Source: Actinobacteria bacterium HGW-Actinobacteria-2 (GTDB lineage Bacteria > Actinomycetota > Actinomycetes > Propionibacteriales > Propionibacteriaceae). From it: a stretch of 51,624 nt of DNA. The stretch lies in NCBI GenBank assembly GCA_002841335.1, contig PHEY01000012.1:1-51624 (forward strand), written 5' to 3'. This document shows, piece after piece, positions 1 through 51,624 of this stretch. How positions within the stretch are numbered: the first letter of the stretch is position 1; each line of letters opens with the position of its first letter. The notes beneath the pieces are model-generated. The model saw nothing but the letters and a program-made list of their open reading frames with translations. It was not told where the DNA came from and did no database searches. Both the position numbers and the translations under genes were made by a program.

Positions 1-99
1 ACCTCCGATCGGTGTGGGCCTTCGACAAGCCACACCTCACTCGGGGGTTCTCACCTGTTCAAGCAGCCACGCCCGTCACCAACGTCCTGGCCGGGTACA
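1..99 (-). mobile_element. 5' end of an insertion sequence (IS481-like), left copy
   Basis: These 99 bases are the exact reverse complement of the last 99 bases of the window (51526-51624); identity stops at base 100. Read on the minus strand the element begins TGTACCCGGCC and would run out of the window to the left, ending in a ribosome-binding-like GATCGGAGGT just before a presumed transposase start. The flank is aCTAGt (100-105). IS481-type elements prefer NCTAGN targets, which supports the family call. No transposase sequence is visible, so the family is inferred. Confidence 0.6.
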
Positions 100-100
100 A

Positions 101-706
101 CTAGTCGCGCCGCTCGGCCCGCAGAGCGCGCTGCACGCCGGTAAGGACGTCTCGCAGGGCGGCCTCTGCCTCCAGTGAACCCGGCTGAGTGCCGGCGAGA
201 ATCCCGGACAGGCCGTGGACGGCCGCCCAGGCGATCGTGGTGGCCGAGTCGGCCAACGCGGGGTGAACCTCACCGAGTTGATCGAGCTCGTCCAGGGTCT
301 GCGACAGCAGCGTCCAGGGGTCTGGGGAGTCCGGTCGGGTCGGCGCCACCTGGCAGGAGTGGAAGGCCGTGGCGAACCAGCCGGGCTCGGCCAGGGCGAA
401 CTCCACATAGGCCCGCCCACAGGCGCTCAACCGCGTCCAGGCGCGCTCGCGCGGATCGGCGAGGTCGACGGCGTCCATCGCGGTGAGCATCCGGGTGGCG
501 AGCAGTTCGCGCGCTTGCTGCGCCACCGCAGCCACGAGGTGCTCCAGTGAATCGAAATGCCGGTAGGGAGCGGTCGCGCTGACCCCGGCCGCTTTGGCGA
601 GCTCGCGCACACTGATCGCGGCCGGGCCACCGGTGCGCGCGGCGTCCAACCCGTGGCTGATCAGGGCCTGGGTCAGGTCGCCGTGGTGGTAGGGGCGCTC
701 GCTCAT
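101..706 (-). CDS. TetR-family transcriptional regulator
   Basis: The 201-residue protein has an N-terminal TetR DNA-binding domain (about residues 10-60, with a helix-turn-helix reading VRELAKAAGVSATAPYRHF) and a C-terminal ligand domain resembling the TetR_C_33/WHG type (EFALAEPGWFATAF). It is divergent from the flavodoxin-fold oxidoreductase at 788, and the 81-bp gap is almost filled by a dyad repeat (721-769). It therefore probably represses the oxidoreductase and itself. The inducer is unknown. The gene ends in TAG within CTAG, directly beside the left IS copy: the insertion left the reading frame intact but removed the native downstream sequence. Confidence 0.9.
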   Translation of the reverse strand: MSERPYHHGDLTQALISHGLDAARTGGPAAISVRELAKAAGVSATAPYRHFDSLEHLVAAVAQQARELLATRMLTAMDAVDLADPRERAWTRLSACGRAYVEFALAEPGWFATAFHSCQVAPTRPDSPDPWTLLSQTLDELDQLGEVHPALADSATTIAWAAVHGLSGILAGTQPGSLEAEAALRDVLTGVQRALRAERRD

Positions 707-720
707 CGGCGTCAGCCTAG

Positions 721-769
721 CTGTGTTGACAGTGTAAACATCGGTGGTATGTTAACACCGTCAACACAG
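721..769. promoter_or_regulatory. Dyad operator between tetR-type gene and oxidoreductase
   Basis: Two 21-nt arms (721-741 and 749-769) form an inverted repeat with two mismatched pairs around a 7-nt spacer. Each arm is itself a near-palindrome of 17 bp (724-740 and 750-766, pattern TGTTnACA-n-TGTnAACA), so the site looks like two operators about 26 bp apart, suited to two TetR dimers. It overlaps the predicted promoter of the rightward gene. Binding by the neighbouring TetR protein is inference from position. Confidence 0.8.
726..753 (+). promoter_or_regulatory. Predicted promoter of the flavodoxin-fold oxidoreductase
   Basis: A consensus -35 TTGACA (726-731) is followed after 16 nt by TATGTT (748-753) as a -10. 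Transcription would start near 760, about 28 nt ahead of the ATG at 788. Both boxes lie inside the dyad operator, as expected for a TetR-repressed promoter. Confidence 0.6.
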
Positions 770-787
770 TATTGGGGGACTTCGGCG

Positions 788-2077
788 ATGAAAAAGGCAC
801 TGATCCTGGACGGCTCGTCCGCCGGCGATGCCACCGGCGAGCGGGTAGCACGTGCGCTGGCGTCCGCCCTTGCCGCACGCGGCGTCGAGGCTGAAGTGGT
901 CACGTTGCGCGAGTGCCGCATCGGCGCCTGCGCCGGCGATTTCGGCTGTTGGCTCAAGCATCCCGGGGTCTGCATGACCGAGGACGACAATCGCCGGCTG
1001 ACCGCAGCGGTCATCAACAGCGACCTGGTGGCCTACCTCGGCCCGATCACTTTCGGCGGGTGGGCCCCGCAACTCAAGCGGCTCATCGACCACCAGATAC
1101 AAAACATCTCCCCGCTCTTCCTTCGGGTGGACGGCGAGACCCATCACCGCAAGCGCTACCCGCGCTACCCCGACCTCCTCGCCGTTGGTTGGCAGGACGG
1201 TCCGAATCCCGGCGAGGCCGCAACCTTCACTCGCCTGGTGGCGCGCAACGCCATCAACTTCCACGCGTCGGCCTCGGTCGCAGCCCTCATCGACGCCGAC
1301 GACCACAACTTCGCTACCGAGGAGTGGTTGGACGCACTCGAACGCGGCGAGCGGGTGCGCGTCAGTGGGAGCCTGGTGCCTCCCGGTGTCGCCGGCGTCG
1401 CGCCCGAGCGTGCCGTCCTGCTGGTCGGCAGCCCACGGCTGCGCTCCAGTAGTTCCTACGCGCTGGGCCGCCATCTCCTCGACCGCCTGGAGGCCGCCGG
1501 CATTCAGACCAGTGCGGTGATGATGCATCCCGCCGCCCGGTCGGCTGGGCGCACGGCTGCATTGATCGAGCAGGTCGATGCCGCCGATCTGGTGCTGCTG
1601 GCCGCCCCGCTGTACGTGGACGGACTGCCGGCCCCGGCCCTGGAGGTGATGGCTTCGCTTCAGCGTCACAGTCAGGCCCACGCCAGACGCAAGCGATTGG
1701 CCGCCATCGTGAACTCCGGCTTCCCCGAAGCCGCCCAGAACCACACCGCTTTGGCCATCGCTGCCCACTTCGCCGACCGCTCCGGCTGGGAGTGGGCCGG
1801 CGGGCTGGCGATCGGCGGCGGTGAAGGATTGATCCATGGGGTCGCGCCCAGCCAAGCAGGGGGACGAGCTCGTCCGGTGGTGGCTGCCCTCGACGTGAGT
1901 GCCGCCGCCCTCGCCGACGGCAAGGCGATTCCGGCGCAGGCTGTCGATCTGGCTGCCCGCAGCGTGATTCCCGCCTGGCTGTACCGCGCTGTGGGCACCC
2001 TGGGCTGGCGCAGTCAGGCCCGGGCCAACGGTGCTGCCTCCGACTTGGCCGCCCAGCCCTACCTCGCCTCCCACTGA
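788..2077 (+). CDS. Tandem flavodoxin-fold NAD(P)H-dependent FMN reductase-like protein
   Basis: The 429-residue protein contains two flavodoxin-like domains. The N-terminal half (about 1-190) starts KKALILDGSS and carries a Cys cluster (CAGDFGCWLKHPGVC then DD) of the type in iron-sulfur flavoprotein/FMN reductase families. The C-terminal half (about 195-429) starts again with a flavin-binding pattern, AVLLVGSPRLRSSSSYALG, followed by a second YVDGLPAP loop. The ATG at 788 is preferred because GGGGGA lies upstream and the fold begins there. It probably reduces flavins, quinones or small electrophiles with NAD(P)H under control of the divergent TetR repressor; the substrate is unknown. Confidence 0.8.
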   Translation: MKKALILDGSSAGDATGERVARALASALAARGVEAEVVTLRECRIGACAGDFGCWLKHPGVCMTEDDNRRLTAAVINSDLVAYLGPITFGGWAPQLKRLIDHQIQNISPLFLRVDGETHHRKRYPRYPDLLAVGWQDGPNPGEAATFTRLVARNAINFHASASVAALIDADDHNFATEEWLDALERGERVRVSGSLVPPGVAGVAPERAVLLVGSPRLRSSSSYALGRHLLDRLEAAGIQTSAVMMHPAARSAGRTAALIEQVDAADLVLLAAPLYVDGLPAPALEVMASLQRHSQAHARRKRLAAIVNSGFPEAAQNHTALAIAAHFADRSGWEWAGGLAIGGGEGLIHGVAPSQAGGRARPVVAALDVSAAALADGKAIPAQAVDLAARSVIPAWLYRAVGTLGWRSQARANGAASDLAAQPYLASH

Positions 2078-2238
2078 GCTGGACGATGAGCGCGCAGGCG
2101 CCCGGGTTACAACGGGCTCTGGTCGTCCTGCCGTCCTGATCGGGCGCGTGAGTGTAGGGCAGGTTCGGCCGCCGACCGGACGGTGCCGGAAGTAGCTGTG
2201 CTGACGCGCACGGACCCGGGCAGGAATAGCCTGGTGTC

Positions 2239-3216
2239 ATGAGTCCAGCCAGCGTGCAGACAGCGAACTTGGCCAATTCGAAGCTTTCGGTCGTGGGGGC
2301 CGGATCGGTGGGTACCTCGATTGCCTATGCGGCGCTGATCAGAGGTTCGGCCCGCCAGATCGCCCTCTACGACATCGACGAGAAGAAGGTGAACGCCGAG
2401 GTCCACGACCTCGCGCACGGCACCCAGTTCACGCCGACGTCCGTTGTCAGTGGCGGTTCCGACATTGAAGTGGTGGCCAACTCGTCGGTGATCATCATCA
2501 CCGCCGGGGCTCGACAGAAGCCTGGGCAGACGCGGCTGGAGCTGGCCGAGGTCAACGCCAAGATCATGACCGAGCTCGTGCCCAAGCTGCTGGAGCAGGC
2601 ACCGAACGCGGTGTTGGTGCTGGTCACCAATCCCTGCGACGTGCTCACGGTGGTCGCTCAGAAGGTCAGTGGCCTCCCGGCCGGACGAGTGATCTCGACC
2701 GGCACCCTGCTCGATACGTCCCGGTTGCGGTGGGCCATCGCCAAGCGAGCCGAAGTGTCGCTGTCCAATGTGCATGCGGCGATGTTCGGCGAACACGGGG
2801 ACACCGAGTTCCCGATCTGGTCGTCGGCGTCGATCGCGCAGATCCCGATCCGGGATTGGACCGACTCCGACGGTCGCCGACCCTTCACCGAAGAGGTGTT
2901 GGCCCAGATCGCCTACGACACCATTCATGCCGCCTACGAGATCATCGAAGGCAAGGGTGCGACCAACTATGCGATCGGCCTGGCCGGCGCCCGCCTGGTG
3001 GAGGCGCTCCTCGCCGACCAGCGCAAGATCTGGCCGCTGTCCAGCGTGCTCACCGACTACCGCGGGGTGTCCGGAGTGGCCCTGAGCGTGCCCAGCCTGG
3101 TCGGGCCGTCCGGTATCGAACGCGTCTTCGAGTTCCCGATGGACGCCCACGAGATCCGCATGCTGCACACCTCTGCGGCCGCGATCAAGGCCACCCTGGG
3201 CAAGATCGGCTACTGA
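2239..3216 (+). CDS. ldh: L-lactate dehydrogenase
   Basis: The 325-residue protein interconverts pyruvate and L-lactate with NADH in the cytoplasm. The Rossmann motif GAGSVGTS lies at 20-27. The substrate loop reads ARQKPGQTR, with Gln at the position that separates lactate from malate dehydrogenases (Arg in MDH). The catalytic His is H186 in [16 protein letters not shown] is also typical of LDH. Length is normal for the family. The first 12 or so residues before KLSVVGAG are a short extension. It stands alone, with repeats downstream. Confidence 0.95.
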
Positions 3217-3242
3217 CGCGACCTCCTGGCGGGACGTGCCGG

Positions 3243-3426
3243 GTTTCGACACGCTCGCCTTCGGCTCCCTGCTCAACCAGCGGCGGTGGTTTGCCGGCGG
3301 ACTGGGTGGCAGCGCCAAAGAAGCCGCTGGTTGAGCAGCTAGAGCGCCGCTGGTTGAGCAGCGGCGTAGCCGCGTGTCGAAACCGGGGCCTGGGGTTTTG
3401 GCCCTTCGACAGGCTCAGGGTGCGCC
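3243..3426. repeat. Intergenic palindromic repeat cluster (REP-like), copy 1
   Basis: Between the convergent ldh and hydrolase genes lie TTTCGACACG...GCTCAACCAGCGG (3244-3283) and its inverted partners CCGCTGGTTGAGCAGC (3324-3339), CCGCTGGTTGAGCA (3347-3360) and CGTGTCGAAACC (about 3373-3384). A related CTTCGACAGGCTCAGG follows near 3403-3419. The inverted arrangement could fold into a long hairpin and act as a bidirectional terminator. Relatives occur at 28988, 44071 and 48579. Confidence 0.85.
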
Positions 3427-3430
3427 AAGC

Positions 3431-5002
3431 TCACCCGGCGAGGTCGAAGGCCTCGCGCACATCGGCTCGGATTCGCTCGACGACGCCGACGCGGGTGCGC
3501 CGGGCGAACATCGGATGGTCGATCGTGGGCACGTCCACCAGGACGATCCCGGGGAGGCGCTGGCTGATCTCCGGTCCGCCCAGGCGCCGGAACACCTCCT
3601 GGTCGATCTCGCTGAAGATCAGCGTCGTCCGCCAGGTTCGCTTCGACAGACCGGTCAAGAACGCAGCCGGGTCGGCTTTGGAGCCGGTGCGGGCACGCAA
3701 CCGACGCAGCCAGGCCGGCGCCCAGCGACGATACATTCGCTGGACCCACAACATCACCCGTCCGCTGACCTCGCGCGGCATCACGACTTCCTCGACGAAC
3801 TCGTTCGGTGCGGCCGGGTCGACCCGGTACTCCAGCGGATGAATCCCGACCACCAGACGCGGCTCGGCCGCAGTCGGCAGCCCGGCCATCCAGGCACCGG
3901 CGCACAGCCCGGTCAGCGCCAGCCGCTCCCCGGTCACACCGGACGCCTGGACGATCGCATCCTGATCCTCAAGCCAGGCCTGGGTGTAGAACAGGCTCGG
4001 CTCGTCGGCTGACACCTCGCCGGTCTCACCGGCGCCACGCCGATCCACCCGCAGCGACCCGGCACCGTCACCGGCCAGGAGTCGGGCGAGTTCGACCTGG
4101 TAGTCCCCGGCACCCACTCGATGCTCCGAGGCACCGGCATGCAGCACCACCATCGGAGTCGCCGGGGTGGCCGCCTTGGGAAGGCATTCGATGGCGAACA
4201 ACCGCTGCGGCCCGATCCAGCGGACCCGCTCAACGGCGTTGCCGAGATCGAGCTCGTCGGCAACCGGCGGTGCGCTCAGCACCTGAGCGGAGTCGATCAC
4301 CCGAGCAGCCAGCCAGTCGACGATGGTGGCGATGATCTCGGTCGGCATCACCGAACTCACGCTGGAGGTGTCCAGGAACTCCGCGGTGCCGGCCAGCTCG
4401 AGTTGCTCGGCTGCGGCCAGTGCGGACGGCGCCGACTCGCCGGGACGACGCACGACCAGGGCGTCCGCTTCCCCGGGCAGGGTGAGCGAGATGCTCGCCA
4501 GGGCGGTGGCCTGGTCAGGGGTCAGGTCGATCCCGATCAGCGACTCGACGCCCTCAAAGGTGCGATCGGCGCCGATCATGATGGTGGCCAGCGAGCGAGC
4601 GCGCCGCAGCCACTGACGCCCCGATTGCGGCGGGCTCCACAGCACGACCAAGTCACCGGGCTCAGCCGCTGCACTGGCCAGCAGGGCAGCTGAGGAGAGT
4701 CCGACGAACGCCACCTGGGTGCAGCCGGCAGCCCGCAGCAACGCCGCAGCCGAGCGAGCGCCGTTCACCGGCGCCTGCGGGTCATCGCTGGGCGCACCGT
4801 CGCCGCGTCCGGGCGGGTCGTAGCGCACCGAGGCGATGCCGCGCTGTTCCAGCTGGTCGGCCAACAGGCGCAGGCCGCGATAGGCGACCACTCCCTCTTG
4901 GCCCAGCGGCGTGCAAATGACCACGCCGAGCGAGCCGGCAGTGGGCAGTTGAACCGCAGCCCAGATCGCCGGGTCGCCGAACCACCCGTGGTGCCTAGCC
5001 AT
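3431..5002 (-). CDS. Tandem alpha/beta-hydrolase protein of the aminoacyl-carrier operon
   Basis: The 523-residue protein has two alpha/beta-hydrolase-like domains. In domain 1 (about 20-235) the nucleophile elbow is GLSSA (S103), but no obvious catalytic His follows, so it may be inactive. In domain 2 (about 270-523) the elbow is GLCAG (C367), with D467 and H496 (DHPMF) as likely partners, giving a Cys-Asp-His triad. Start: ATG at 5002 overlaps the ligase stop by 8 nt (ATGGCTAG), indicating translational coupling; an in-frame ATG at 5023 would lie deeper inside the ligase gene. The Cys nucleophile suggests acyl transfer or thioester cleavage of a carrier-bound product. Function is inferred from context. 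Confidence 0.8.
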   Translation of the reverse strand: MARHHGWFGDPAIWAAVQLPTAGSLGVVICTPLGQEGVVAYRGLRLLADQLEQRGIASVRYDPPGRGDGAPSDDPQAPVNGARSAAALLRAAGCTQVAFVGLSSAALLASAAAEPGDLVVLWSPPQSGRQWLRRARSLATIMIGADRTFEGVESLIGIDLTPDQATALASISLTLPGEADALVVRRPGESAPSALAAAEQLELAGTAEFLDTSSVSSVMPTEIIATIVDWLAARVIDSAQVLSAPPVADELDLGNAVERVRWIGPQRLFAIECLPKAATPATPMVVLHAGASEHRVGAGDYQVELARLLAGDGAGSLRVDRRGAGETGEVSADEPSLFYTQAWLEDQDAIVQASGVTGERLALTGLCAGAWMAGLPTAAEPRLVVGIHPLEYRVDPAAPNEFVEEVVMPREVSGRVMLWVQRMYRRWAPAWLRRLRARTGSKADPAAFLTGLSKRTWRTTLIFSEIDQEVFRRLGGPEISQRLPGIVLVDVPTIDHPMFARRTRVGVVERIRADVREAFDLAG

Positions 5003-5921
5003 GGACCGCCCACAGCACGGCACGGACGTCGGCCGGCCACAGCTCGGGGTCCATCCCGTGCCGCGCGAACAGCGCGATCACGGTGCGTTCCATCCCCAAG
5101 CCCAGGCAGGCGGTGTGCGCCACGTCACCGTCGGCGTCGAAGATGCCGAACGCCGTGCCGAAGTGGTCGTTGTGGTAGTTCGCCGAGCCGATCGCAGTGG
5201 GTGCGACGTCGGGACCGTAGACATGGGTCACGATCTCGTACTTCAGGGCGGCTTCCCGCTGGCTGGCGGCCATGATCCGTCCGGTCCGACCGAAGAAGGG
5301 GTCGTTCGCAGGGACGTAATCCACCTCCAGACCCAAGGAATCGAGCATGGCGGCCAGGCGCGGCGCAGTCTCGTCGCGGTGCTCCATCGCGGAGTCGGCA
5401 TTCCCGGCGTGGACGAACTCGTGCATCCGGAAGGTCTGCATCCGCATCGGATCCGGGCTCGGCTCGTGCCTGAAGCAGCTGCCGAGGATGTCGAACCGAC
5501 GTCCACCCGCCGGCAGCGTCCCGGTGAGGATCGCGTACAGCGGATGGCAGGCGGCAGGGCTCATCATCAGGCCGGCAGGCTCCAGGTGGCCCTCCCAGTC
5601 CTCGCCGCTGGCACGGGTCTTGAGCAGTTCGGCATGCTCGGCCGTGCCGCCGGTGAACACCGACAGCGAACCGGTCAGCTGCGGGAACGACGCGACGTAG
5701 TCGGTCTTCTCGAACACCGACTTCGGCTCGACCGGAGGGAAGCGCCACACCTCGGCGTCCAGGTTCGCGAAGGTGCGCACGTACAGCGCGTCCAAGGCTT
5801 CGAATACGGCGGTGAACCGGCTGCCGAGGGCGAACATCCCCGGCTCACCGAGTTCGGCCAGCACTCCGTCAGCCAACAGGCGCTGCCGGAGTGCCGACCA
5901 GGTCGGCTCAGGGCTACTCAC
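4995..5921 (-). CDS. Amino acid:[carrier protein] ligase (class II aaRS homologue)
   Basis: The 308-residue protein resembles the catalytic core of seryl-tRNA synthetase without a tRNA-binding arm. Visible class II motifs are motif 2 (FRHE at 150-153, then QTFRMHEFV) and motif 3 (GLGMER at 274-279). C125 (SPAACHPLY), E168 and C272 fit the Zn-ligand pattern of the family. Characterised relatives such as Bradyrhizobium Bll0957 adenylate a small amino acid and load it onto the phosphopantetheine arm of a dedicated carrier protein instead of tRNA. The GTG start forms a GTGA overlap with the upstream flavoprotein stop. The matching carrier gene lies in the same operon. The amino acid used cannot be read from the sequence. 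Confidence 0.9.
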   Translation of the reverse strand: MSSPEPTWSALRQRLLADGVLAELGEPGMFALGSRFTAVFEALDALYVRTFANLDAEVWRFPPVEPKSVFEKTDYVASFPQLTGSLSVFTGGTAEHAELLKTRASGEDWEGHLEPAGLMMSPAACHPLYAILTGTLPAGGRRFDILGSCFRHEPSPDPMRMQTFRMHEFVHAGNADSAMEHRDETAPRLAAMLDSLGLEVDYVPANDPFFGRTGRIMAASQREAALKYEIVTHVYGPDVAPTAIGSANYHNDHFGTAFGIFDADGDVAHTACLGLGMERTVIALFARHGMDPELWPADVRAVLWAVHG

Positions 5922-7066
5922 AAGTCGACTTTCGCCATCAGCGACAGCGGCGAGTTGTTGGTGAGCAGCCGATCGTTGTTGATCTGGATCGGGGCGCCCA
6001 ACGCATCGCGGATCTGCCGCGACAGCGACTGCGGGGTATCGGTGCGGTAGCCCGCGATCCCGACGATCCGCAGTGCCTTCATCACCAGATCGACCACCGC
6101 ATTGGCCGAGGTCACCTTGATCGCGTTCATCGCCATCGCGAACGAGATCGAGCCGAGCGCGTCGGGGTCGTCGCTGATGCGATCGAAATGCTCTGCCTGG
6201 TGGCGGACGGAATCAGCGAACGACTGCAGGTCGATCATCAACTCGGCCAGCCGGATCTGTCCCGGCGGCGGGAACCCCACCGACGAGCGGGCCTGGCGAC
6301 GGACGGTCGACCGCGCCTGGTCGACGGCCGCGGAGGCGATGCCCAACCACACCGAGGACCACAGCAGGTGAGCCGTCGGCAGTGCGGTGTGTGCCGAGAT
6401 CGTGCCGTAGTCGTCGTCCAGCAGCATGTCTTCACTGGTCTCGGCACTGAGGATGAAGCTGTCGGACGCGGTGCCACGCAGGCCGAGCGCCTGCCAGGTG
6501 CCGGTCTTGCGCAGCTGGTAGTCGCCCTTGGGGCAGATCAACATACGCTGGTCGGACGCCGGTGCCTCGGCGTTCATGCGTCCGGTCACCAAGATGGCGT
6601 CGGCGGCCTCGGCGTAGGAGATCACCGGAGCGTCCTTGACCACCTTGACCCGGCCGGGGCTGGGGTAGGTGAAGGCGCAGTTGGAGCGACGGGCGTCGCC
6701 ACCGATGCCGCGCTCGGTGGTGGCCGAACCGAGCAGCCACTCCTCCTCCAGCACCTGACGCATGGTGCGCCGAACCCCGGCCTTGGTGCCGTGCCGCCAC
6801 AGGATCAGCGCCTGGCTGTGATGCATGGCGAAGACCATGCCGGCGTTGGCGTCGGCCGCGCCGATGGTGGTGGCGATCTGGCTGAGTTCCAGCATGCTGG
6901 CGCCCTCGCCGCCGTGCCGGGTGGGCACCGAGACCGACAACAGGCGCTGTTCCTTCAGCGCCTGGACGGCTTCCAGTGGGGGTCGAGCGTTGGAGTCGAC
7001 CTCGTCGGCGTACTTGGCCGCTACGGCGGCGACTGCCGCGGCGCGCGCGGCGAACCGTTCGCTCAT
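5918..7066 (-). CDS. Acyl-CoA dehydrogenase-like flavoprotein
   Basis: The 382-residue protein has the acyl-CoA dehydrogenase layout: helical N-domain (HGGEGASMLELSQ), central beta domain (WLLGSATTERG, WQALGLRGTASDSF) and C-terminal helical domain. Where classical members end in an EGT-like loop bearing the catalytic Glu, this one reads PIQINNDRLLTNN, so the usual base appears absent; a related oxidase or group D-type monooxygenase chemistry is possible. Its ATG overlaps the carrier-protein stop (ATGA) and its own stop overlaps the ligase start. In context it likely oxidises the aminoacyl group while bound to the carrier, by analogy with prolyl-carrier oxidation in pyrrole formation. This is inference. 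Confidence 0.85.
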   Translation of the reverse strand: MSERFAARAAAVAAVAAKYADEVDSNARPPLEAVQALKEQRLLSVSVPTRHGGEGASMLELSQIATTIGAADANAGMVFAMHHSQALILWRHGTKAGVRRTMRQVLEEEWLLGSATTERGIGGDARRSNCAFTYPSPGRVKVVKDAPVISYAEAADAILVTGRMNAEAPASDQRMLICPKGDYQLRKTGTWQALGLRGTASDSFILSAETSEDMLLDDDYGTISAHTALPTAHLLWSSVWLGIASAAVDQARSTVRRQARSSVGFPPPGQIRLAELMIDLQSFADSVRHQAEHFDRISDDPDALGSISFAMAMNAIKVTSANAVVDLVMKALRIVGIAGYRTDTPQSLSRQIRDALGAPIQINNDRLLTNNSPLSLMAKVDL

Positions 7067-7326
7067 CGTTCCCCCCGGGACATGCCGACCGCGTGGGCCA
7101 GAGCGTCGATGGAAACGAAAGTGGACCGGTTGAGCAACTCGTCGGGGAACTCGATCCCCAACGCGTCCTCGATCGCCAGCATGACATTCACCGTCGCATG
7201 CGAGGTGAAACCAGCGGCGAAAAGGTCGGCCTCGTCGCTCAGATCGGACACGGCTTGATTGAGCCGTCCAAACTGCTGGAGCGCCTCGCGAATGGCCAGG
7301 CGATCTCCGTAGGTGTTATCAGACAC
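7063..7326 (-). CDS. Dedicated aminoacyl carrier protein
   Basis: The 87-residue acidic protein has the four-helix carrier-protein pattern DLFAAGFTSHATVNVMLAIE. S42 in GFTSH is the predicted phosphopantetheine site (usual motif GxDSL; the TSH variant is seen in carriers paired with amino acid:[carrier protein] ligases). The GTG at 7326 is chosen because a purine-rich GGGGGAG lies a suitable distance upstream; the frame stays open further up, but that part reads as the end of the previous gene. It overlaps the upstream synthase (end 7319) and the downstream flavoprotein (ATGA). Confidence 0.88.
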   Translation of the reverse strand: MSDNTYGDRLAIREALQQFGRLNQAVSDLSDEADLFAAGFTSHATVNVMLAIEDALGIEFPDELLNRSTFVSIDALAHAVGMSRGER

Positions 7327-7774
7327 CGTCACTCCCCCTTTGTTGTGTTGTGTCTTCGTCCGCCGGTGCGTCATCCGAGAACGCAATGGCGGTGGCTAGT
7401 GCAAGACCCCGCTCGTGACTGAGTGAGATCGCAATCGGACCGAGTCGTTGCTGGTCAGCGACCCGCTGGGCTTTCGGCGACAACTGGACGTGCGGCGCAC
7501 CATCGCGGTCGGTGACGACCTCGATCTCGGTGTAGCCGATTCCGGACGTCGTCCGCAGGACCTTGTACACCGCTTCCTTCGCGGCGAATCGAGCGGCCAA
7601 GCGCTCGGGCGTCCGTTGGCTCTGGGTGAGTTCGGTATCGGTGTAAACCCGCCGCAAATAGCGATCACCAAAAAAGTTGATTGATTCCGCGACCGCATCG
7701 ACGTCGGTCAGGTCGCACCCGATCCGTGCCATGCCCAGCGACTTCGTGCCGCCGTCGGCGCGGTTGCGAAGCAT
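7319..7774 (-). CDS. Holo-[acyl-carrier-protein] synthase-like phosphopantetheinyl transferase
   Basis: AcpS-type enzyme that moves 4'-phosphopantetheine from CoA to a carrier-protein Ser. Visible family motifs are GCDLTDVDAV (Mg-binding Asp), RFAAKEAVYKVL (catalytic Glu-Lys region) and SLSHERGLALATAIA. The ATG at 7774 has a good GAGGTGG upstream; a start at 7732 (MARIGCDL) would match the usual AcpS length better, so the start is open. It is first in the five-gene operon and overlaps the carrier gene, so it probably serves that carrier; it may also be the cell's general AcpS. Confidence 0.9.
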   Translation of the reverse strand: MLRNRADGGTKSLGMARIGCDLTDVDAVAESINFFGDRYLRRVYTDTELTQSQRTPERLAARFAAKEAVYKVLRTTSGIGYTEIEVVTDRDGAPHVQLSPKAQRVADQQRLGPIAISLSHERGLALATAIAFSDDAPADEDTTQQRGSDGV

Positions 7775-7955
7775 TTGGCCACCTCAATCGGGTCATTTCG
7801 ATGGATCGGGCTTCATCGTAGGGCATTCCCTCCAGGACCGCGCCTGGCCGAAGTGTGTGACCTGGTGGGCGGCGGTGTTGGATCGAGCCGCTCAGAGCGG
7901 CCATGATTGGCTACCGATGGCGCAACGCGGGGGCGGCCCATCGGGGAGGACGGCG

Positions 7956-8306
7956 ATGGTCTGGGTGCTGGTGGGGGTGACAGCCGCCGTGCTGAGCGTC
8001 CTTGCCGCCATGGGTGTCGGGCTTGTCGATGAATTGCGGCGCCCGCCGTCCAATGTTCGACGGATGGGTACGGGCTTGGCCTTGGTCGCCGGTTTCGCCG
8101 GTATCTGGCTGCTGGTCACCCCGATCACCGCAGCTGATGGCGTCGGCTGTGCGGCGCCGGTGCTGGTGCTCGCCGAGTACGGCACACCACCGGTGTTGGT
8201 GGCCGATGGCTGCTCGGATCCGATGCGGCTCAATGCCGTGTTCGGCCTGGTTTGCGCGGGGCTGTCACCGGTGGCGGTGCTCGCCACGCGCAGCCGCCGC
8301 GACTGA
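7956..8306 (+). CDS. Small membrane protein, unknown function
   Basis: The 116-residue protein has hydrophobic segments near residues 1-20 (VWVLVGVTAAVLSVLAAMGVG), 36-52 and 95-110, with a Cys-containing loop of about 40 residues between the last two (GVGCAAPVLVLAEYG...DGCSD). The ATG at 7956 is preferred because GGGGAGGA lies 5-6 nt upstream; the frame is open further 5' but codes nothing recognisable. It is divergent from the aminoacyl-carrier operon. I do not recognise a family. Confidence 0.65.
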   Translation: MVWVLVGVTAAVLSVLAAMGVGLVDELRRPPSNVRRMGTGLALVAGFAGIWLLVTPITAADGVGCAAPVLVLAEYGTPPVLVADGCSDPMRLNAVFGLVCAGLSPVAVLATRSRRD

Positions 8307-8469
8307 CGCTCCACCTCTCGCCCCCGACGAACCGACGCGATCGGTGGTGTGGCCCGCCGCCGTCCAGCCTGCGAAAACCGCTGTATCGGTCGGTGGGTAG
8401 CCCGCCGTAGAAACCCACCCGCCGCGGCGGTGGTGTGTCAAGATGGCTCGGGCTACGCGAAGGAGTGAC

Positions 8470-10164
<1,695 letters not shown>

Positions 10165-10180
10165 GGCGCGGCAGCCACTC

Positions 10181-10729
10181 CTAGGTGACGAAGTCGGCGA
10201 CGATTCCGTCAGTGAACTCGGGTGTGACGCTCGCAACGCACTCCTGGTAGCCGGCCAGGACCCACTTGTCGATCTGCCACTGTGAGGTGGCGACGTCGTA
10301 ACAGTTGTCGACGTCGCCGTAGGCAGAGATCGCTTGGGCGGTGGCCACGCCGTTGACCACCGAGAACACCAGGCTGTCAGCGTCGTCAGCGCTGCCGTCG
10401 ACCCAGTACTTGCCCGGCTTTTCGCCGGCGAAGGACGGTGGCAGGGCGGCGACGAGCTTGCCGTTGCGCCAGGTGTAGACCTTCCACTCGGGGTCTTCGC
10501 CTTCGACGACGTAGGCCAACTCGGTTCCCGGGACGCCGTCGAAGTGGGCTGCGCCCAGGAGCGGGTTGCCGTTCACGGTGTAGATGGTCTTGGACAACTT
10601 CTTGCCCGTGGCGGTGACGATTTTGGTCACGTAGTGGGTGGAGTCGGCGCTGTAGTAGGTGAAGCGATCCAGCGCGCCGTCACCGTCGAGGTCGGAGCGG
10701 AACTGGCAGGGCGAATCGAAACGATGTTC
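10181..10729 (-). pseudogene. Truncated DxDGDG-repeat protein (second module only)
   Basis: The frame is open from 10729 to the stop at 10181 and matches the second module of the neighbouring 394-residue paralogue: SDLDGDGALDRF, TKIVTATGKK, FDGVPGTELAY, YTWRNGKLV. It lacks a signal peptide and first module. No ATG, GTG or TTG lies ahead of the DLDGDG loop; the first possible start (GTG 10630) is already past it, and an in-frame TGA stands at 10732-10730. It is best read as a remnant left by deletion or unequal recombination in the tandem array. Confidence 0.7.
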
Positions 10730-10795
10730 TCACCAGCTGCAGCGGATAGTTCTCCCCACCTGCCTCACCGGAGCGGTCGGCCGGTGGAGGCCCTC

Positions 10796-10848
10796 ACGCA
10801 GACGCGGCCCGAACACCCCGCTGAGGGGTGCGCGGGCCGCGTCTGCGT
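10796..10848 (-). terminator. Terminator-like hairpin after the DxDGDG-repeat gene
   Basis: A perfect 16-bp stem (10796-10811 with 10833-10848) encloses an inner CACCCC/GGGGTG hairpin. It begins 3 nt beyond the stop codon of the minus-strand gene ending at 10852. No clear T-tract follows. Confidence 0.75.
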
Positions 10849-10851
10849 TGC

Positions 10852-12036
10852 TCAGAGTTGGGTGACGTCCACGCCGCAGAAGCTGCGGCACAACGTGCCG
10901 ACTTCCGACTCAGTGACGGTCGTGGTCCAGGTGTTCTGCCTGACCCAAGCGCCGGAGATCCACAGGTAGCGCCACCAGGTGACGGTGATGGGGTCGCCTC
11001 CGGTGCTCTTGCTGTTCGTGATCACCTGCCATTGGCCATTGACCAGGGCGAGGTCGTAGCCCTCATTGAACTGCTCGGGCGAGCGCAGCCAGGTGGGATT
11101 GCCCTCCGGTGAGGGTGAGACGACCAACTTGCCCTTGCGAACCGTCAGGACCTTCCAGCTGTACCCGTCGCCGTCGATGTAGGCGAGCTCAGAGCCGGGC
11201 ACTCCATCGATCCCTGCGATCAGCGGGGCATCGCCGAAGTCCTGGTTGTGGATGGTCCGGGTGATGACCTTGCCCTTGGCGGTGACGATCTTGGTCTGCG
11301 TCCGTTCGCCGGCCAGCAAGCGGTAGGAAACGGTGTCGAGCTTGCCGTCGCCGTCCATGTCGACCTTGGCCTGGTTCAACAGGATCGACGGGGCCTGAAG
11401 GTCGGTGTAGTAGTCCGTCTTTGAGGCCGACAGCTTCACCGAACGAGTCGAAACCTTGACCCACTTCCCACCTCGCCACACCGAACGGACGATCTTGGCC
11501 CGAAGGCCGCTGCTCGTGCCGGCCAGGGCGAGCTTTGCGACATCGACATAGGCTCGACCGTGGGAGGTAAGGAATCGGATCGCTTGGGCGCTGCCGGTCC
11601 ACCAACCCGCGCGTGTCGAAGGCGAGGCCGGGGCCGCTTCGGCGACCAGGGCACCCTTGCGCCAGGTGTAGACCGCGAAGCCGCCGGAAGCGTCAGGCGT
11701 TGAGGTCCGCACGATGAGTTCGGCGCCCTTGACGCCGTCCAGCCTGGCCGCTCCACCCCAGACCGAGCGGGACTCGAGCGGGTCGGTTGAGCCGAAAGTG
11801 ACCGCAGCGGTGGACTTCGCGGTGACCACCTTGAGTTCGTACTGGGTGCCGCCGAGGGCGGTGACGGTGACGGTGTCGGCCTTGCCGTCTCCGTTGACAT
11901 CGACCCGGACGGTCCGCAGGACTGTCGGGGTCGCCGGTTCGGCGGGTTGAACCGGGCTCGCCTGAGCGGGTGTGCTGATCGCTCCGCAGGTCAACGCCAG
12001 GGCAGCTGTGGTTGTGCCGACCACAATCCTTCTCAT
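10852..12036 (-). CDS. Secreted two-module DxDGDG (VCBS/FG-GAP-like) protein
   Basis: The 394-residue protein has a signal peptide (MRRIVVGTTTAALALTCGA, cleavage near AQA) and two related modules. Module 1 (about 35-200) starts VDVNGDGKADTV; module 2 (about 225-394) starts VDMDGDGKLDTV. Both Asp-rich loops resemble Ca-binding EF-hand-like or FG-GAP loops. Each module contains a GVKGAEL/GVPGSEL stretch and a TWRKG/TVRKG strand, as in beta-propeller-type repeats. It ends with a Cys pair, LCRSFCGVDV. The start at 12036 follows AAGGGG. Function unknown; extracellular Ca-dependent binding is inference. It sits in a tandem array with three relatives. Confidence 0.8.
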   Translation of the reverse strand: MRRIVVGTTTAALALTCGAISTPAQASPVQPAEPATPTVLRTVRVDVNGDGKADTVTVTALGGTQYELKVVTAKSTAAVTFGSTDPLESRSVWGGAARLDGVKGAELIVRTSTPDASGGFAVYTWRKGALVAEAAPASPSTRAGWWTGSAQAIRFLTSHGRAYVDVAKLALAGTSSGLRAKIVRSVWRGGKWVKVSTRSVKLSASKTDYYTDLQAPSILLNQAKVDMDGDGKLDTVSYRLLAGERTQTKIVTAKGKVITRTIHNQDFGDAPLIAGIDGVPGSELAYIDGDGYSWKVLTVRKGKLVVSPSPEGNPTWLRSPEQFNEGYDLALVNGQWQVITNSKSTGGDPITVTWWRYLWISGAWVRQNTWTTTVTESEVGTLCRSFCGVDVTQL

Positions 12037-12123
12037 CGTGTCCCCTTGCATAGTGAATTGTGTTCTCCGGGCCTCAGGCTAGCCAGCCACCCCAAGGCTG
12101 TCCACGTCCGCGGGCGCATTCGA

Positions 12124-12153
12124 TGGCGCACTGGGAACCGTCCCCGTGCGCCA
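12124..12153. repeat. Inverted repeat containing GGGAACCGTCCCC
   Basis: Perfect 8-nt arms TGGCGCAC (12124-12131) and GTGCGCCA (12146-12153) flank a loop containing GGGAACCGTCCCC. The same core occurs as a larger inverted pair at 45867-45936. It is intergenic, between two minus-strand paralogues. It resembles REP-type sequences. Confidence 0.6.
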
Positions 12154-12173
12154 CCGAACGATGACCGGAGTGA

Positions 12174-12812
12174 CTAGGTGGTGATCGGTCCGCAGTTGAA
12201 GCCGATGTAGGCGTCCGCCTTCGCGGTGCTCAGCTTCACCTTGCGGGTGCTGATCTTCACCCAATGCCCACCTGACCAGACCGAACGGATGATTTTTCCC
12301 GACCACACCGTGCTGGAAGCGTTGGCGATCAGGTTGGACACGTCGATGTAGCGCCTGCCCTTGGAGGTGAAGCACTTGTAGCCCTGAGCTCCCAGATACC
12401 AGCCCTTCACCAGCGGTGCGACCGGAGCCTTCTCTTTCACCAGAGCGTTGGCGCGCCAGGTGTACACGCTGAAGCCGACGCCATCGCCGCCCCAGTTGTA
12501 GACCATCAACTCCGCACCCTTGACCTTGTCGAGCGCCACTGCGCCGAACCACGGGCTGGGCTCGCCCCAGTCGGCCGGGAAGCTGGAGGTGAAGAACACT
12601 CCCGAAACCCGAGTGGCGGTGGTCACCTGCAGCAGGTACTTGGTCTCGGTGTACTTGATCACTTCGACGGTGTCGGCGACTCCATCTCCATCGACGTCGA
12701 CCGAAACCGTGTTGAGAACCGTGGTAATCGGGATCGCATGCGCGGGTGGCGAGCTGAAGCCGAGAATGACGGCAGCGCTGCAGGCAATGGCGGCAAGACG
12801 ACGAAGAAACAT
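12174..12812 (-). CDS. Secreted single-module DxDGDG protein (first module type)
   Basis: The 212-residue protein has a signal peptide (MFLRRLAAIACSAAVILGF, cleavage after AHA) and one module starting VSVDVDGDGVADTV. It closely parallels the first half of the 394-residue neighbour, including KIIRSVWSGGHWVKISTRKVKLS, and stops where that protein's second module would begin. The ATG at 12812 has AAAGGAG upstream. Role unknown; it belongs to the same array and was probably produced by module loss or duplication. Confidence 0.78.
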   Translation of the reverse strand: MFLRRLAAIACSAAVILGFSSPPAHAIPITTVLNTVSVDVDGDGVADTVEVIKYTETKYLLQVTTATRVSGVFFTSSFPADWGEPSPWFGAVALDKVKGAELMVYNWGGDGVGFSVYTWRANALVKEKAPVAPLVKGWYLGAQGYKCFTSKGRRYIDVSNLIANASSTVWSGKIIRSVWSGGHWVKISTRKVKLSTAKADAYIGFNCGPITT

Positions 12813-12934
12813 GCCAACTCCTTTGCTGGACGGGCGCCGGGCGGCGTCCGACACAGCCATCCTCGCGCTCGCGGCGGCCGGAGGGAACCCGATCAACGGG
12901 CTTTTACCCAGCCCAGCTCAGGGATGCGGTCGGC

Positions 12935-13588
12935 TCACTTGCGGGTGAGCGGCACCATCGTCACGCCGCAGAAGGTGGCACACAACGACGCCTCTTGCTC
13001 GGTGCTGAGAATCTCGGTCCAGGTGCGTTGCGCAGCCCACGCCCCAGACACCCAGGCGTATTCGACGAAGGTCACCTCGCCGGCGGACTCACCGCCCGTC
13101 TCGGAGGTGAAAAGCTTGAGCGTGCCGTCCTTCACCGAGAATGCGTAGCCGGTGTTCTCGCCGAACTCGTCACCGGTGATCCAGTTCGGCTTCCCCTTCG
13201 GCGAGGGTACCGCCACCAGACCGCCGTCGCGCCAGGTGAGCACCCGGTAGCTCAGACCCTCCTCGGGTCCGCTGTAGATCACCTCTGCGCCCGGAACCGG
13301 ATCGAGCGGAGCCAGCCCGGCAAACTCCGGATCGTCAGGTCCACCAGCGCTGTCGAAGACGTGCCGAGCGGTGCCACTGGCGGTGACCACAGTGAGTTCC
13401 CATTTGCCCTTCACCTTCCGCTGAGTGAGGGAGTCGGCGACGCCGTCGCCATCGATGTCGAACGGGACGTCGGGCTTCGATGGGGTCGAGGCTCCCGTCG
13501 ATGGACTGGACGGCGCGGCTGCCGGGGCGGCTGCGCAACCGGTGACTACCAGCGAGAGCAGCAACAGGCCGATCGGACGTGAGCGCAT
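12935..13588 (-). CDS. Lipoprotein with one DxDGDG module (second module type)
   Basis: The 217-residue protein starts MRSRPIGLLLLSLVVTGC, a lipoprotein signal with lipobox VTGC, followed by a Ser/Pro/Ala linker. The single module begins FDIDGDGVADSL, and it ends in a Cys pair (LCATFCGVTMVPL) matching the end of the 394-residue neighbour (LCRSFCGVDVTQL). It is therefore the membrane-anchored, second-module counterpart in the array. ATG at 13588 has GGGAG upstream. Probably exposed at the outer face of the membrane; function unknown. Confidence 0.8.
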   Translation of the reverse strand: MRSRPIGLLLLSLVVTGCAAAPAAAPSSPSTGASTPSKPDVPFDIDGDGVADSLTQRKVKGKWELTVVTASGTARHVFDSAGGPDDPEFAGLAPLDPVPGAEVIYSGPEEGLSYRVLTWRDGGLVAVPSPKGKPNWITGDEFGENTGYAFSVKDGTLKLFTSETGGESAGEVTFVEYAWVSGAWAAQRTWTEILSTEQEASLCATFCGVTMVPLTRK

Positions 13589-13657
13589 GAGGTCTCCCAT
13601 CAGGGGTGGTGCCCCCGAGGATAGCCATCCACCGAAATCAACGGTCGCAGAAAGCCA

Positions 13658-13689
13658 CCAGCCCGGCCGCCGTGTGGCAACCGGGCCGG
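13658..13689 (-). terminator. Terminator-like hairpin after citrate synthase
   Basis: Arms GCCCGG and CCGGGC, extended by CC/GG and by an inner GCC-GTGT-GGC, fold into a stem 22 nt downstream of the gltA stop on the minus strand. The stem contains small bulges and internal mismatches. Confidence 0.55.
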
Positions 13690-13710
13690 TAGTGCGTCGA
13701 AACAGTGAAC

Positions 13711-14994
<1,284 letters not shown>

Positions 14995-15664
14995 CCATGC
15001 TCCCTATCTGTCAGGCGGACGCGGCGGCGCCCAGCTCGATGGTGGACGTCACCTTACATCGCGGGTGAGGTTCCGGGGAGGGGCCAATCTCAGGGGTGGT
15101 CGAACCGTTAATTGGTCTATCAAAGTCCCTGGAGGATTGTCGGCGGTAACGACTTTGCAAGGACATTCTTCCAATATTTGTGTCGAGTGATCGACACCAT
15201 CTCGCCTAATCGGGGCCACCTTGACCGCCCGATGACCGCCTCCGGAGCGTCATTTCAGCCGGTCGGAGCTCGATTTCGGAGATGTCGTTTCTTCCAGCAG
15301 GGCGACCAGCCTCGCCACGGACTCCTCCTGGGCATCGCCTGGCCCGGTCCGTGCTCCGTCGTCGGCTCGGGCGCCGAGCCTTCACGATCCCCTATCGAGT
15401 CAGATGATCGCCCCATTGCCATACAGAGAATTGCTCAGCCCTGGGCCATATCGGATGTCGGGCCGGCATCGGTTTGTTCACAGGAGAGTGGGGCAAGCAC
15501 GGGCGCCCTGCCGGTTTCCTCAAGACCAGCGCCTGTTCCCTGCAGGCGCTACGCCAGGAGAGCCCGCCCGCCAGCGGTCCCTGGCGGGGGTCGCCTTCGG
15601 AGGTGCAGTCGTGGGATTGCTGCCGAGGGTGGCCCCGCCCATATCGACCCCATAGGCTCGGACC
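14995..15664. other. 670-bp gltA-fur intergenic region with hairpins
   Basis: No convincing gene is visible. The part near 15105-15185 is AT-richer and may hold promoters. Three perfect inverted repeats are seen: GTGTCGA/TCGACAC (15180-15197), GCGCCTG/CAGGCGC (15529-15549) and CCCGCCAG/CTGGCGGG (15567-15588). The last two stand in tandem about 80-135 nt ahead of the Fur-family start and could form a structured leader. No known riboswitch class was recognised. Confidence 0.5.
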
Positions 15665-16171
15665 GTGAACGACGGCACCGTACTGATGGACTCCGTGGCG
15701 GCATTGCTACGGTCCAAGGGCGAGCGCATGACCGCACCGCGGCGCGCGGTCCTGACGGCGTTGTCGAATGCCACCGGGCACTTGTCGATGGAAGAAGTCG
15801 TCACCGCCGTCGCGGAGTCGGCGCCGTCGGTCCATCGAGCCAGCGTGTACCGAACCTTGGTGGCCCTCAGTGATCTGGGAGTCGTGCAACACGTCCACCT
15901 CGGGCACGGCGCGACGGCCTACCACCTCACCGGTGCCGAAGGTCCCCATCTGCACGCACAGTGCCGCCGTTGCGGCGCGATCCAGGACCTGCCCAACGAT
16001 CTGCTCAGCGAGGTGGCCCGAAGGATGGGTGCAGCTCACGGCTTCGAGTTGGACGCCACGCACGTGGCGCTCTCCGGGCTCTGCGCGGAGTGTGCTGCCA
16101 TCGATGGCGATGACCACATTGTCGATGAACTGCCGACCGATCACCGCCACGGCCATCATCACTCGCACTGA
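15665..16171 (+). CDS. Fur-family metal-responsive regulator
   Basis: The 168-residue protein has the Fur winged helix (SVHRASVYRTLVALSDLGVVQHV) and a dimerisation domain with two structural CxxC pairs (CRRC and CAEC), plus the metal-site pattern GPHLHAQCRRCG. It could be Fur, Zur or a related sensor; family members of this length with two CxxC pairs are often Zur. The C-terminus is unusually His-rich (DHRHGHHHSH), which may bind Zn or Ni. The start is GTG at 15665. No target operator was recognised in the window. Confidence 0.9.
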   Translation: MNDGTVLMDSVAALLRSKGERMTAPRRAVLTALSNATGHLSMEEVVTAVAESAPSVHRASVYRTLVALSDLGVVQHVHLGHGATAYHLTGAEGPHLHAQCRRCGAIQDLPNDLLSEVARRMGAAHGFELDATHVALSGLCAECAAIDGDDHIVDELPTDHRHGHHHSH

Positions 16172-16200
16172 TCTGCCCGCACGGGAGCAGTCAGCGGACC

Positions 16201-17448
16201 TCAGGCGTTGACGCCGACGGCGGCGCGAGCGTCCGCCAAAGCCTCCACGAAGGCGTCCAGAGCCTGGTCGAGCTCGCCCTTGGTGATGATCAGCGGCGGG
16301 GCCAACCGCACGGTCTGCCCGTGGGTGTCCTTGGCGATCACACCCTTGGTCAGCAGGCGCTCACACAGGTCACGTCCGCTGCCCAGCGCCGGATCGATAT
16401 CGACCCCCGCCCACAACCCGACTCCGCGGACCGCGGTCACCCCGTGCCCGATCAGCTCCGCGAGCCGGGCGTGCAGATGGGCGCCGAGTTCGCGGGAATG
16501 AGCCTGCGGCTCGCCGGTCTGCAGCAGCCGGACGACGGCCAAACCGACCGCGGCCGCGAGCGGATTGCCGCCGAACGTCGAGCCGTGCTGGCCCGGACGC
16601 AAGGTGCCGAGCACGTCGGCATTGCCGACCACGGCCGACACCGGCACGATCGCGCCACCGAGAGCCTTGCCGAGAAGGTACAGGTCAGGAACCACCCCGG
16701 CCTGCTCACAGTAGAAAGTGGTGCCGGTGCGGCCCAGCCCGGACTGGATCTCGTCGGCGATCATCAGCACCCCGCGGGCAGCGGTCAGCTCGCGCACCCC
16801 GGCCAGGTAGCCCGGCGGCGGCACGATCACACCCGCCTCGCCCTGCACCGGTTCGACCAGGACCGCGACGGTGTGATCATCGATGGCCGCGGCGAGGGCG
16901 TCCAGATCGCCGTAGGGCACGGGGACGAAGCCTGGGGTGAAGGGGCCGTAACTGGTGGTGGCGACCTCGTCGTTGCTGAAGGAGATGACGCTGATCGTCC
17001 GGCCGTGGAAGTTGCCCTCCATCACGATGATCCGGGCCTGATCCTCGGGCACACCCTTGACCTCATAGCCCCACTTGCGGGCCAGCTTCAGCGCCGACTC
17101 GACGGCCTCGACGCCGGTGTTCATCGGCAGCACCATCTCCTTGCCGCACAACTCGGCCAGCGCCTGGATGAACGGACCGTAGGTGTTGGAGTAGACCGCG
17201 CGGGAGGTGATCGCCAGGTGTTGGAGCTGCTCGGTGGCCACGGCCACCAACTCCGGGTTGGAGTGCCCGAAGTTCACCGCGGAGTAGGCCGAAAGGAAGT
17301 CCAGGTAGCGGTTGCCGTCGATGTCGGTGAGCCACGCCCCAGCACCACTGGCGATCACGACCGGCAACGGATGGTAGTTGTGCGATCCGTAGGTCTCGAT
17401 CTGCTCGATCGCCCGCTGTTGGGTCGGGCTCTGTACCGGATCAACCAT
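16201..17448 (-). CDS. rocD: Ornithine aminotransferase (ornithine-oxo-acid transaminase)
   Basis: The 415-residue class III PLP aminotransferase transfers the delta-amino group of ornithine to 2-oxoglutarate, giving glutamate semialdehyde. PLP Lys is K261 (LLGKALGG) and the PLP-binding Asp is D232 (ADEIQSG). OAT signatures are YSNTYGPF and MNTGVEAVESALKLARKWGY. ATG at 17448 follows AAGGAG; the open frame to 17820 upstream is not coding. It links arginine/ornithine catabolism to proline and glutamate. No arginase gene is in the window. Confidence 0.93.
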   Translation of the reverse strand: MVDPVQSPTQQRAIEQIETYGSHNYHPLPVVIASGAGAWLTDIDGNRYLDFLSAYSAVNFGHSNPELVAVATEQLQHLAITSRAVYSNTYGPFIQALAELCGKEMVLPMNTGVEAVESALKLARKWGYEVKGVPEDQARIIVMEGNFHGRTISVISFSNDEVATTSYGPFTPGFVPVPYGDLDALAAAIDDHTVAVLVEPVQGEAGVIVPPPGYLAGVRELTAARGVLMIADEIQSGLGRTGTTFYCEQAGVVPDLYLLGKALGGAIVPVSAVVGNADVLGTLRPGQHGSTFGGNPLAAAVGLAVVRLLQTGEPQAHSRELGAHLHARLAELIGHGVTAVRGVGLWAGVDIDPALGSGRDLCERLLTKGVIAKDTHGQTVRLAPPLIITKGELDQALDAFVEALADARAAVGVNA

Positions 17449-17546
17449 GGTCCACTCCTTTTGACCAGAAGATGCTACCTGCCCCGATGCGGTCGAAGGG
17501 CCCGCTGGGGGAGCTTGTCGGCCCAGGGTGACGCTACAGTGCCGAC

Positions 17547-18002
17547 ATGGATCAATCGGCTGCCATCGTGATCGGGTACGACGGCTCTGCGGCTGCCCGG
17601 CTGGCGCTGCGGCGCGGACTGGAGTTGGCCGCGCTGTACAACGCACCTGCCCGCGTCCTCCGAGCGTGGACCACCGGGACCGCGCCACGGCCGAAGACCT
17701 GGGAACCGGGCTACGTGCCTCCGGTGGACGACTTCGCCGCAGCAGTGATCGAACAGGTGAGCACCGACATCGCCGAGGTGATCGCGGAGTACCCCGGTGT
17801 CGAGGTGCGTATCGAGGCACCGCACGGGCCGGCCGGGCGGGAGCTGATCGAAGCCTCCGCCGAGGCGCAGTTGGTGGTCGTGGCCGACCGCGACCTACAT
17901 GGCATCAGTGAGTTGCTGCTCGGGTCGGTGAGCAAGGAAGTCGTCGAGCACAGTCACTGCGACGTGCTGGTCGTCCGTCCGCAGGGCGCCAGACGCGGCT
18001 AG
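17547..18002 (+). CDS. Universal stress protein (UspA family)
   Basis: The 151-residue single-domain Usp protein begins AAIVIGYDGSAAARLAL and ends with the ATP-binding type motif GSVSKEVVEHSHCDVLVVRP. Such cytoplasmic proteins respond to starvation or redox stress; no specific role is visible. Its end overlaps that of the convergent prepilin peptidase gene by 4 nt. Confidence 0.92.
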   Translation: MDQSAAIVIGYDGSAAARLALRRGLELAALYNAPARVLRAWTTGTAPRPKTWEPGYVPPVDDFAAAVIEQVSTDIAEVIAEYPGVEVRIEAPHGPAGRELIEASAEAQLVVVADRDLHGISELLLGSVSKEVVEHSHCDVLVVRPQGARRG

Positions 18003-18649
18003 AACGGCAGCAACGCGGGCAGGTGAGGAAACATCACCGGGCCGAGGAAGGCGCCCGCGACCGCACCGATGACCAGGTACGGCCCGAACGGTAGCGACGA
18101 TTTGCGGTCGATCACCCGGGTCGCCAGCAGCACCAGCGACACCACCGCCATCAACACCCACGCCAGCAGGAATCCCGCCACTACCTGAGGCGTCCCGAAC
18201 CAGCCCAGGAAGCCGCCGGCGACCCCGGCCAGCTTCACATCGCCGAAGCCCAAGTCGGGGGCGAAGATCGCCATCACGAAGTAGAGGACGAACATCGCCA
18301 CGGCCACCAGTGCCGCACGTCCCAGTGCCGGCCAACGGTCCTGGGTCCACGCAGCGACGCCCAGCCCGACAGCCAGGACGCCGTACAGCGGCAACACGAT
18401 CACGTCCGGGAGTCGGTACTCGCCCAGGTCGATGACGATGAGCATCGCCGAGGCCACCGCCAGCACAGTGAAAGTGACCTGCTCGGCCAGCGACCCGGAC
18501 ATCCCGGCCAGCCCGCCGAGCACGGCCGCGATCGGGACCTGAGCCCAGGTCTTGGCGATCCGGGTCTCGGTCTCGAAACGGGCGCGCATGAACGAGTTCA
18601 GCGCAGCGGCCAGTCCGCCGGCGACCAAGGCCGTCAGCAGCCAAACCAT
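17999..18649 (-). CDS. tadV: Prepilin peptidase, A24 family (TadV/CpaA-like)
   Basis: The 216-residue polytopic membrane aspartic peptidase should cleave the leader of the Flp pilin (24194-24370) and perhaps TadE. Catalytic Asp residues are D74 (VIDLGEYRLPD) and D137 (GFGD). The N-terminal methyltransferase domain of PilD is absent, as usual for CpaA/TadV. Its ATG overlaps the tadC stop (TGATG). It is last in the leftward tad operon. Confidence 0.92.
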   Translation of the reverse strand: MVWLLTALVAGGLAAALNSFMRARFETETRIAKTWAQVPIAAVLGGLAGMSGSLAEQVTFTVLAVASAMLIVIDLGEYRLPDVIVLPLYGVLAVGLGVAAWTQDRWPALGRAALVAVAMFVLYFVMAIFAPDLGFGDVKLAGVAGGFLGWFGTPQVVAGFLLAWVLMAVVSLVLLATRVIDRKSSLPFGPYLVIGAVAGAFLGPVMFPHLPALLPF

Positions 18650-19551
18650 CAGCGGAAGCTGCTGGAGAAGGAGTGGAAGGCCTGAATCGCGCCGGGTCCG
18701 ATCACGACAATGAACATGGCGGGCATGATGAACAGAATAAGTGGGAAGACCACCTTGACGGGGATCTGCATGGCACGACGTTCGGCGTCCTGACGGCGCT
18801 CCATGCGCAGCTCGTCAGCCTGAGACTGCAGCACGTCGGACAACGCGATGCCGTAGGTCTCGCCCTGGATGATCGCGCGAACGAATCGCTCCAGCTTGTC
18901 GACGCCGGTGCGCTCGGCCAGGTCCATGTACGCATCGCGACGGGTCATGCCGACCTGAATGTCCTGCAGCGTACGGACCAGCTCGCTAGCCAGCTCGCCG
19001 CGCCCGTTCTTGGCCACGCGCGCCATGGCGGCGTCGAAGCCCAAGCCCGCGTTGACCGCGATGCTCATCTGGTCGAGCGTGTCCGGCAACTGCAGGCCGA
19101 TGGCCTCCTTGCGCTTGATCCCGGTGTTGTACAGCAGGATCTCGGGCAGGAAGAACATCGCCAGCATCACCGCGGCGCCCAACAGGAAGCCGCGAAGATC
19201 ACGCATGCCCAAGATGAGTCCGAGCATCAGCACGAAGCCCGCCAGGCCGCCGACCAACTTCATGGTCAGGATCCGGTCGATCGGCCAGGTCTCCGGACGT
19301 CCGGCGGAAGCCCACAGGCGGTTGATCGTCTTCATCATCGCCGGCGGAGTCCGGCGGCGCAGGGCATCAGCGAGTTCGGAGTTGGCCACCTCGCCGACGG
19401 CCTGCAGGTCGGTGGGAGTCTCGAGGTCCCGGTTCAGGTTGGCCAGCACCTTGCGGCGTCCAGCGGGAGCACCGGAGATCAGCAGCCACCACAAGACCGC
19501 GCCGCCGACGAAGACCGCGGCGATCCCAGGAAGGTAGAGGAGGGGGTTCAT
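18649..19551 (-). CDS. tadC: Type II/IV secretion inner-membrane platform protein TadC
   Basis: The 300-residue protein has a membrane segment at the N-terminus, a pair near 100-145, and a T2SSF domain (LPDTLDQMSIAVNAGLGFDAA...ERTGVDKLERFVRAIIQGETYG), ending in a further membrane segment. It forms the pilus assembly platform together with TadB. ATG at 19551 follows TAGGAG; the longer frame upstream overlaps tadB and is not used. Confidence 0.93.
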   Translation of the reverse strand: MNPLLYLPGIAAVFVGGAVLWWLLISGAPAGRRKVLANLNRDLETPTDLQAVGEVANSELADALRRRTPPAMMKTINRLWASAGRPETWPIDRILTMKLVGGLAGFVLMLGLILGMRDLRGFLLGAAVMLAMFFLPEILLYNTGIKRKEAIGLQLPDTLDQMSIAVNAGLGFDAAMARVAKNGRGELASELVRTLQDIQVGMTRRDAYMDLAERTGVDKLERFVRAIIQGETYGIALSDVLQSQADELRMERRQDAERRAMQIPVKVVFPLILFIMPAMFIVVIGPGAIQAFHSFSSSFR

Positions 19552-19559
19552 GGCTGCTC

Positions 19560-20482
19560 CTAGAACTTCAGGTTGATGATCTTGTAGAGCCAGATGCCAC
19601 CGACGCTCATCATGACGGCGCCGGCGGCGAGTGCTGCCCACCCCAGTGGATCGGTGAACAGCAAGCTGATGTAGCTCGGACTGGCGATGAACAGGAAGCC
19701 GGCCACGGCGAAGGGCAGGGCCATCAAGATGATGGCTGACAGCTGACCGTCGGCCGCCAGCGACTTCACCTGGCCGCGGATCTCGGCCCGCTGGCGGATG
19801 GTTTTGCTCACCCCGTCGAGGACGTCGGCCAGGTTGCCGCCGACCTCACGGTTGATGCCGATGGCCTGGGTGACCCAGAAGAAGTCCTCGTTGCGCATCC
19901 GGTCGACCACGTCGTTGAGGGCGTCTTGCATGGACCGTCCGACCCGCACCTCGTTGGTCACGCGGGCGAGTTCCAGGGACGTCGGGGCCGAGCCTTCCTG
20001 GCCGATGGTGGCCAGGGCCTGCGGAAGGCTGTAGCCGGCGCGAAGGCTGCCGGCGAGCATCTGCAGGGTCTCATCGAGTTGCGACTCGAACTTGGCGCGC
20101 CGACGTCCGGCCATCACCGAGAGCGCCAGACGGGCGAGCACCGGGGTGATCAGCGCCATCAGGATGCCCAGCAGCAGCTGCCCGGTCACCAGACCGATGG
20201 CGAACATGGCCATGCAGGCGGAGAAGACGAGCACCACCAGTTCCTTCAACGGCGTGGTCACGCCCGCCTCTTCCAGAATGGCGCTGAAGGAGTTGCCGCG
20301 TCCGGAGAGGAACTTCTCCGCAGCATTGGTCGCGGCCTCGGCGGCGCGGCTCAGAGTGCTCCCGCCCGCGGTGCCGATACGGCGCCGCTCCAAGGGCACC
20401 TTGTGCTGCGGCAGCAGCATCAGCACGAAGAGGATGATCGACGCCACCCCGATCAGGGACCACGCCGCGATTAGCAGGCCAT

Positions 20483-20486
<4 letters not shown>
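19560..20486 (-). CDS. tadB: Type II/IV secretion inner-membrane platform protein TadB
   Basis: The 308-residue protein has N-terminal membrane helices, a T2SSF domain (DETLQMLAGSLRAGYSLPQALATIGQEG, MRNEDFFWVTQAIGINREVGGNLADVLD) and two C-terminal helices. The GTG start at 20486 forms a GTGA overlap with the tadA stop; GGGAG lies just upstream. It is the partner of TadC in the Flp pilus machine. Confidence 0.93.
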
Positions 20487-22035
<1,549 letters not shown>

Positions 22036-22039
<4 letters not shown>

Positions 22040-23232
22040 TCTTTATCCCCCTTCTTGCTGAAGTCGAGGAACCGGCGTCCCTTGGCTTCGGCCTTGTCGC
22101 CGGCGGCGACCATCTCAACCAGCGCCTTCAGCTGCTTGGCGACCGGATCCTTGCTCCCGGACTGCAGCAGCGGAACGCCCTGATTGGTGGAGATGGGCAC
22201 GGCGTTGGACTGAGGCACGGGGAAGTCGACCTTGCGGCCGATGGATGCCTCGACATCGGCGATCGACAGGCCACGGCTGGGGTGCATGAAGTTGAGCACC
22301 ACCGCACGCGAGTCGAGCACGATGCTGATGTCACGCAAGGTGTCGAGTTCCTTGCGCAGACCCCGGACGCCAGGGACGTCCAGGCTGGTGACCAGGACCA
22401 AGGTGTCGGTCTGGTCGAGCACGCTGAGGGTGTGTTCGCTCAGGCCCGGCGCGGTATCGACCACGACGTACTTGAACATCCCGGCGAGCATGTTCAACAG
22501 GTTGGCGATCTCCTTCGGTGCGACCGCGTCGGCGGCAGCCGGAGAGTCGGAACCGGGAACGACGAACAACCCGGTTTTGTGTTGGGTCAGGTAGGACTTC
22601 AGAGCCACCGAATCCCGGGACGCCGGCCCGTGGGCCATGTCGGGAAGGGAGAACTCACCGGAGATGTTGAGCGCGCTGGCCACGTCACCGAAGTGGATGT
22701 CGAGGTCGACCAGGACCACCTGGTTCGGTTCCTTCAGGGCCAACCCGACAGCGAGGTTGGTGGACACGGTGGTCTTTCCCACACCGCCTTTCGGCGAGGC
22801 CACCGTGACCACCTTCCCCCGCTGGGGTGCAGCACCCTGGGTACCAGGTTGCTGCCCTTCAGACGCGGCGTGGCTGGCGGCCCGCCCAAGCGCCTGACTC
22901 ATCTCCTCCAACGGAGCCATTGGGTGAACGATGTCGCGCACCCCGGAGCGCATCGCTGCCAGGCCGATTTCGCCGGCGCGGTCGCTCACCAGAATCACCG
23001 GGATACCGAAGCTCTGGTCGAGATCGGCAGCCACGAAGAGGGCGTCTTGGACGCGCTCAACAGGGTCCAACACCACCACGGTGGGCATGGGCGCATCGCC
23101 CAGCTCGGTCAGGAGTGCTTGGACGTTGGGTGGGAACACCTCAGGGGCGATCGGGAGCACATCGGGCCCCCACGCCTGCTGAACCAGTGAGACCACCCTG
23201 GAGTTACGACTGACTACAAGTGCGGTGCTCAT
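22036..23232 (-). CDS. tadZ: Pilus-localising ParA/MinD-like ATPase TadZ (CpaE)
   Basis: The 398-residue protein has an N-terminal receiver-like domain (about 1-125; LDPVERVQDALFVAADL) and a C-terminal MinD-type ATPase domain with deviant Walker A KGGVGKTT (148-155) and DLDIHFGDVASALN. Such proteins position the Tad machine at the cell pole. It starts 5 nt after the cpaB stop and overlaps tadA. Confidence 0.93.
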
Positions 23233-23237
23233 GGCGA

Positions 23238-23879
23238 TCAGCCGATCAGTTGTTTGACGTCGAGGGGCGTGGTGGCGCTCTGGTTCTTGGCTTCCTTGGC
23301 CAACCAGACCTGTCCGCTTTGCAGCGACAGCACGACGCGCTGAACGTCGGACGGCTTCAAGGCCAGGGTGACCATCCCTTCGGTGGAGCTCACCACCAGG
23401 ACGTTTTGCATCATCTGCTGGATCTTGCCGTCGTAGGTCAGGTAGATCGCGACGCGGCTACCAGCGGTCAAGGTTCCGCCGATCATCCGCTGCGGCTCCA
23501 GTGAGATGGTGACCTCCTGCATGTCGGCAGGGATCGTCACAGTGCCGTCCGGCGCCGTGCCGGGCTCGGCGAAGCGGGCGCTGATCACCTGCTCGCCGGG
23601 CTGCAGGGAAGTGGTGGTGGACATTCCGGCCACCTGGTCAAGGGAAGTGAGCGCGCCCGGAACCACCGCGACTTGCGGGATCTGGCGCTTCTCGACGGAC
23701 CCGACCAGTTCACTGGCCAGGACGCCGGCCTTGACCGGCTGGGTGACGACGAGGACATCGACGGGCTGCTGGCCCGCCATCGCGCGACTGTCGGCAGTGG
23801 CGACGTAGTTGAACAGCAGCACCGCGCCGATGCCGGCGAGGATCACTGCTGCGATAGCTGCGATGAGACGACGTTGCAT
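23238..23879 (-). CDS. cpaB: Flp pilus assembly protein CpaB/RcpC
   Basis: The 213-residue protein has one N-terminal membrane anchor (LIAAIAAVILAGIGAVLLF), then a SAF-like domain (PVDVLVVTQPVKAGVLASELVG) and a CpaB C-terminal domain. In Gram-negatives it works near the secretin; here, with no secretin, it probably acts in the cell wall. The start at 23879 (MQRRLIAAI) is chosen from the membrane helix; no strong Shine-Dalgarno sequence is visible. Confidence 0.9.
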   Translation of the reverse strand: MQRRLIAAIAAVILAGIGAVLLFNYVATADSRAMAGQQPVDVLVVTQPVKAGVLASELVGSVEKRQIPQVAVVPGALTSLDQVAGMSTTTSLQPGEQVISARFAEPGTAPDGTVTIPADMQEVTISLEPQRMIGGTLTAGSRVAIYLTYDGKIQQMMQNVLVVSSTEGMVTLALKPSDVQRVVLSLQSGQVWLAKEAKNQSATTPLDVKQLIG

Positions 23880-24193
23880 GTGGGAAAACCGCCTGTTCTC
23901 AGAGGGTGAGGGGCGAGGTGATCGCCCGGGGCCTGAGGTCACCGCCAGTGACGTAGGCCCTGATCTTCTGTTGTGCTTTGAACTCGCCCGCCTTCTTTGT
24001 CATCCATTCGGGTGACTCAAGAGATGTGCTATTGCGAGTCGAGGCTTGGGGGCGGTGACGCTTTTGTCACCAGTTCGGGGGACAGGAATTATTGGGAATA
24101 TTCCTGGCGTGGGGTATTTGGATTGCCGTAAGCGAGCCGTGAGGCACTCCAAGCGGGGACTCGGAGTGCCTCACACAGGCTTGGAACCGCTGG
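23880..24193. other. flp-cpaB spacer
   Basis: 314 bases without a gene. It holds the stem after flp (24139-24174), a perfect GGTGAC/GTCACC hairpin (24054-24071) that includes a TTTTGTCACC motif like those upstream of flp, and the palindrome GGAATATTCC (24095-24104). A promoter for the cpaB-tadV part may lie here; none is certain. Confidence 0.5.
24139..24174 (-). terminator. Stem-loop after flp (partial terminator or stabiliser)
   Basis: A perfect 12-bp stem (GTGAGGCACTCC 24139-24150 with GGAGTGCCTCAC 24163-24174, loop 12 nt) starts 19 nt downstream of the flp stop. There is no T-tract. Such a stem between pilin and assembly genes usually lets the abundant pilin mRNA end or be protected while some transcription reads on. 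Confidence 0.7.
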
Positions 24194-24370
24194 TTAGATC
24201 TGCTGGTTGACGTTGGCGAACATGGTGCTCAGGTTGCCGCCCAGCAGGGTCACAACGGTGATGATCACGGCGGCGATCAGGGCGACCATGATGCCGTACT
24301 CAACGGCGGTCGCGCCCCGCTCCTTGGTGGAGACGACGGAGCCGACGATCTTGGCGGGCAGGTTCTTCAT
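24194..24370 (-). CDS. flp: Flp-type pilin
   Basis: The 58-residue prepilin has leader MKNLPAKIVGSVVSTKERG, predicted cleavage after G19, then ATAVEYGIMVALIAAVI with Glu at mature position +5 and a single hydrophobic helix. Mature length is about 39 residues. The ATG at 24370 follows GAAAGG. A TTGACA box on the minus strand (24478-24473) may be its -35, with only a weak -10. It is the major pilus subunit, processed by TadV (17999-18649). Confidence 0.93.
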   Translation of the reverse strand: MKNLPAKIVGSVVSTKERGATAVEYGIMVALIAAVIITVVTLLGGNLSTMFANVNQQI

Positions 24371-24729
24371 GGGAGTGAGCCTTTCAGAGTGGGATAGGTT
24401 TCCGCGTTGCTCACCGACTGCCATCCAGACCGGGGAGCATCTGATGCAAGGATTGCACCGGCTCAGAAGCGGTGTCAAAAGGTTTTCCGGGGTTGTTTTC
24501 ATTCACACCGAACCCGTCCCCTTTAGGGTGACTCATTTCTTCGACATTTGTCCCCCGCGGGGGGACCAGAGGCCTCATTCATACCCCCACAAGGGTGACC
24601 GGATGGCTCAGCGGCAGCCGAGAATCTCAACCACGTGGTGAGGTCCGGCGCCGGGTCGACAGCCGGCCAGGATCATCCAACAGGACGAACCTTGGGCCGA
24701 GATCGTCGGATCGCTTCAACTTCCGCGCA

Positions 24730-24750
24730 GCGCGTGCGCGTGCGCGCGCG
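24730..24750. repeat. Alternating purine-pyrimidine tract (possible Z-DNA)
   Basis: A 21-nt run of strictly alternating G/C/T-G steps, GCGCGTGCGCGTGCGCGCGC plus a final G. A shorter relative, GTGCGCGCGCG, follows near 24786. Both lie between the two arms of the tad locus. Confidence 0.6.
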
Positions 24751-25099
24751 ACTCCCTCGATCCGCGGCAGCCGGGGGCCCGAGTGCGCGCGCGATCGAGT
24801 CCGGCTGCGGCACCGAAGCCTCAGTCGGGAGGGGGTGGTGTGACCCGGTTGTGGTGATGGGCGAGGAACATAAGCGATTGCGGTGATCCGACGACCGCGG
24901 CGACCGGGCTTGACCGGTGTCGAGGTGGACGCGTGTCGAACGGTGTGCTGTGTGGGGTCGGCCGGCAGTGACCCGCCGGAGCCGGAGCCGCGCAGCGGTG
25001 CTGGCGGCCGCCACTGTGCAGCGATCCGGCGGCTGAGCCGGTAGCTGACGACGGCGCTGGCGCGCGAGGGAACCCGATGGCGGCCAGGGGGTGTCCTCC

Positions 25100-25115
25100 A
25101 AATGGGTGACAAATG
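25100..25115 (-). promoter_or_regulatory. Repeated 16-bp motif CATTTGTCNCCCATTT, single copy
   Basis: On the minus strand this reads CATTTGTCACCCATTT. It differs at one base from the copy at 25189-25204. Related half-motifs lie at 24545-24556 and 24063-24071. Candidate operator for the divergent tad genes. Confidence 0.5.
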
Positions 25116-25176
25116 CTCGATCGGAGCCGGTGGCAGAAAAAGGAAATACGACAAGCGGTGAGCTCCCATGACGCCG

Positions 25177-25204
25177 CATTTGTCGCCCAAATGGGGGACA
25201 AATG
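25177..25204. promoter_or_regulatory. 28-bp palindrome built from two CATTTGTC motifs
   Basis: CATTTGTC at 25177-25184 and GACAAATG at 25197-25204 form perfect outer arms; 24 of 28 positions are symmetric. It lies 265 bp upstream of tadE. It looks like a dimeric regulator's binding site; the regulator is unknown. Confidence 0.6.
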
Positions 25205-25385
25205 AAACCGCTTCGTGGGCTGGGGGGTTCTGGGGTCTGTCGTTGGGGCCCGGACGGACCGACCAGCATATCGCTGTGACTAGGTAAGATGCGCCAGTAT
25301 GATGGATCATGTGCCCAAGCGGGTGACTGCCATCGAGTAGCCCATAAGTGCTAGCTATTGAGCCATTTCGCAGCCCTACGATGCG

Positions 25386-25415
25386 TTGACACCGTTTGTT
25401 GAGCCGCCATAGACT
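25386..25415 (+). promoter_or_regulatory. Predicted promoter of tadE-tadG
   Basis: TTGACA (25386-25391), an 18-nt spacer and TAGACT (25410-25415) lie in an AT-richer stretch 53 bp before the tadE start. Match to sigma-70-type consensus only. Confidence 0.5.
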
Positions 25416-25468
25416 CCGATTAGAATTCTGTGAGAGAACTACTCATCTCAACGCATTGAGGGGACCTG

Positions 25469-25933
25469 ATGCGCAAACTACTGGACCGCGCCCGTGAGCG
25501 CGGCGCCGCGGCGGTCGAGTTCGCACTGGTGCTTCCGGTGTTGGTCATGATCCTGATGGGCATCATCGACTTCGGCATGGTGACCAACGCCCAGGCGATC
25601 GTGGCCAATGCCGCTCGTGACGGCGCCCGGTCAGCCAGCATGGGAGCCAACTCGAGCGTGTCGTGTCGGACTGCGGTGAAGGCTGCCACCACCTTGCTCG
25701 GCTCCGCCGACACCGGTGACTGCTCGACGTCGGTACCGTCGGTCGCGGTCACCTGCCTCGACCCCGACGGCAACGCGTGCGTGAGCACCTTTGATACTTC
25801 GCGGGCGATCGGTGGAACTGTTGTCGTGGCGGTGACCTACACCTACAAGTGGGTCTCGCCGGCGGTCTTCGGCCTCCCGGGCCAGACGACCATCACCAAG
25901 AAGGCATACATGAGAATCGAGACGCTGTCATGA
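25469..25933 (+). CDS. tadE: TadE-family pseudopilin
   Basis: The 154-residue protein has a prepilin-like start, RERGAAAVEFALVLPVLVMILMGIIDFG, the hallmark of TadE/TadF proteins, with Glu after the Ala-Ala-Val. The remaining ~110 residues are extracytoplasmic and contain four Cys. ATG at 25469 follows GAGGGGAC. Likely a minor pilin processed by TadV. Its stop overlaps the next start (ATGA). It lies on the strand opposite to flp. Confidence 0.88.
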   Translation: MRKLLDRARERGAAAVEFALVLPVLVMILMGIIDFGMVTNAQAIVANAARDGARSASMGANSSVSCRTAVKAATTLLGSADTGDCSTSVPSVAVTCLDPDGNACVSTFDTSRAIGGTVVVAVTYTYKWVSPAVFGLPGQTTITKKAYMRIETLS

Positions 25934-27597
25934 CCATCAGGGGTCCGCGCGGACGCCGAGCGTGGCAGCGGGTGCGGCGAGTCGTCGCTGATGGCGAGCG
26001 TGGCGCGACCGCTGTGGTGGTGGCGTTGTCGCTGATCATGCTGATGGCTGCCGGTGCGTTCGGCTACGACGTCGCGAAGCTGTACTACGAGCGCCAGCAG
26101 CTGCGCAATGCCGTCGACGCGGCAGCGCAGGCTGGTGCATCCGGCCTGACCGACACCTCGACGGCCACGGCCCTGGCGATCCAGTACGCGAACTGGAACT
26201 TCCCCGGTCTGGGCCTTACCGCGTCCGACATCACCTTCTTCTGTGTGGTGAAAAACGCGGTAGGTACCGCGGCGGGGGGTTACCCGGACCCGGCGCAGGT
26301 CGGCGCGACGAGGACCTGCGAGGGTAAGCCCGGCTGGACCAACGCCGATGCAAAATGCAGCGACACCTCCTGCGCGATCCCCTGCAACAGTGGCCAGAAG
26401 TGCAACTCGATACAGATCAAGAAGTTCCGGAATGTCGACTTCTTGTTCGGCCCGGCGATCAGCATCGCCAGTGGCTCGACCGGCGAAGTTCGGACGTTGT
26501 CCTGCAAGGGCTCCTGTGGTGGCACGCCCGCACCGAACCCGATGAACGTGGTCGTGATGGCTGACCGCACACCGTCCATGTACCTGACCAACCACAGCAA
26601 TGCCGACTTGAACGCCCTCAAGTCGGGGATTCAGTCGATGCTGGGCACGATGAACCCGTCACAGCAGTATGTGGCCTTCGGCGCAATCCACAAGAGCGAA
26701 GCCGATGGTTCTGCCGCACCGCTGCGGTCGGGCGGGAAGATCTTCACCGAGACCAGTACGACGGCTGAGGTGCCCTACTGCACGCGGTATCGGTTCGGGG
26801 TCTGTACTAGATGGAGTTCCAAGACGGTGACCACCACCACCGCCAACGACGTATTCACCGGATCGTGGGTACCGATCGGGTTCTCCAAGGACTACCAGAA
26901 CACGTCGTCGCGGCTGTACACAAACGTCGCCAACCTGTCCTACTCGAACTTCACCACCTCGGGCAGCTGGTTCTACAACGATCTGTTGCGATCGGACGGC
27001 AGCTACGACGACCATGGCACCACCGGTACGCATCTGGCGTCCGCGATGAAGGGTGCGGCTCAGTACCTGCTCACCAATGTGACGTCGGACAACCTGGTCA
27101 CCAGTTTGGAGGACGGAACGCGAGCCGACCTTGGCGTCAAACCGCGCAACGTGATCGTCTTTGAGACCGACGGTCAACCGGCCGAGATCATGAACAATGC
27201 AACCTCCGACTCGTCCCCAGCCCTCTCACTGGACAACGGCGACGACATCGGGGCCTCAAGTAGCGTCTACCAAGGTTGCAGGAACCTGGACACGGTTGCT
27301 GCCGCGGCCAAGGCCGCAGGAATCACGATCGTCACCATCGGGTATGGGTCGGCGCTGACCAACGGTTCGTGCGGCGGCGGCCTCTCGGCCGCCGAAGCGC
27401 TCGCACGAGCGGCTTCGACTCAGGACTCGGTTACCGGCACCGGCGCCGCCGGCAGCACCTGCGCGGACGAGAACACCGACGGCGACTACTACTACTGCGC
27501 CAACAACAGTCTGGAGTTGGAGAAGGTGTTCGCCGCAGCGATGGGTTCGTTGACCGAAGGTACGAAGTTCATGTCGATCCCTGGGGTCGGCGACTAG
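25930..27597 (+). CDS. tadG: TadG-like protein with vWA domain
   Basis: The 555-residue protein begins with a TadE-type membrane helix (ERGATAVVVALSLIMLMAAGAFGYDVAKLYYERQQL), a region with several Cys (about 100-190), then a von Willebrand A domain starting NVVVMADRTPSM, with VIVFETDGQPAE later in the fold. The MIDAS motif DxSxS is changed to DRTPS. Probably a surface adhesin or pilus-associated protein anchored in the membrane. ATG at 25930 overlaps tadE. Confidence 0.88.
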   Translation: MTIRGPRGRRAWQRVRRVVADGERGATAVVVALSLIMLMAAGAFGYDVAKLYYERQQLRNAVDAAAQAGASGLTDTSTATALAIQYANWNFPGLGLTASDITFFCVVKNAVGTAAGGYPDPAQVGATRTCEGKPGWTNADAKCSDTSCAIPCNSGQKCNSIQIKKFRNVDFLFGPAISIASGSTGEVRTLSCKGSCGGTPAPNPMNVVVMADRTPSMYLTNHSNADLNALKSGIQSMLGTMNPSQQYVAFGAIHKSEADGSAAPLRSGGKIFTETSTTAEVPYCTRYRFGVCTRWSSKTVTTTTANDVFTGSWVPIGFSKDYQNTSSRLYTNVANLSYSNFTTSGSWFYNDLLRSDGSYDDHGTTGTHLASAMKGAAQYLLTNVTSDNLVTSLEDGTRADLGVKPRNVIVFETDGQPAEIMNNATSDSSPALSLDNGDDIGASSSVYQGCRNLDTVAAAAKAAGITIVTIGYGSALTNGSCGGGLSAAEALARAASTQDSVTGTGAAGSTCADENTDGDYYYCANNSLELEKVFAAAMGSLTEGTKFMSIPGVGD

Positions 27598-27619
27598 TAA
27601 GGACCGTTTCCACGGCGGT

Positions 27620-27647
27620 CGGGGTCACTTCTGATGGAGTGGCCCCG
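27620..27647 (+). terminator. Terminator-like hairpin after tadG
   Basis: CGGGGTCA (27620-27627) pairs with TGGCCCCG (27640-27647), with one T-G wobble and a 12-nt loop, 22 nt after the tadG stop. It lies between convergent genes. Confidence 0.5.
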
Positions 27648-27713
27648 GCTGTCGTTTGTGCGCCGACACGCCCGACTCCGGCACGCCGGTCACGGTGGTC
27701 GGCCTCGGCTGAG

Positions 27714-28550
27714 TCAGGACAGGAAGGTCACCACGGCGGACGTGATCGCCTCGGCGGCTTGGGTGCGGAAGCCCGCCGAGGTGAACAACTTGGCGTCGGT
27801 GGCGTTTCGCATGTTGCCCAGCTCGATCATCACCGCGGGATGCCGGGCAAAGTTCAGCGTGCCCAGATCGGAACGGAAGCTGTAGGCCGTCCCCTTGCCG
27901 ATGTAGTTCGACCGGGGCATTGCGGTCTTGGTCTGGAGGGCGTTGCGCACGTCGGTGGCCAGCCTCTTCGATTCGCTGATCACGCCGGCGCCGCCCTGCA
28001 TCGCGGTGGAAACGATCACGTGGAAGCCCCGGTGTCCCCTGCCGAGGTCTCCGTCCGCATGCAGCGAGATCATCAGGTCGGCAGGGGTGCTGTTGAGCAG
28101 GTCGGCGCGGTGGTTCACGCACAGCTTGTTCGACGCGGTGCGGTCGTCAGTACGGGTCAGCAGGACCGTTGCGCCCTGGGCGCGGAGCGCGGTGGCCAGG
28201 GCCTGGGCCTGGGCGAAGTTGTAGGCGTGTTCGGAGTAGCCGCGATTGGTCGCCGTCCCCGACGAGTTGCAGGCCTTGGTGCCACCACGACCGTTGGGCA
28301 CCTTGTGGTAGCCCCACTTCTTGGACCAGCCACCGGTGTGCCCCGGGTCGATCACGATGGTCCGTCCCACCAGCGCGGCGTCCGGGACCGGCGAGGTGGA
28401 CGGGGTCGGGTCGCTGCTCGGTTCGGCCACGCTCATGGGAGCGGTCGGCATCGGTGACGCGCTCGCTGCGGTGGCCACCCGGGCGCAACCGCCCGCGACC
28501 AGGACCGCGGCCACGCTGCAGCCCACCAACACCGTCGTCACACCTCGCAT
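27714..28550 (-). CDS. N-acetylmuramoyl-L-alanine amidase (Amidase_3)
   Basis: The 278-residue exported protein cleaves the amide bond between MurNAc and the stem peptide. It has a signal sequence (MRGVTTVLVGCSVAAVLVAGGC; a weak lipobox, so it may be lipid-anchored), a Ser/Pro linker, then the Zn-amidase domain: DPGHTG (first His), Glu in SEHAYNFAQA, ISLHADGD (second His) and catalytic Glu in MIELGNMRN. ATG at 28550 is chosen as the start of the signal; the frame is open further but not coding. It is divergent from a small acetyltransferase gene. Confidence 0.9.
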   Translation of the reverse strand: MRGVTTVLVGCSVAAVLVAGGCARVATAASASPMPTAPMSVAEPSSDPTPSTSPVPDAALVGRTIVIDPGHTGGWSKKWGYHKVPNGRGGTKACNSSGTATNRGYSEHAYNFAQAQALATALRAQGATVLLTRTDDRTASNKLCVNHRADLLNSTPADLMISLHADGDLGRGHRGFHVIVSTAMQGGAGVISESKRLATDVRNALQTKTAMPRSNYIGKGTAYSFRSDLGTLNFARHPAVMIELGNMRNATDAKLFTSAGFRTQAAEAITSAVVTFLS

Positions 28551-28664
28551 GAGCCACAGTGAAGCACGGATGCTCCCGCCCGGCCACGTCGGCGAGGAAA
28601 GACTCGACCAGCGCTCCACCCCGCTCGTCCCAGGGCCGGGTAGGGTCGATCGGAAGGAGGGCAC

Positions 28665-28949
28665 ATGGAGTTCAGACACGATGCCGACCAGCACTGTTAC
28701 CAGGCGTTCGAGGACGGTGCCCTGGTAGGTGAGGTGCACTACCGGCTGTCCGACGCGGTCGCCGACTTCGACCACACCTCGGTGCCGCCCGAACACGAGG
28801 GCAAGGGCATCGCCGGACGCCTGGTTCAGTTCGCTCTGGACGACGTCCGTGCCGCCGGAGCCTGGCGGGTCAAGGGCACCTGCCCCTACGTGGTGCGCTG
28901 GCTGCAGCGCCATCCCGACTACGCCGACCTCGTGGTCGACGGCAGCTGA
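28665..28949 (+). CDS. Small GNAT-like N-acetyltransferase (YjdJ type)
   Basis: The 94-residue protein has the acetyl-CoA loop PPEHEGKGIAGRLVQFALDDVR and the C-terminal CPYVVRWLQRHPDYADLV typical of the minimal GNAT group that includes human GTLF3B/E. coli YjdJ. ATG at 28665 follows GGAGGG. Substrate unknown. Confidence 0.9.
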   Translation: MEFRHDADQHCYQAFEDGALVGEVHYRLSDAVADFDHTSVPPEHEGKGIAGRLVQFALDDVRAAGAWRVKGTCPYVVRWLQRHPDYADLVVDGS

Positions 28950-28987
28950 TCCTGCCCCTGACGGGGACGCCGCGGGCGGGCGGCAGT

Positions 28988-29023
28988 GGTTTCGACACGC
29001 GGCTGCGCCGCTGCGCAACCAGC
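28988..29023. repeat. Intergenic palindromic repeat, copy 2
   Basis: GGTTTCGACACGC (28988-29000) followed by an inner GGCTGCGCCGCTGC hairpin and GCAACCAGC. It belongs to the same family as the copies at 3243, 44071 and 48579. It lies between convergent genes. Confidence 0.75.
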
Positions 29024-29060
29024 AGGGAGTGCGGCTGAGACGCGCACCACCGGCCCAGAT

Positions 29061-29663
29061 TCAGAACAGCTCCACCCCTTCGCGGGAGACGGTAAAGCCC
29101 GCGCCGACGGCGATGTTGCCGCAGGTGATGTCGCCGGGCCGGCTCAGGCACAGGAAATCCCCGGCGATCAGCTTCTTACCCACCGGCAGGGTCACCCGGG
29201 TGCGGCCCGCCTGGGTCACGGTCGGGAAGCCGGTGTGCTGCCACCACCGGGTCGACGGCAGGTTCGGCTCCGGAGCGGCAACCACGTCATCGGCGCAGAT
29301 CCAGCCGGAATCGTCGGTGACCACCAGTGCCGACGGCGGCAGCGTGGAGCCCGGGCATTCGTCCTCGGTGCTGGGCACCGCACCACTGAAACCTGTGGGC
29401 AGGTCGCAACGGGCGCCGTCCACGCTGACCATGCAGATGATCTGACCCGACGGTGAGGTGAAGGCGTTCACCTCATGGGAGCTGACGTCGAGGGCATCGG
29501 TGGCATCGAGCGGATCGGGCTCCTCCGACGGGCTGGCGCTGGAGCGCGGCGCCGACGGCGCCGGGACGATGTTGGTGGGCAGTGGGATCGGGAACCCGAG
29601 GCCGCATCCGGCCAGCACCGCGCAGAGCACGAGGATGCCACCAAGGCGGACGAGCAGTCGCAT
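29061..29663 (-). CDS. Cys-rich lipoprotein, paralogue A
   Basis: The 200-residue lipoprotein starts MRLLVRLGGILVLCAVLAGC (lipobox LAGC) with a Pro/Ser linker. The mature domain carries Cys residues in a fixed pattern (ICMV, RCDLP, ECPGS, ICADD, LCLS, TCGN) and a motif LPVGKKLIAGDFLCLS. It is clearly homologous to the next gene upstream (29739-30368). ATG at 29663 follows AAGGG. Likely surface-exposed with disulfides; function unknown. Confidence 0.85.
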   Translation of the reverse strand: MRLLVRLGGILVLCAVLAGCGLGFPIPLPTNIVPAPSAPRSSASPSEEPDPLDATDALDVSSHEVNAFTSPSGQIICMVSVDGARCDLPTGFSGAVPSTEDECPGSTLPPSALVVTDDSGWICADDVVAAPEPNLPSTRWWQHTGFPTVTQAGRTRVTLPVGKKLIAGDFLCLSRPGDITCGNIAVGAGFTVSREGVELF

Positions 29664-29738
29664 GGAACCCTTCTGGTGATCGGGCCTTGACGCACCCCGG
29701 TCAGACGGTGGGCGCACCCTCCGCCCGGGGCGTCGAGG

Positions 29739-30368
29739 TCAGGAGAGGATGGTCACTCTGGCCTTGGCCATCTTGAAGCCGATACCGGTCGCGGAGTTGC
29801 CACAGGTCACCCCGGTGGTCTCGCTGAGGCAGACGAAGCTCCCGGCGGCGAGCTTCTTGCCGTACGGCAGTGTTGCGAGCTTGAAGCCGTCCTTCTTCAC
29901 CCAGGGGAATCCGGTGCCTGCGAACCAGTCCAGCCCCGAACCCGCGTTGGTTTCGTCGGGGAATGCGGTCGGATCGCCGCTGCAGAAGTACTCGACCTTC
30001 GTGCCCACGCTGACCCCGGTCACATCGAGCTGCTGGTCGGGGCAGACCTTCGACGAGCTGGGAATCTTGCCCTTGAAATCGCCCGGGAAGTGGCACCAGG
30101 CCGTGTCCTTCTGGATCGCGCACCAGATCGCGCCCGACGGGCTGGCGAACATGCTCACGTCGTAGGCGGACACATCCAGCCCGCCAACAGTGTCGGGCAC
30201 CTTCGGCGCGGACGCCGTGGGCGAGGCCGGCGGCGTTGCCGGGCTGGAAGCCGGTGGGCTGACCGACACCACGGACGTGGGCCCGCCGGACGGCAACGCG
30301 GGCGCCGGAACGGCGCAGCCCGCGGCAACCAGCAGCACTGCGACGGCAAGGATTGGCCGAAGGCTCAT
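29739..30368 (-). CDS. Cys-rich lipoprotein, paralogue B
   Basis: The 209-residue lipoprotein starts MSLRPILAVAVLLVAAGC (lipobox AAGC). The mature domain has the same six-Cys order as paralogue A (WCAI, WCHFP, VCPDQ, FCSGD, VCLS, TCGN) and LPYGKKLAAGSFVCLSETTG. ATG at 30368 follows GAGGAG. It is 75 bp upstream of paralogue A on the same strand, so a tandem duplication in one operon. Confidence 0.85.
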   Translation of the reverse strand: MSLRPILAVAVLLVAAGCAVPAPALPSGGPTSVVSVSPPASSPATPPASPTASAPKVPDTVGGLDVSAYDVSMFASPSGAIWCAIQKDTAWCHFPGDFKGKIPSSSKVCPDQQLDVTGVSVGTKVEYFCSGDPTAFPDETNAGSGLDWFAGTGFPWVKKDGFKLATLPYGKKLAAGSFVCLSETTGVTCGNSATGIGFKMAKARVTILS

Positions 30369-30717
30369 ACGTAGTCTCCTCACTCGACCCTGGTCGAGGT
30401 TCTGCACCCGTGGCCAAGTCTGCCCGTCGACCGAGGGTGCGGTCGAGGGGAATCTTTGTCGGGATGTTTGCTGCATCACCGCCGGATCGGCCGGGGATGC
30501 GACAATCTCCCATCGGGTAGCGCGGACGCCTCCACTTCCCGATGTGGTCGACTTCTTTGCGTCCCGGACCTCCGGTGCAGCGGGGTAAGTCCACCCACAT
30601 CGGCTCAGCAGGTTTCGTTGTTCCCGTGCGTCAGGCGGTCCACGCCCGGGCGCCTGGGGTTATGCGCAATGGCGCTTGCCCCCTACAGTTCGCGGAAATC
30701 CGGCGAAGGAGAAGTAC
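30369..30717. other. Intergenic region upstream of pyc
   Basis: 349 bases between divergent genes. I see no gene or clear repeat; it should hold the promoters for pyc and for the paralogous lipoproteins, but no box is strong enough to call. Confidence 0.4.
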
Positions 30718-33700
30718 ATGTTCAGCAAGATCCTGGTGGCCAACCGCGGTGAGATCGCCGTCCGCGCGTTCCGTGCCGCGACCGAACTGGGCATCCGCAC
30801 CGTCGCGGTGTTCACCTATGAAGATCGCCACTCCGAATTCCGGGTGAAGGCTGACGAGTCCTACCAGGTCGGCGAGCCGGGCCACCCGGTGCGCGCCTAC
30901 CTGTCGGTGGCCGGCATGATCGAGGCCGCGCAGAAGGCTGGCGCGGACGCGATCTACCCCGGCTACGGCTTCCTGTCGGAGAATCCCGACCTTGCCCAAG
31001 CCTGTGAGGACGCCGGCATCACCTTCATCGGCCCGTCGCGGACGGTGCTGGAACTGACCGGCAACAAGGCTCGCGCGATTCAGGCGGCCCGCGACGCCGG
31101 ACTGCCGACCCTGCGCGGCTCCGAGCCCAGCGACGACGTCGACACGCTGCTGGCCGCCGCGGACGAAGTGGGCTTCCCGCTGTTCGTGAAGGCCGTCTCC
31201 GGCGGTGGCGGACGCGGCATGCGCCGGGTCGAGACTGCCGAGGCACTGCCGGCTGCCATTGCCGAAGCGATGCGCGAGGCGTCCTCGGCCTTCGGTGATG
31301 CCCGGATGTACCTGGAAGAGGCGGTGATTCGTCCGCGCCACATCGAGGTGCAGATCCTCGCCGACGGCGCCGGCAACGTCATCCACCTCTACGAGCGGGA
31401 CTGCTCGGTGCAGCGCCGTCACCAGAAGGTCATCGAGATGGCCCCGGCCCCCAACCTCGACCCGGCGCTGCGCCAGGAGATCTGTGAGGGTGCGGTGCGG
31501 TTCGCCGAATCCATCGGCTATCGCAACGCCGGAACCGTGGAGTTCCTGCTCGGTGAGGACGGACGCTACGTCTTCATCGAGATGAACCCGCGCATCCAGG
31601 TCGAGCACACCGTGACCGAGGAGGTCACCGACGTCGATCTGGTCAGCTCGCAGTTGCGGATCGCCGGCGGCGAGACCTTGGCCGACCTGGGGCTCAGCCA
31701 GGACAGCATCGAAGTCCGCGGTGCGGCGCTGCAGTGCCGGATCACCACCGAGGATCCGGCCAACGGCTTCCGTCCCGACACCGGCACCGTGTCGGTCTAC
31801 CGTTCCCCGGGTGGCGCGGGCGTCCGGCTGGACGGTGGCGTGGTGTTCTCCGGCTCTGAGGTCGGTGCCCACTTCGACTCGATGCTGGTCAAGCTCACCT
31901 GCCGCGCCTCCGATCGTCGCGCGGCTGCCCGGCGGGCCTACCGCGCGCTGACCGAGTTCCGGATTCGCGGTATCTCCACCAACATCCCGTTCCTGGAAGC
32001 AGTGCTGTCCGATCCGGACTTCCTGGCCGGCAACATCAACACCTCCTTCATCGACGATCGCCCGCACCTGACCCACCACACCTTGTCGGCCGACCGCGGC
32101 ACTAAGCTGCTCAACTACCTGGCCTGGGTGAGCGTCAACAAGCCCAACGGTGCCCCCCGGCTGTCGATCAATCCGCGCCAGAAGCTGCCGGTGTTGGACG
32201 CCGAGACCGCCGCGGCTGCGCCCCCGTCCGGTTCGCGTCAGCGGCTGCTGGAGGTGGGCCCGACCCAGTGGGCGGCCGAACTGCGTGCGGCCAAGGCGGT
32301 GGCGGTCACCGACACCACCTTCCGTGACGCTCACCAGTCGTTGCTGGCCACTCGAGTACGCACCCGTGACCTGCTCGAAGCCGCACCGGTGATCGCCCGG
32401 ACGCTCCCGCAGCTGTTCAGCGTGGAGGCCTGGGGCGGAGCGACCTACGACGTGGCTCTGCGCTTCTTGAAGGAAGACCCGTGGGAGCGCCTCGACCGGT
32501 TGCACGAGGCGATGCCCAACCTGCCGCTGCAAATGCTGCTGCGCGGACGTAACACCGTCGGCTACACCCCCTACCCGCTGGCCGTCACCGATGCGTTCGT
32601 CGAGGAAGCGGCCAACTCCGGCCTGGACGTCTTCCGCATCTTCGATTCGCTGAACTGTGTCGATCAGATGCGGCCGGCCATCGAGGCGGTGCTGAAAACC
32701 GACCACGCGGTCGCCGAGGCGGCGCTGTGCTACACCGGCGACATGCTCTCGCCCAAGGAGACGCTCTACACCCTCGACTACTACCTGGGCTTGGCCGAAC
32801 AGTTGGTGAAGGCCGGGGCGCACATCCTGGCGATCAAGGACATGGCCGGGCTGCTGCGGGCCCCGGCGGCGGCGAAGCTGGTCAGCGCCCTGCGCAGCAA
32901 CTTCGACCTGCCGGTGCACCTGCACACCCATGACACCGCCGGTGGCCAGCTGGCCACCTTGCTCTCAGCCGTCGAGGCCGGGGTGGATGCGGTGGACGTG
33001 GCGGCCGCGTCCATGGCGGGCACCACCTCCCAGGTGTCGATGTCGGCCCTGGTGGCCGCCTTGGAAGGCACCGAGCGCGACACCGGGCTCAGCCTGGACG
33101 CGGTCACCGAACTCGAGCCCTACTTCGAGGCCGTCCGCACCCTGTACGGCGCGTTCGAGTCGGGCCTGCCCGGCCCGACCGGCCGGGTGTACCACCACGA
33201 GATTCCCGGCGGCCAGTTGTCGAACCTGCGCCAGCAGGCCATCGCCCTCGGTCTGGGCAACCGCTTCGAGGACATCGAGAACATGTACGCCGCGGCCAAC
33301 AAGATCCTGGGCAACCTGGTGAAGGTGACGCCGTCGTCCAAGGTGGTCGGCGACCTGGCCCTGGCTCTGGTCGGACGCAACGCCGACGCGGCCGACTTCG
33401 AGGCCAACCCGAGCAAGTACGACATTCCCGACTCGGTGATCGGCTTCCTCAACGGCGACCTGGGCGACCCGCCCGGCGGCTGGCCCGAGCCGTTCCGGAC
33501 CAAGGCGCTGGCCGGTCGGGTGACCAAGCCGGTGGTGACCGAACTCAGCGAGGACGAATCGGCCGCGCTGGTCTCCGATCGTCGCCGCACCCTCAACCGG
33601 CTGCTGTTCCCGGGCCCGACCAGGGATTACGAAGAGGCCGTCGAGGACTACTCCGAGCTGACCATCCTGCCGACCAAGGAGTTCCTGCACGGCTTGAAGC

Positions 33701-34104
33701 TGGGCGAAGAGGTCGAGGTCACGCTGCAGCGCGGCAAGATCGTGTCGCTGAAGTTGTCGGCCATCGGCGACGCCGACGACCGTGGCATGCGTCAGGTGCA
33801 CGGTGCGGTCAGCGGTCAACTGCGGGTGGTCAACGTCCGTGACGAGTCGGTGAAGTCGACCGAGGTCACCGCCGAGCGGGCCGATCCGACCAAGCCCGGC
33901 CAGGTGCCGGCGCCGTTCGCCGGTGTGGTCACGTTGATCGTCGAGCCCGGCCAGGAGGTGGCCGCCGGTGAGCAGGTGGCCACGATCGAGGCGATGAAGA
34001 TGGAGGCCGCGATCACCACCCCGGTCGCCGGCGTGGTCAAGCGTTGCGCCATCGGCCACGCCCAAGCCGTCGAGGGCGGCGACCTGCTGGTCGAGATCGG
34101 CTGA
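30718..34104 (+). CDS. pyc: Pyruvate carboxylase
   Basis: The 1,128-residue single-chain biotin enzyme makes oxaloacetate from pyruvate, bicarbonate and ATP. Biotin carboxylase domain about 1-450 (ILVANRGEIAVRAFRAA; glycine loop GGGGRGMR near 162; EMNPRIQVEHTVTEEVTDVDLV), carboxyltransferase domain about 525-800 (DTTFRDAHQSLLATR from D532; metal-site HLHTHDTAGG), and biotinyl domain with EAMKMEA (biotin on K1094). ATG at 30718 follows GAAGGAG. It refills the TCA cycle next to citrate synthase and fumarase in the same window. Confidence 0.97.
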   Translation: MFSKILVANRGEIAVRAFRAATELGIRTVAVFTYEDRHSEFRVKADESYQVGEPGHPVRAYLSVAGMIEAAQKAGADAIYPGYGFLSENPDLAQACEDAGITFIGPSRTVLELTGNKARAIQAARDAGLPTLRGSEPSDDVDTLLAAADEVGFPLFVKAVSGGGGRGMRRVETAEALPAAIAEAMREASSAFGDARMYLEEAVIRPRHIEVQILADGAGNVIHLYERDCSVQRRHQKVIEMAPAPNLDPALRQEICEGAVRFAESIGYRNAGTVEFLLGEDGRYVFIEMNPRIQVEHTVTEEVTDVDLVSSQLRIAGGETLADLGLSQDSIEVRGAALQCRITTEDPANGFRPDTGTVSVYRSPGGAGVRLDGGVVFSGSEVGAHFDSMLVKLTCRASDRRAAARRAYRALTEFRIRGISTNIPFLEAVLSDPDFLAGNINTSFIDDRPHLTHHTLSADRGTKLLNYLAWVSVNKPNGAPRLSINPRQKLPVLDAETAAAAPPSGSRQRLLEVGPTQWAAELRAAKAVAVTDTTFRDAHQSLLATRVRTRDLLEAAPVIARTLPQLFSVEAWGGATYDVALRFLKEDPWERLDRLHEAMPNLPLQMLLRGRNTVGYTPYPLAVTDAFVEEAANSGLDVFRIFDSLNCVDQMRPAIEAVLKTDHAVAEAALCYTGDMLSPKETLYTLDYYLGLAEQLVKAGAHILAIKDMAGLLRAPAAAKLVSALRSNFDLPVHLHTHDTAGGQLATLLSAVEAGVDAVDVAAASMAGTTSQVSMSALVAALEGTERDTGLSLDAVTELEPYFEAVRTLYGAFESGLPGPTGRVYHHEIPGGQLSNLRQQAIALGLGNRFEDIENMYAAANKILGNLVKVTPSSKVVGDLALALVGRNADAADFEANPSKYDIPDSVIGFLNGDLGDPPGGWPEPFRTKALAGRVTKPVVTELSEDESAALVSDRRRTLNRLLFPGPTRDYEEAVEDYSELTILPTKEFLHGLKLGEEVEVTLQRGKIVSLKLSAIGDADDRGMRQVHGAVSGQLRVVNVRDESVKSTEVTAERADPTKPGQVPAPFAGVVTLIVEPGQEVAAGEQVATIEAMKMEAAITTPVAGVVKRCAIGHAQAVEGGDLLVEIG

Positions 34105-34109
34105 TCCAC

Positions 34110-34158
34110 ACGCACGAAGGCCGGCTGCCCCCGCTGGGGACAGCCGGCCTTCGTGCGT
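34110..34158. terminator. Bidirectional terminator between pyc and the convergent membrane gene
   Basis: A perfect 18-bp stem (ACGCACGAAGGCCGGCTG 34110-34127 with its complement 34141-34158) continues into an inner CCCC/GGGG stem. It starts 5 nt after the pyc stop and ends 19 nt before the stop of the opposite gene. Confidence 0.85.
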
Positions 34159-34177
34159 TACTGGCGTGCGGTCGTGC

Positions 34178-34627
34178 TCACTGCATCGGCGCGGGCGGCG
34201 GCGGAGGCGGCGGAGCGTAGCCGGTCGGAGCGGCGTAGGCGCCGGCCGACAGCGGGGTGTAGACGTCCTTGCCGAAGCCGAGGATCAGGAAGCCGATGAA
34301 CGGGAAGAGGACGAGCAGGACGATCGACCAGCCGATGCTCTTTCCGAAACGCTCGCCAATCTTGATGGACACCCAGATGGCCGCGACGATGTTCACGAAC
34401 GGAATGAACATGAGCAGGAACAGCCACGGGTTCAATCCGGCGATCTTGAACTCGGTGTAGGCGTTGTAGAACGGGACGATCGCAGCCCAGCCGGGTTCGC
34501 CGGCCTTGGTGAAGATCTTCCACAAGGCGACGATCATGATGACGGCCAGCACGAGGCCGACCAGGTAGATGGGACCAAGGATCGCGGCAACCACTGCCGG
34601 ATCGTTGGTGCTGTATTCGTACTCCAT
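34178..34627 (-). CDS. DUF5684-type membrane protein
   Basis: The 149-residue protein has about four hydrophobic segments (IYLVGLVLAVIMIVALW, PWLFLLMFIPFVNIVAAIW, SIGWSIVLLVLFPFIGFLIL) with the GEPGWAAIVPFYNAYTEFKIAG signature seen in small DUF5684 membrane proteins, and a Pro-rich tail (YAPPPPPPPAPMQ). ATG at 34627 follows AAAGGGGGAA. Function unknown. Confidence 0.85.
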   Translation of the reverse strand: MEYEYSTNDPAVVAAILGPIYLVGLVLAVIMIVALWKIFTKAGEPGWAAIVPFYNAYTEFKIAGLNPWLFLLMFIPFVNIVAAIWVSIKIGERFGKSIGWSIVLLVLFPFIGFLILGFGKDVYTPLSAGAYAAPTGYAPPPPPPPAPMQ

Positions 34628-34816
34628 TTGGTTCCCCCTTTGGGTTTCCGCACCCAGCGGATGCGCAAATGCTATCGGCGTCCCCACCGGCGGGAGGTGG
34701 CTTGGACGGATTCTTGCGAAACGTGAAGCTGCGCATTATTGCTGTGCGGACACCGCCGTGCCACGCACCGAGACCCGAGCGTGGCGTTGGCCACCGCAGT
34801 GCTGCACAGTTGGTGC

Positions 34817-35728
34817 ATGACTGACTTCTCCTCTCCGCCGCCGCCACCGGCCGTTCTCGTGCTCGGTGGGCGCCGCTTCGACGCGGGCTCCCCGGCGGTC
34901 ATGGGGATCATCAATCGCACGCCCGATTCGTTCTACGCCCCGGCGCGATTCAGCATCGACTCCGGCATCGCGGCGATCGCCGCGATGGTGGCCGACGGTG
35001 TCGACATCGTGGACGTCGGCGGCGTCCGGGCCGGGCAAGAAGGTGGCGAAGTCAGCGTCGCTGACGAGATCGAGAGGGTCCGTCCCTTCCTGCAGGCGGT
35101 ACGTGAGCGCTTCCCGGAGCTGCTCATCAGCTTGGACACCTGGCGGGCGCCGGTCGCATCGGCGTGCGCGGACGTGGGGATCGCGCTGGTCAATGACACC
35201 TGGGCAGGGGCCGACCCGGAGTTGGTGTCGGTGGCCGCAGAACTCGGCGCGGGCTATGTCGTCTCTCACACCGGTGGACTGCCGCCGCGAACCGATCCGG
35301 TGTCGATCACCTACGGCGACGACCCCGATGCGGTGGTCCGTGACGTCCTGAACACCTTGGCCACGGGCGCGGCGCGGGCGGTCACGGCGGGGGTTGCGGC
35401 GGAACGGGTGCTGGTCGACCCCACGCTCGACTTCGGTAAGACCACCCGGCACTCGCTGCGGGTGTTGCGGGCCACCTCCGCGGTGGCCGGGCTCGGGTAC
35501 CCGGTGCTGCAGGCGTTGAGCCGCAAGGACTTCGTGGGCGAGACCCTGAATCTGTCGATCGACCAGCGGCTCTACGGGACGCTTGCCGCGACAGCGGTGG
35601 CGGGCTGGCTCGGCACGACGGTGTTCCGGGCTCATGACGTGGCCGCCACCCGCCAGGTGGTCGACATGGTCGCCTCGATCCGCGGTGATCGTCCGCCGGC
35701 GGTGGCGGTGCGGGGCGAGCCGCGCTAA
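34817..35728 (+). CDS. folP2: Dihydropteroate synthase homologue, FolP2 type
   Basis: The 303-residue TIM-barrel protein has the DHPS fold (VMGIINRTPDSFY, VDIVDVGGVRAGQ, LISLDTWRAPVA, LVNDTWAG, DPTLDFGKTTRHSL, LSRKDFVGETL). The first loop reads NRTPDSFYAPARF rather than the canonical NVTPDSFSDGG; this and the HTGG segment match mycobacterial FolP2, a paralogue reported to lack ordinary DHPS activity. No other folate genes are nearby. It ends overlapping the convergent regulator by 4 nt. The true substrate is uncertain. Confidence 0.88.
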   Translation: MTDFSSPPPPPAVLVLGGRRFDAGSPAVMGIINRTPDSFYAPARFSIDSGIAAIAAMVADGVDIVDVGGVRAGQEGGEVSVADEIERVRPFLQAVRERFPELLISLDTWRAPVASACADVGIALVNDTWAGADPELVSVAAELGAGYVVSHTGGLPPRTDPVSITYGDDPDAVVRDVLNTLATGAARAVTAGVAAERVLVDPTLDFGKTTRHSLRVLRATSAVAGLGYPVLQALSRKDFVGETLNLSIDQRLYGTLAATAVAGWLGTTVFRAHDVAATRQVVDMVASIRGDRPPAVAVRGEPR

Positions 35729-36711
35729 CCGCCGCCCGGGGTTGGACGGGTGAGCCCGAAGGCCTCTCGATACCGCGACGGTGAGACCGAGACCAGTCGC
35801 TGGAAGTGCTTGCGCATGGCATCGCTGCTGCCGAACCCCACCTGCGCCGCGATCTGTTCCACGCCGGCGGTGGTGGACTCCAGCAGCTCCTGCGCGGCTG
35901 CCACCCGCTGCTCGATGAGCCAGGCGGTCGGGCTGAGCCCTAACTCGGTGAAGCGGCGCTGCAAGGTGCGCCGGGAGAGCCCGGCGGTGATGGCCAGGCG
36001 TGCCACCGTCCACTCGGCGGTCAGGTCCTGGTGGACGGCGATGCGGAGACGATCGAGGTCGGCCCCCGGCAAGTCACGGTCGCGCGCACGCGGCGGGACG
36101 TATTGCGCCTGCCCGCCGGAGCGGGTCACGGGGAGCACCATCGAGCGGGCCATCGCGGCTGCGGTGGCGGCGCCAAGGTGGCTCTGCGCGATCGCCAAAC
36201 ACATGTCGACCCCCGCGGTGACTCCGGCGGACGTCCACAGGCGACGCCCGGCGTCATGGACGTAGATCACGTCCGGGTCGACCTGGATGGACCGATGCCG
36301 CTCTTGCAGAGCGGGGGCGTAGCGCCAGTGGGTGGTCGCGCGGACGCCGTCCAGGAGCCCGGACTCGGCCAACAGGAACGCGCCAGTACACAGCGAGGCG
36401 AGTTCGACACCAGACGCGTGTCGGGCACGAAGGAAGTCCAATGCCGCCGCCGCAGCGGGGCCGGCGGGGGTGGCCAAGGTGGAGGCCACATCGTCGAAGC
36501 CGGGGATCAAGACCACATCCGGATCCGTGCAGTCCTCCAGTGGCGCCACCGGGATGGTGATTCCGCCGGCCAGCTGGGCCGGTGAGGTGGGGCCGACCAG
36601 TTCGACCTGGTTCGGTGGGAGGTGGTCCTGGGCACGGGATTGGAAGACCTCGACGGCAATCGCGAGGTCGTACAGGCGCATCCCGCTGAGCAGGAGCACG
36701 GCCACATTCAT
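35725..36711 (-). CDS. GlxA-family regulator (DJ-1/PfpI domain plus AraC HTH)
   Basis: The 328-residue protein has an N-terminal class I amidotransferase-like/DJ-1 domain (about 1-180; Cys108 in ASLCTGAFLLAE) and a C-terminal AraC DNA-binding domain (WTVARLAITAGLSRRTLQRRFTELG, IAAQVGFGSSDAMRKHFQRLVSVSPSRYREAF). ATG at 36711 begins the fold. It is divergent from the isochorismatase-like hydrolase gene across 71 bp holding a short palindrome, so it likely controls that gene. The ligand is unknown. Confidence 0.92.
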   Translation of the reverse strand: MNVAVLLLSGMRLYDLAIAVEVFQSRAQDHLPPNQVELVGPTSPAQLAGGITIPVAPLEDCTDPDVVLIPGFDDVASTLATPAGPAAAAALDFLRARHASGVELASLCTGAFLLAESGLLDGVRATTHWRYAPALQERHRSIQVDPDVIYVHDAGRRLWTSAGVTAGVDMCLAIAQSHLGAATAAAMARSMVLPVTRSGGQAQYVPPRARDRDLPGADLDRLRIAVHQDLTAEWTVARLAITAGLSRRTLQRRFTELGLSPTAWLIEQRVAAAQELLESTTAGVEQIAAQVGFGSSDAMRKHFQRLVSVSPSRYREAFGLTRPTPGGG

Positions 36712-36719
36712 GGCGCGAT

Positions 36720-36733
36720 CATAGTGAACTATG
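36720..36733. promoter_or_regulatory. Palindrome between the GlxA-type regulator and hydrolase genes
   Basis: CATAGT-GA-ACTATG lies directly upstream of the regulator start and 49 bp ahead of the hydrolase start. Candidate regulator-binding site; AraC proteins often use direct repeats instead, so this is tentative. Confidence 0.4.
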
Positions 36734-36782
36734 GCATCTGCGCCACTGTTGATCTCGAGGCCGACTTGCTGAGATGGGACCC

Positions 36783-37352
36783 ATGACAACCACCGCGCTG
36801 ATTGTGATCGATGTCCAGTTGGGATTCGAGGACGTGTCGTTCTGGGGCGAAGCGGCCAACCCCGCCGCCGACGCCAACATCTCCCGGCTGCTGGAGGCCT
36901 GGACCACGGAAGGTCGCGGGCCGGTGGTGATCGTGCGACACGACTCCCTCAACCCGGCATCGCCGCTCCATTCAGGGCAGGCGGGAAATGCCCTCAAGCC
37001 GGCGGTGGCGGCGATCGTCCCGGAGCTGTTGGTGACCAAGCACGTGAACTCGGCCTTCCTCGGCGACCCGGACCTTCACCACTGGCTGAGTTCGGCCGGT
37101 GTGTGTCGCCTGGTGCTGTGTGGGATCCAGACCAACATGTGCGTTGAGACCACCGCCCGGATGGGCGGCAACCTGGGCTACGACGTGGTCGTGCCGCTGG
37201 ACGCGACCAGCACCTTCGCCTTGACCGCGCAGCTCCCCGACGGCCCTTACTCGCTGCCCGGGACGGAGTTGATGAAGGCCACCGCACTGAACCTTCAGGC
37301 CGGTGGCTTCGCCCAGGTCACCTCCACCGCGGCGGTCCTGGCTGAGGCCTAG
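36783..37352 (+). CDS. Isochorismatase-like cysteine hydrolase
   Basis: The 189-residue protein has the complete catalytic triad of the family: D10 (VIDVQ), K86 (TKHVNSAF) and C120 (GIQTNMCVET). Relatives hydrolyse amides such as nicotinamide, or isochorismate, and are often paired with DJ-1/AraC regulators as here. ATG at 36783 is preferred over an ATG at 36774, because the GGGA between them serves as the binding site. The substrate cannot be read from the sequence. The stop lies 9 nt from pdxH. Confidence 0.92.
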   Translation: MTTTALIVIDVQLGFEDVSFWGEAANPAADANISRLLEAWTTEGRGPVVIVRHDSLNPASPLHSGQAGNALKPAVAAIVPELLVTKHVNSAFLGDPDLHHWLSSAGVCRLVLCGIQTNMCVETTARMGGNLGYDVVVPLDATSTFALTAQLPDGPYSLPGTELMKATALNLQAGGFAQVTSTAAVLAEA

Positions 37353-37361
37353 GCTGGGGGC

Positions 37362-37994
37362 GTGGACCTTGAGGACATGCGAACCAGTTATGAGAAGGAC
37401 GCCCTCGACGAGGAGTCGGCCGGCAATGAGCCGTTGGCGCTGTTCGAACGCTGGTTCGAGGTCGCCCTGAAGGCGAAGGTGGCCGAACCGAACGCGATGA
37501 CCTTGGCCACCGTGGCGGCCGACGGACGTCCGTCCACCCGGATCGTGTTGGTGAAGAGCTTCGACGCCTCCGGGGTGGTGTTCTACACCAACTACCGCAG
37601 CCGCAAGGCCCGCGAGTTGGAGGCCAACCCGTACGCGGCGCTGCAGTTCCACTGGGTCGAGCTGGAGCGGGTGGTCCGGATCGAGGGACGCGTGGAGCGC
37701 ACCTCGGCCGAGGAGTCCGACGCCTACTTCGCCAAGCGTCCGCTCGACTCGCGGATCGGCGCCTGGGCGTCGCCACAGAGTGAGGTCATCGCCAATCGGG
37801 GGGTGCTGCTGGCCAACGCGGCTGCGGCGGCGGCGAAGTACGGCCTCAACCCGCCCCGTCCGGAGCACTGGGGTGGCTACCGGCTGGTGCCGGACGCCTG
37901 GGAGTTCTGGGCCGGACGCAAGAGCCGATTGCACGACCGGGTGCGCTTCCGCCTGGTTGACGGTCTGTGGCAGAAGGAGCGCTTGGCGCCGTAG
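37362..37994 (+). CDS. pdxH: Pyridoxamine 5'-phosphate oxidase
   Basis: The 210-residue FMN enzyme makes pyridoxal 5'-phosphate from PNP or PMP. Motifs are [53 protein letters not shown] and the C-terminal signature [17 protein letters not shown]. Start is GTG at 37362, 9 nt after the preceding stop, so probably cotranscribed with the isochorismatase-like gene. Several PLP enzymes are encoded in the window. Confidence 0.95.
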
Positions 37995-38135
37995 CGAGCG
38001 GCCGCGACCCAAGCGGATTTCCCGTCGAATCAGGCGCGGGAATTCACCGCGTGGGCAATGATTGGGCCCATGGGCGTCGGCACGCGTCCATCACGCGGCA
38101 CGGCGGCCGCGGTTGCAGCTGCGTAAGGGGCAACG

Positions 38136-40688
38136 ATGCGTGTTCTGTTGCGATTGATGCTGGTCCTGACGATGGCGGTGGGCTTGTTGCCCGCCCTGGT
38201 TACTCCAGCGACAGCCGCTCCTCGGTTCTCGGTGACGACGACGTCGCCGATGGAGTCCGAGCAACTCACCGTGAGTGGAAAGGTGTCCACCAAAGTCGTG
38301 CGTCCGGTGTGGGTGCAGCGCAAAGCGGGTAGCCAGTGGATCACCATCGCCAAGGGCAAGACCACCAAGAAGGGCACCTTCAAGGTGACGGTGGCGGTGT
38401 CGAAGAAGACTGTGGTGCGGGTACTCGCGCCGGAGTGGACGATCAAGGGCAAGCACTACTCCTGGATCGTGTTTCACTCCCGCACCCTGAAAGTGGTCGC
38501 GCAGACGGCCGCGCTGAGTGCTCCGTCCTCGGTTGCGGCGGGGGCCGACTTCAGTGCGACCGCGCAGTTCAGCCCGGCCCGTCCGGGACGTCCGGTGCGG
38601 GTGGAGGCCTATCGCACTGGCACCTGGCAGACAGTCGCCTCTGGGGTGGAAGATGCCCACGGCGCGGCGGTGATGACCGTCACCGCCGGTAGCGCTGGCG
38701 CGACCGACTACCGCGCCGTCGCTCCGTCCTGGAAGCGCGCTGCTGCAGTCAGCAGCGCCGCAGTGACCGTGACGGCGTCGGCGTCGGCACTCGCGATCAC
38801 CACGACCAGCATCCCGGACACCACTTGGGGTGTGCCCTACGACTTCAGCTTCACCGCCACCGGTGGCAAGACCCCGTACACCTGGAACATCGAAGCGATG
38901 GGTCCCAAGGCGATCCGTCCCGCGAGTGCCGAGCCCTTCGCTCCGGGACTGACCTTCGATCCGGCGACTGGGCGGCTCGCCGGAACCCCGATGATCGGCA
39001 TGTCGACCACTCTGCAGCTGGGCGTGACGGTCACCGACAGCGCCGGAGCGTCGGTCTCCAAGACACTGGACTGGAGGATCATCGACACCGCCGACCCGGT
39101 CCAGATCACCACGACCAGCTTGGCTGAGGCCACCATGGGTGTGGACTACTCCGCCGACGTGGAAGCTACCGGCGGGCATGGGGCCTTCGAGTGGACCGCG
39201 AGCGGCCTGCCCAGCGGGCTGGCGATCGACTCCAGCAGCGGCGCGGTCACCGGCTCGCCCAGCGAGTACGGCGACTTCGACGTCACCGTCACGGCGTCGG
39301 CAGGACGCACGAGTCGGGACACCGCCAACTTCACCTTGACGGTGAAGCCGCCGCTGACCCCGCTGATCACCACGGCGTCGCTGCCGGCCGGGCTGACCGG
39401 GACGGCGTACTCGGCCACCTTGGAAGCCGTCGGCGGCACCCCCGGCTACACCTGGACGTTGAGTGACACGCTTCCGGCCGGGCTGGCTTTGGACGATTCG
39501 ACCGGAGTGATCTCCGGCACGCCGACGGTGAGCGGATCGTGGACCTACACCGTCACGGCGACCGATAGCGGCACGAAAGCCGGAACGAAGGAACTCGTGC
39601 TGAACGTCGGGCAGAGCGTCACCGCGGTGTCTGCTGGCTTCACTCACAGCTGTGCAGTGACTTCCGCAGGCACCGTGACCTGCTGGGGCAACAACAACTA
39701 CGGCCAGCTGGGCCGGACTCCGCAGAACGCCAACTTCGGGCCGCAGGTCATCGCCGGGCTGAGCAATGTCGCAGAGGTGGGCGCGGGCGCATCGATGAGC
39801 TGCGCACGCACCACTGCGGGTGAGGTCTGGTGTTGGGGTGCCAACAATGTCGGTCAGTTGGGCAATGGCACCACCGATGACTCGGTAACTCCGACGAAGG
39901 TCTTCGGGCTGGCCAACGTGATTCAGTTGGCGGTCGGACGCCACCATGCCTGCGCCCTGACCTCGGCCGGCGCCGTGGGTTGCTGGGGTTACAACGAGTA
40001 CGGCCAGCTTGGTGACGGCAGCTTTGCGGCTTCCACGGTGCCGGTTGGGGTGGCCGGCTTGAGTAGTGGCGTCAGTTACGTGTCGACCAGTAATGACACC
40101 GTGTGTGCGGTGGTGACCGGCGGTGCGGTGAAGTGCTGGGGTGGCGACTACTGGGGCCAGCTGGGCACGGGCGCCAAGGACGACTCCTACCCCTACGGCA
40201 GCGCCACCCCGCAGCAGGTGGTCGGACTGGCCTCGGGGGCAGCGAAGGTCAGCGTGGGCTGGGCTCACTCCTGCGCACTGCAATCGACGGGGGCCTTCAC
40301 CTGTTGGGGTCACCAGAGTTCCGGCGAGTTCGGTGACGCTAGCGCCGGCGATCGCTACCAGGCGAGCGGCGGGTGGACGGGAACTGGCTACACCACGATC
40401 TCCGCCGGTGCCTACACGACCTGTGGAATCACGAGTTCTGGTGGGGTCGACTGCTGGGGCGTCAACTACAACGGCACCCTTGGCCACTCCCCGTCGGACG
40501 TGCCGTCCTCCTCGATCCCCCTGGCGATCAGCGAGCTTTCCAGCGTCACCTCGGTGTCGGTCGGGGACTCCCACGTCTGTGCGGTCTCCTCCGGTGCGGC
40601 CATGTGCTGGGGCACGAACAGCTCCGGTCAGGTGGGCAGCGAGAACCAGTCGGAGTACGTCCCGTTCGCGGTGCCGGGGTTGAGTTGA
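38136..40688 (+). CDS. Large secreted protein: Ig-like domains plus seven RCC1 blades
   Basis: The 850-residue protein has a signal peptide (cleavage near ATAA, residue 28), an N-terminal beta-rich region (about 30-215), three putative-Ig (He_PIG-type) domains beginning near 218, 321 and 408 (ITTTSIPDTTWGVPY, ITTTSLAEATMGVDY, ITTASLPAGLTGTAY), and a C-terminal propeller from about 494 with seven RCC1-type blades. Each blade carries a CW pair: SCAVTSAGTVTCWGNNNYGQLG and relatives, with two Cys per blade suggesting disulfides. No sortase or membrane anchor is seen, so it is probably released. ATG follows AAGGGG. Likely carbohydrate or protein binding; function unknown. Confidence 0.85.
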   Translation: MRVLLRLMLVLTMAVGLLPALVTPATAAPRFSVTTTSPMESEQLTVSGKVSTKVVRPVWVQRKAGSQWITIAKGKTTKKGTFKVTVAVSKKTVVRVLAPEWTIKGKHYSWIVFHSRTLKVVAQTAALSAPSSVAAGADFSATAQFSPARPGRPVRVEAYRTGTWQTVASGVEDAHGAAVMTVTAGSAGATDYRAVAPSWKRAAAVSSAAVTVTASASALAITTTSIPDTTWGVPYDFSFTATGGKTPYTWNIEAMGPKAIRPASAEPFAPGLTFDPATGRLAGTPMIGMSTTLQLGVTVTDSAGASVSKTLDWRIIDTADPVQITTTSLAEATMGVDYSADVEATGGHGAFEWTASGLPSGLAIDSSSGAVTGSPSEYGDFDVTVTASAGRTSRDTANFTLTVKPPLTPLITTASLPAGLTGTAYSATLEAVGGTPGYTWTLSDTLPAGLALDDSTGVISGTPTVSGSWTYTVTATDSGTKAGTKELVLNVGQSVTAVSAGFTHSCAVTSAGTVTCWGNNNYGQLGRTPQNANFGPQVIAGLSNVAEVGAGASMSCARTTAGEVWCWGANNVGQLGNGTTDDSVTPTKVFGLANVIQLAVGRHHACALTSAGAVGCWGYNEYGQLGDGSFAASTVPVGVAGLSSGVSYVSTSNDTVCAVVTGGAVKCWGGDYWGQLGTGAKDDSYPYGSATPQQVVGLASGAAKVSVGWAHSCALQSTGAFTCWGHQSSGEFGDASAGDRYQASGGWTGTGYTTISAGAYTTCGITSSGGVDCWGVNYNGTLGHSPSDVPSSSIPLAISELSSVTSVSVGDSHVCAVSSGAAMCWGTNSSGQVGSENQSEYVPFAVPGLS

Positions 40689-40764
40689 GGTGCCGCGGCG
40701 GGTCGGGAATCAACGGCCATAGTTGAATGTTGTACTACGTGAACCTCATCACTAGGAGTACATC

Positions 40765-41340
40765 GTGACCTATCGCATCGGGCTGATCGTCGGCAGCCTC
40801 TCGTCCCACTCGATCAACCGTCGCCTGTCGAAGGCACTGATCAAACTCGCCCCCGCCGAACTGGAGTTCTTCGAGATCGGGATCGGCGATCTCCCGCTCT
40901 ACAACACCGACCTCGAAGCCGATCTGCCCGCCGCGGTGGTCGCGCTCAAGGAAGCGGTCGAGTCGGCCGACGGCCTGCTGATCGTGTCGCCGGAGTACAA
41001 CCGTTCGATCCCCGGCCCGCTGAAGAACGCTCTGGACTGGGGCTCTCGTCCGTGGGGGAAGAACTCCTTCGCCCGCAAGCCCACCGGCGTACTCGGCGCC
41101 TCGATCGGTGCCATCGGCACTGCGGTCATGCAGTCTTCGATGCGTCCGGTGTTGGCCTTCCTCGATGCCCCGCAGCTGACTGCCCCGGAGGGCTACATCA
41201 CCTTCTCACCCGAGGTCTACGGCGAGGACGGCACCGTGCACAACGATGCCACTGCTGAGTTCTTGAGCCACTACATGGCCGAGTTCGCCGCCTTCGTCAC
41301 CCGGGTGCTCGCCAACGCGCCGGGTCACATCGGCGAGTAA
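40765..41340 (+). CDS. NADPH-dependent FMN reductase family oxidoreductase
   Basis: The 191-residue flavodoxin-fold protein has the FMN loop GSLSSHSINRRLSKAL and the signature SPEYNRSIPGPLKNALDW, as in chromate/quinone reductases (ChrR/YieF). GTG start at 40765 follows TAGGAG. It stands alone between unrelated genes. It is a single-domain relative of the N-terminal half of the gene at 788, but with a different Cys content. Confidence 0.92.
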   Translation: MTYRIGLIVGSLSSHSINRRLSKALIKLAPAELEFFEIGIGDLPLYNTDLEADLPAAVVALKEAVESADGLLIVSPEYNRSIPGPLKNALDWGSRPWGKNSFARKPTGVLGASIGAIGTAVMQSSMRPVLAFLDAPQLTAPEGYITFSPEVYGEDGTVHNDATAEFLSHYMAEFAAFVTRVLANAPGHIGE

Positions 41341-41417
41341 TCAGCCCCGTTCAGGCCCGCGCCGGGTCAGATAGCGACACGGCGCGGGTCTGCTGCGGGC
41401 GGGCATGAAAGCATCCG

Positions 41418-42602
41418 GTGGTGAATACCTCCGCTTTCCGCCTGTCCGCACGCTTCGCCGACGTCAAAAGCTCGCCGGTCCGTGACATTCAGGCAGTCAT
41501 CGGACGCGACGACATCATCACCTTCGCCGGCGGCATTCCCGACGCCGACCTGTTCGAGGCCGACGACTTCGCCGCCGCCTTCGACTACGTGCTCAGCCAC
41601 CAGGCCAAGCGCGCCCTGCAGTACGCCAGCACGCCCGGCGAGCCGGAACTGCGCGAACAGGTGGCGCTGCGACTGGCCCGTCAGCTGCCGACCCATGCCG
41701 ACCAGATCCAGGTGACGTCCGGCTCCCAGGAAGGGCTGTTCCTGGTGGGGATGGCGATGCTCGACGTCGGCGATGTGGTGCTGGTCGAGCAGCCCACCTA
41801 TCTGGCCGCGGTGCAGGCGTTCAGCCTTGCCGGGGCCCGGCTGGTCTCAGTGCCCAGCGACGATCACGGCGTCCTGCCGGACGCGCTGGCCGCCGCGATC
41901 GCCGAGCACAAGCCGAAGTTCGTCTACCTGGTGCCCAACTTCCAGAACCCGACCGGACGCACCATGCCGCTGGCGAGGCGGCAGGCCGTGGCCGAGCTGC
42001 TGGTGCGCACCGGCACGCCGCTGCTGGAGGACGACCCCTACGGCGAACTGCGCTACGAGGGCGAGCCGGTGCCGCCGCTGGCGTCCCTGCCCGGCATGGC
42101 CGGCCAGACCGTCCTGCAGAACTCGGCGTCGAAGACCATGGCGCCCGGCGTGCGGATCGGCTGGCTGCGGGCCGAAGGCGACATCCTGCGCGCCTTGGAG
42201 ATCGGCAAGCAGGCAGTGGGCCTGCAGACAGCGGTCACCGACCAGCTGGCCGTGGCCCGCTACTTGGCGACCTGCGACCTGGACGCCCACATCGCCAAGG
42301 TCGCCGACGCCTATCGCGAGCGGCGCGATGCCATGGTCGATGGGCTGCGGGCCGTCCTGCCGGCGCAAGCGAGCGTGAACCGTCCCGAGGGTGGCATGTT
42401 CTTGTGGGCCGAACTCGGCCCCGGTGTCGACACCGCGGCTACGCTGCCGCGGGCGCTGGAATGCGGCGTGGCCTACGTCCCGGGCTGGCCGTTCTACGCC
42501 TGTGACCCTGACCACTCCACGATGCGTTTGTCGTACGTCACCAATACCCCAGCGGTGATCGCCGACGGCATCGGACGCCTGGCCCGCACCTTCGGTTGGT
42601 GA
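41418..42602 (+). CDS. PLP-dependent aminotransferase, class I/II (2-aminoadipate/LysN-like)
   Basis: The 394-residue fold-type I aminotransferase resembles the LysN/aromatic aminotransferase group: FAGGIPDADLFEADDF, YASTPGEPELREQVA, VTSGSQEGL, VPNFQNPTG and PLP Lys in NSASKTMAPGVRIGW. GTG start at 41418; GTG at 41421 is equally possible. Substrate specificity is not readable. No HTH domain is fused, unlike MocR regulators. Confidence 0.9.
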   Translation: MVNTSAFRLSARFADVKSSPVRDIQAVIGRDDIITFAGGIPDADLFEADDFAAAFDYVLSHQAKRALQYASTPGEPELREQVALRLARQLPTHADQIQVTSGSQEGLFLVGMAMLDVGDVVLVEQPTYLAAVQAFSLAGARLVSVPSDDHGVLPDALAAAIAEHKPKFVYLVPNFQNPTGRTMPLARRQAVAELLVRTGTPLLEDDPYGELRYEGEPVPPLASLPGMAGQTVLQNSASKTMAPGVRIGWLRAEGDILRALEIGKQAVGLQTAVTDQLAVARYLATCDLDAHIAKVADAYRERRDAMVDGLRAVLPAQASVNRPEGGMFLWAELGPGVDTAATLPRALECGVAYVPGWPFYACDPDHSTMRLSYVTNTPAVIADGIGRLARTFGW

Positions 42603-42708
42603 GCTCAGGAGGCGACCGCACCCTGGGTCAGTTTGTCGCTGAGCGAGAGGCAGCGGGACGCCGCCGTCCATCTCAGCCTGTGAGTCGGCGCTCTCAAAAG
42701 CTGACGGG

Positions 42709-43995
42709 TCACGGCTCGGAATGGCGGCGGCGAATCCGCCGCACGACCAGCCAGATCACGAACGCCACGAACGGCACGCTGATCCCCATGGCGATCGTGG
42801 GCTCCACCGGCCAACCGGCGTCGCTCATCGCCTTGAAGACGTAGCCCAGCAGGCTCACCACGTAGTAGCTGATCGCCGCCACCGACAGACCTTCAACGGT
42901 CTGCTGCATGCGCAACTGCATCGAGGAGCGCTTGTTCATCGAGACGAGCAGCTCGGAGTTCTGTTGCTCGATCTCCACGTCCACCCGGGTACGGAGCAGG
43001 TTCGCGCTGCGCGCCAACTTCTTCGACAGCTCCGCCTGGCGTTGCTCGACCGCGCGGCAGGTACGCATCGCCGGTCCGCTACGACGAGTGAGGAAACTGG
43101 TGATGGTCGAGTAGTTACCGACACCCTCCTCGCCGACCGCGCGCAGTCGCTGGGCCACGATGTCGTCGTAGGCGCGAGTGGCGGCGAAGCGATACGCCGA
43201 AGCGGCCACGTCCGCCTCCAGATCGGCGGCCAACTGGGTGAGCCGGATCAAGAAGGCGGTGTCGTCGGCGGTTCCTTCCGAGCTGGACATGGCTGCGGCG
43301 ATCTCGGCCAACTCCCACTCGATCCGGGCCGTCCGCGGTGCGAGTCGGGTCGCCTCCGGCAGGCCCAGGAGGGCCAACGTCCGATAGGTCTCGATCTCGG
43401 TCACCCGCTGGCAGGTGGCGCCGGCGGCGTTCTCGTCCAGATCCTTGTTGACCACCAACCACCGGACGAAGCCGGCTTCATCGGCGCGGAAGTCCGAAGC
43501 GATCACCGCCGCGCCCTTGCGCACCTTGGCCGCAGCCAAGGCGGTCTTGTCGAACGGGGCCTGGTAGTCGGTGCCGTGCGGAGCCAGACACAGATCGACC
43601 GAGACGATGTGCTCGCCCGGCGCGCCGATGTCGGGCAGGATCCGCGCCAGCTGCGCAGCGGGCGGGTTGAAGGGTTCCGCACCGCCGGCGAGAGTGAAGT
43701 CGTAGGTGACGAACTCGCCGTGCTGCTCGTAGGTCAGCTCCAGCGGGGTTCCGTCCGCACCGGTGAGGTTCACCCGGTGGTGCTTGGTGGTCGGATCCGG
43801 TGCGGGCTGGCCGGCGTCGTGACAGAGCAGGGCCATCCGGGCACGAGCGGACGCGGCCTGCTCGGCATTGGTGAGAAACGCGAACCGCAGGAACCGCGCC
43901 GGGGTGGACGTCGGCCGGAACGGACGAGCGTGCACCTCCGCCAGCAGCGCTTCACGGTGGGGGTGTGGGGTCCAGGTCGATAGGTCGAGGGTCAT
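42709..43995 (-). CDS. DUF3422 family membrane protein
   Basis: The 428-residue protein begins HPHREALLAEVHARPF, the DUF3422 signature, has a long helical middle that may form coiled coil (SKKLARSANLLRTRVDVEIEQQ), and ends in two membrane helices (ISYYVVSLLGYVFKAM and AMGISVPFVAFVIWLVV) with a basic tail. The family is best known from Proteobacteria. A role is not established. It stands alone, followed by nothing recognisable for 106 bp. Confidence 0.85.
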   Translation of the reverse strand: MTLDLSTWTPHPHREALLAEVHARPFRPTSTPARFLRFAFLTNAEQAASARARMALLCHDAGQPAPDPTTKHHRVNLTGADGTPLELTYEQHGEFVTYDFTLAGGAEPFNPPAAQLARILPDIGAPGEHIVSVDLCLAPHGTDYQAPFDKTALAAAKVRKGAAVIASDFRADEAGFVRWLVVNKDLDENAAGATCQRVTEIETYRTLALLGLPEATRLAPRTARIEWELAEIAAAMSSSEGTADDTAFLIRLTQLAADLEADVAASAYRFAATRAYDDIVAQRLRAVGEEGVGNYSTITSFLTRRSGPAMRTCRAVEQRQAELSKKLARSANLLRTRVDVEIEQQNSELLVSMNKRSSMQLRMQQTVEGLSVAAISYYVVSLLGYVFKAMSDAGWPVEPTIAMGISVPFVAFVIWLVVRRIRRRHSEP

Positions 43996-44070
43996 GTTCT
44001 CTCGGATCGCGGGTCGTAGCCAGGAGTTTATCGTCGGCGGATCACGCGCGGGTTACCGGCCGCCGCGCTT

Positions 44071-44200
44071 TGGTTTGGACAGGCTCAACCAGAGTCGCGG
44101 TTTGGTTTCGGCAGGCTCAACCAGCGTCGTAGCTGGGTTCGGCAGGCTCAACCCACACGTAGCTGGTTGAGCAGGCCGCGAAGCGGCCGTGTCGAAACCC
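44071..44200. repeat. Intergenic palindromic repeat cluster, copy 3
   Basis: Three direct copies of a ~32-bp unit carrying GGTTTsGrCAGGCTCAACC (about 44071-44090, 44104-44123, 44135-44153) precede one inverted copy, GCTGGTTGAGCAGG (44162-44175), then GGCCGCGAAGCGGCC and GTGTCGAAACCC. This is a head-to-head array of the same family as at 3243. Confidence 0.85.
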
Positions 44201-44227
44201 ACCGCGGACGGAGAATCTCCCGCTGCC

Positions 44228-44791
44228 TCAGAGTTGGATGTCGTTGGTGGTGGGAGAGCGTGGCCTCTCCACGAAGACCAACACCAACCCGGCGAGCATG
44301 CCGATGGCGGAAATGATCGCTGCGGCGTAGGCGATCAGCATGCTGACCTGGCCGATCGGCCCCTCGGGGTCGGCGTGGAGCGCGAGGGTCAGCAGCGAGC
44401 CGAGCGAGTCCGGCGAGTCGCCGCCGTCGACGATGGTGAACCCGGCGACGACCAGGCCGACCAGCGAGGCGCCAAGGGAGACGGTCGTCCAGCGCTGGAT
44501 CAGTTGTCCCTGTTTGGTGCAGCGTCGGTACACCACAACGCTGATCACCAAGCCGAAGAGCAGCCCGAGCGGGAGCACGGTGAACACCATGATGATGCCG
44601 TACCAGCCACCGGCGCCGAGGAAGAAACGACCGATCGACGCCCACGTCACCGCCAAGCCGAACCACAGCCACAACAGTGTCTGAAAGACCGCGACCGGGC
44701 CACGGACACCGACCCGCGTCGGGGCGGGCGGAGCCGGCGGAGGGGGCGGCGGGTAACCGCCCGGGGGCGGTGGCGTCCAAGAGTCGGTCAT
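44228..44791 (-). CDS. Four-helix membrane protein with Pro-rich N-terminus
   Basis: The 187-residue protein has a cytoplasmic Pro-rich head (WTPPPPGGYPPPPPPAPPAP) and four hydrophobic segments (VFQTLLWLWFGLAVTWASI, IIMVFTVLPLGLLFGLVISVV, ASLVGLVVAGFTIV, MLIAYAAAIISAIGMLAGLVLVF). ATG at 44791 overlaps the alcohol dehydrogenase stop (ATGA), so it is coupled to it. Such Pro-rich small membrane proteins are common in Actinobacteria; function unknown. Confidence 0.8.
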   Translation of the reverse strand: MTDSWTPPPPGGYPPPPPPAPPAPTRVGVRGPVAVFQTLLWLWFGLAVTWASIGRFFLGAGGWYGIIMVFTVLPLGLLFGLVISVVVYRRCTKQGQLIQRWTTVSLGASLVGLVVAGFTIVDGGDSPDSLGSLLTLALHADPEGPIGQVSMLIAYAAAIISAIGMLAGLVLVFVERPRSPTTNDIQL

Positions 44792-45831
44792 GTGGTCCGC
44801 CTTTCGACTGTTGCCACGACCACACCGGCCAGCGGCGCGATCATCGTGTCCATTCTGGCCAACTCTGCCGGTGCCTGGTCCAGATCGACCACCCGGCCCA
44901 GCAGGCCGGAGATGTCGAGCCGACCGTCGGCGACCATCTTCAACATGGCGGGATAGTCCACTGCGGCCATGCCATGACTGCCGACCACTTCGAGTTCCTT
45001 GGCCACCAACTCGCCCCACGGCAGCGACGCGGTGGCGGCCTCGCCCAGCATCAGCCCCACCTGGACGTGCCGTCCGCGACGACGCAGCGAACGCACCGAG
45101 GCGGCAGCTGTGGACGGGTGTCCGAGCGCGTCCACCCCCACCGCCGCGCCACCGCCGGTCAGTTCGATGACTGCGGTGGGATCGGAGTCGGCCAGCACGG
45201 CGTCCGCGCCGAGCGCCAGCGCCCGATCACGCGCGGCCGTGGACAGATCGACGCCCACCACTTTGGCGCCCAGTGCTTTGGCGATCAGCACGGCCGACAG
45301 CCCGACCCCGCCGCAACCGAAGACAACCACCCAGTCGCCAGGCCGCACCGACGCCTGCGCAGTGAGCGCGTGGAAGGCCGTGGCGAAGCGGCAGCCCAGG
45401 GCGGCCGCAGTCACCGCGTCCACCGCATCAGGAAGGCGGACCAGGTTGAAGTCGGCCGCACGGACGGCCACGTACTCCGCATACGAACCGGGGTGGGTGA
45501 AGCCCGGCTGAGTCTGGTTGGGGCACACCTGTCCCTGCCCGGCTGCGCACAGCTCGCAGTGGCCGCACGCGTTCACGAACGGCACGGTGACCCGATCGCC
45601 CACGGCGAAGTCGCGCACCTCGGCACCCACGGCATGGACGACCCCGGCGAACTCGTGGCCGGGAATCATCGGCAGGGGTACCGGATCGTGGCCCCGCCAG
45701 GCATGCCAGTCCGAACGACAGATCCCGGTGGCCTGGACGGCGATCACGGCGCCGTCGGGCGCGCACTCAGGCGCGGGCACCTCACGAAGTTCCAATGGGC
45801 CGCCGACGCGGTCGTACACCACTGCGCGCAT
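44788..45831 (-). CDS. Zinc-dependent alcohol dehydrogenase (MDR family)
   Basis: The 347-residue medium-chain dehydrogenase has catalytic Zn ligands C38 (GICRSDWHAW) and H59-E60 (GHE), structural Zn Cys residues C89, C92, C95, C103 (CGHCELCAAGQGQVC) and the NAD loop FGCGGVGLSAV. ATG at 45831 starts the conserved MRAVVYD. Alcohol or polyol substrate unknown. It is first in a two-gene operon with the membrane protein 44228-44791. Confidence 0.92.
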   Translation of the reverse strand: MRAVVYDRVGGPLELREVPAPECAPDGAVIAVQATGICRSDWHAWRGHDPVPLPMIPGHEFAGVVHAVGAEVRDFAVGDRVTVPFVNACGHCELCAAGQGQVCPNQTQPGFTHPGSYAEYVAVRAADFNLVRLPDAVDAVTAAALGCRFATAFHALTAQASVRPGDWVVVFGCGGVGLSAVLIAKALGAKVVGVDLSTAARDRALALGADAVLADSDPTAVIELTGGGAAVGVDALGHPSTAAASVRSLRRRGRHVQVGLMLGEAATASLPWGELVAKELEVVGSHGMAAVDYPAMLKMVADGRLDISGLLGRVVDLDQAPAELARMDTMIAPLAGVVVATVERRTT

Positions 45832-45866
45832 GCCCTGGTTCTATCACCCGCCGAGCATGATGAGCG

Positions 45867-45936
45867 CACCGGGGACGGTTCCGAGATTCGTCGTTCAGGC
45901 CCTCTCCAGCTACGTTCTTCGGAACCGTCCCCAGTG
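45867..45936. repeat. Long inverted repeat with GGAACCGTCCCC core
   Basis: 17-nt arms CACCGGGGACGGTTCCG (45867-45883) and CGGAACCGTCCCCAGTG (45920-45936) have one mismatch and enclose 36 nt. The core matches the repeat at 12124-12153. It lies between two minus-strand genes and resembles REP/RAYT-type intergenic elements. Confidence 0.65.
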
Positions 45937-45975
45937 TCTCGCCTTGTCGGGGGTGGTTTGGGGTCGGGCCTCGGG

Positions 45976-46575
45976 CTAGAGGCCTGGCACGCCCGCCGCG
46001 CGCAGGCGCAGCTTCAGCAGCCCGAACGGGGATCGATGCGGATAGGTGATCGCGGTCAGTCCAGCCCGGCGAGCGCCCGCCGTGTTCTCGGCCAGGTCGT
46101 CGACGAAGACCGCGTCTCCGGCGGCGATCCCGAGGTGGTCGACGATGTGGGTGAAGTAGGCCGGATCGGGCTTGGCCAGCCCCACTTCGAAGGAGTAGAA
46201 GGCGTGGTCGAAGTAGTCGGCGTAGGGCAGATGCTGCTGCATCCAGGTTCCGCGGTAGCTCTGCTGGTTGGTGGCCAGCACCGTGATCACCCCGGCTGCG
46301 CGCGCCCGCGCTACCAGGTCGAGCATCCGCTGATCCACCTCGATGCGGTACCACAACGCGAGGAGTTGCTCGGCGCTGATCGACAACCCGCGACGATCGA
46401 TCAGCTCGGTGAGCACGTCGATCAGATCCTCGGTGCCCGTCATCGCCCGCTTCTCTTCGCGGAACACCTCTCGCATGAAGTCCCGCCCACCACCGAGCGC
46501 GGCGAAGTCGCCGAAGAAGCCCTTCGGTAGCCGCTGCAGGACGCCGTCAGCGTCCATCAGGAGGGCGCGGATCAC
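45976..46575 (-). CDS. HAD-superfamily hydrolase
   Basis: The 199-residue protein has HAD motif I MDADGV (D8 nucleophile, D10), motif II TVLATNQQ, Lys in GLAKPDPAYF and motif IV VFVDDLAEN. It is a cytoplasmic phosphatase of unknown substrate. The GTG at 46575 is chosen because it starts MIRALLMDADGV; a GTG at 46596, one nt past the ilvD stop, is the alternative. It follows ilvD and may be cotranscribed. Confidence 0.88.
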   Translation of the reverse strand: MIRALLMDADGVLQRLPKGFFGDFAALGGGRDFMREVFREEKRAMTGTEDLIDVLTELIDRRGLSISAEQLLALWYRIEVDQRMLDLVARARAAGVITVLATNQQSYRGTWMQQHLPYADYFDHAFYSFEVGLAKPDPAYFTHIVDHLGIAAGDAVFVDDLAENTAGARRAGLTAITYPHRSPFGLLKLRLRAAGVPGL

Positions 46576-46597
46576 GCCCGAACCAGCCGAGCGCACG

Positions 46598-48436
46598 TCA
46601 GTCGAGGGAGCGGGCGGCGCCCTTGTCGGCGCTCAACGCCAGCGAGGCGTACACCTTCAACGCGGTCGACACCTCGCGGTCGCGGTTGGCCGGCTTCCAG
46701 CCCTCGGCGTCGCGCTTGGCCCGGCGTGCGGCCAGGGTGGCATCGTCCACCTTGAGGTCGATGCGGCGCTCGGGGATGGAGATCTCGATGATGTCGCCGT
46801 CCTCGACCAGCCCGATCACCCCGCCGGAGGCCGCCTCCGGCGAGACGTGACCGATCGACAGACCGGACGAGCCGCCGGAGAAGCGACCGTCGGTGATCAG
46901 CGCGCACTGCTGACCCAACCCCAGGCCCTTGATGTAGGACGTCGGGTAGAGCATTTCCTGCATGCCGGGGCCGCCCTTGGGGCCTTCGAAGCGGACGATC
47001 ACCACGTCGCCGGGCTTGACCCGCTTGCTCAGGATCGCCTCGACGGCCTGCTCTTGGGAATCGGTGACCACGGCCGGGCCGGAGAACGTCCACACCGATT
47101 CCGGGACGCCGGCGGTCTTCACGATCGCACCGTCGACGGCCAGGTTGCCCTTCAGGATCGCCAGGCCACCATCGACGGTGTACGGCGTCGCCACCGCGCG
47201 GATGCAGCCGCTTTCGGCGTCGGTGTCGAGTGAGTCCCAGCGTGCGGTCGAGCTGAACGCCTCGGTGGTGCGCACCCCACCAGGGGCAGCGTGGAACAGC
47301 TCCACCGCCTCCGGCAGCGGCGAGCCGCCGCGGATGTCCCAATCGGCCAGCCATCGGGTCAGCGACGGCGAATGGACGGCATGCACGTTCGGGTCGAGCA
47401 ATCCGCCACGGTCGAGTTCGCCCATGATCGCCGCGATCCCGCCGGCCCGGTGGACGTCCTCCATGTAGTAGTTGGACGTGTTCGGCGCCACCTTGCAGAT
47501 GCACGGAGTGACCCGGCTGAGCGCGTCGATGTCGTCAGAGTCGAAGTCGACCCCGGCCTCGTGGGCGGCGGCCAGCAGGTGCAGCACGGTGTTGGTCGAG
47601 CCGCCCATGGCGATGTCGACCCGCATGGCGTTGGCGAAGGCCTCACGGGTGGCGATCGCCTTCGGCAGGACCGACTCGTCCTCGCCGTCGTAGTAGCGCT
47701 TGGCCAGCTCGACGACCAGCTTGCCGGCGTTGAGGAACAGGTCCTTGCGGGCGGACGCGGTGGCCAGGGTCGAGCCGTTGCCGGGCAGGGCCAAGCCGAT
47801 CACTTCCAGCAGGCAGTTCATCGAGTTGGCGGTGAACATGCCCGAGCACGAGCCGCAGGTGGGGCAAGCGTTCTCTTCGATGGTCGTCATTTGCGCGTCG
47901 GTGACGGTCTCGTCCACGGCCTTGTACATGGCGTCGATCAGGTCCAGGCGGGTGGTGGCCACGCCCTCGAAGACGTGCGCCTTGCCGGCCTCCATCGGCC
48001 CACCGGAGACGAACACGGTGGGGATGTTCAGCCGTAGCGCGGCCAGCAGCATGCCGGGGGTGATCTTGTCGCAGTTGGAGATGCACACCAACGCATCGGC
48101 CTTGTGGGCGTTGACCATGAACTCCACCGAGTCGGCGATCAGCTCGCGGCTGGGCAGCGAGTAGAGCATGCCGTCGTGACCCATGGCGATGCCGTCATCG
48201 ATGGCGATGGTGTTGAACTCGCGTCCCACACCGCCGGCTTCGGCGATCGCTCCGGCGACCAGTTGGCCCATGTCCTTGAGGTGGACGTGGCCCGGTACGA
48301 ACTGGGTGAAGGAGTTGGCGATCGCCACGATCGGCTTGCCGAAATCGGATTCGACCAGGCCGGTGGCGCGCCACAGGGCGCGGGCGCCGGCCATGTTGCG
48401 GCCGTGGGTGGTCGTACGCGATCGGAGTGCAGGCAT
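46598..48436 (-). CDS. ilvD: Dihydroxy-acid dehydratase
   Basis: The 612-residue enzyme dehydrates dihydroxy-acids in valine and isoleucine synthesis. Fe-S and Mg-site motifs are [13 protein letters not shown] and [18 protein letters not shown], with [13 protein letters not shown] and the C-terminal [21 protein letters not shown]. The ATG at 48436 ([19 protein letters not shown]) follows AAGGAAG; the open frame extends to 48493 without good initiation. No other ilv gene is nearby. Confidence 0.96.
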
Positions 48437-48578
48437 GGTGCTTCCTTGCTCGGTGAACTCAACAAGGTTAGTTCGCCCTCGCTCGGCTGGCACGGTTGCG
48501 GGGTGGCTTTGGGACGCCGAGACCTCAGCAAGGGTGCTCAGCGCCGGTGCTCAGGCCCGTCTGTGTCTTCGCCCATCA

Positions 48579-48620
48579 GGGGTTTCGACCCGCTCGCTTC
48601 GCTCGCTGCTCGACCAGTGG
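48579..48620. repeat. Intergenic palindromic repeat, copy 4
   Basis: GGGGTTTCGACCCGCTCGC followed by TTCGCTCGCTGCTCGACCAG: a diverged member of the GGTTTCGACACGC...GCTCAACCAGC family. It lies between ilvD and the PhzF-family gene. Confidence 0.7.
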
Positions 48621-48647
48621 GATGGGGGCGCCCAGTCAGCGGGGCCG

Positions 48648-49481
48648 TCACTCCCGGGGCAGGTCCAGGTCTCCGGAGATCACCTTGCGCACTCGTCCGC
48701 TGATCCAGATGCGTTCACCGTCGTCGTAGACCGCGATCTCGCCGTTGCGCCCGATCGCCGACCCCTGCGTGACCAGGTAGGAGGCGGGCACCAGTGCGCG
48801 TTCGCGCATCCACTGGGCGGCGGCGGCATTCAGGCTGCCGGTGACCGGGTCCTCGCCCTCGGTGAACACGGCTCGCACTTCGTAGGCGTAGCGGCCGCCC
48901 TCGGGCTCCAGACCGATCAAGCCGACGAAGTCGGTGCCGGCGAGCTTGGCACGGTTCACCTCCACGGCGCGGACCGCAGCGGCGTCGGCGAGTTGCACCA
49001 TCATCCAGGGGGCACCGTTGTCGCCCCAAGCGTGAGCGACCCACTCCTTGGCCGGGATGCCGATCGCCCGTGCGATTCGGGCCACCTCGGTGCGTCCCAG
49101 CTTGCCGTCACGTAACCGCGGCGGTGCCGCGAAGGCCAGCTTGCCGTCCTGGCCGCGAAGCTCGACCAGCCCGATGCCGCACTCCTGGACGATGCAGGCC
49201 GTCGAGTTCGGACGTCCACCGCTGGCCAACCAGACGTGGGCGGTGCCGAGCGTCGGATGCCCGGCGAAGGGCAACTCGCCCTGCGGGGTGAAGATCCGTA
49301 CCCGGTAGTCGGCCCGTGCCTCGGTGGGCTTGAGCAGGAAGGTGGTCTCCGACAGGTTCGTCCAGGACGCGAACGCCTGCATCTGCTCGTCGGTGAGGTC
49401 GTCAGCGTCATGCACGACCGCGAGCGGGTTGCCGCTCAGGCCGTTGCCGAACACGTCGACTTGAGTGAAGCGTCGTCCCAT
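48648..49481 (-). CDS. PhzF-family isomerase/epimerase
   Basis: The 277-residue protein has the diaminopimelate-epimerase-like fold. Family motifs are QVDVFGNGLSGNPLAVV, LSETTF (E45 as the acid/base Glu), PFAGHPTLGTA and DPVTGSLNAAAAQW. PhzF isomerises a dihydroanthranilate in phenazine synthesis, but most members have unknown substrates, and no phenazine genes are seen here. ATG at 49481 follows GGGGGA; a GTG at 49496 is a less likely start. Confidence 0.9.
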   Translation of the reverse strand: MGRRFTQVDVFGNGLSGNPLAVVHDADDLTDEQMQAFASWTNLSETTFLLKPTEARADYRVRIFTPQGELPFAGHPTLGTAHVWLASGGRPNSTACIVQECGIGLVELRGQDGKLAFAAPPRLRDGKLGRTEVARIARAIGIPAKEWVAHAWGDNGAPWMMVQLADAAAVRAVEVNRAKLAGTDFVGLIGLEPEGGRYAYEVRAVFTEGEDPVTGSLNAAAAQWMRERALVPASYLVTQGSAIGRNGEIAVYDDGERIWISGRVRKVISGDLDLPRE

Positions 49482-49580
49482 CTTGTGATCCCCCACAGGT
49501 ACGTTTCGCCGTCCGAGTACCGGTCGGCGGCCACGCGAATTCTCCCAGGCTTTGGCGGCACCGTCGAGGGTTGGACGGCC

Positions 49581-50711
49581 TCAGTCTCCGAGCCCGGTCC
49601 CCAACTTGCGGGCGGTGGAGATCCACTCGTGGTCGCTGGGGACGAGCTTCAGCTGGCCGGCGACCTCGCTCAGCGGCACCAATGCGGTGTCATCACCGCG
49701 GGCGGCGACCATCACGCCGAACTGACCCTTGCCGAGTGCATGCGCTGCCGCGGTGCCCAGGCGGGACCCGAGCAGCCGATCTGCGGCGCACGGCGTCCCG
49801 CCACGCTGCACGTAGCCCAGGATCGACACCCGCGACTCCAATCCGGTGGCCGCTTCGAGTTCGCGGGCGAGGGTGAAGGTGTGTTCGCGTTGGCCGTCGG
49901 CGATGTTGGCGAAGTGCTGCTTTGCTGCGCGCAACGATTCGGGGGTCTTCGCGGTGGCGATCAGCGCCTGCGCCGCAGCCAGGTCGGCGGTGTCGGACAG
50001 GTCGCGTGCGCCTTCGGCGACGGCGACCACCGAGAAGGTGCTGCCGCGCTGCATTCGGGTCTTGATCTTCTCGGCGACGCTGTCGACCGAGTACGGAATC
50101 TCAGGCAGCAGGATGATGTCGGCCCCGCCGGCGATTCCCGCACCCAACGCCAGCCAACCGGCCCGGTGCCCCATGATCTCGGTGAGGATGATCCGGTGAT
50201 GGCTGTGAGCGGTGGAGTGCAGCCGGTCGATCGCCTCGGTGGCGATCTCCATGGCGGTCGCGAAGCCGAAGGTGGTGTCGGTGCAGGCGACGTCGTTGTC
50301 GATGGTCTTCGGCAAGGTGATCACGTTCACCCCGACCTCGGCCAACCGCAGCGCGTTCTTCTGGGTGCCGCCGCCACCGAGCAGGACGAGAGCGTCGAGG
50401 CCTTCGGCCTCCATGTTGGCCAGCACCTGCGGACGGGCATCGACGATCTCGCCGTCGATGTTCATCTTGTGCACCTTGTCGCGACTGGTGCCCAAGATGG
50501 TGCCGCCGACGGTGAGGATGCCGGACAAGGCCTTGGAGTCCAGCGGCATGTGACGGTTCTCGACCAGGCCCCGGATGCCGTCGCGGTACCCGATCAGCTC
50601 CCAGCCGTTGCCGATCGCCGCCTTACCGAAGCCGCGAATGGCGGCGTTCAGACCGGGGCTGTCGCCTCCGGCGGTCAGAATTCCGATTCGTTTCGGGCTG
50701 GCGGCGCTCAT
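49581..50711 (-). CDS. pfkA: 6-phosphofructokinase
   Basis: The 376-residue PFK-A family protein has [21 protein letters not shown] (K135; catalytic Asp residues after it) and [10 protein letters not shown]. The phosphoryl-donor loop reads GGGGT (112-116), where most members have GGDGT or GGDDT, so the Mg-binding Asp is replaced by Gly. K135 in PKTIDND is the residue typical of PPi-dependent or mixed-type enzymes, while Gly at the next position fits ATP use. Donor preference is therefore uncertain. ATG at 50711 follows GAAGGGAA. Confidence 0.92.
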
Positions 50712-50879
50712 CGAATGTTCCCTTCGCTCGTAGCGCCTAGGGTACTGGCCGGGCGCTGTGCGGCGGGCGGAGAGCCAGGTGTGGCCGGTCGAACTTGGCG
50801 GCGGCCACTCGGCTTGGAGCCGCTTTCGCCCTACGCTTGCCTCACATGTCCGCCCCGACGACCCCTGCAGGAGCGACCG

Positions 50880-51524
50880 ATGAAGCCCCTTGGTGCCCTT
50901 TTCGGATCAGCCTTGGTCCTCGCTTTGGCCCTCACCGGGTGCGCGAAGACCCCGCCGTACCCGTCGGCGGCGACCCCGGCTCCGGTGCCATCGGCGTCCT
51001 CGGCTACTCCCACGCCTCAGCAGACTCCCTCATCGACACCGTCGCAGAGCCAACAGGCTGCCGCGATCATCCTGGACGGCACCGGGCTGGCGGGTGTGCG
51101 CTTTGGGAGCGCCGAGGCTCAGGTGCTGTCGACCCTGAAGTCTCAGCTCGGGACGCCGGACGAGGCGATCCAGGGCCAGTCGTGCGACAAGATCCCCGAC
51201 TCACCGTGGGCACAGACCGTGCTCTATGGCGATGTCTGGGTGCGGTTCGACGCCAAGGACACCAAGAAGACCTCTCCTCGAATGCTGGCTGCTTGGGGTT
51301 ATCAGCTGGGCAAGCCGCTGCCGAGTGAGTTCACGATCGTCGATGACGTCCCGCTGGATCTGACCTTCAATCAGCTCAAGGCCAAGTATCCGGCGGCGAG
51401 GTATCTGGACTTCGGCCTGCCCGAGGACACCAAAGTGCTGCAGTTGCCCAACAAGCTCATGTTCATGGGCCAACGGCAGCCGGAAGTGGTCTGGGCCGGC
51501 GAGTTTCAGAACTGCCCCGACTAG
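50880..51524 (+). CDS. Lipoprotein of unknown function
   Basis: The 214-residue lipoprotein starts [21 protein letters not shown] (lipobox LTGC), then has a Pro/Ser/Thr linker (about 25-60) and a globular domain beginning [29 protein letters not shown], a pattern seen in actinobacterial surface lipoproteins that resemble SmpA-like or DUF-type domains. ATG at 50880 follows GCAGGAGC. The stop TAG is part of the CTAG that abuts the right IS copy. Confidence 0.82.
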
Positions 51525-51525
51525 A

Positions 51526-51624
51526 TGTACCCGGCCAGGACGTTGGTGACGGGCGTGGCTGCTTGAACAGGTGAGAACCCCCGAGTGAGGTGTGGCTTGT
51601 CGAAGGCCCACACCGATCGGAGGT
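51526..51624 (+). mobile_element. 5' end of an insertion sequence (IS481-like), right copy
   Basis: Exact reverse complement of bases 1-99. It starts TGTACCCGGCC one base after CTAG (flank aCTAGa, 51520-51525) and ends in GATCGGAGGT, a likely ribosome-binding site for a transposase starting beyond the window. Both copies point away from the enclosed segment. Confidence 0.6.

Follow-up and report, generated by a model that had tools for sequence, protein, structure and literature searches.

An amino acid-loading operon in an actinobacterial genome is accompanied by a separate DUF1839-GH2 locus and may be one half of an amide-forming pathway

The closest described systems are built around the amino acid:[carrier protein] ligases of Bradyrhizobium (Bll0957, whose substrate we take to be Gly) and Agrobacterium (presumably Atu2573). 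The gene numbered next to bll0957, bll0958, is given as an acyl-CoA dehydrogenase in a passage of PMC10888616. In the part of their note in proof covered here, Iyer et al. 2010 described the neighbourhood of a SerRS paralogue as comprising a carrier, a redox enzyme, the ligase, the conserved uncharacterised protein Atu2574 and a glycosidase, and predicted that a sugar at the cell surface would be joined through its amino group by an amide bond (PMC2922099). This passage calls the redox enzyme a Rossmann fold, leaves the uncharacterised protein without a structure and names no alpha/beta hydrolase, transferase or split locus. Much of the pathway proposed below is already predicted there. According to passages of PMC12945683, CcbD links an amino acid held on a carrier to an amino sugar through an amide, using Cys-His-Glu in a ping-pong mechanism. 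DUF1839, in contrast, is classed as papain-like with a C(T/S)H triad in a list of such families, which guesses that it processes glycans in an acyl-CoA-dependent manner and, in the passages covered, does not link it to a ligase or carrier (PMC10318531). Little literature was found on CtaG and on later ligase work.

The window (the whole stretch of 51,624 nucleotides that was analysed) contains five overlapping genes on the minus strand, and their order and four junctions, first proposed in a sequence-only reading, were confirmed. The features are as follows.

7319..7774, minus strand: AcpS-type 4'-phosphopantetheinyl transferase (ppt); PF01648 49.8 bits, TIGR00516 63.9
7063..7326, minus strand: carrier protein (acp), GTG start, 87 aa; NF005480 95.6 bits, cut-off 72
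5918..7066, minus strand: acyl-CoA-dehydrogenase-fold flavoprotein (acad); Pfam Acyl-CoA_dh_N and _1
4995..5921, minus strand: amino acid:[carrier protein] ligase (lig); NF005479 370.6 bits, cut-off 357
3431..5002, minus strand: tandem alpha/beta hydrolase (hyd), ATG start, 523 aa; partial TIGR03101/TIGR03100 matches below cut-off
7319..7326, minus strand: transferase/carrier overlap, 8 nt, GTGTCTGA
7063..7066, minus strand: carrier/flavoprotein overlap, ATGA
5918..5921, minus strand: flavoprotein/ligase overlap, GTGA
4995..5002, minus strand: ligase/hydrolase overlap, 8 nt, ATGGCTAG
28.6-29.6 kb of C1, another contig of the same genome: DUF1839 gene, next to a GH2 glycosidase gene

The ACPS, Acyl-CoA_dh_N/_1 and PP-binding matches of the operon proteins all exceed the Pfam cut-offs. 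The gene order is kept in five relatives of the genus with long stretches (L022, L024-L027), L023 and L030 hold a partial operon as far as their short contigs reach, and the gene set was found again in several phyla. As the sequence-only reading stated, no NRPS module or transporter was found among the 10 window ORFs scanned (positions 101-19641). The operon shares the ligase family, its zinc ligands and an Atu2571-like carrier with the Bll0957/Atu systems, and differs from them by an extra transferase, a hydrolase and the location of the DUF1839 and GH2 genes, which form a locus of their own.

The ligase is a genuine amino acid:[carrier protein] ligase, as had been claimed: it exceeds the NF005479 cut-off and keeps the zinc ligands. 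It aligns with Bll0957 (chain 3mey E) over residues 16-303 (E 1.8e-66), and its C125, E168 and C272 align (10/10 rows) with Bll0957 C131, E176 and C279, which we take to be the zinc ligands of the catalytic core. The protein of 308 aa lacks the tRNA-binding domain and matches just positions 220-503 of a 518-position serine-tRNA ligase model. Family membership supports a role in which the ligase would load an amino acid onto the neighbouring carrier as a thioester. Gly274 aligns with an Ala in Bll0957; a prediction of amino acid specificity was dropped, because the one pocket-region difference noticed is too little.

The carrier and the phosphopantetheinyl transferase named in the sequence-only reading are likewise supported by family matches. 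Phmmer searches with the carrier retrieved 4h2w chain C, annotated "Aminoacyl carrier protein" (E 2.2e-18), and 2jq4 (Atu2571; E 2.9e-18). We preferred the 87-aa GTG start over a TTG ORF reaching 7386, the less likely start, because the carriers of L024, L025 and L027 are 87 aa and that of L022 is 89 aa; the ORFs of L026 (117) and L030 (94) are longer. A second AcpS gene lies at C1:36612, directly behind a GlmS-like gene (SIS + GATase domains), in a region that also holds ribosomal L13 and PGM_PMM (glmM-like) genes. On this ground the operon transferase was rejected as the housekeeping AcpS; it is an extra copy, probably dedicated to the operon's carrier.

The association of ligase with flavoprotein and hydrolase holds among near relatives, where a flavoprotein accompanies the ligase at 72/80 loci and a hydrolase at 57/80. 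These are the best 80 of 574 confirmed stretches, ranked by likeness to the window ligase, and therefore their counts favour near relatives. Measured against the refuting condition set in the sequence-only reading, that ligase homologues mostly lack the flavoprotein and hydrolase, the outcome is mixed: across three genome samples, a flavoprotein was found in just 16 of the 31 ligase-matching genomes, or 16/28 when the weak matches G028, G629 and G832 (E 1e-6 to 5.9e-4), which may not be ligases, are excluded. Taken over the whole family, then, ligases also function with no flavoprotein present.

The flavoprotein has an acyl-CoA-dehydrogenase fold, as indicated by Pfam N and C domains and by TM scores of about 0.8 to many structures (model pLDDT 88.6), and probably oxidises the amino acid on the carrier. 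The sequence-only reading proposed an oxidation like that of prolyl carriers. However, at the positions that we take to be those of the catalytic Glu in MCAD and IVD, the residue is absent in 16/16 rows (Ile/Val and Ala/Ser/Cys), as mapped via HMMER alignment of sequences rather than structural superposition of residues, and in the structure comparison the monooxygenases TdsC and DszC rank first, with dehydrogenases close behind. Therefore, desaturation of the proline type is doubtful. His233 is invariant in the alignment. The protein might instead be a DszC/TdsC- or DnmZ/KijD3-type monooxygenase, supplied with reduced flavin by a general reductase and adding a hydroxyl group to N or C of the amino acid on the carrier. 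The missing Glu, the top rank of TdsC and DszC among solved structures, the first place of DszC in a single-sequence search and the presence of DnmZ and KijD3 among profile-search matches all favour such an enzyme, which is also guessed in the passage of Iyer et al. 2010 (PMC2922099). Nevertheless, we consider it rather unlikely: the profile search puts chains named acyl-CoA dehydrogenase first, the structural scores of monooxygenases and dehydrogenases are close, and no conserved reductase adjoins the operon. An FMN reductase (FMN_red) ORF at 557-2077 was rejected as a partner, as no homologue was found in the L022 and L024-L027 stretches at E <= 1e-10.

No Pfam family matches the tandem hydrolase at E <= 0.001. 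The first half resembles TIGR03101 and the second TIGR03100, the exosortase-A-associated hydrolases 2 and 1, both far below the cut-offs (43.2 vs 168.45 and 36.0 vs 202.75 bits); here, moreover, the halves are fused in one protein. Numbered on the 530-aa ORF, which the ORF tool starts at 5023, the C half carries Cys374 in 17/17 rows, in agreement with the Cys-type domain that had been proposed. In rows reaching that far, its candidate partners are His503 (16/16) and Asp474 (15/16, Glu in the remaining row), suggesting a candidate Cys-Asp-His triad C374, D474, H503. Cys in place of Ser accompanies acyl transfer in certain alpha/beta hydrolases, PHA synthase among them. The N half was rejected as a second active site, because its nucleophile position is degenerate (Ser in 3, Ala in 3, Gly in 2 and Arg in 9 of 17 rows; Ser in the window).

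Contrary to the earlier view of a stand-alone operon, the five genes are accompanied by DUF1839 and GH2 genes in another part of the genome. Both are present in 8/8 operon carriers of the genus and in 0 of the genus's other 20 genomes; because they track the operon, the operon is not stand-alone. DUF1839 occurs in 9/198 family genomes, exactly the nine that have the ligase and a near flavoprotein, in 3/396 phylum genomes (the window's own among them) and in 3/274 genomes of another class, again all with ligase and near flavoprotein. In total, the three samples hold 14 genomes with DUF1839, each with ligase and near flavoprotein, and no case of DUF1839 without ligase. Among the 31 ligase-matching genomes, DUF1839 is present in 14/16 with and 0/15 without a flavoprotein. 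Eight of the 14 co-occurring genomes belong to one genus, and independent events are therefore fewer than genomes. DUF1839 adjoins GH2 in 33/33 loci that have both (among the best 80 of 574), and the order carrier, flavoprotein, ligase, DUF1839, GH2, hydrolase occurs in three records, two from Azospirillum and one from Mycetohabitans.

Shared ancestry of the two loci with no joint function could produce such a pattern, given that eight of the nine family genomes are from one genus, in which a joint loss or gain of the two loci may have occurred. L087, which has DUF1839 and GH2 next to the ligase and no flavoprotein within its 20.9-kb stretch (tblastn E <= 1), points the same way. Against this stand the single run of the same genes in other phyla and the lack of any DUF1839 without ligase in the three samples. 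Seven Rhodococcus loci (L094, L096, L098, L099, L101, L107, L109) have no DUF1839 in the fetched stretch; theirs lies about 15-16 kb from the ligase, provided both sets of contig coordinates agree, and thus near it on the same replicon, which also argues against shared ancestry. Coincidental inheritance therefore appears very improbable to us, and joint function is the reading we retain, with two of its supporting points weakened by L087 and the Rhodococcus distances.

Several lineages carry the operon proteins without DUF1839. We checked 39 genomes for DUF1839 genome-wide. Of the 41 loci lacking a local copy, the genomes of 36 were covered (L036-L040, whose contigs are identical to those of genus relatives G152, G138, G141, G146 and G143, were omitted), together with the genomes of L070, L087 and L113, which have one. 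Among the matches listed, DUF1839 is absent from 13/13 Curtobacterium genomes (L042-L053, L062) having ligase, flavoprotein and hydrolase, and likewise from L041, L095, two Gordonia (L056, L067) and the Salinibacterium/Leifsonia/Rhodoglobus group (L061, L064, L071, L076, L086), all with the same three genes. The nearest operon proteins outside the genus, among the matches listed, are those of L041 and Curtobacterium. Therefore, some other transferase must exist in these genomes. In G229 (L080), DUF1839 is reduced to a 46-residue fragment with a stop. A GH130 gene adjoins the operon of one Curtobacterium (L043) but was set aside as evidence, being the sole member of its neighbour cluster.

What DUF1839 may do is suggested by its fold, judged from the L113 protein, to which the window genome's copy is 43% identical. 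The AF2 model (pLDDT 91.9) matches AziU3/U2, CtaG and CcbD (E 1.5e-6 to 4.2e-5, TM 0.54-0.65), which exclusively fill ranks 1-16 of the fold search. The resemblance is remote: identity with CcbD is 10-14% and rmsd 5.5-7.5. At the sequence level, a PDB search with the L068 protein found nothing convincing (best E 0.22). Compared with CcbD/LmbD, CtaG and AziU3/U2, the fold is thus alike at 10-14% identity; in the lincosamide pathway, however, LmbC/CcbC adenylation domains do the loading, whereas here a SerRS-like ligase is predicted to do so. Cys30, His125, Thr129 and His146 are each invariant in 17/17 rows; DUF1839 has the putative nucleophile Cys and catalytic His of CcbD/CtaG-like amide synthetases, with His125 or His146 as candidates for the latter.

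The fold and the co-occurrence together make DUF1839 a likelier transferase than the hydrolase, and we propose that DUF1839 rather than the hydrolase would transfer the aminoacyl group, although Curtobacterium lacks it. The sequence-only reading had the flavoprotein desaturate the amino acid as in prolyl carriers and the Cys-type hydrolase transfer it, with no other partner. Transfer by the hydrolase is possible, given its invariant Cys, conserved Asp/Glu and His, and the five-gene sets of Curtobacterium and L041, which have hydrolases close to the window's and no DUF1839 in the genome. In this genome, DUF1839 is present and tracks the operon, and is the better candidate; moreover, both usual flavoprotein Glu positions are lost in 16/16 rows. 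We therefore regard the combined desaturation and hydrolase scheme as quite improbable.

The partner gene encodes a beta-mannosidase-like GH2 glycosidase with E410 in 17/18 and E491 in 18/18 rows, presumably the acid/base-nucleophile pair of the GH2 motifs. The product could be a soluble small metabolite, such as an acylated amino sugar serving as signal or antibiotic, rather than a cell-surface decoration. The nearest fold relatives, CcbD, CtaG and AziU3, are antibiotic-pathway proteins, and Azospirillum sp. B510 and Mycetohabitans show no annotated glycan cluster within 9 kb of the six-gene run, in a PLSDB gene table that is incomplete. In the window genome, no glycan cluster was found among genes scanned beside the operon or the DUF1839-GH2 locus. 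However, other versions sit among sugar transferase, glycosyltransferase and polysaccharide genes, including two without nearby DUF1839, L064 (among the matches listed) and Tsukamurella, and no exporter or resistance gene was found among the scanned genes flanking the window operon. A soluble product is thus a minority possibility.

Our preferred reading, which we hold at just short of even confidence, divides one pathway between two loci: the operon would carry out the activation, and DUF1839 at the other locus would pass the activated group on. The extra transferase would arm the carrier with phosphopantetheine, and the SerRS-like ligase would activate a small amino acid and load it as a thioester. 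The flavoprotein may then oxidise the carrier-bound aminoacyl group, either to an imine or dehydroamino acid with His233 as a possible base, or by hydroxylation. From its fold, conserved residues and co-occurrence, DUF1839 is expected to accept the group on its Cys and then transfer it to an amine, much like CcbD in the making of celesticetin; that amine would most probably belong to an amino sugar or a glycan intermediate. GH2 might trim or prepare the sugar part, and the Cys-type hydrolase might clear misloaded carrier or make a second acyl transfer.

More tentatively, and with greater doubt than belief, we hypothesize a widespread NRPS-free amide pathway, used by bacteria of four or more phyla (Actinobacteria, Proteobacteria, Planctomycetes and Acidobacteria per sequence records). 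A SerRS-like enzyme would load a stand-alone carrier, a flavoprotein would oxidise the amino acid there by means of a novel catalytic base, and the CcbD-like DUF1839 would transfer the oxidised group to an amino sugar handled by an apparently cytoplasmic GH2, yielding an as yet unseen glycan or sugar conjugate. With DUF1839 as the likely acceptor-side enzyme and GH2 as its usual partner, the question narrows to a brief in vitro experiment needing no more than seven proteins. If true, the pathway would show that amides are formed in nature with no NRPS, by combining a relative of tRNA synthetases with a carrier and a transferase of papain fold, and would give the amino acid:[carrier protein] ligase family, which has no known purpose, a purpose.

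The window represents the whole of contig C14, 51,624 bases long, in a genome of 2.92 Mb, and its minus strand carries, at 3431-7774, five genes that each overlap the next. Profile scans and an overlap check bore out this arrangement, junctions included, as it had been described from the sequence alone.

Genes of the operon at 3431-7774, in the order transferase to hydrolase
Minus strand: AcpS-type transferase (profile scan)
Minus strand: carrier, NF005480 family (profile scan)
Minus strand: acyl-CoA-dehydrogenase-fold protein (profile scan)
Minus strand: amino acid:[carrier protein] ligase (NF005479 score exceeds the cut-off)
Minus strand: tandem alpha/beta hydrolase (profile scan)

In the PDB at E <= 0.001, the carrier matches just two distinct sequences: that of Atu2571 and that of the aminoacyl carrier protein in entries 4h2w-4h2y. 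The best-matching public loci, among the matches listed, are from assemblies named Propionibacteriales bacterium or Propionibacteriaceae bacterium. The operon's flanking genes in the window, a fumarase gene and an LDH-like gene, are also found beside it in three relatives of the genus (L024-L026). Elsewhere in the window, 557-2077 is a single ORF with FMN_red and Flavodoxin_2 matches, lying between the TetR and lactate/malate dehydrogenase genes; no homologues of this ORF or of the TetR gene were found in the stretches L022 and L024-L027. The protein encoded at 18649-19641 has a T2SSF (type II secretion F) domain.

The sequence-only reading had placed ligase, flavoprotein and hydrolase in one pathway, and their association held among the closest relatives. 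In the 80 of 574 ligase loci chosen as best by likeness to the window's ligase, the carrier is present in 79, the flavoprotein in 72 (always on the ligase strand, 72/72), the hydrolase in 57 and a transferase in 55. The association failed to extend to all ligase genomes: with the flavoprotein counted as present at E <= 1e-20, only 16 of 31 ligase-matching genomes in the family, phylum and class samples combined have it. The ligase matched in 15/198 genomes of the family sample, comprising 8 of the 28 genomes of the genus, G071 with a near flavoprotein, and six without one. Three variant loci were also observed. A second ligase gene lies directly behind the hydrolase in the genus relative L027 (7721-8665; G146:C1, about 39.8-40.7 kb); it shares 55% identity with the window's ligase and might have a second amino acid as its substrate. 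At L034:7584-9557 (G118), a distant ligase is immediately preceded by a 657-aa open frame that contains a carrier-like match and may be a fusion or a shadow frame. At L070:8829-9961, in a Mycobacterium relative, two open frames make up the flavoprotein gene, reflecting a sequence error or a broken gene.

Neighbour clustering yielded two further recurrent genes, encoding DUF1839 and a GH2 enzyme. DUF1839 was found in 39 of the same best 80 of 574 loci, and the two genes adjoin in all 33 loci holding both. In the harmless soil bacterium Azospirillum brasilense, and likewise in Azospirillum sp. B510 and Mycetohabitans rhizoxinica, the genes are annotated as one run: carrier, acyl-CoA dehydrogenase family protein, ligase, DUF1839, GH2 or beta-mannosidase, and alpha/beta hydrolase. 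The window's genome holds the pair on another contig:

C1 28,587-29,507, minus strand: DUF1839, with GH2 directly after

This pair is bordered at one end by ribosomal L13 and glmM-like genes and at the other by a citrate synthase gene. The genome has two citrate synthase genes, at window 13711-14994 and, near DUF1839-GH2, at L125:4379-5656. The protein encoded at L125:2564-4261 (G000:C1) is 565 aa long and has, in its C-terminal part, a match to the predicted glutamine-deamidase toxin domain PF15644; the next gene, of 256 aa, has no Pfam match. Homologues occupy a like place in the stretch L128 and, in part, in L129.

Within the genus, the eight operon genomes are exactly the eight DUF1839 genomes of 28 (hypergeometric p 3.2e-7), and in the family sample nine DUF1839 genomes fall within the 15/198 ligase genomes (p 4.7e-12); relatedness makes both values too small. 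DUF1839 occurs in 3/396 genomes of the phylum sample and 3/274 of the class sample around G236, all with ligase and near flavoprotein. Among the 31 ligase-matching genomes, DUF1839 is present in 14/16 with the flavoprotein versus 0/15 without it. Therefore, within the samples studied, DUF1839 goes with the flavoprotein rather than with the ligase alone. One locus, L087, counts against this link: the flavoprotein was not found there within 20.9 kb, though DUF1839 and GH2 adjoin the ligase.

Other settings were also found. In Salinibacterium L064, the surroundings of the genes include a sugar-transferase-like gene, glycosyltransferases and a Polysacc_synt match scoring just under the cut-off, and DUF1839 was not found in the genome. 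In Tsukamurella, ligase, carrier and transferase sit inside an exopolysaccharide cluster, with no flavoprotein or DUF1839 annotated in the 18.9 kb shown, for which the gene table is incomplete. DUF1839 was found in 0/13 Curtobacterium genomes, and this absence is the main gap in the two-locus model; of the four neighbours scanned at L043 (Curtobacterium), three were identified as a GH130, an alpha/beta hydrolase and a transport component, and the fourth had no match.

A model of the DUF1839 protein of the relative L113 (alignment of 17 rows, pLDDT 91.9) returned only AziU3/U2, CtaG and CcbD chains in a structure search at E <= 0.001 (16 rows). Cys30, Thr129 and His146 are invariant in 17/17 alignment rows. 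According to the literature, CcbD takes carrier-bound proline onto its own Cys and then to a thiooctose amino group (PMC12945683, review), and CtaG is named a peptidyl transferase acting between two carriers (PMC6772006). A classification paper had already placed DUF1839 among the papain-like proteins, given its triad as C(T/S)H and guessed at a glycan role (PMC10318531).

The acyl-CoA-dehydrogenase fold of the flavoprotein is supported by sequence and by model. We took as reference sites the catalytic Glu positions of the medium-chain and isovaleryl enzymes, mapped through a HMMER alignment. The former is Ile/Val and the latter Ala/Ser/Cys, each in 16/16 rows, and an invariant His233 adjoins the isovaleryl-enzyme position. 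Structural matches are mixed, with TdsC/DszC on top and dehydrogenases close behind. The flavoprotein likely carries out an oxidation, which may be a dehydrogenation or a monooxygenation. In the hydrolase, the C half has Cys374 in 17/17 rows, Asp474 in 15 of the 16 rows reaching there (Glu in one; L112 stops short) and His503 in 16/16, and the N half lacks a uniform nucleophile. The hydrolase could serve in editing, release or transfer.

Our literature search found no paper testing the pathway. A 2010 note in proof (PMC2922099) had already grouped a glycosidase and Atu2574 with the carrier, the redox enzyme and the ligase, and had predicted that an amide is formed on a sugar of the cell surface. 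The present findings agree with that note. To it, the present analysis adds the CcbD/CtaG-type fold and the tie to the flavoprotein, the two-locus split with an extra transferase, the loss of the Glu positions in the flavoprotein, and the residues of the hydrolase. Taken together, the operon is real and conserved, a member of a known yet unexplained system of which it forms one half.
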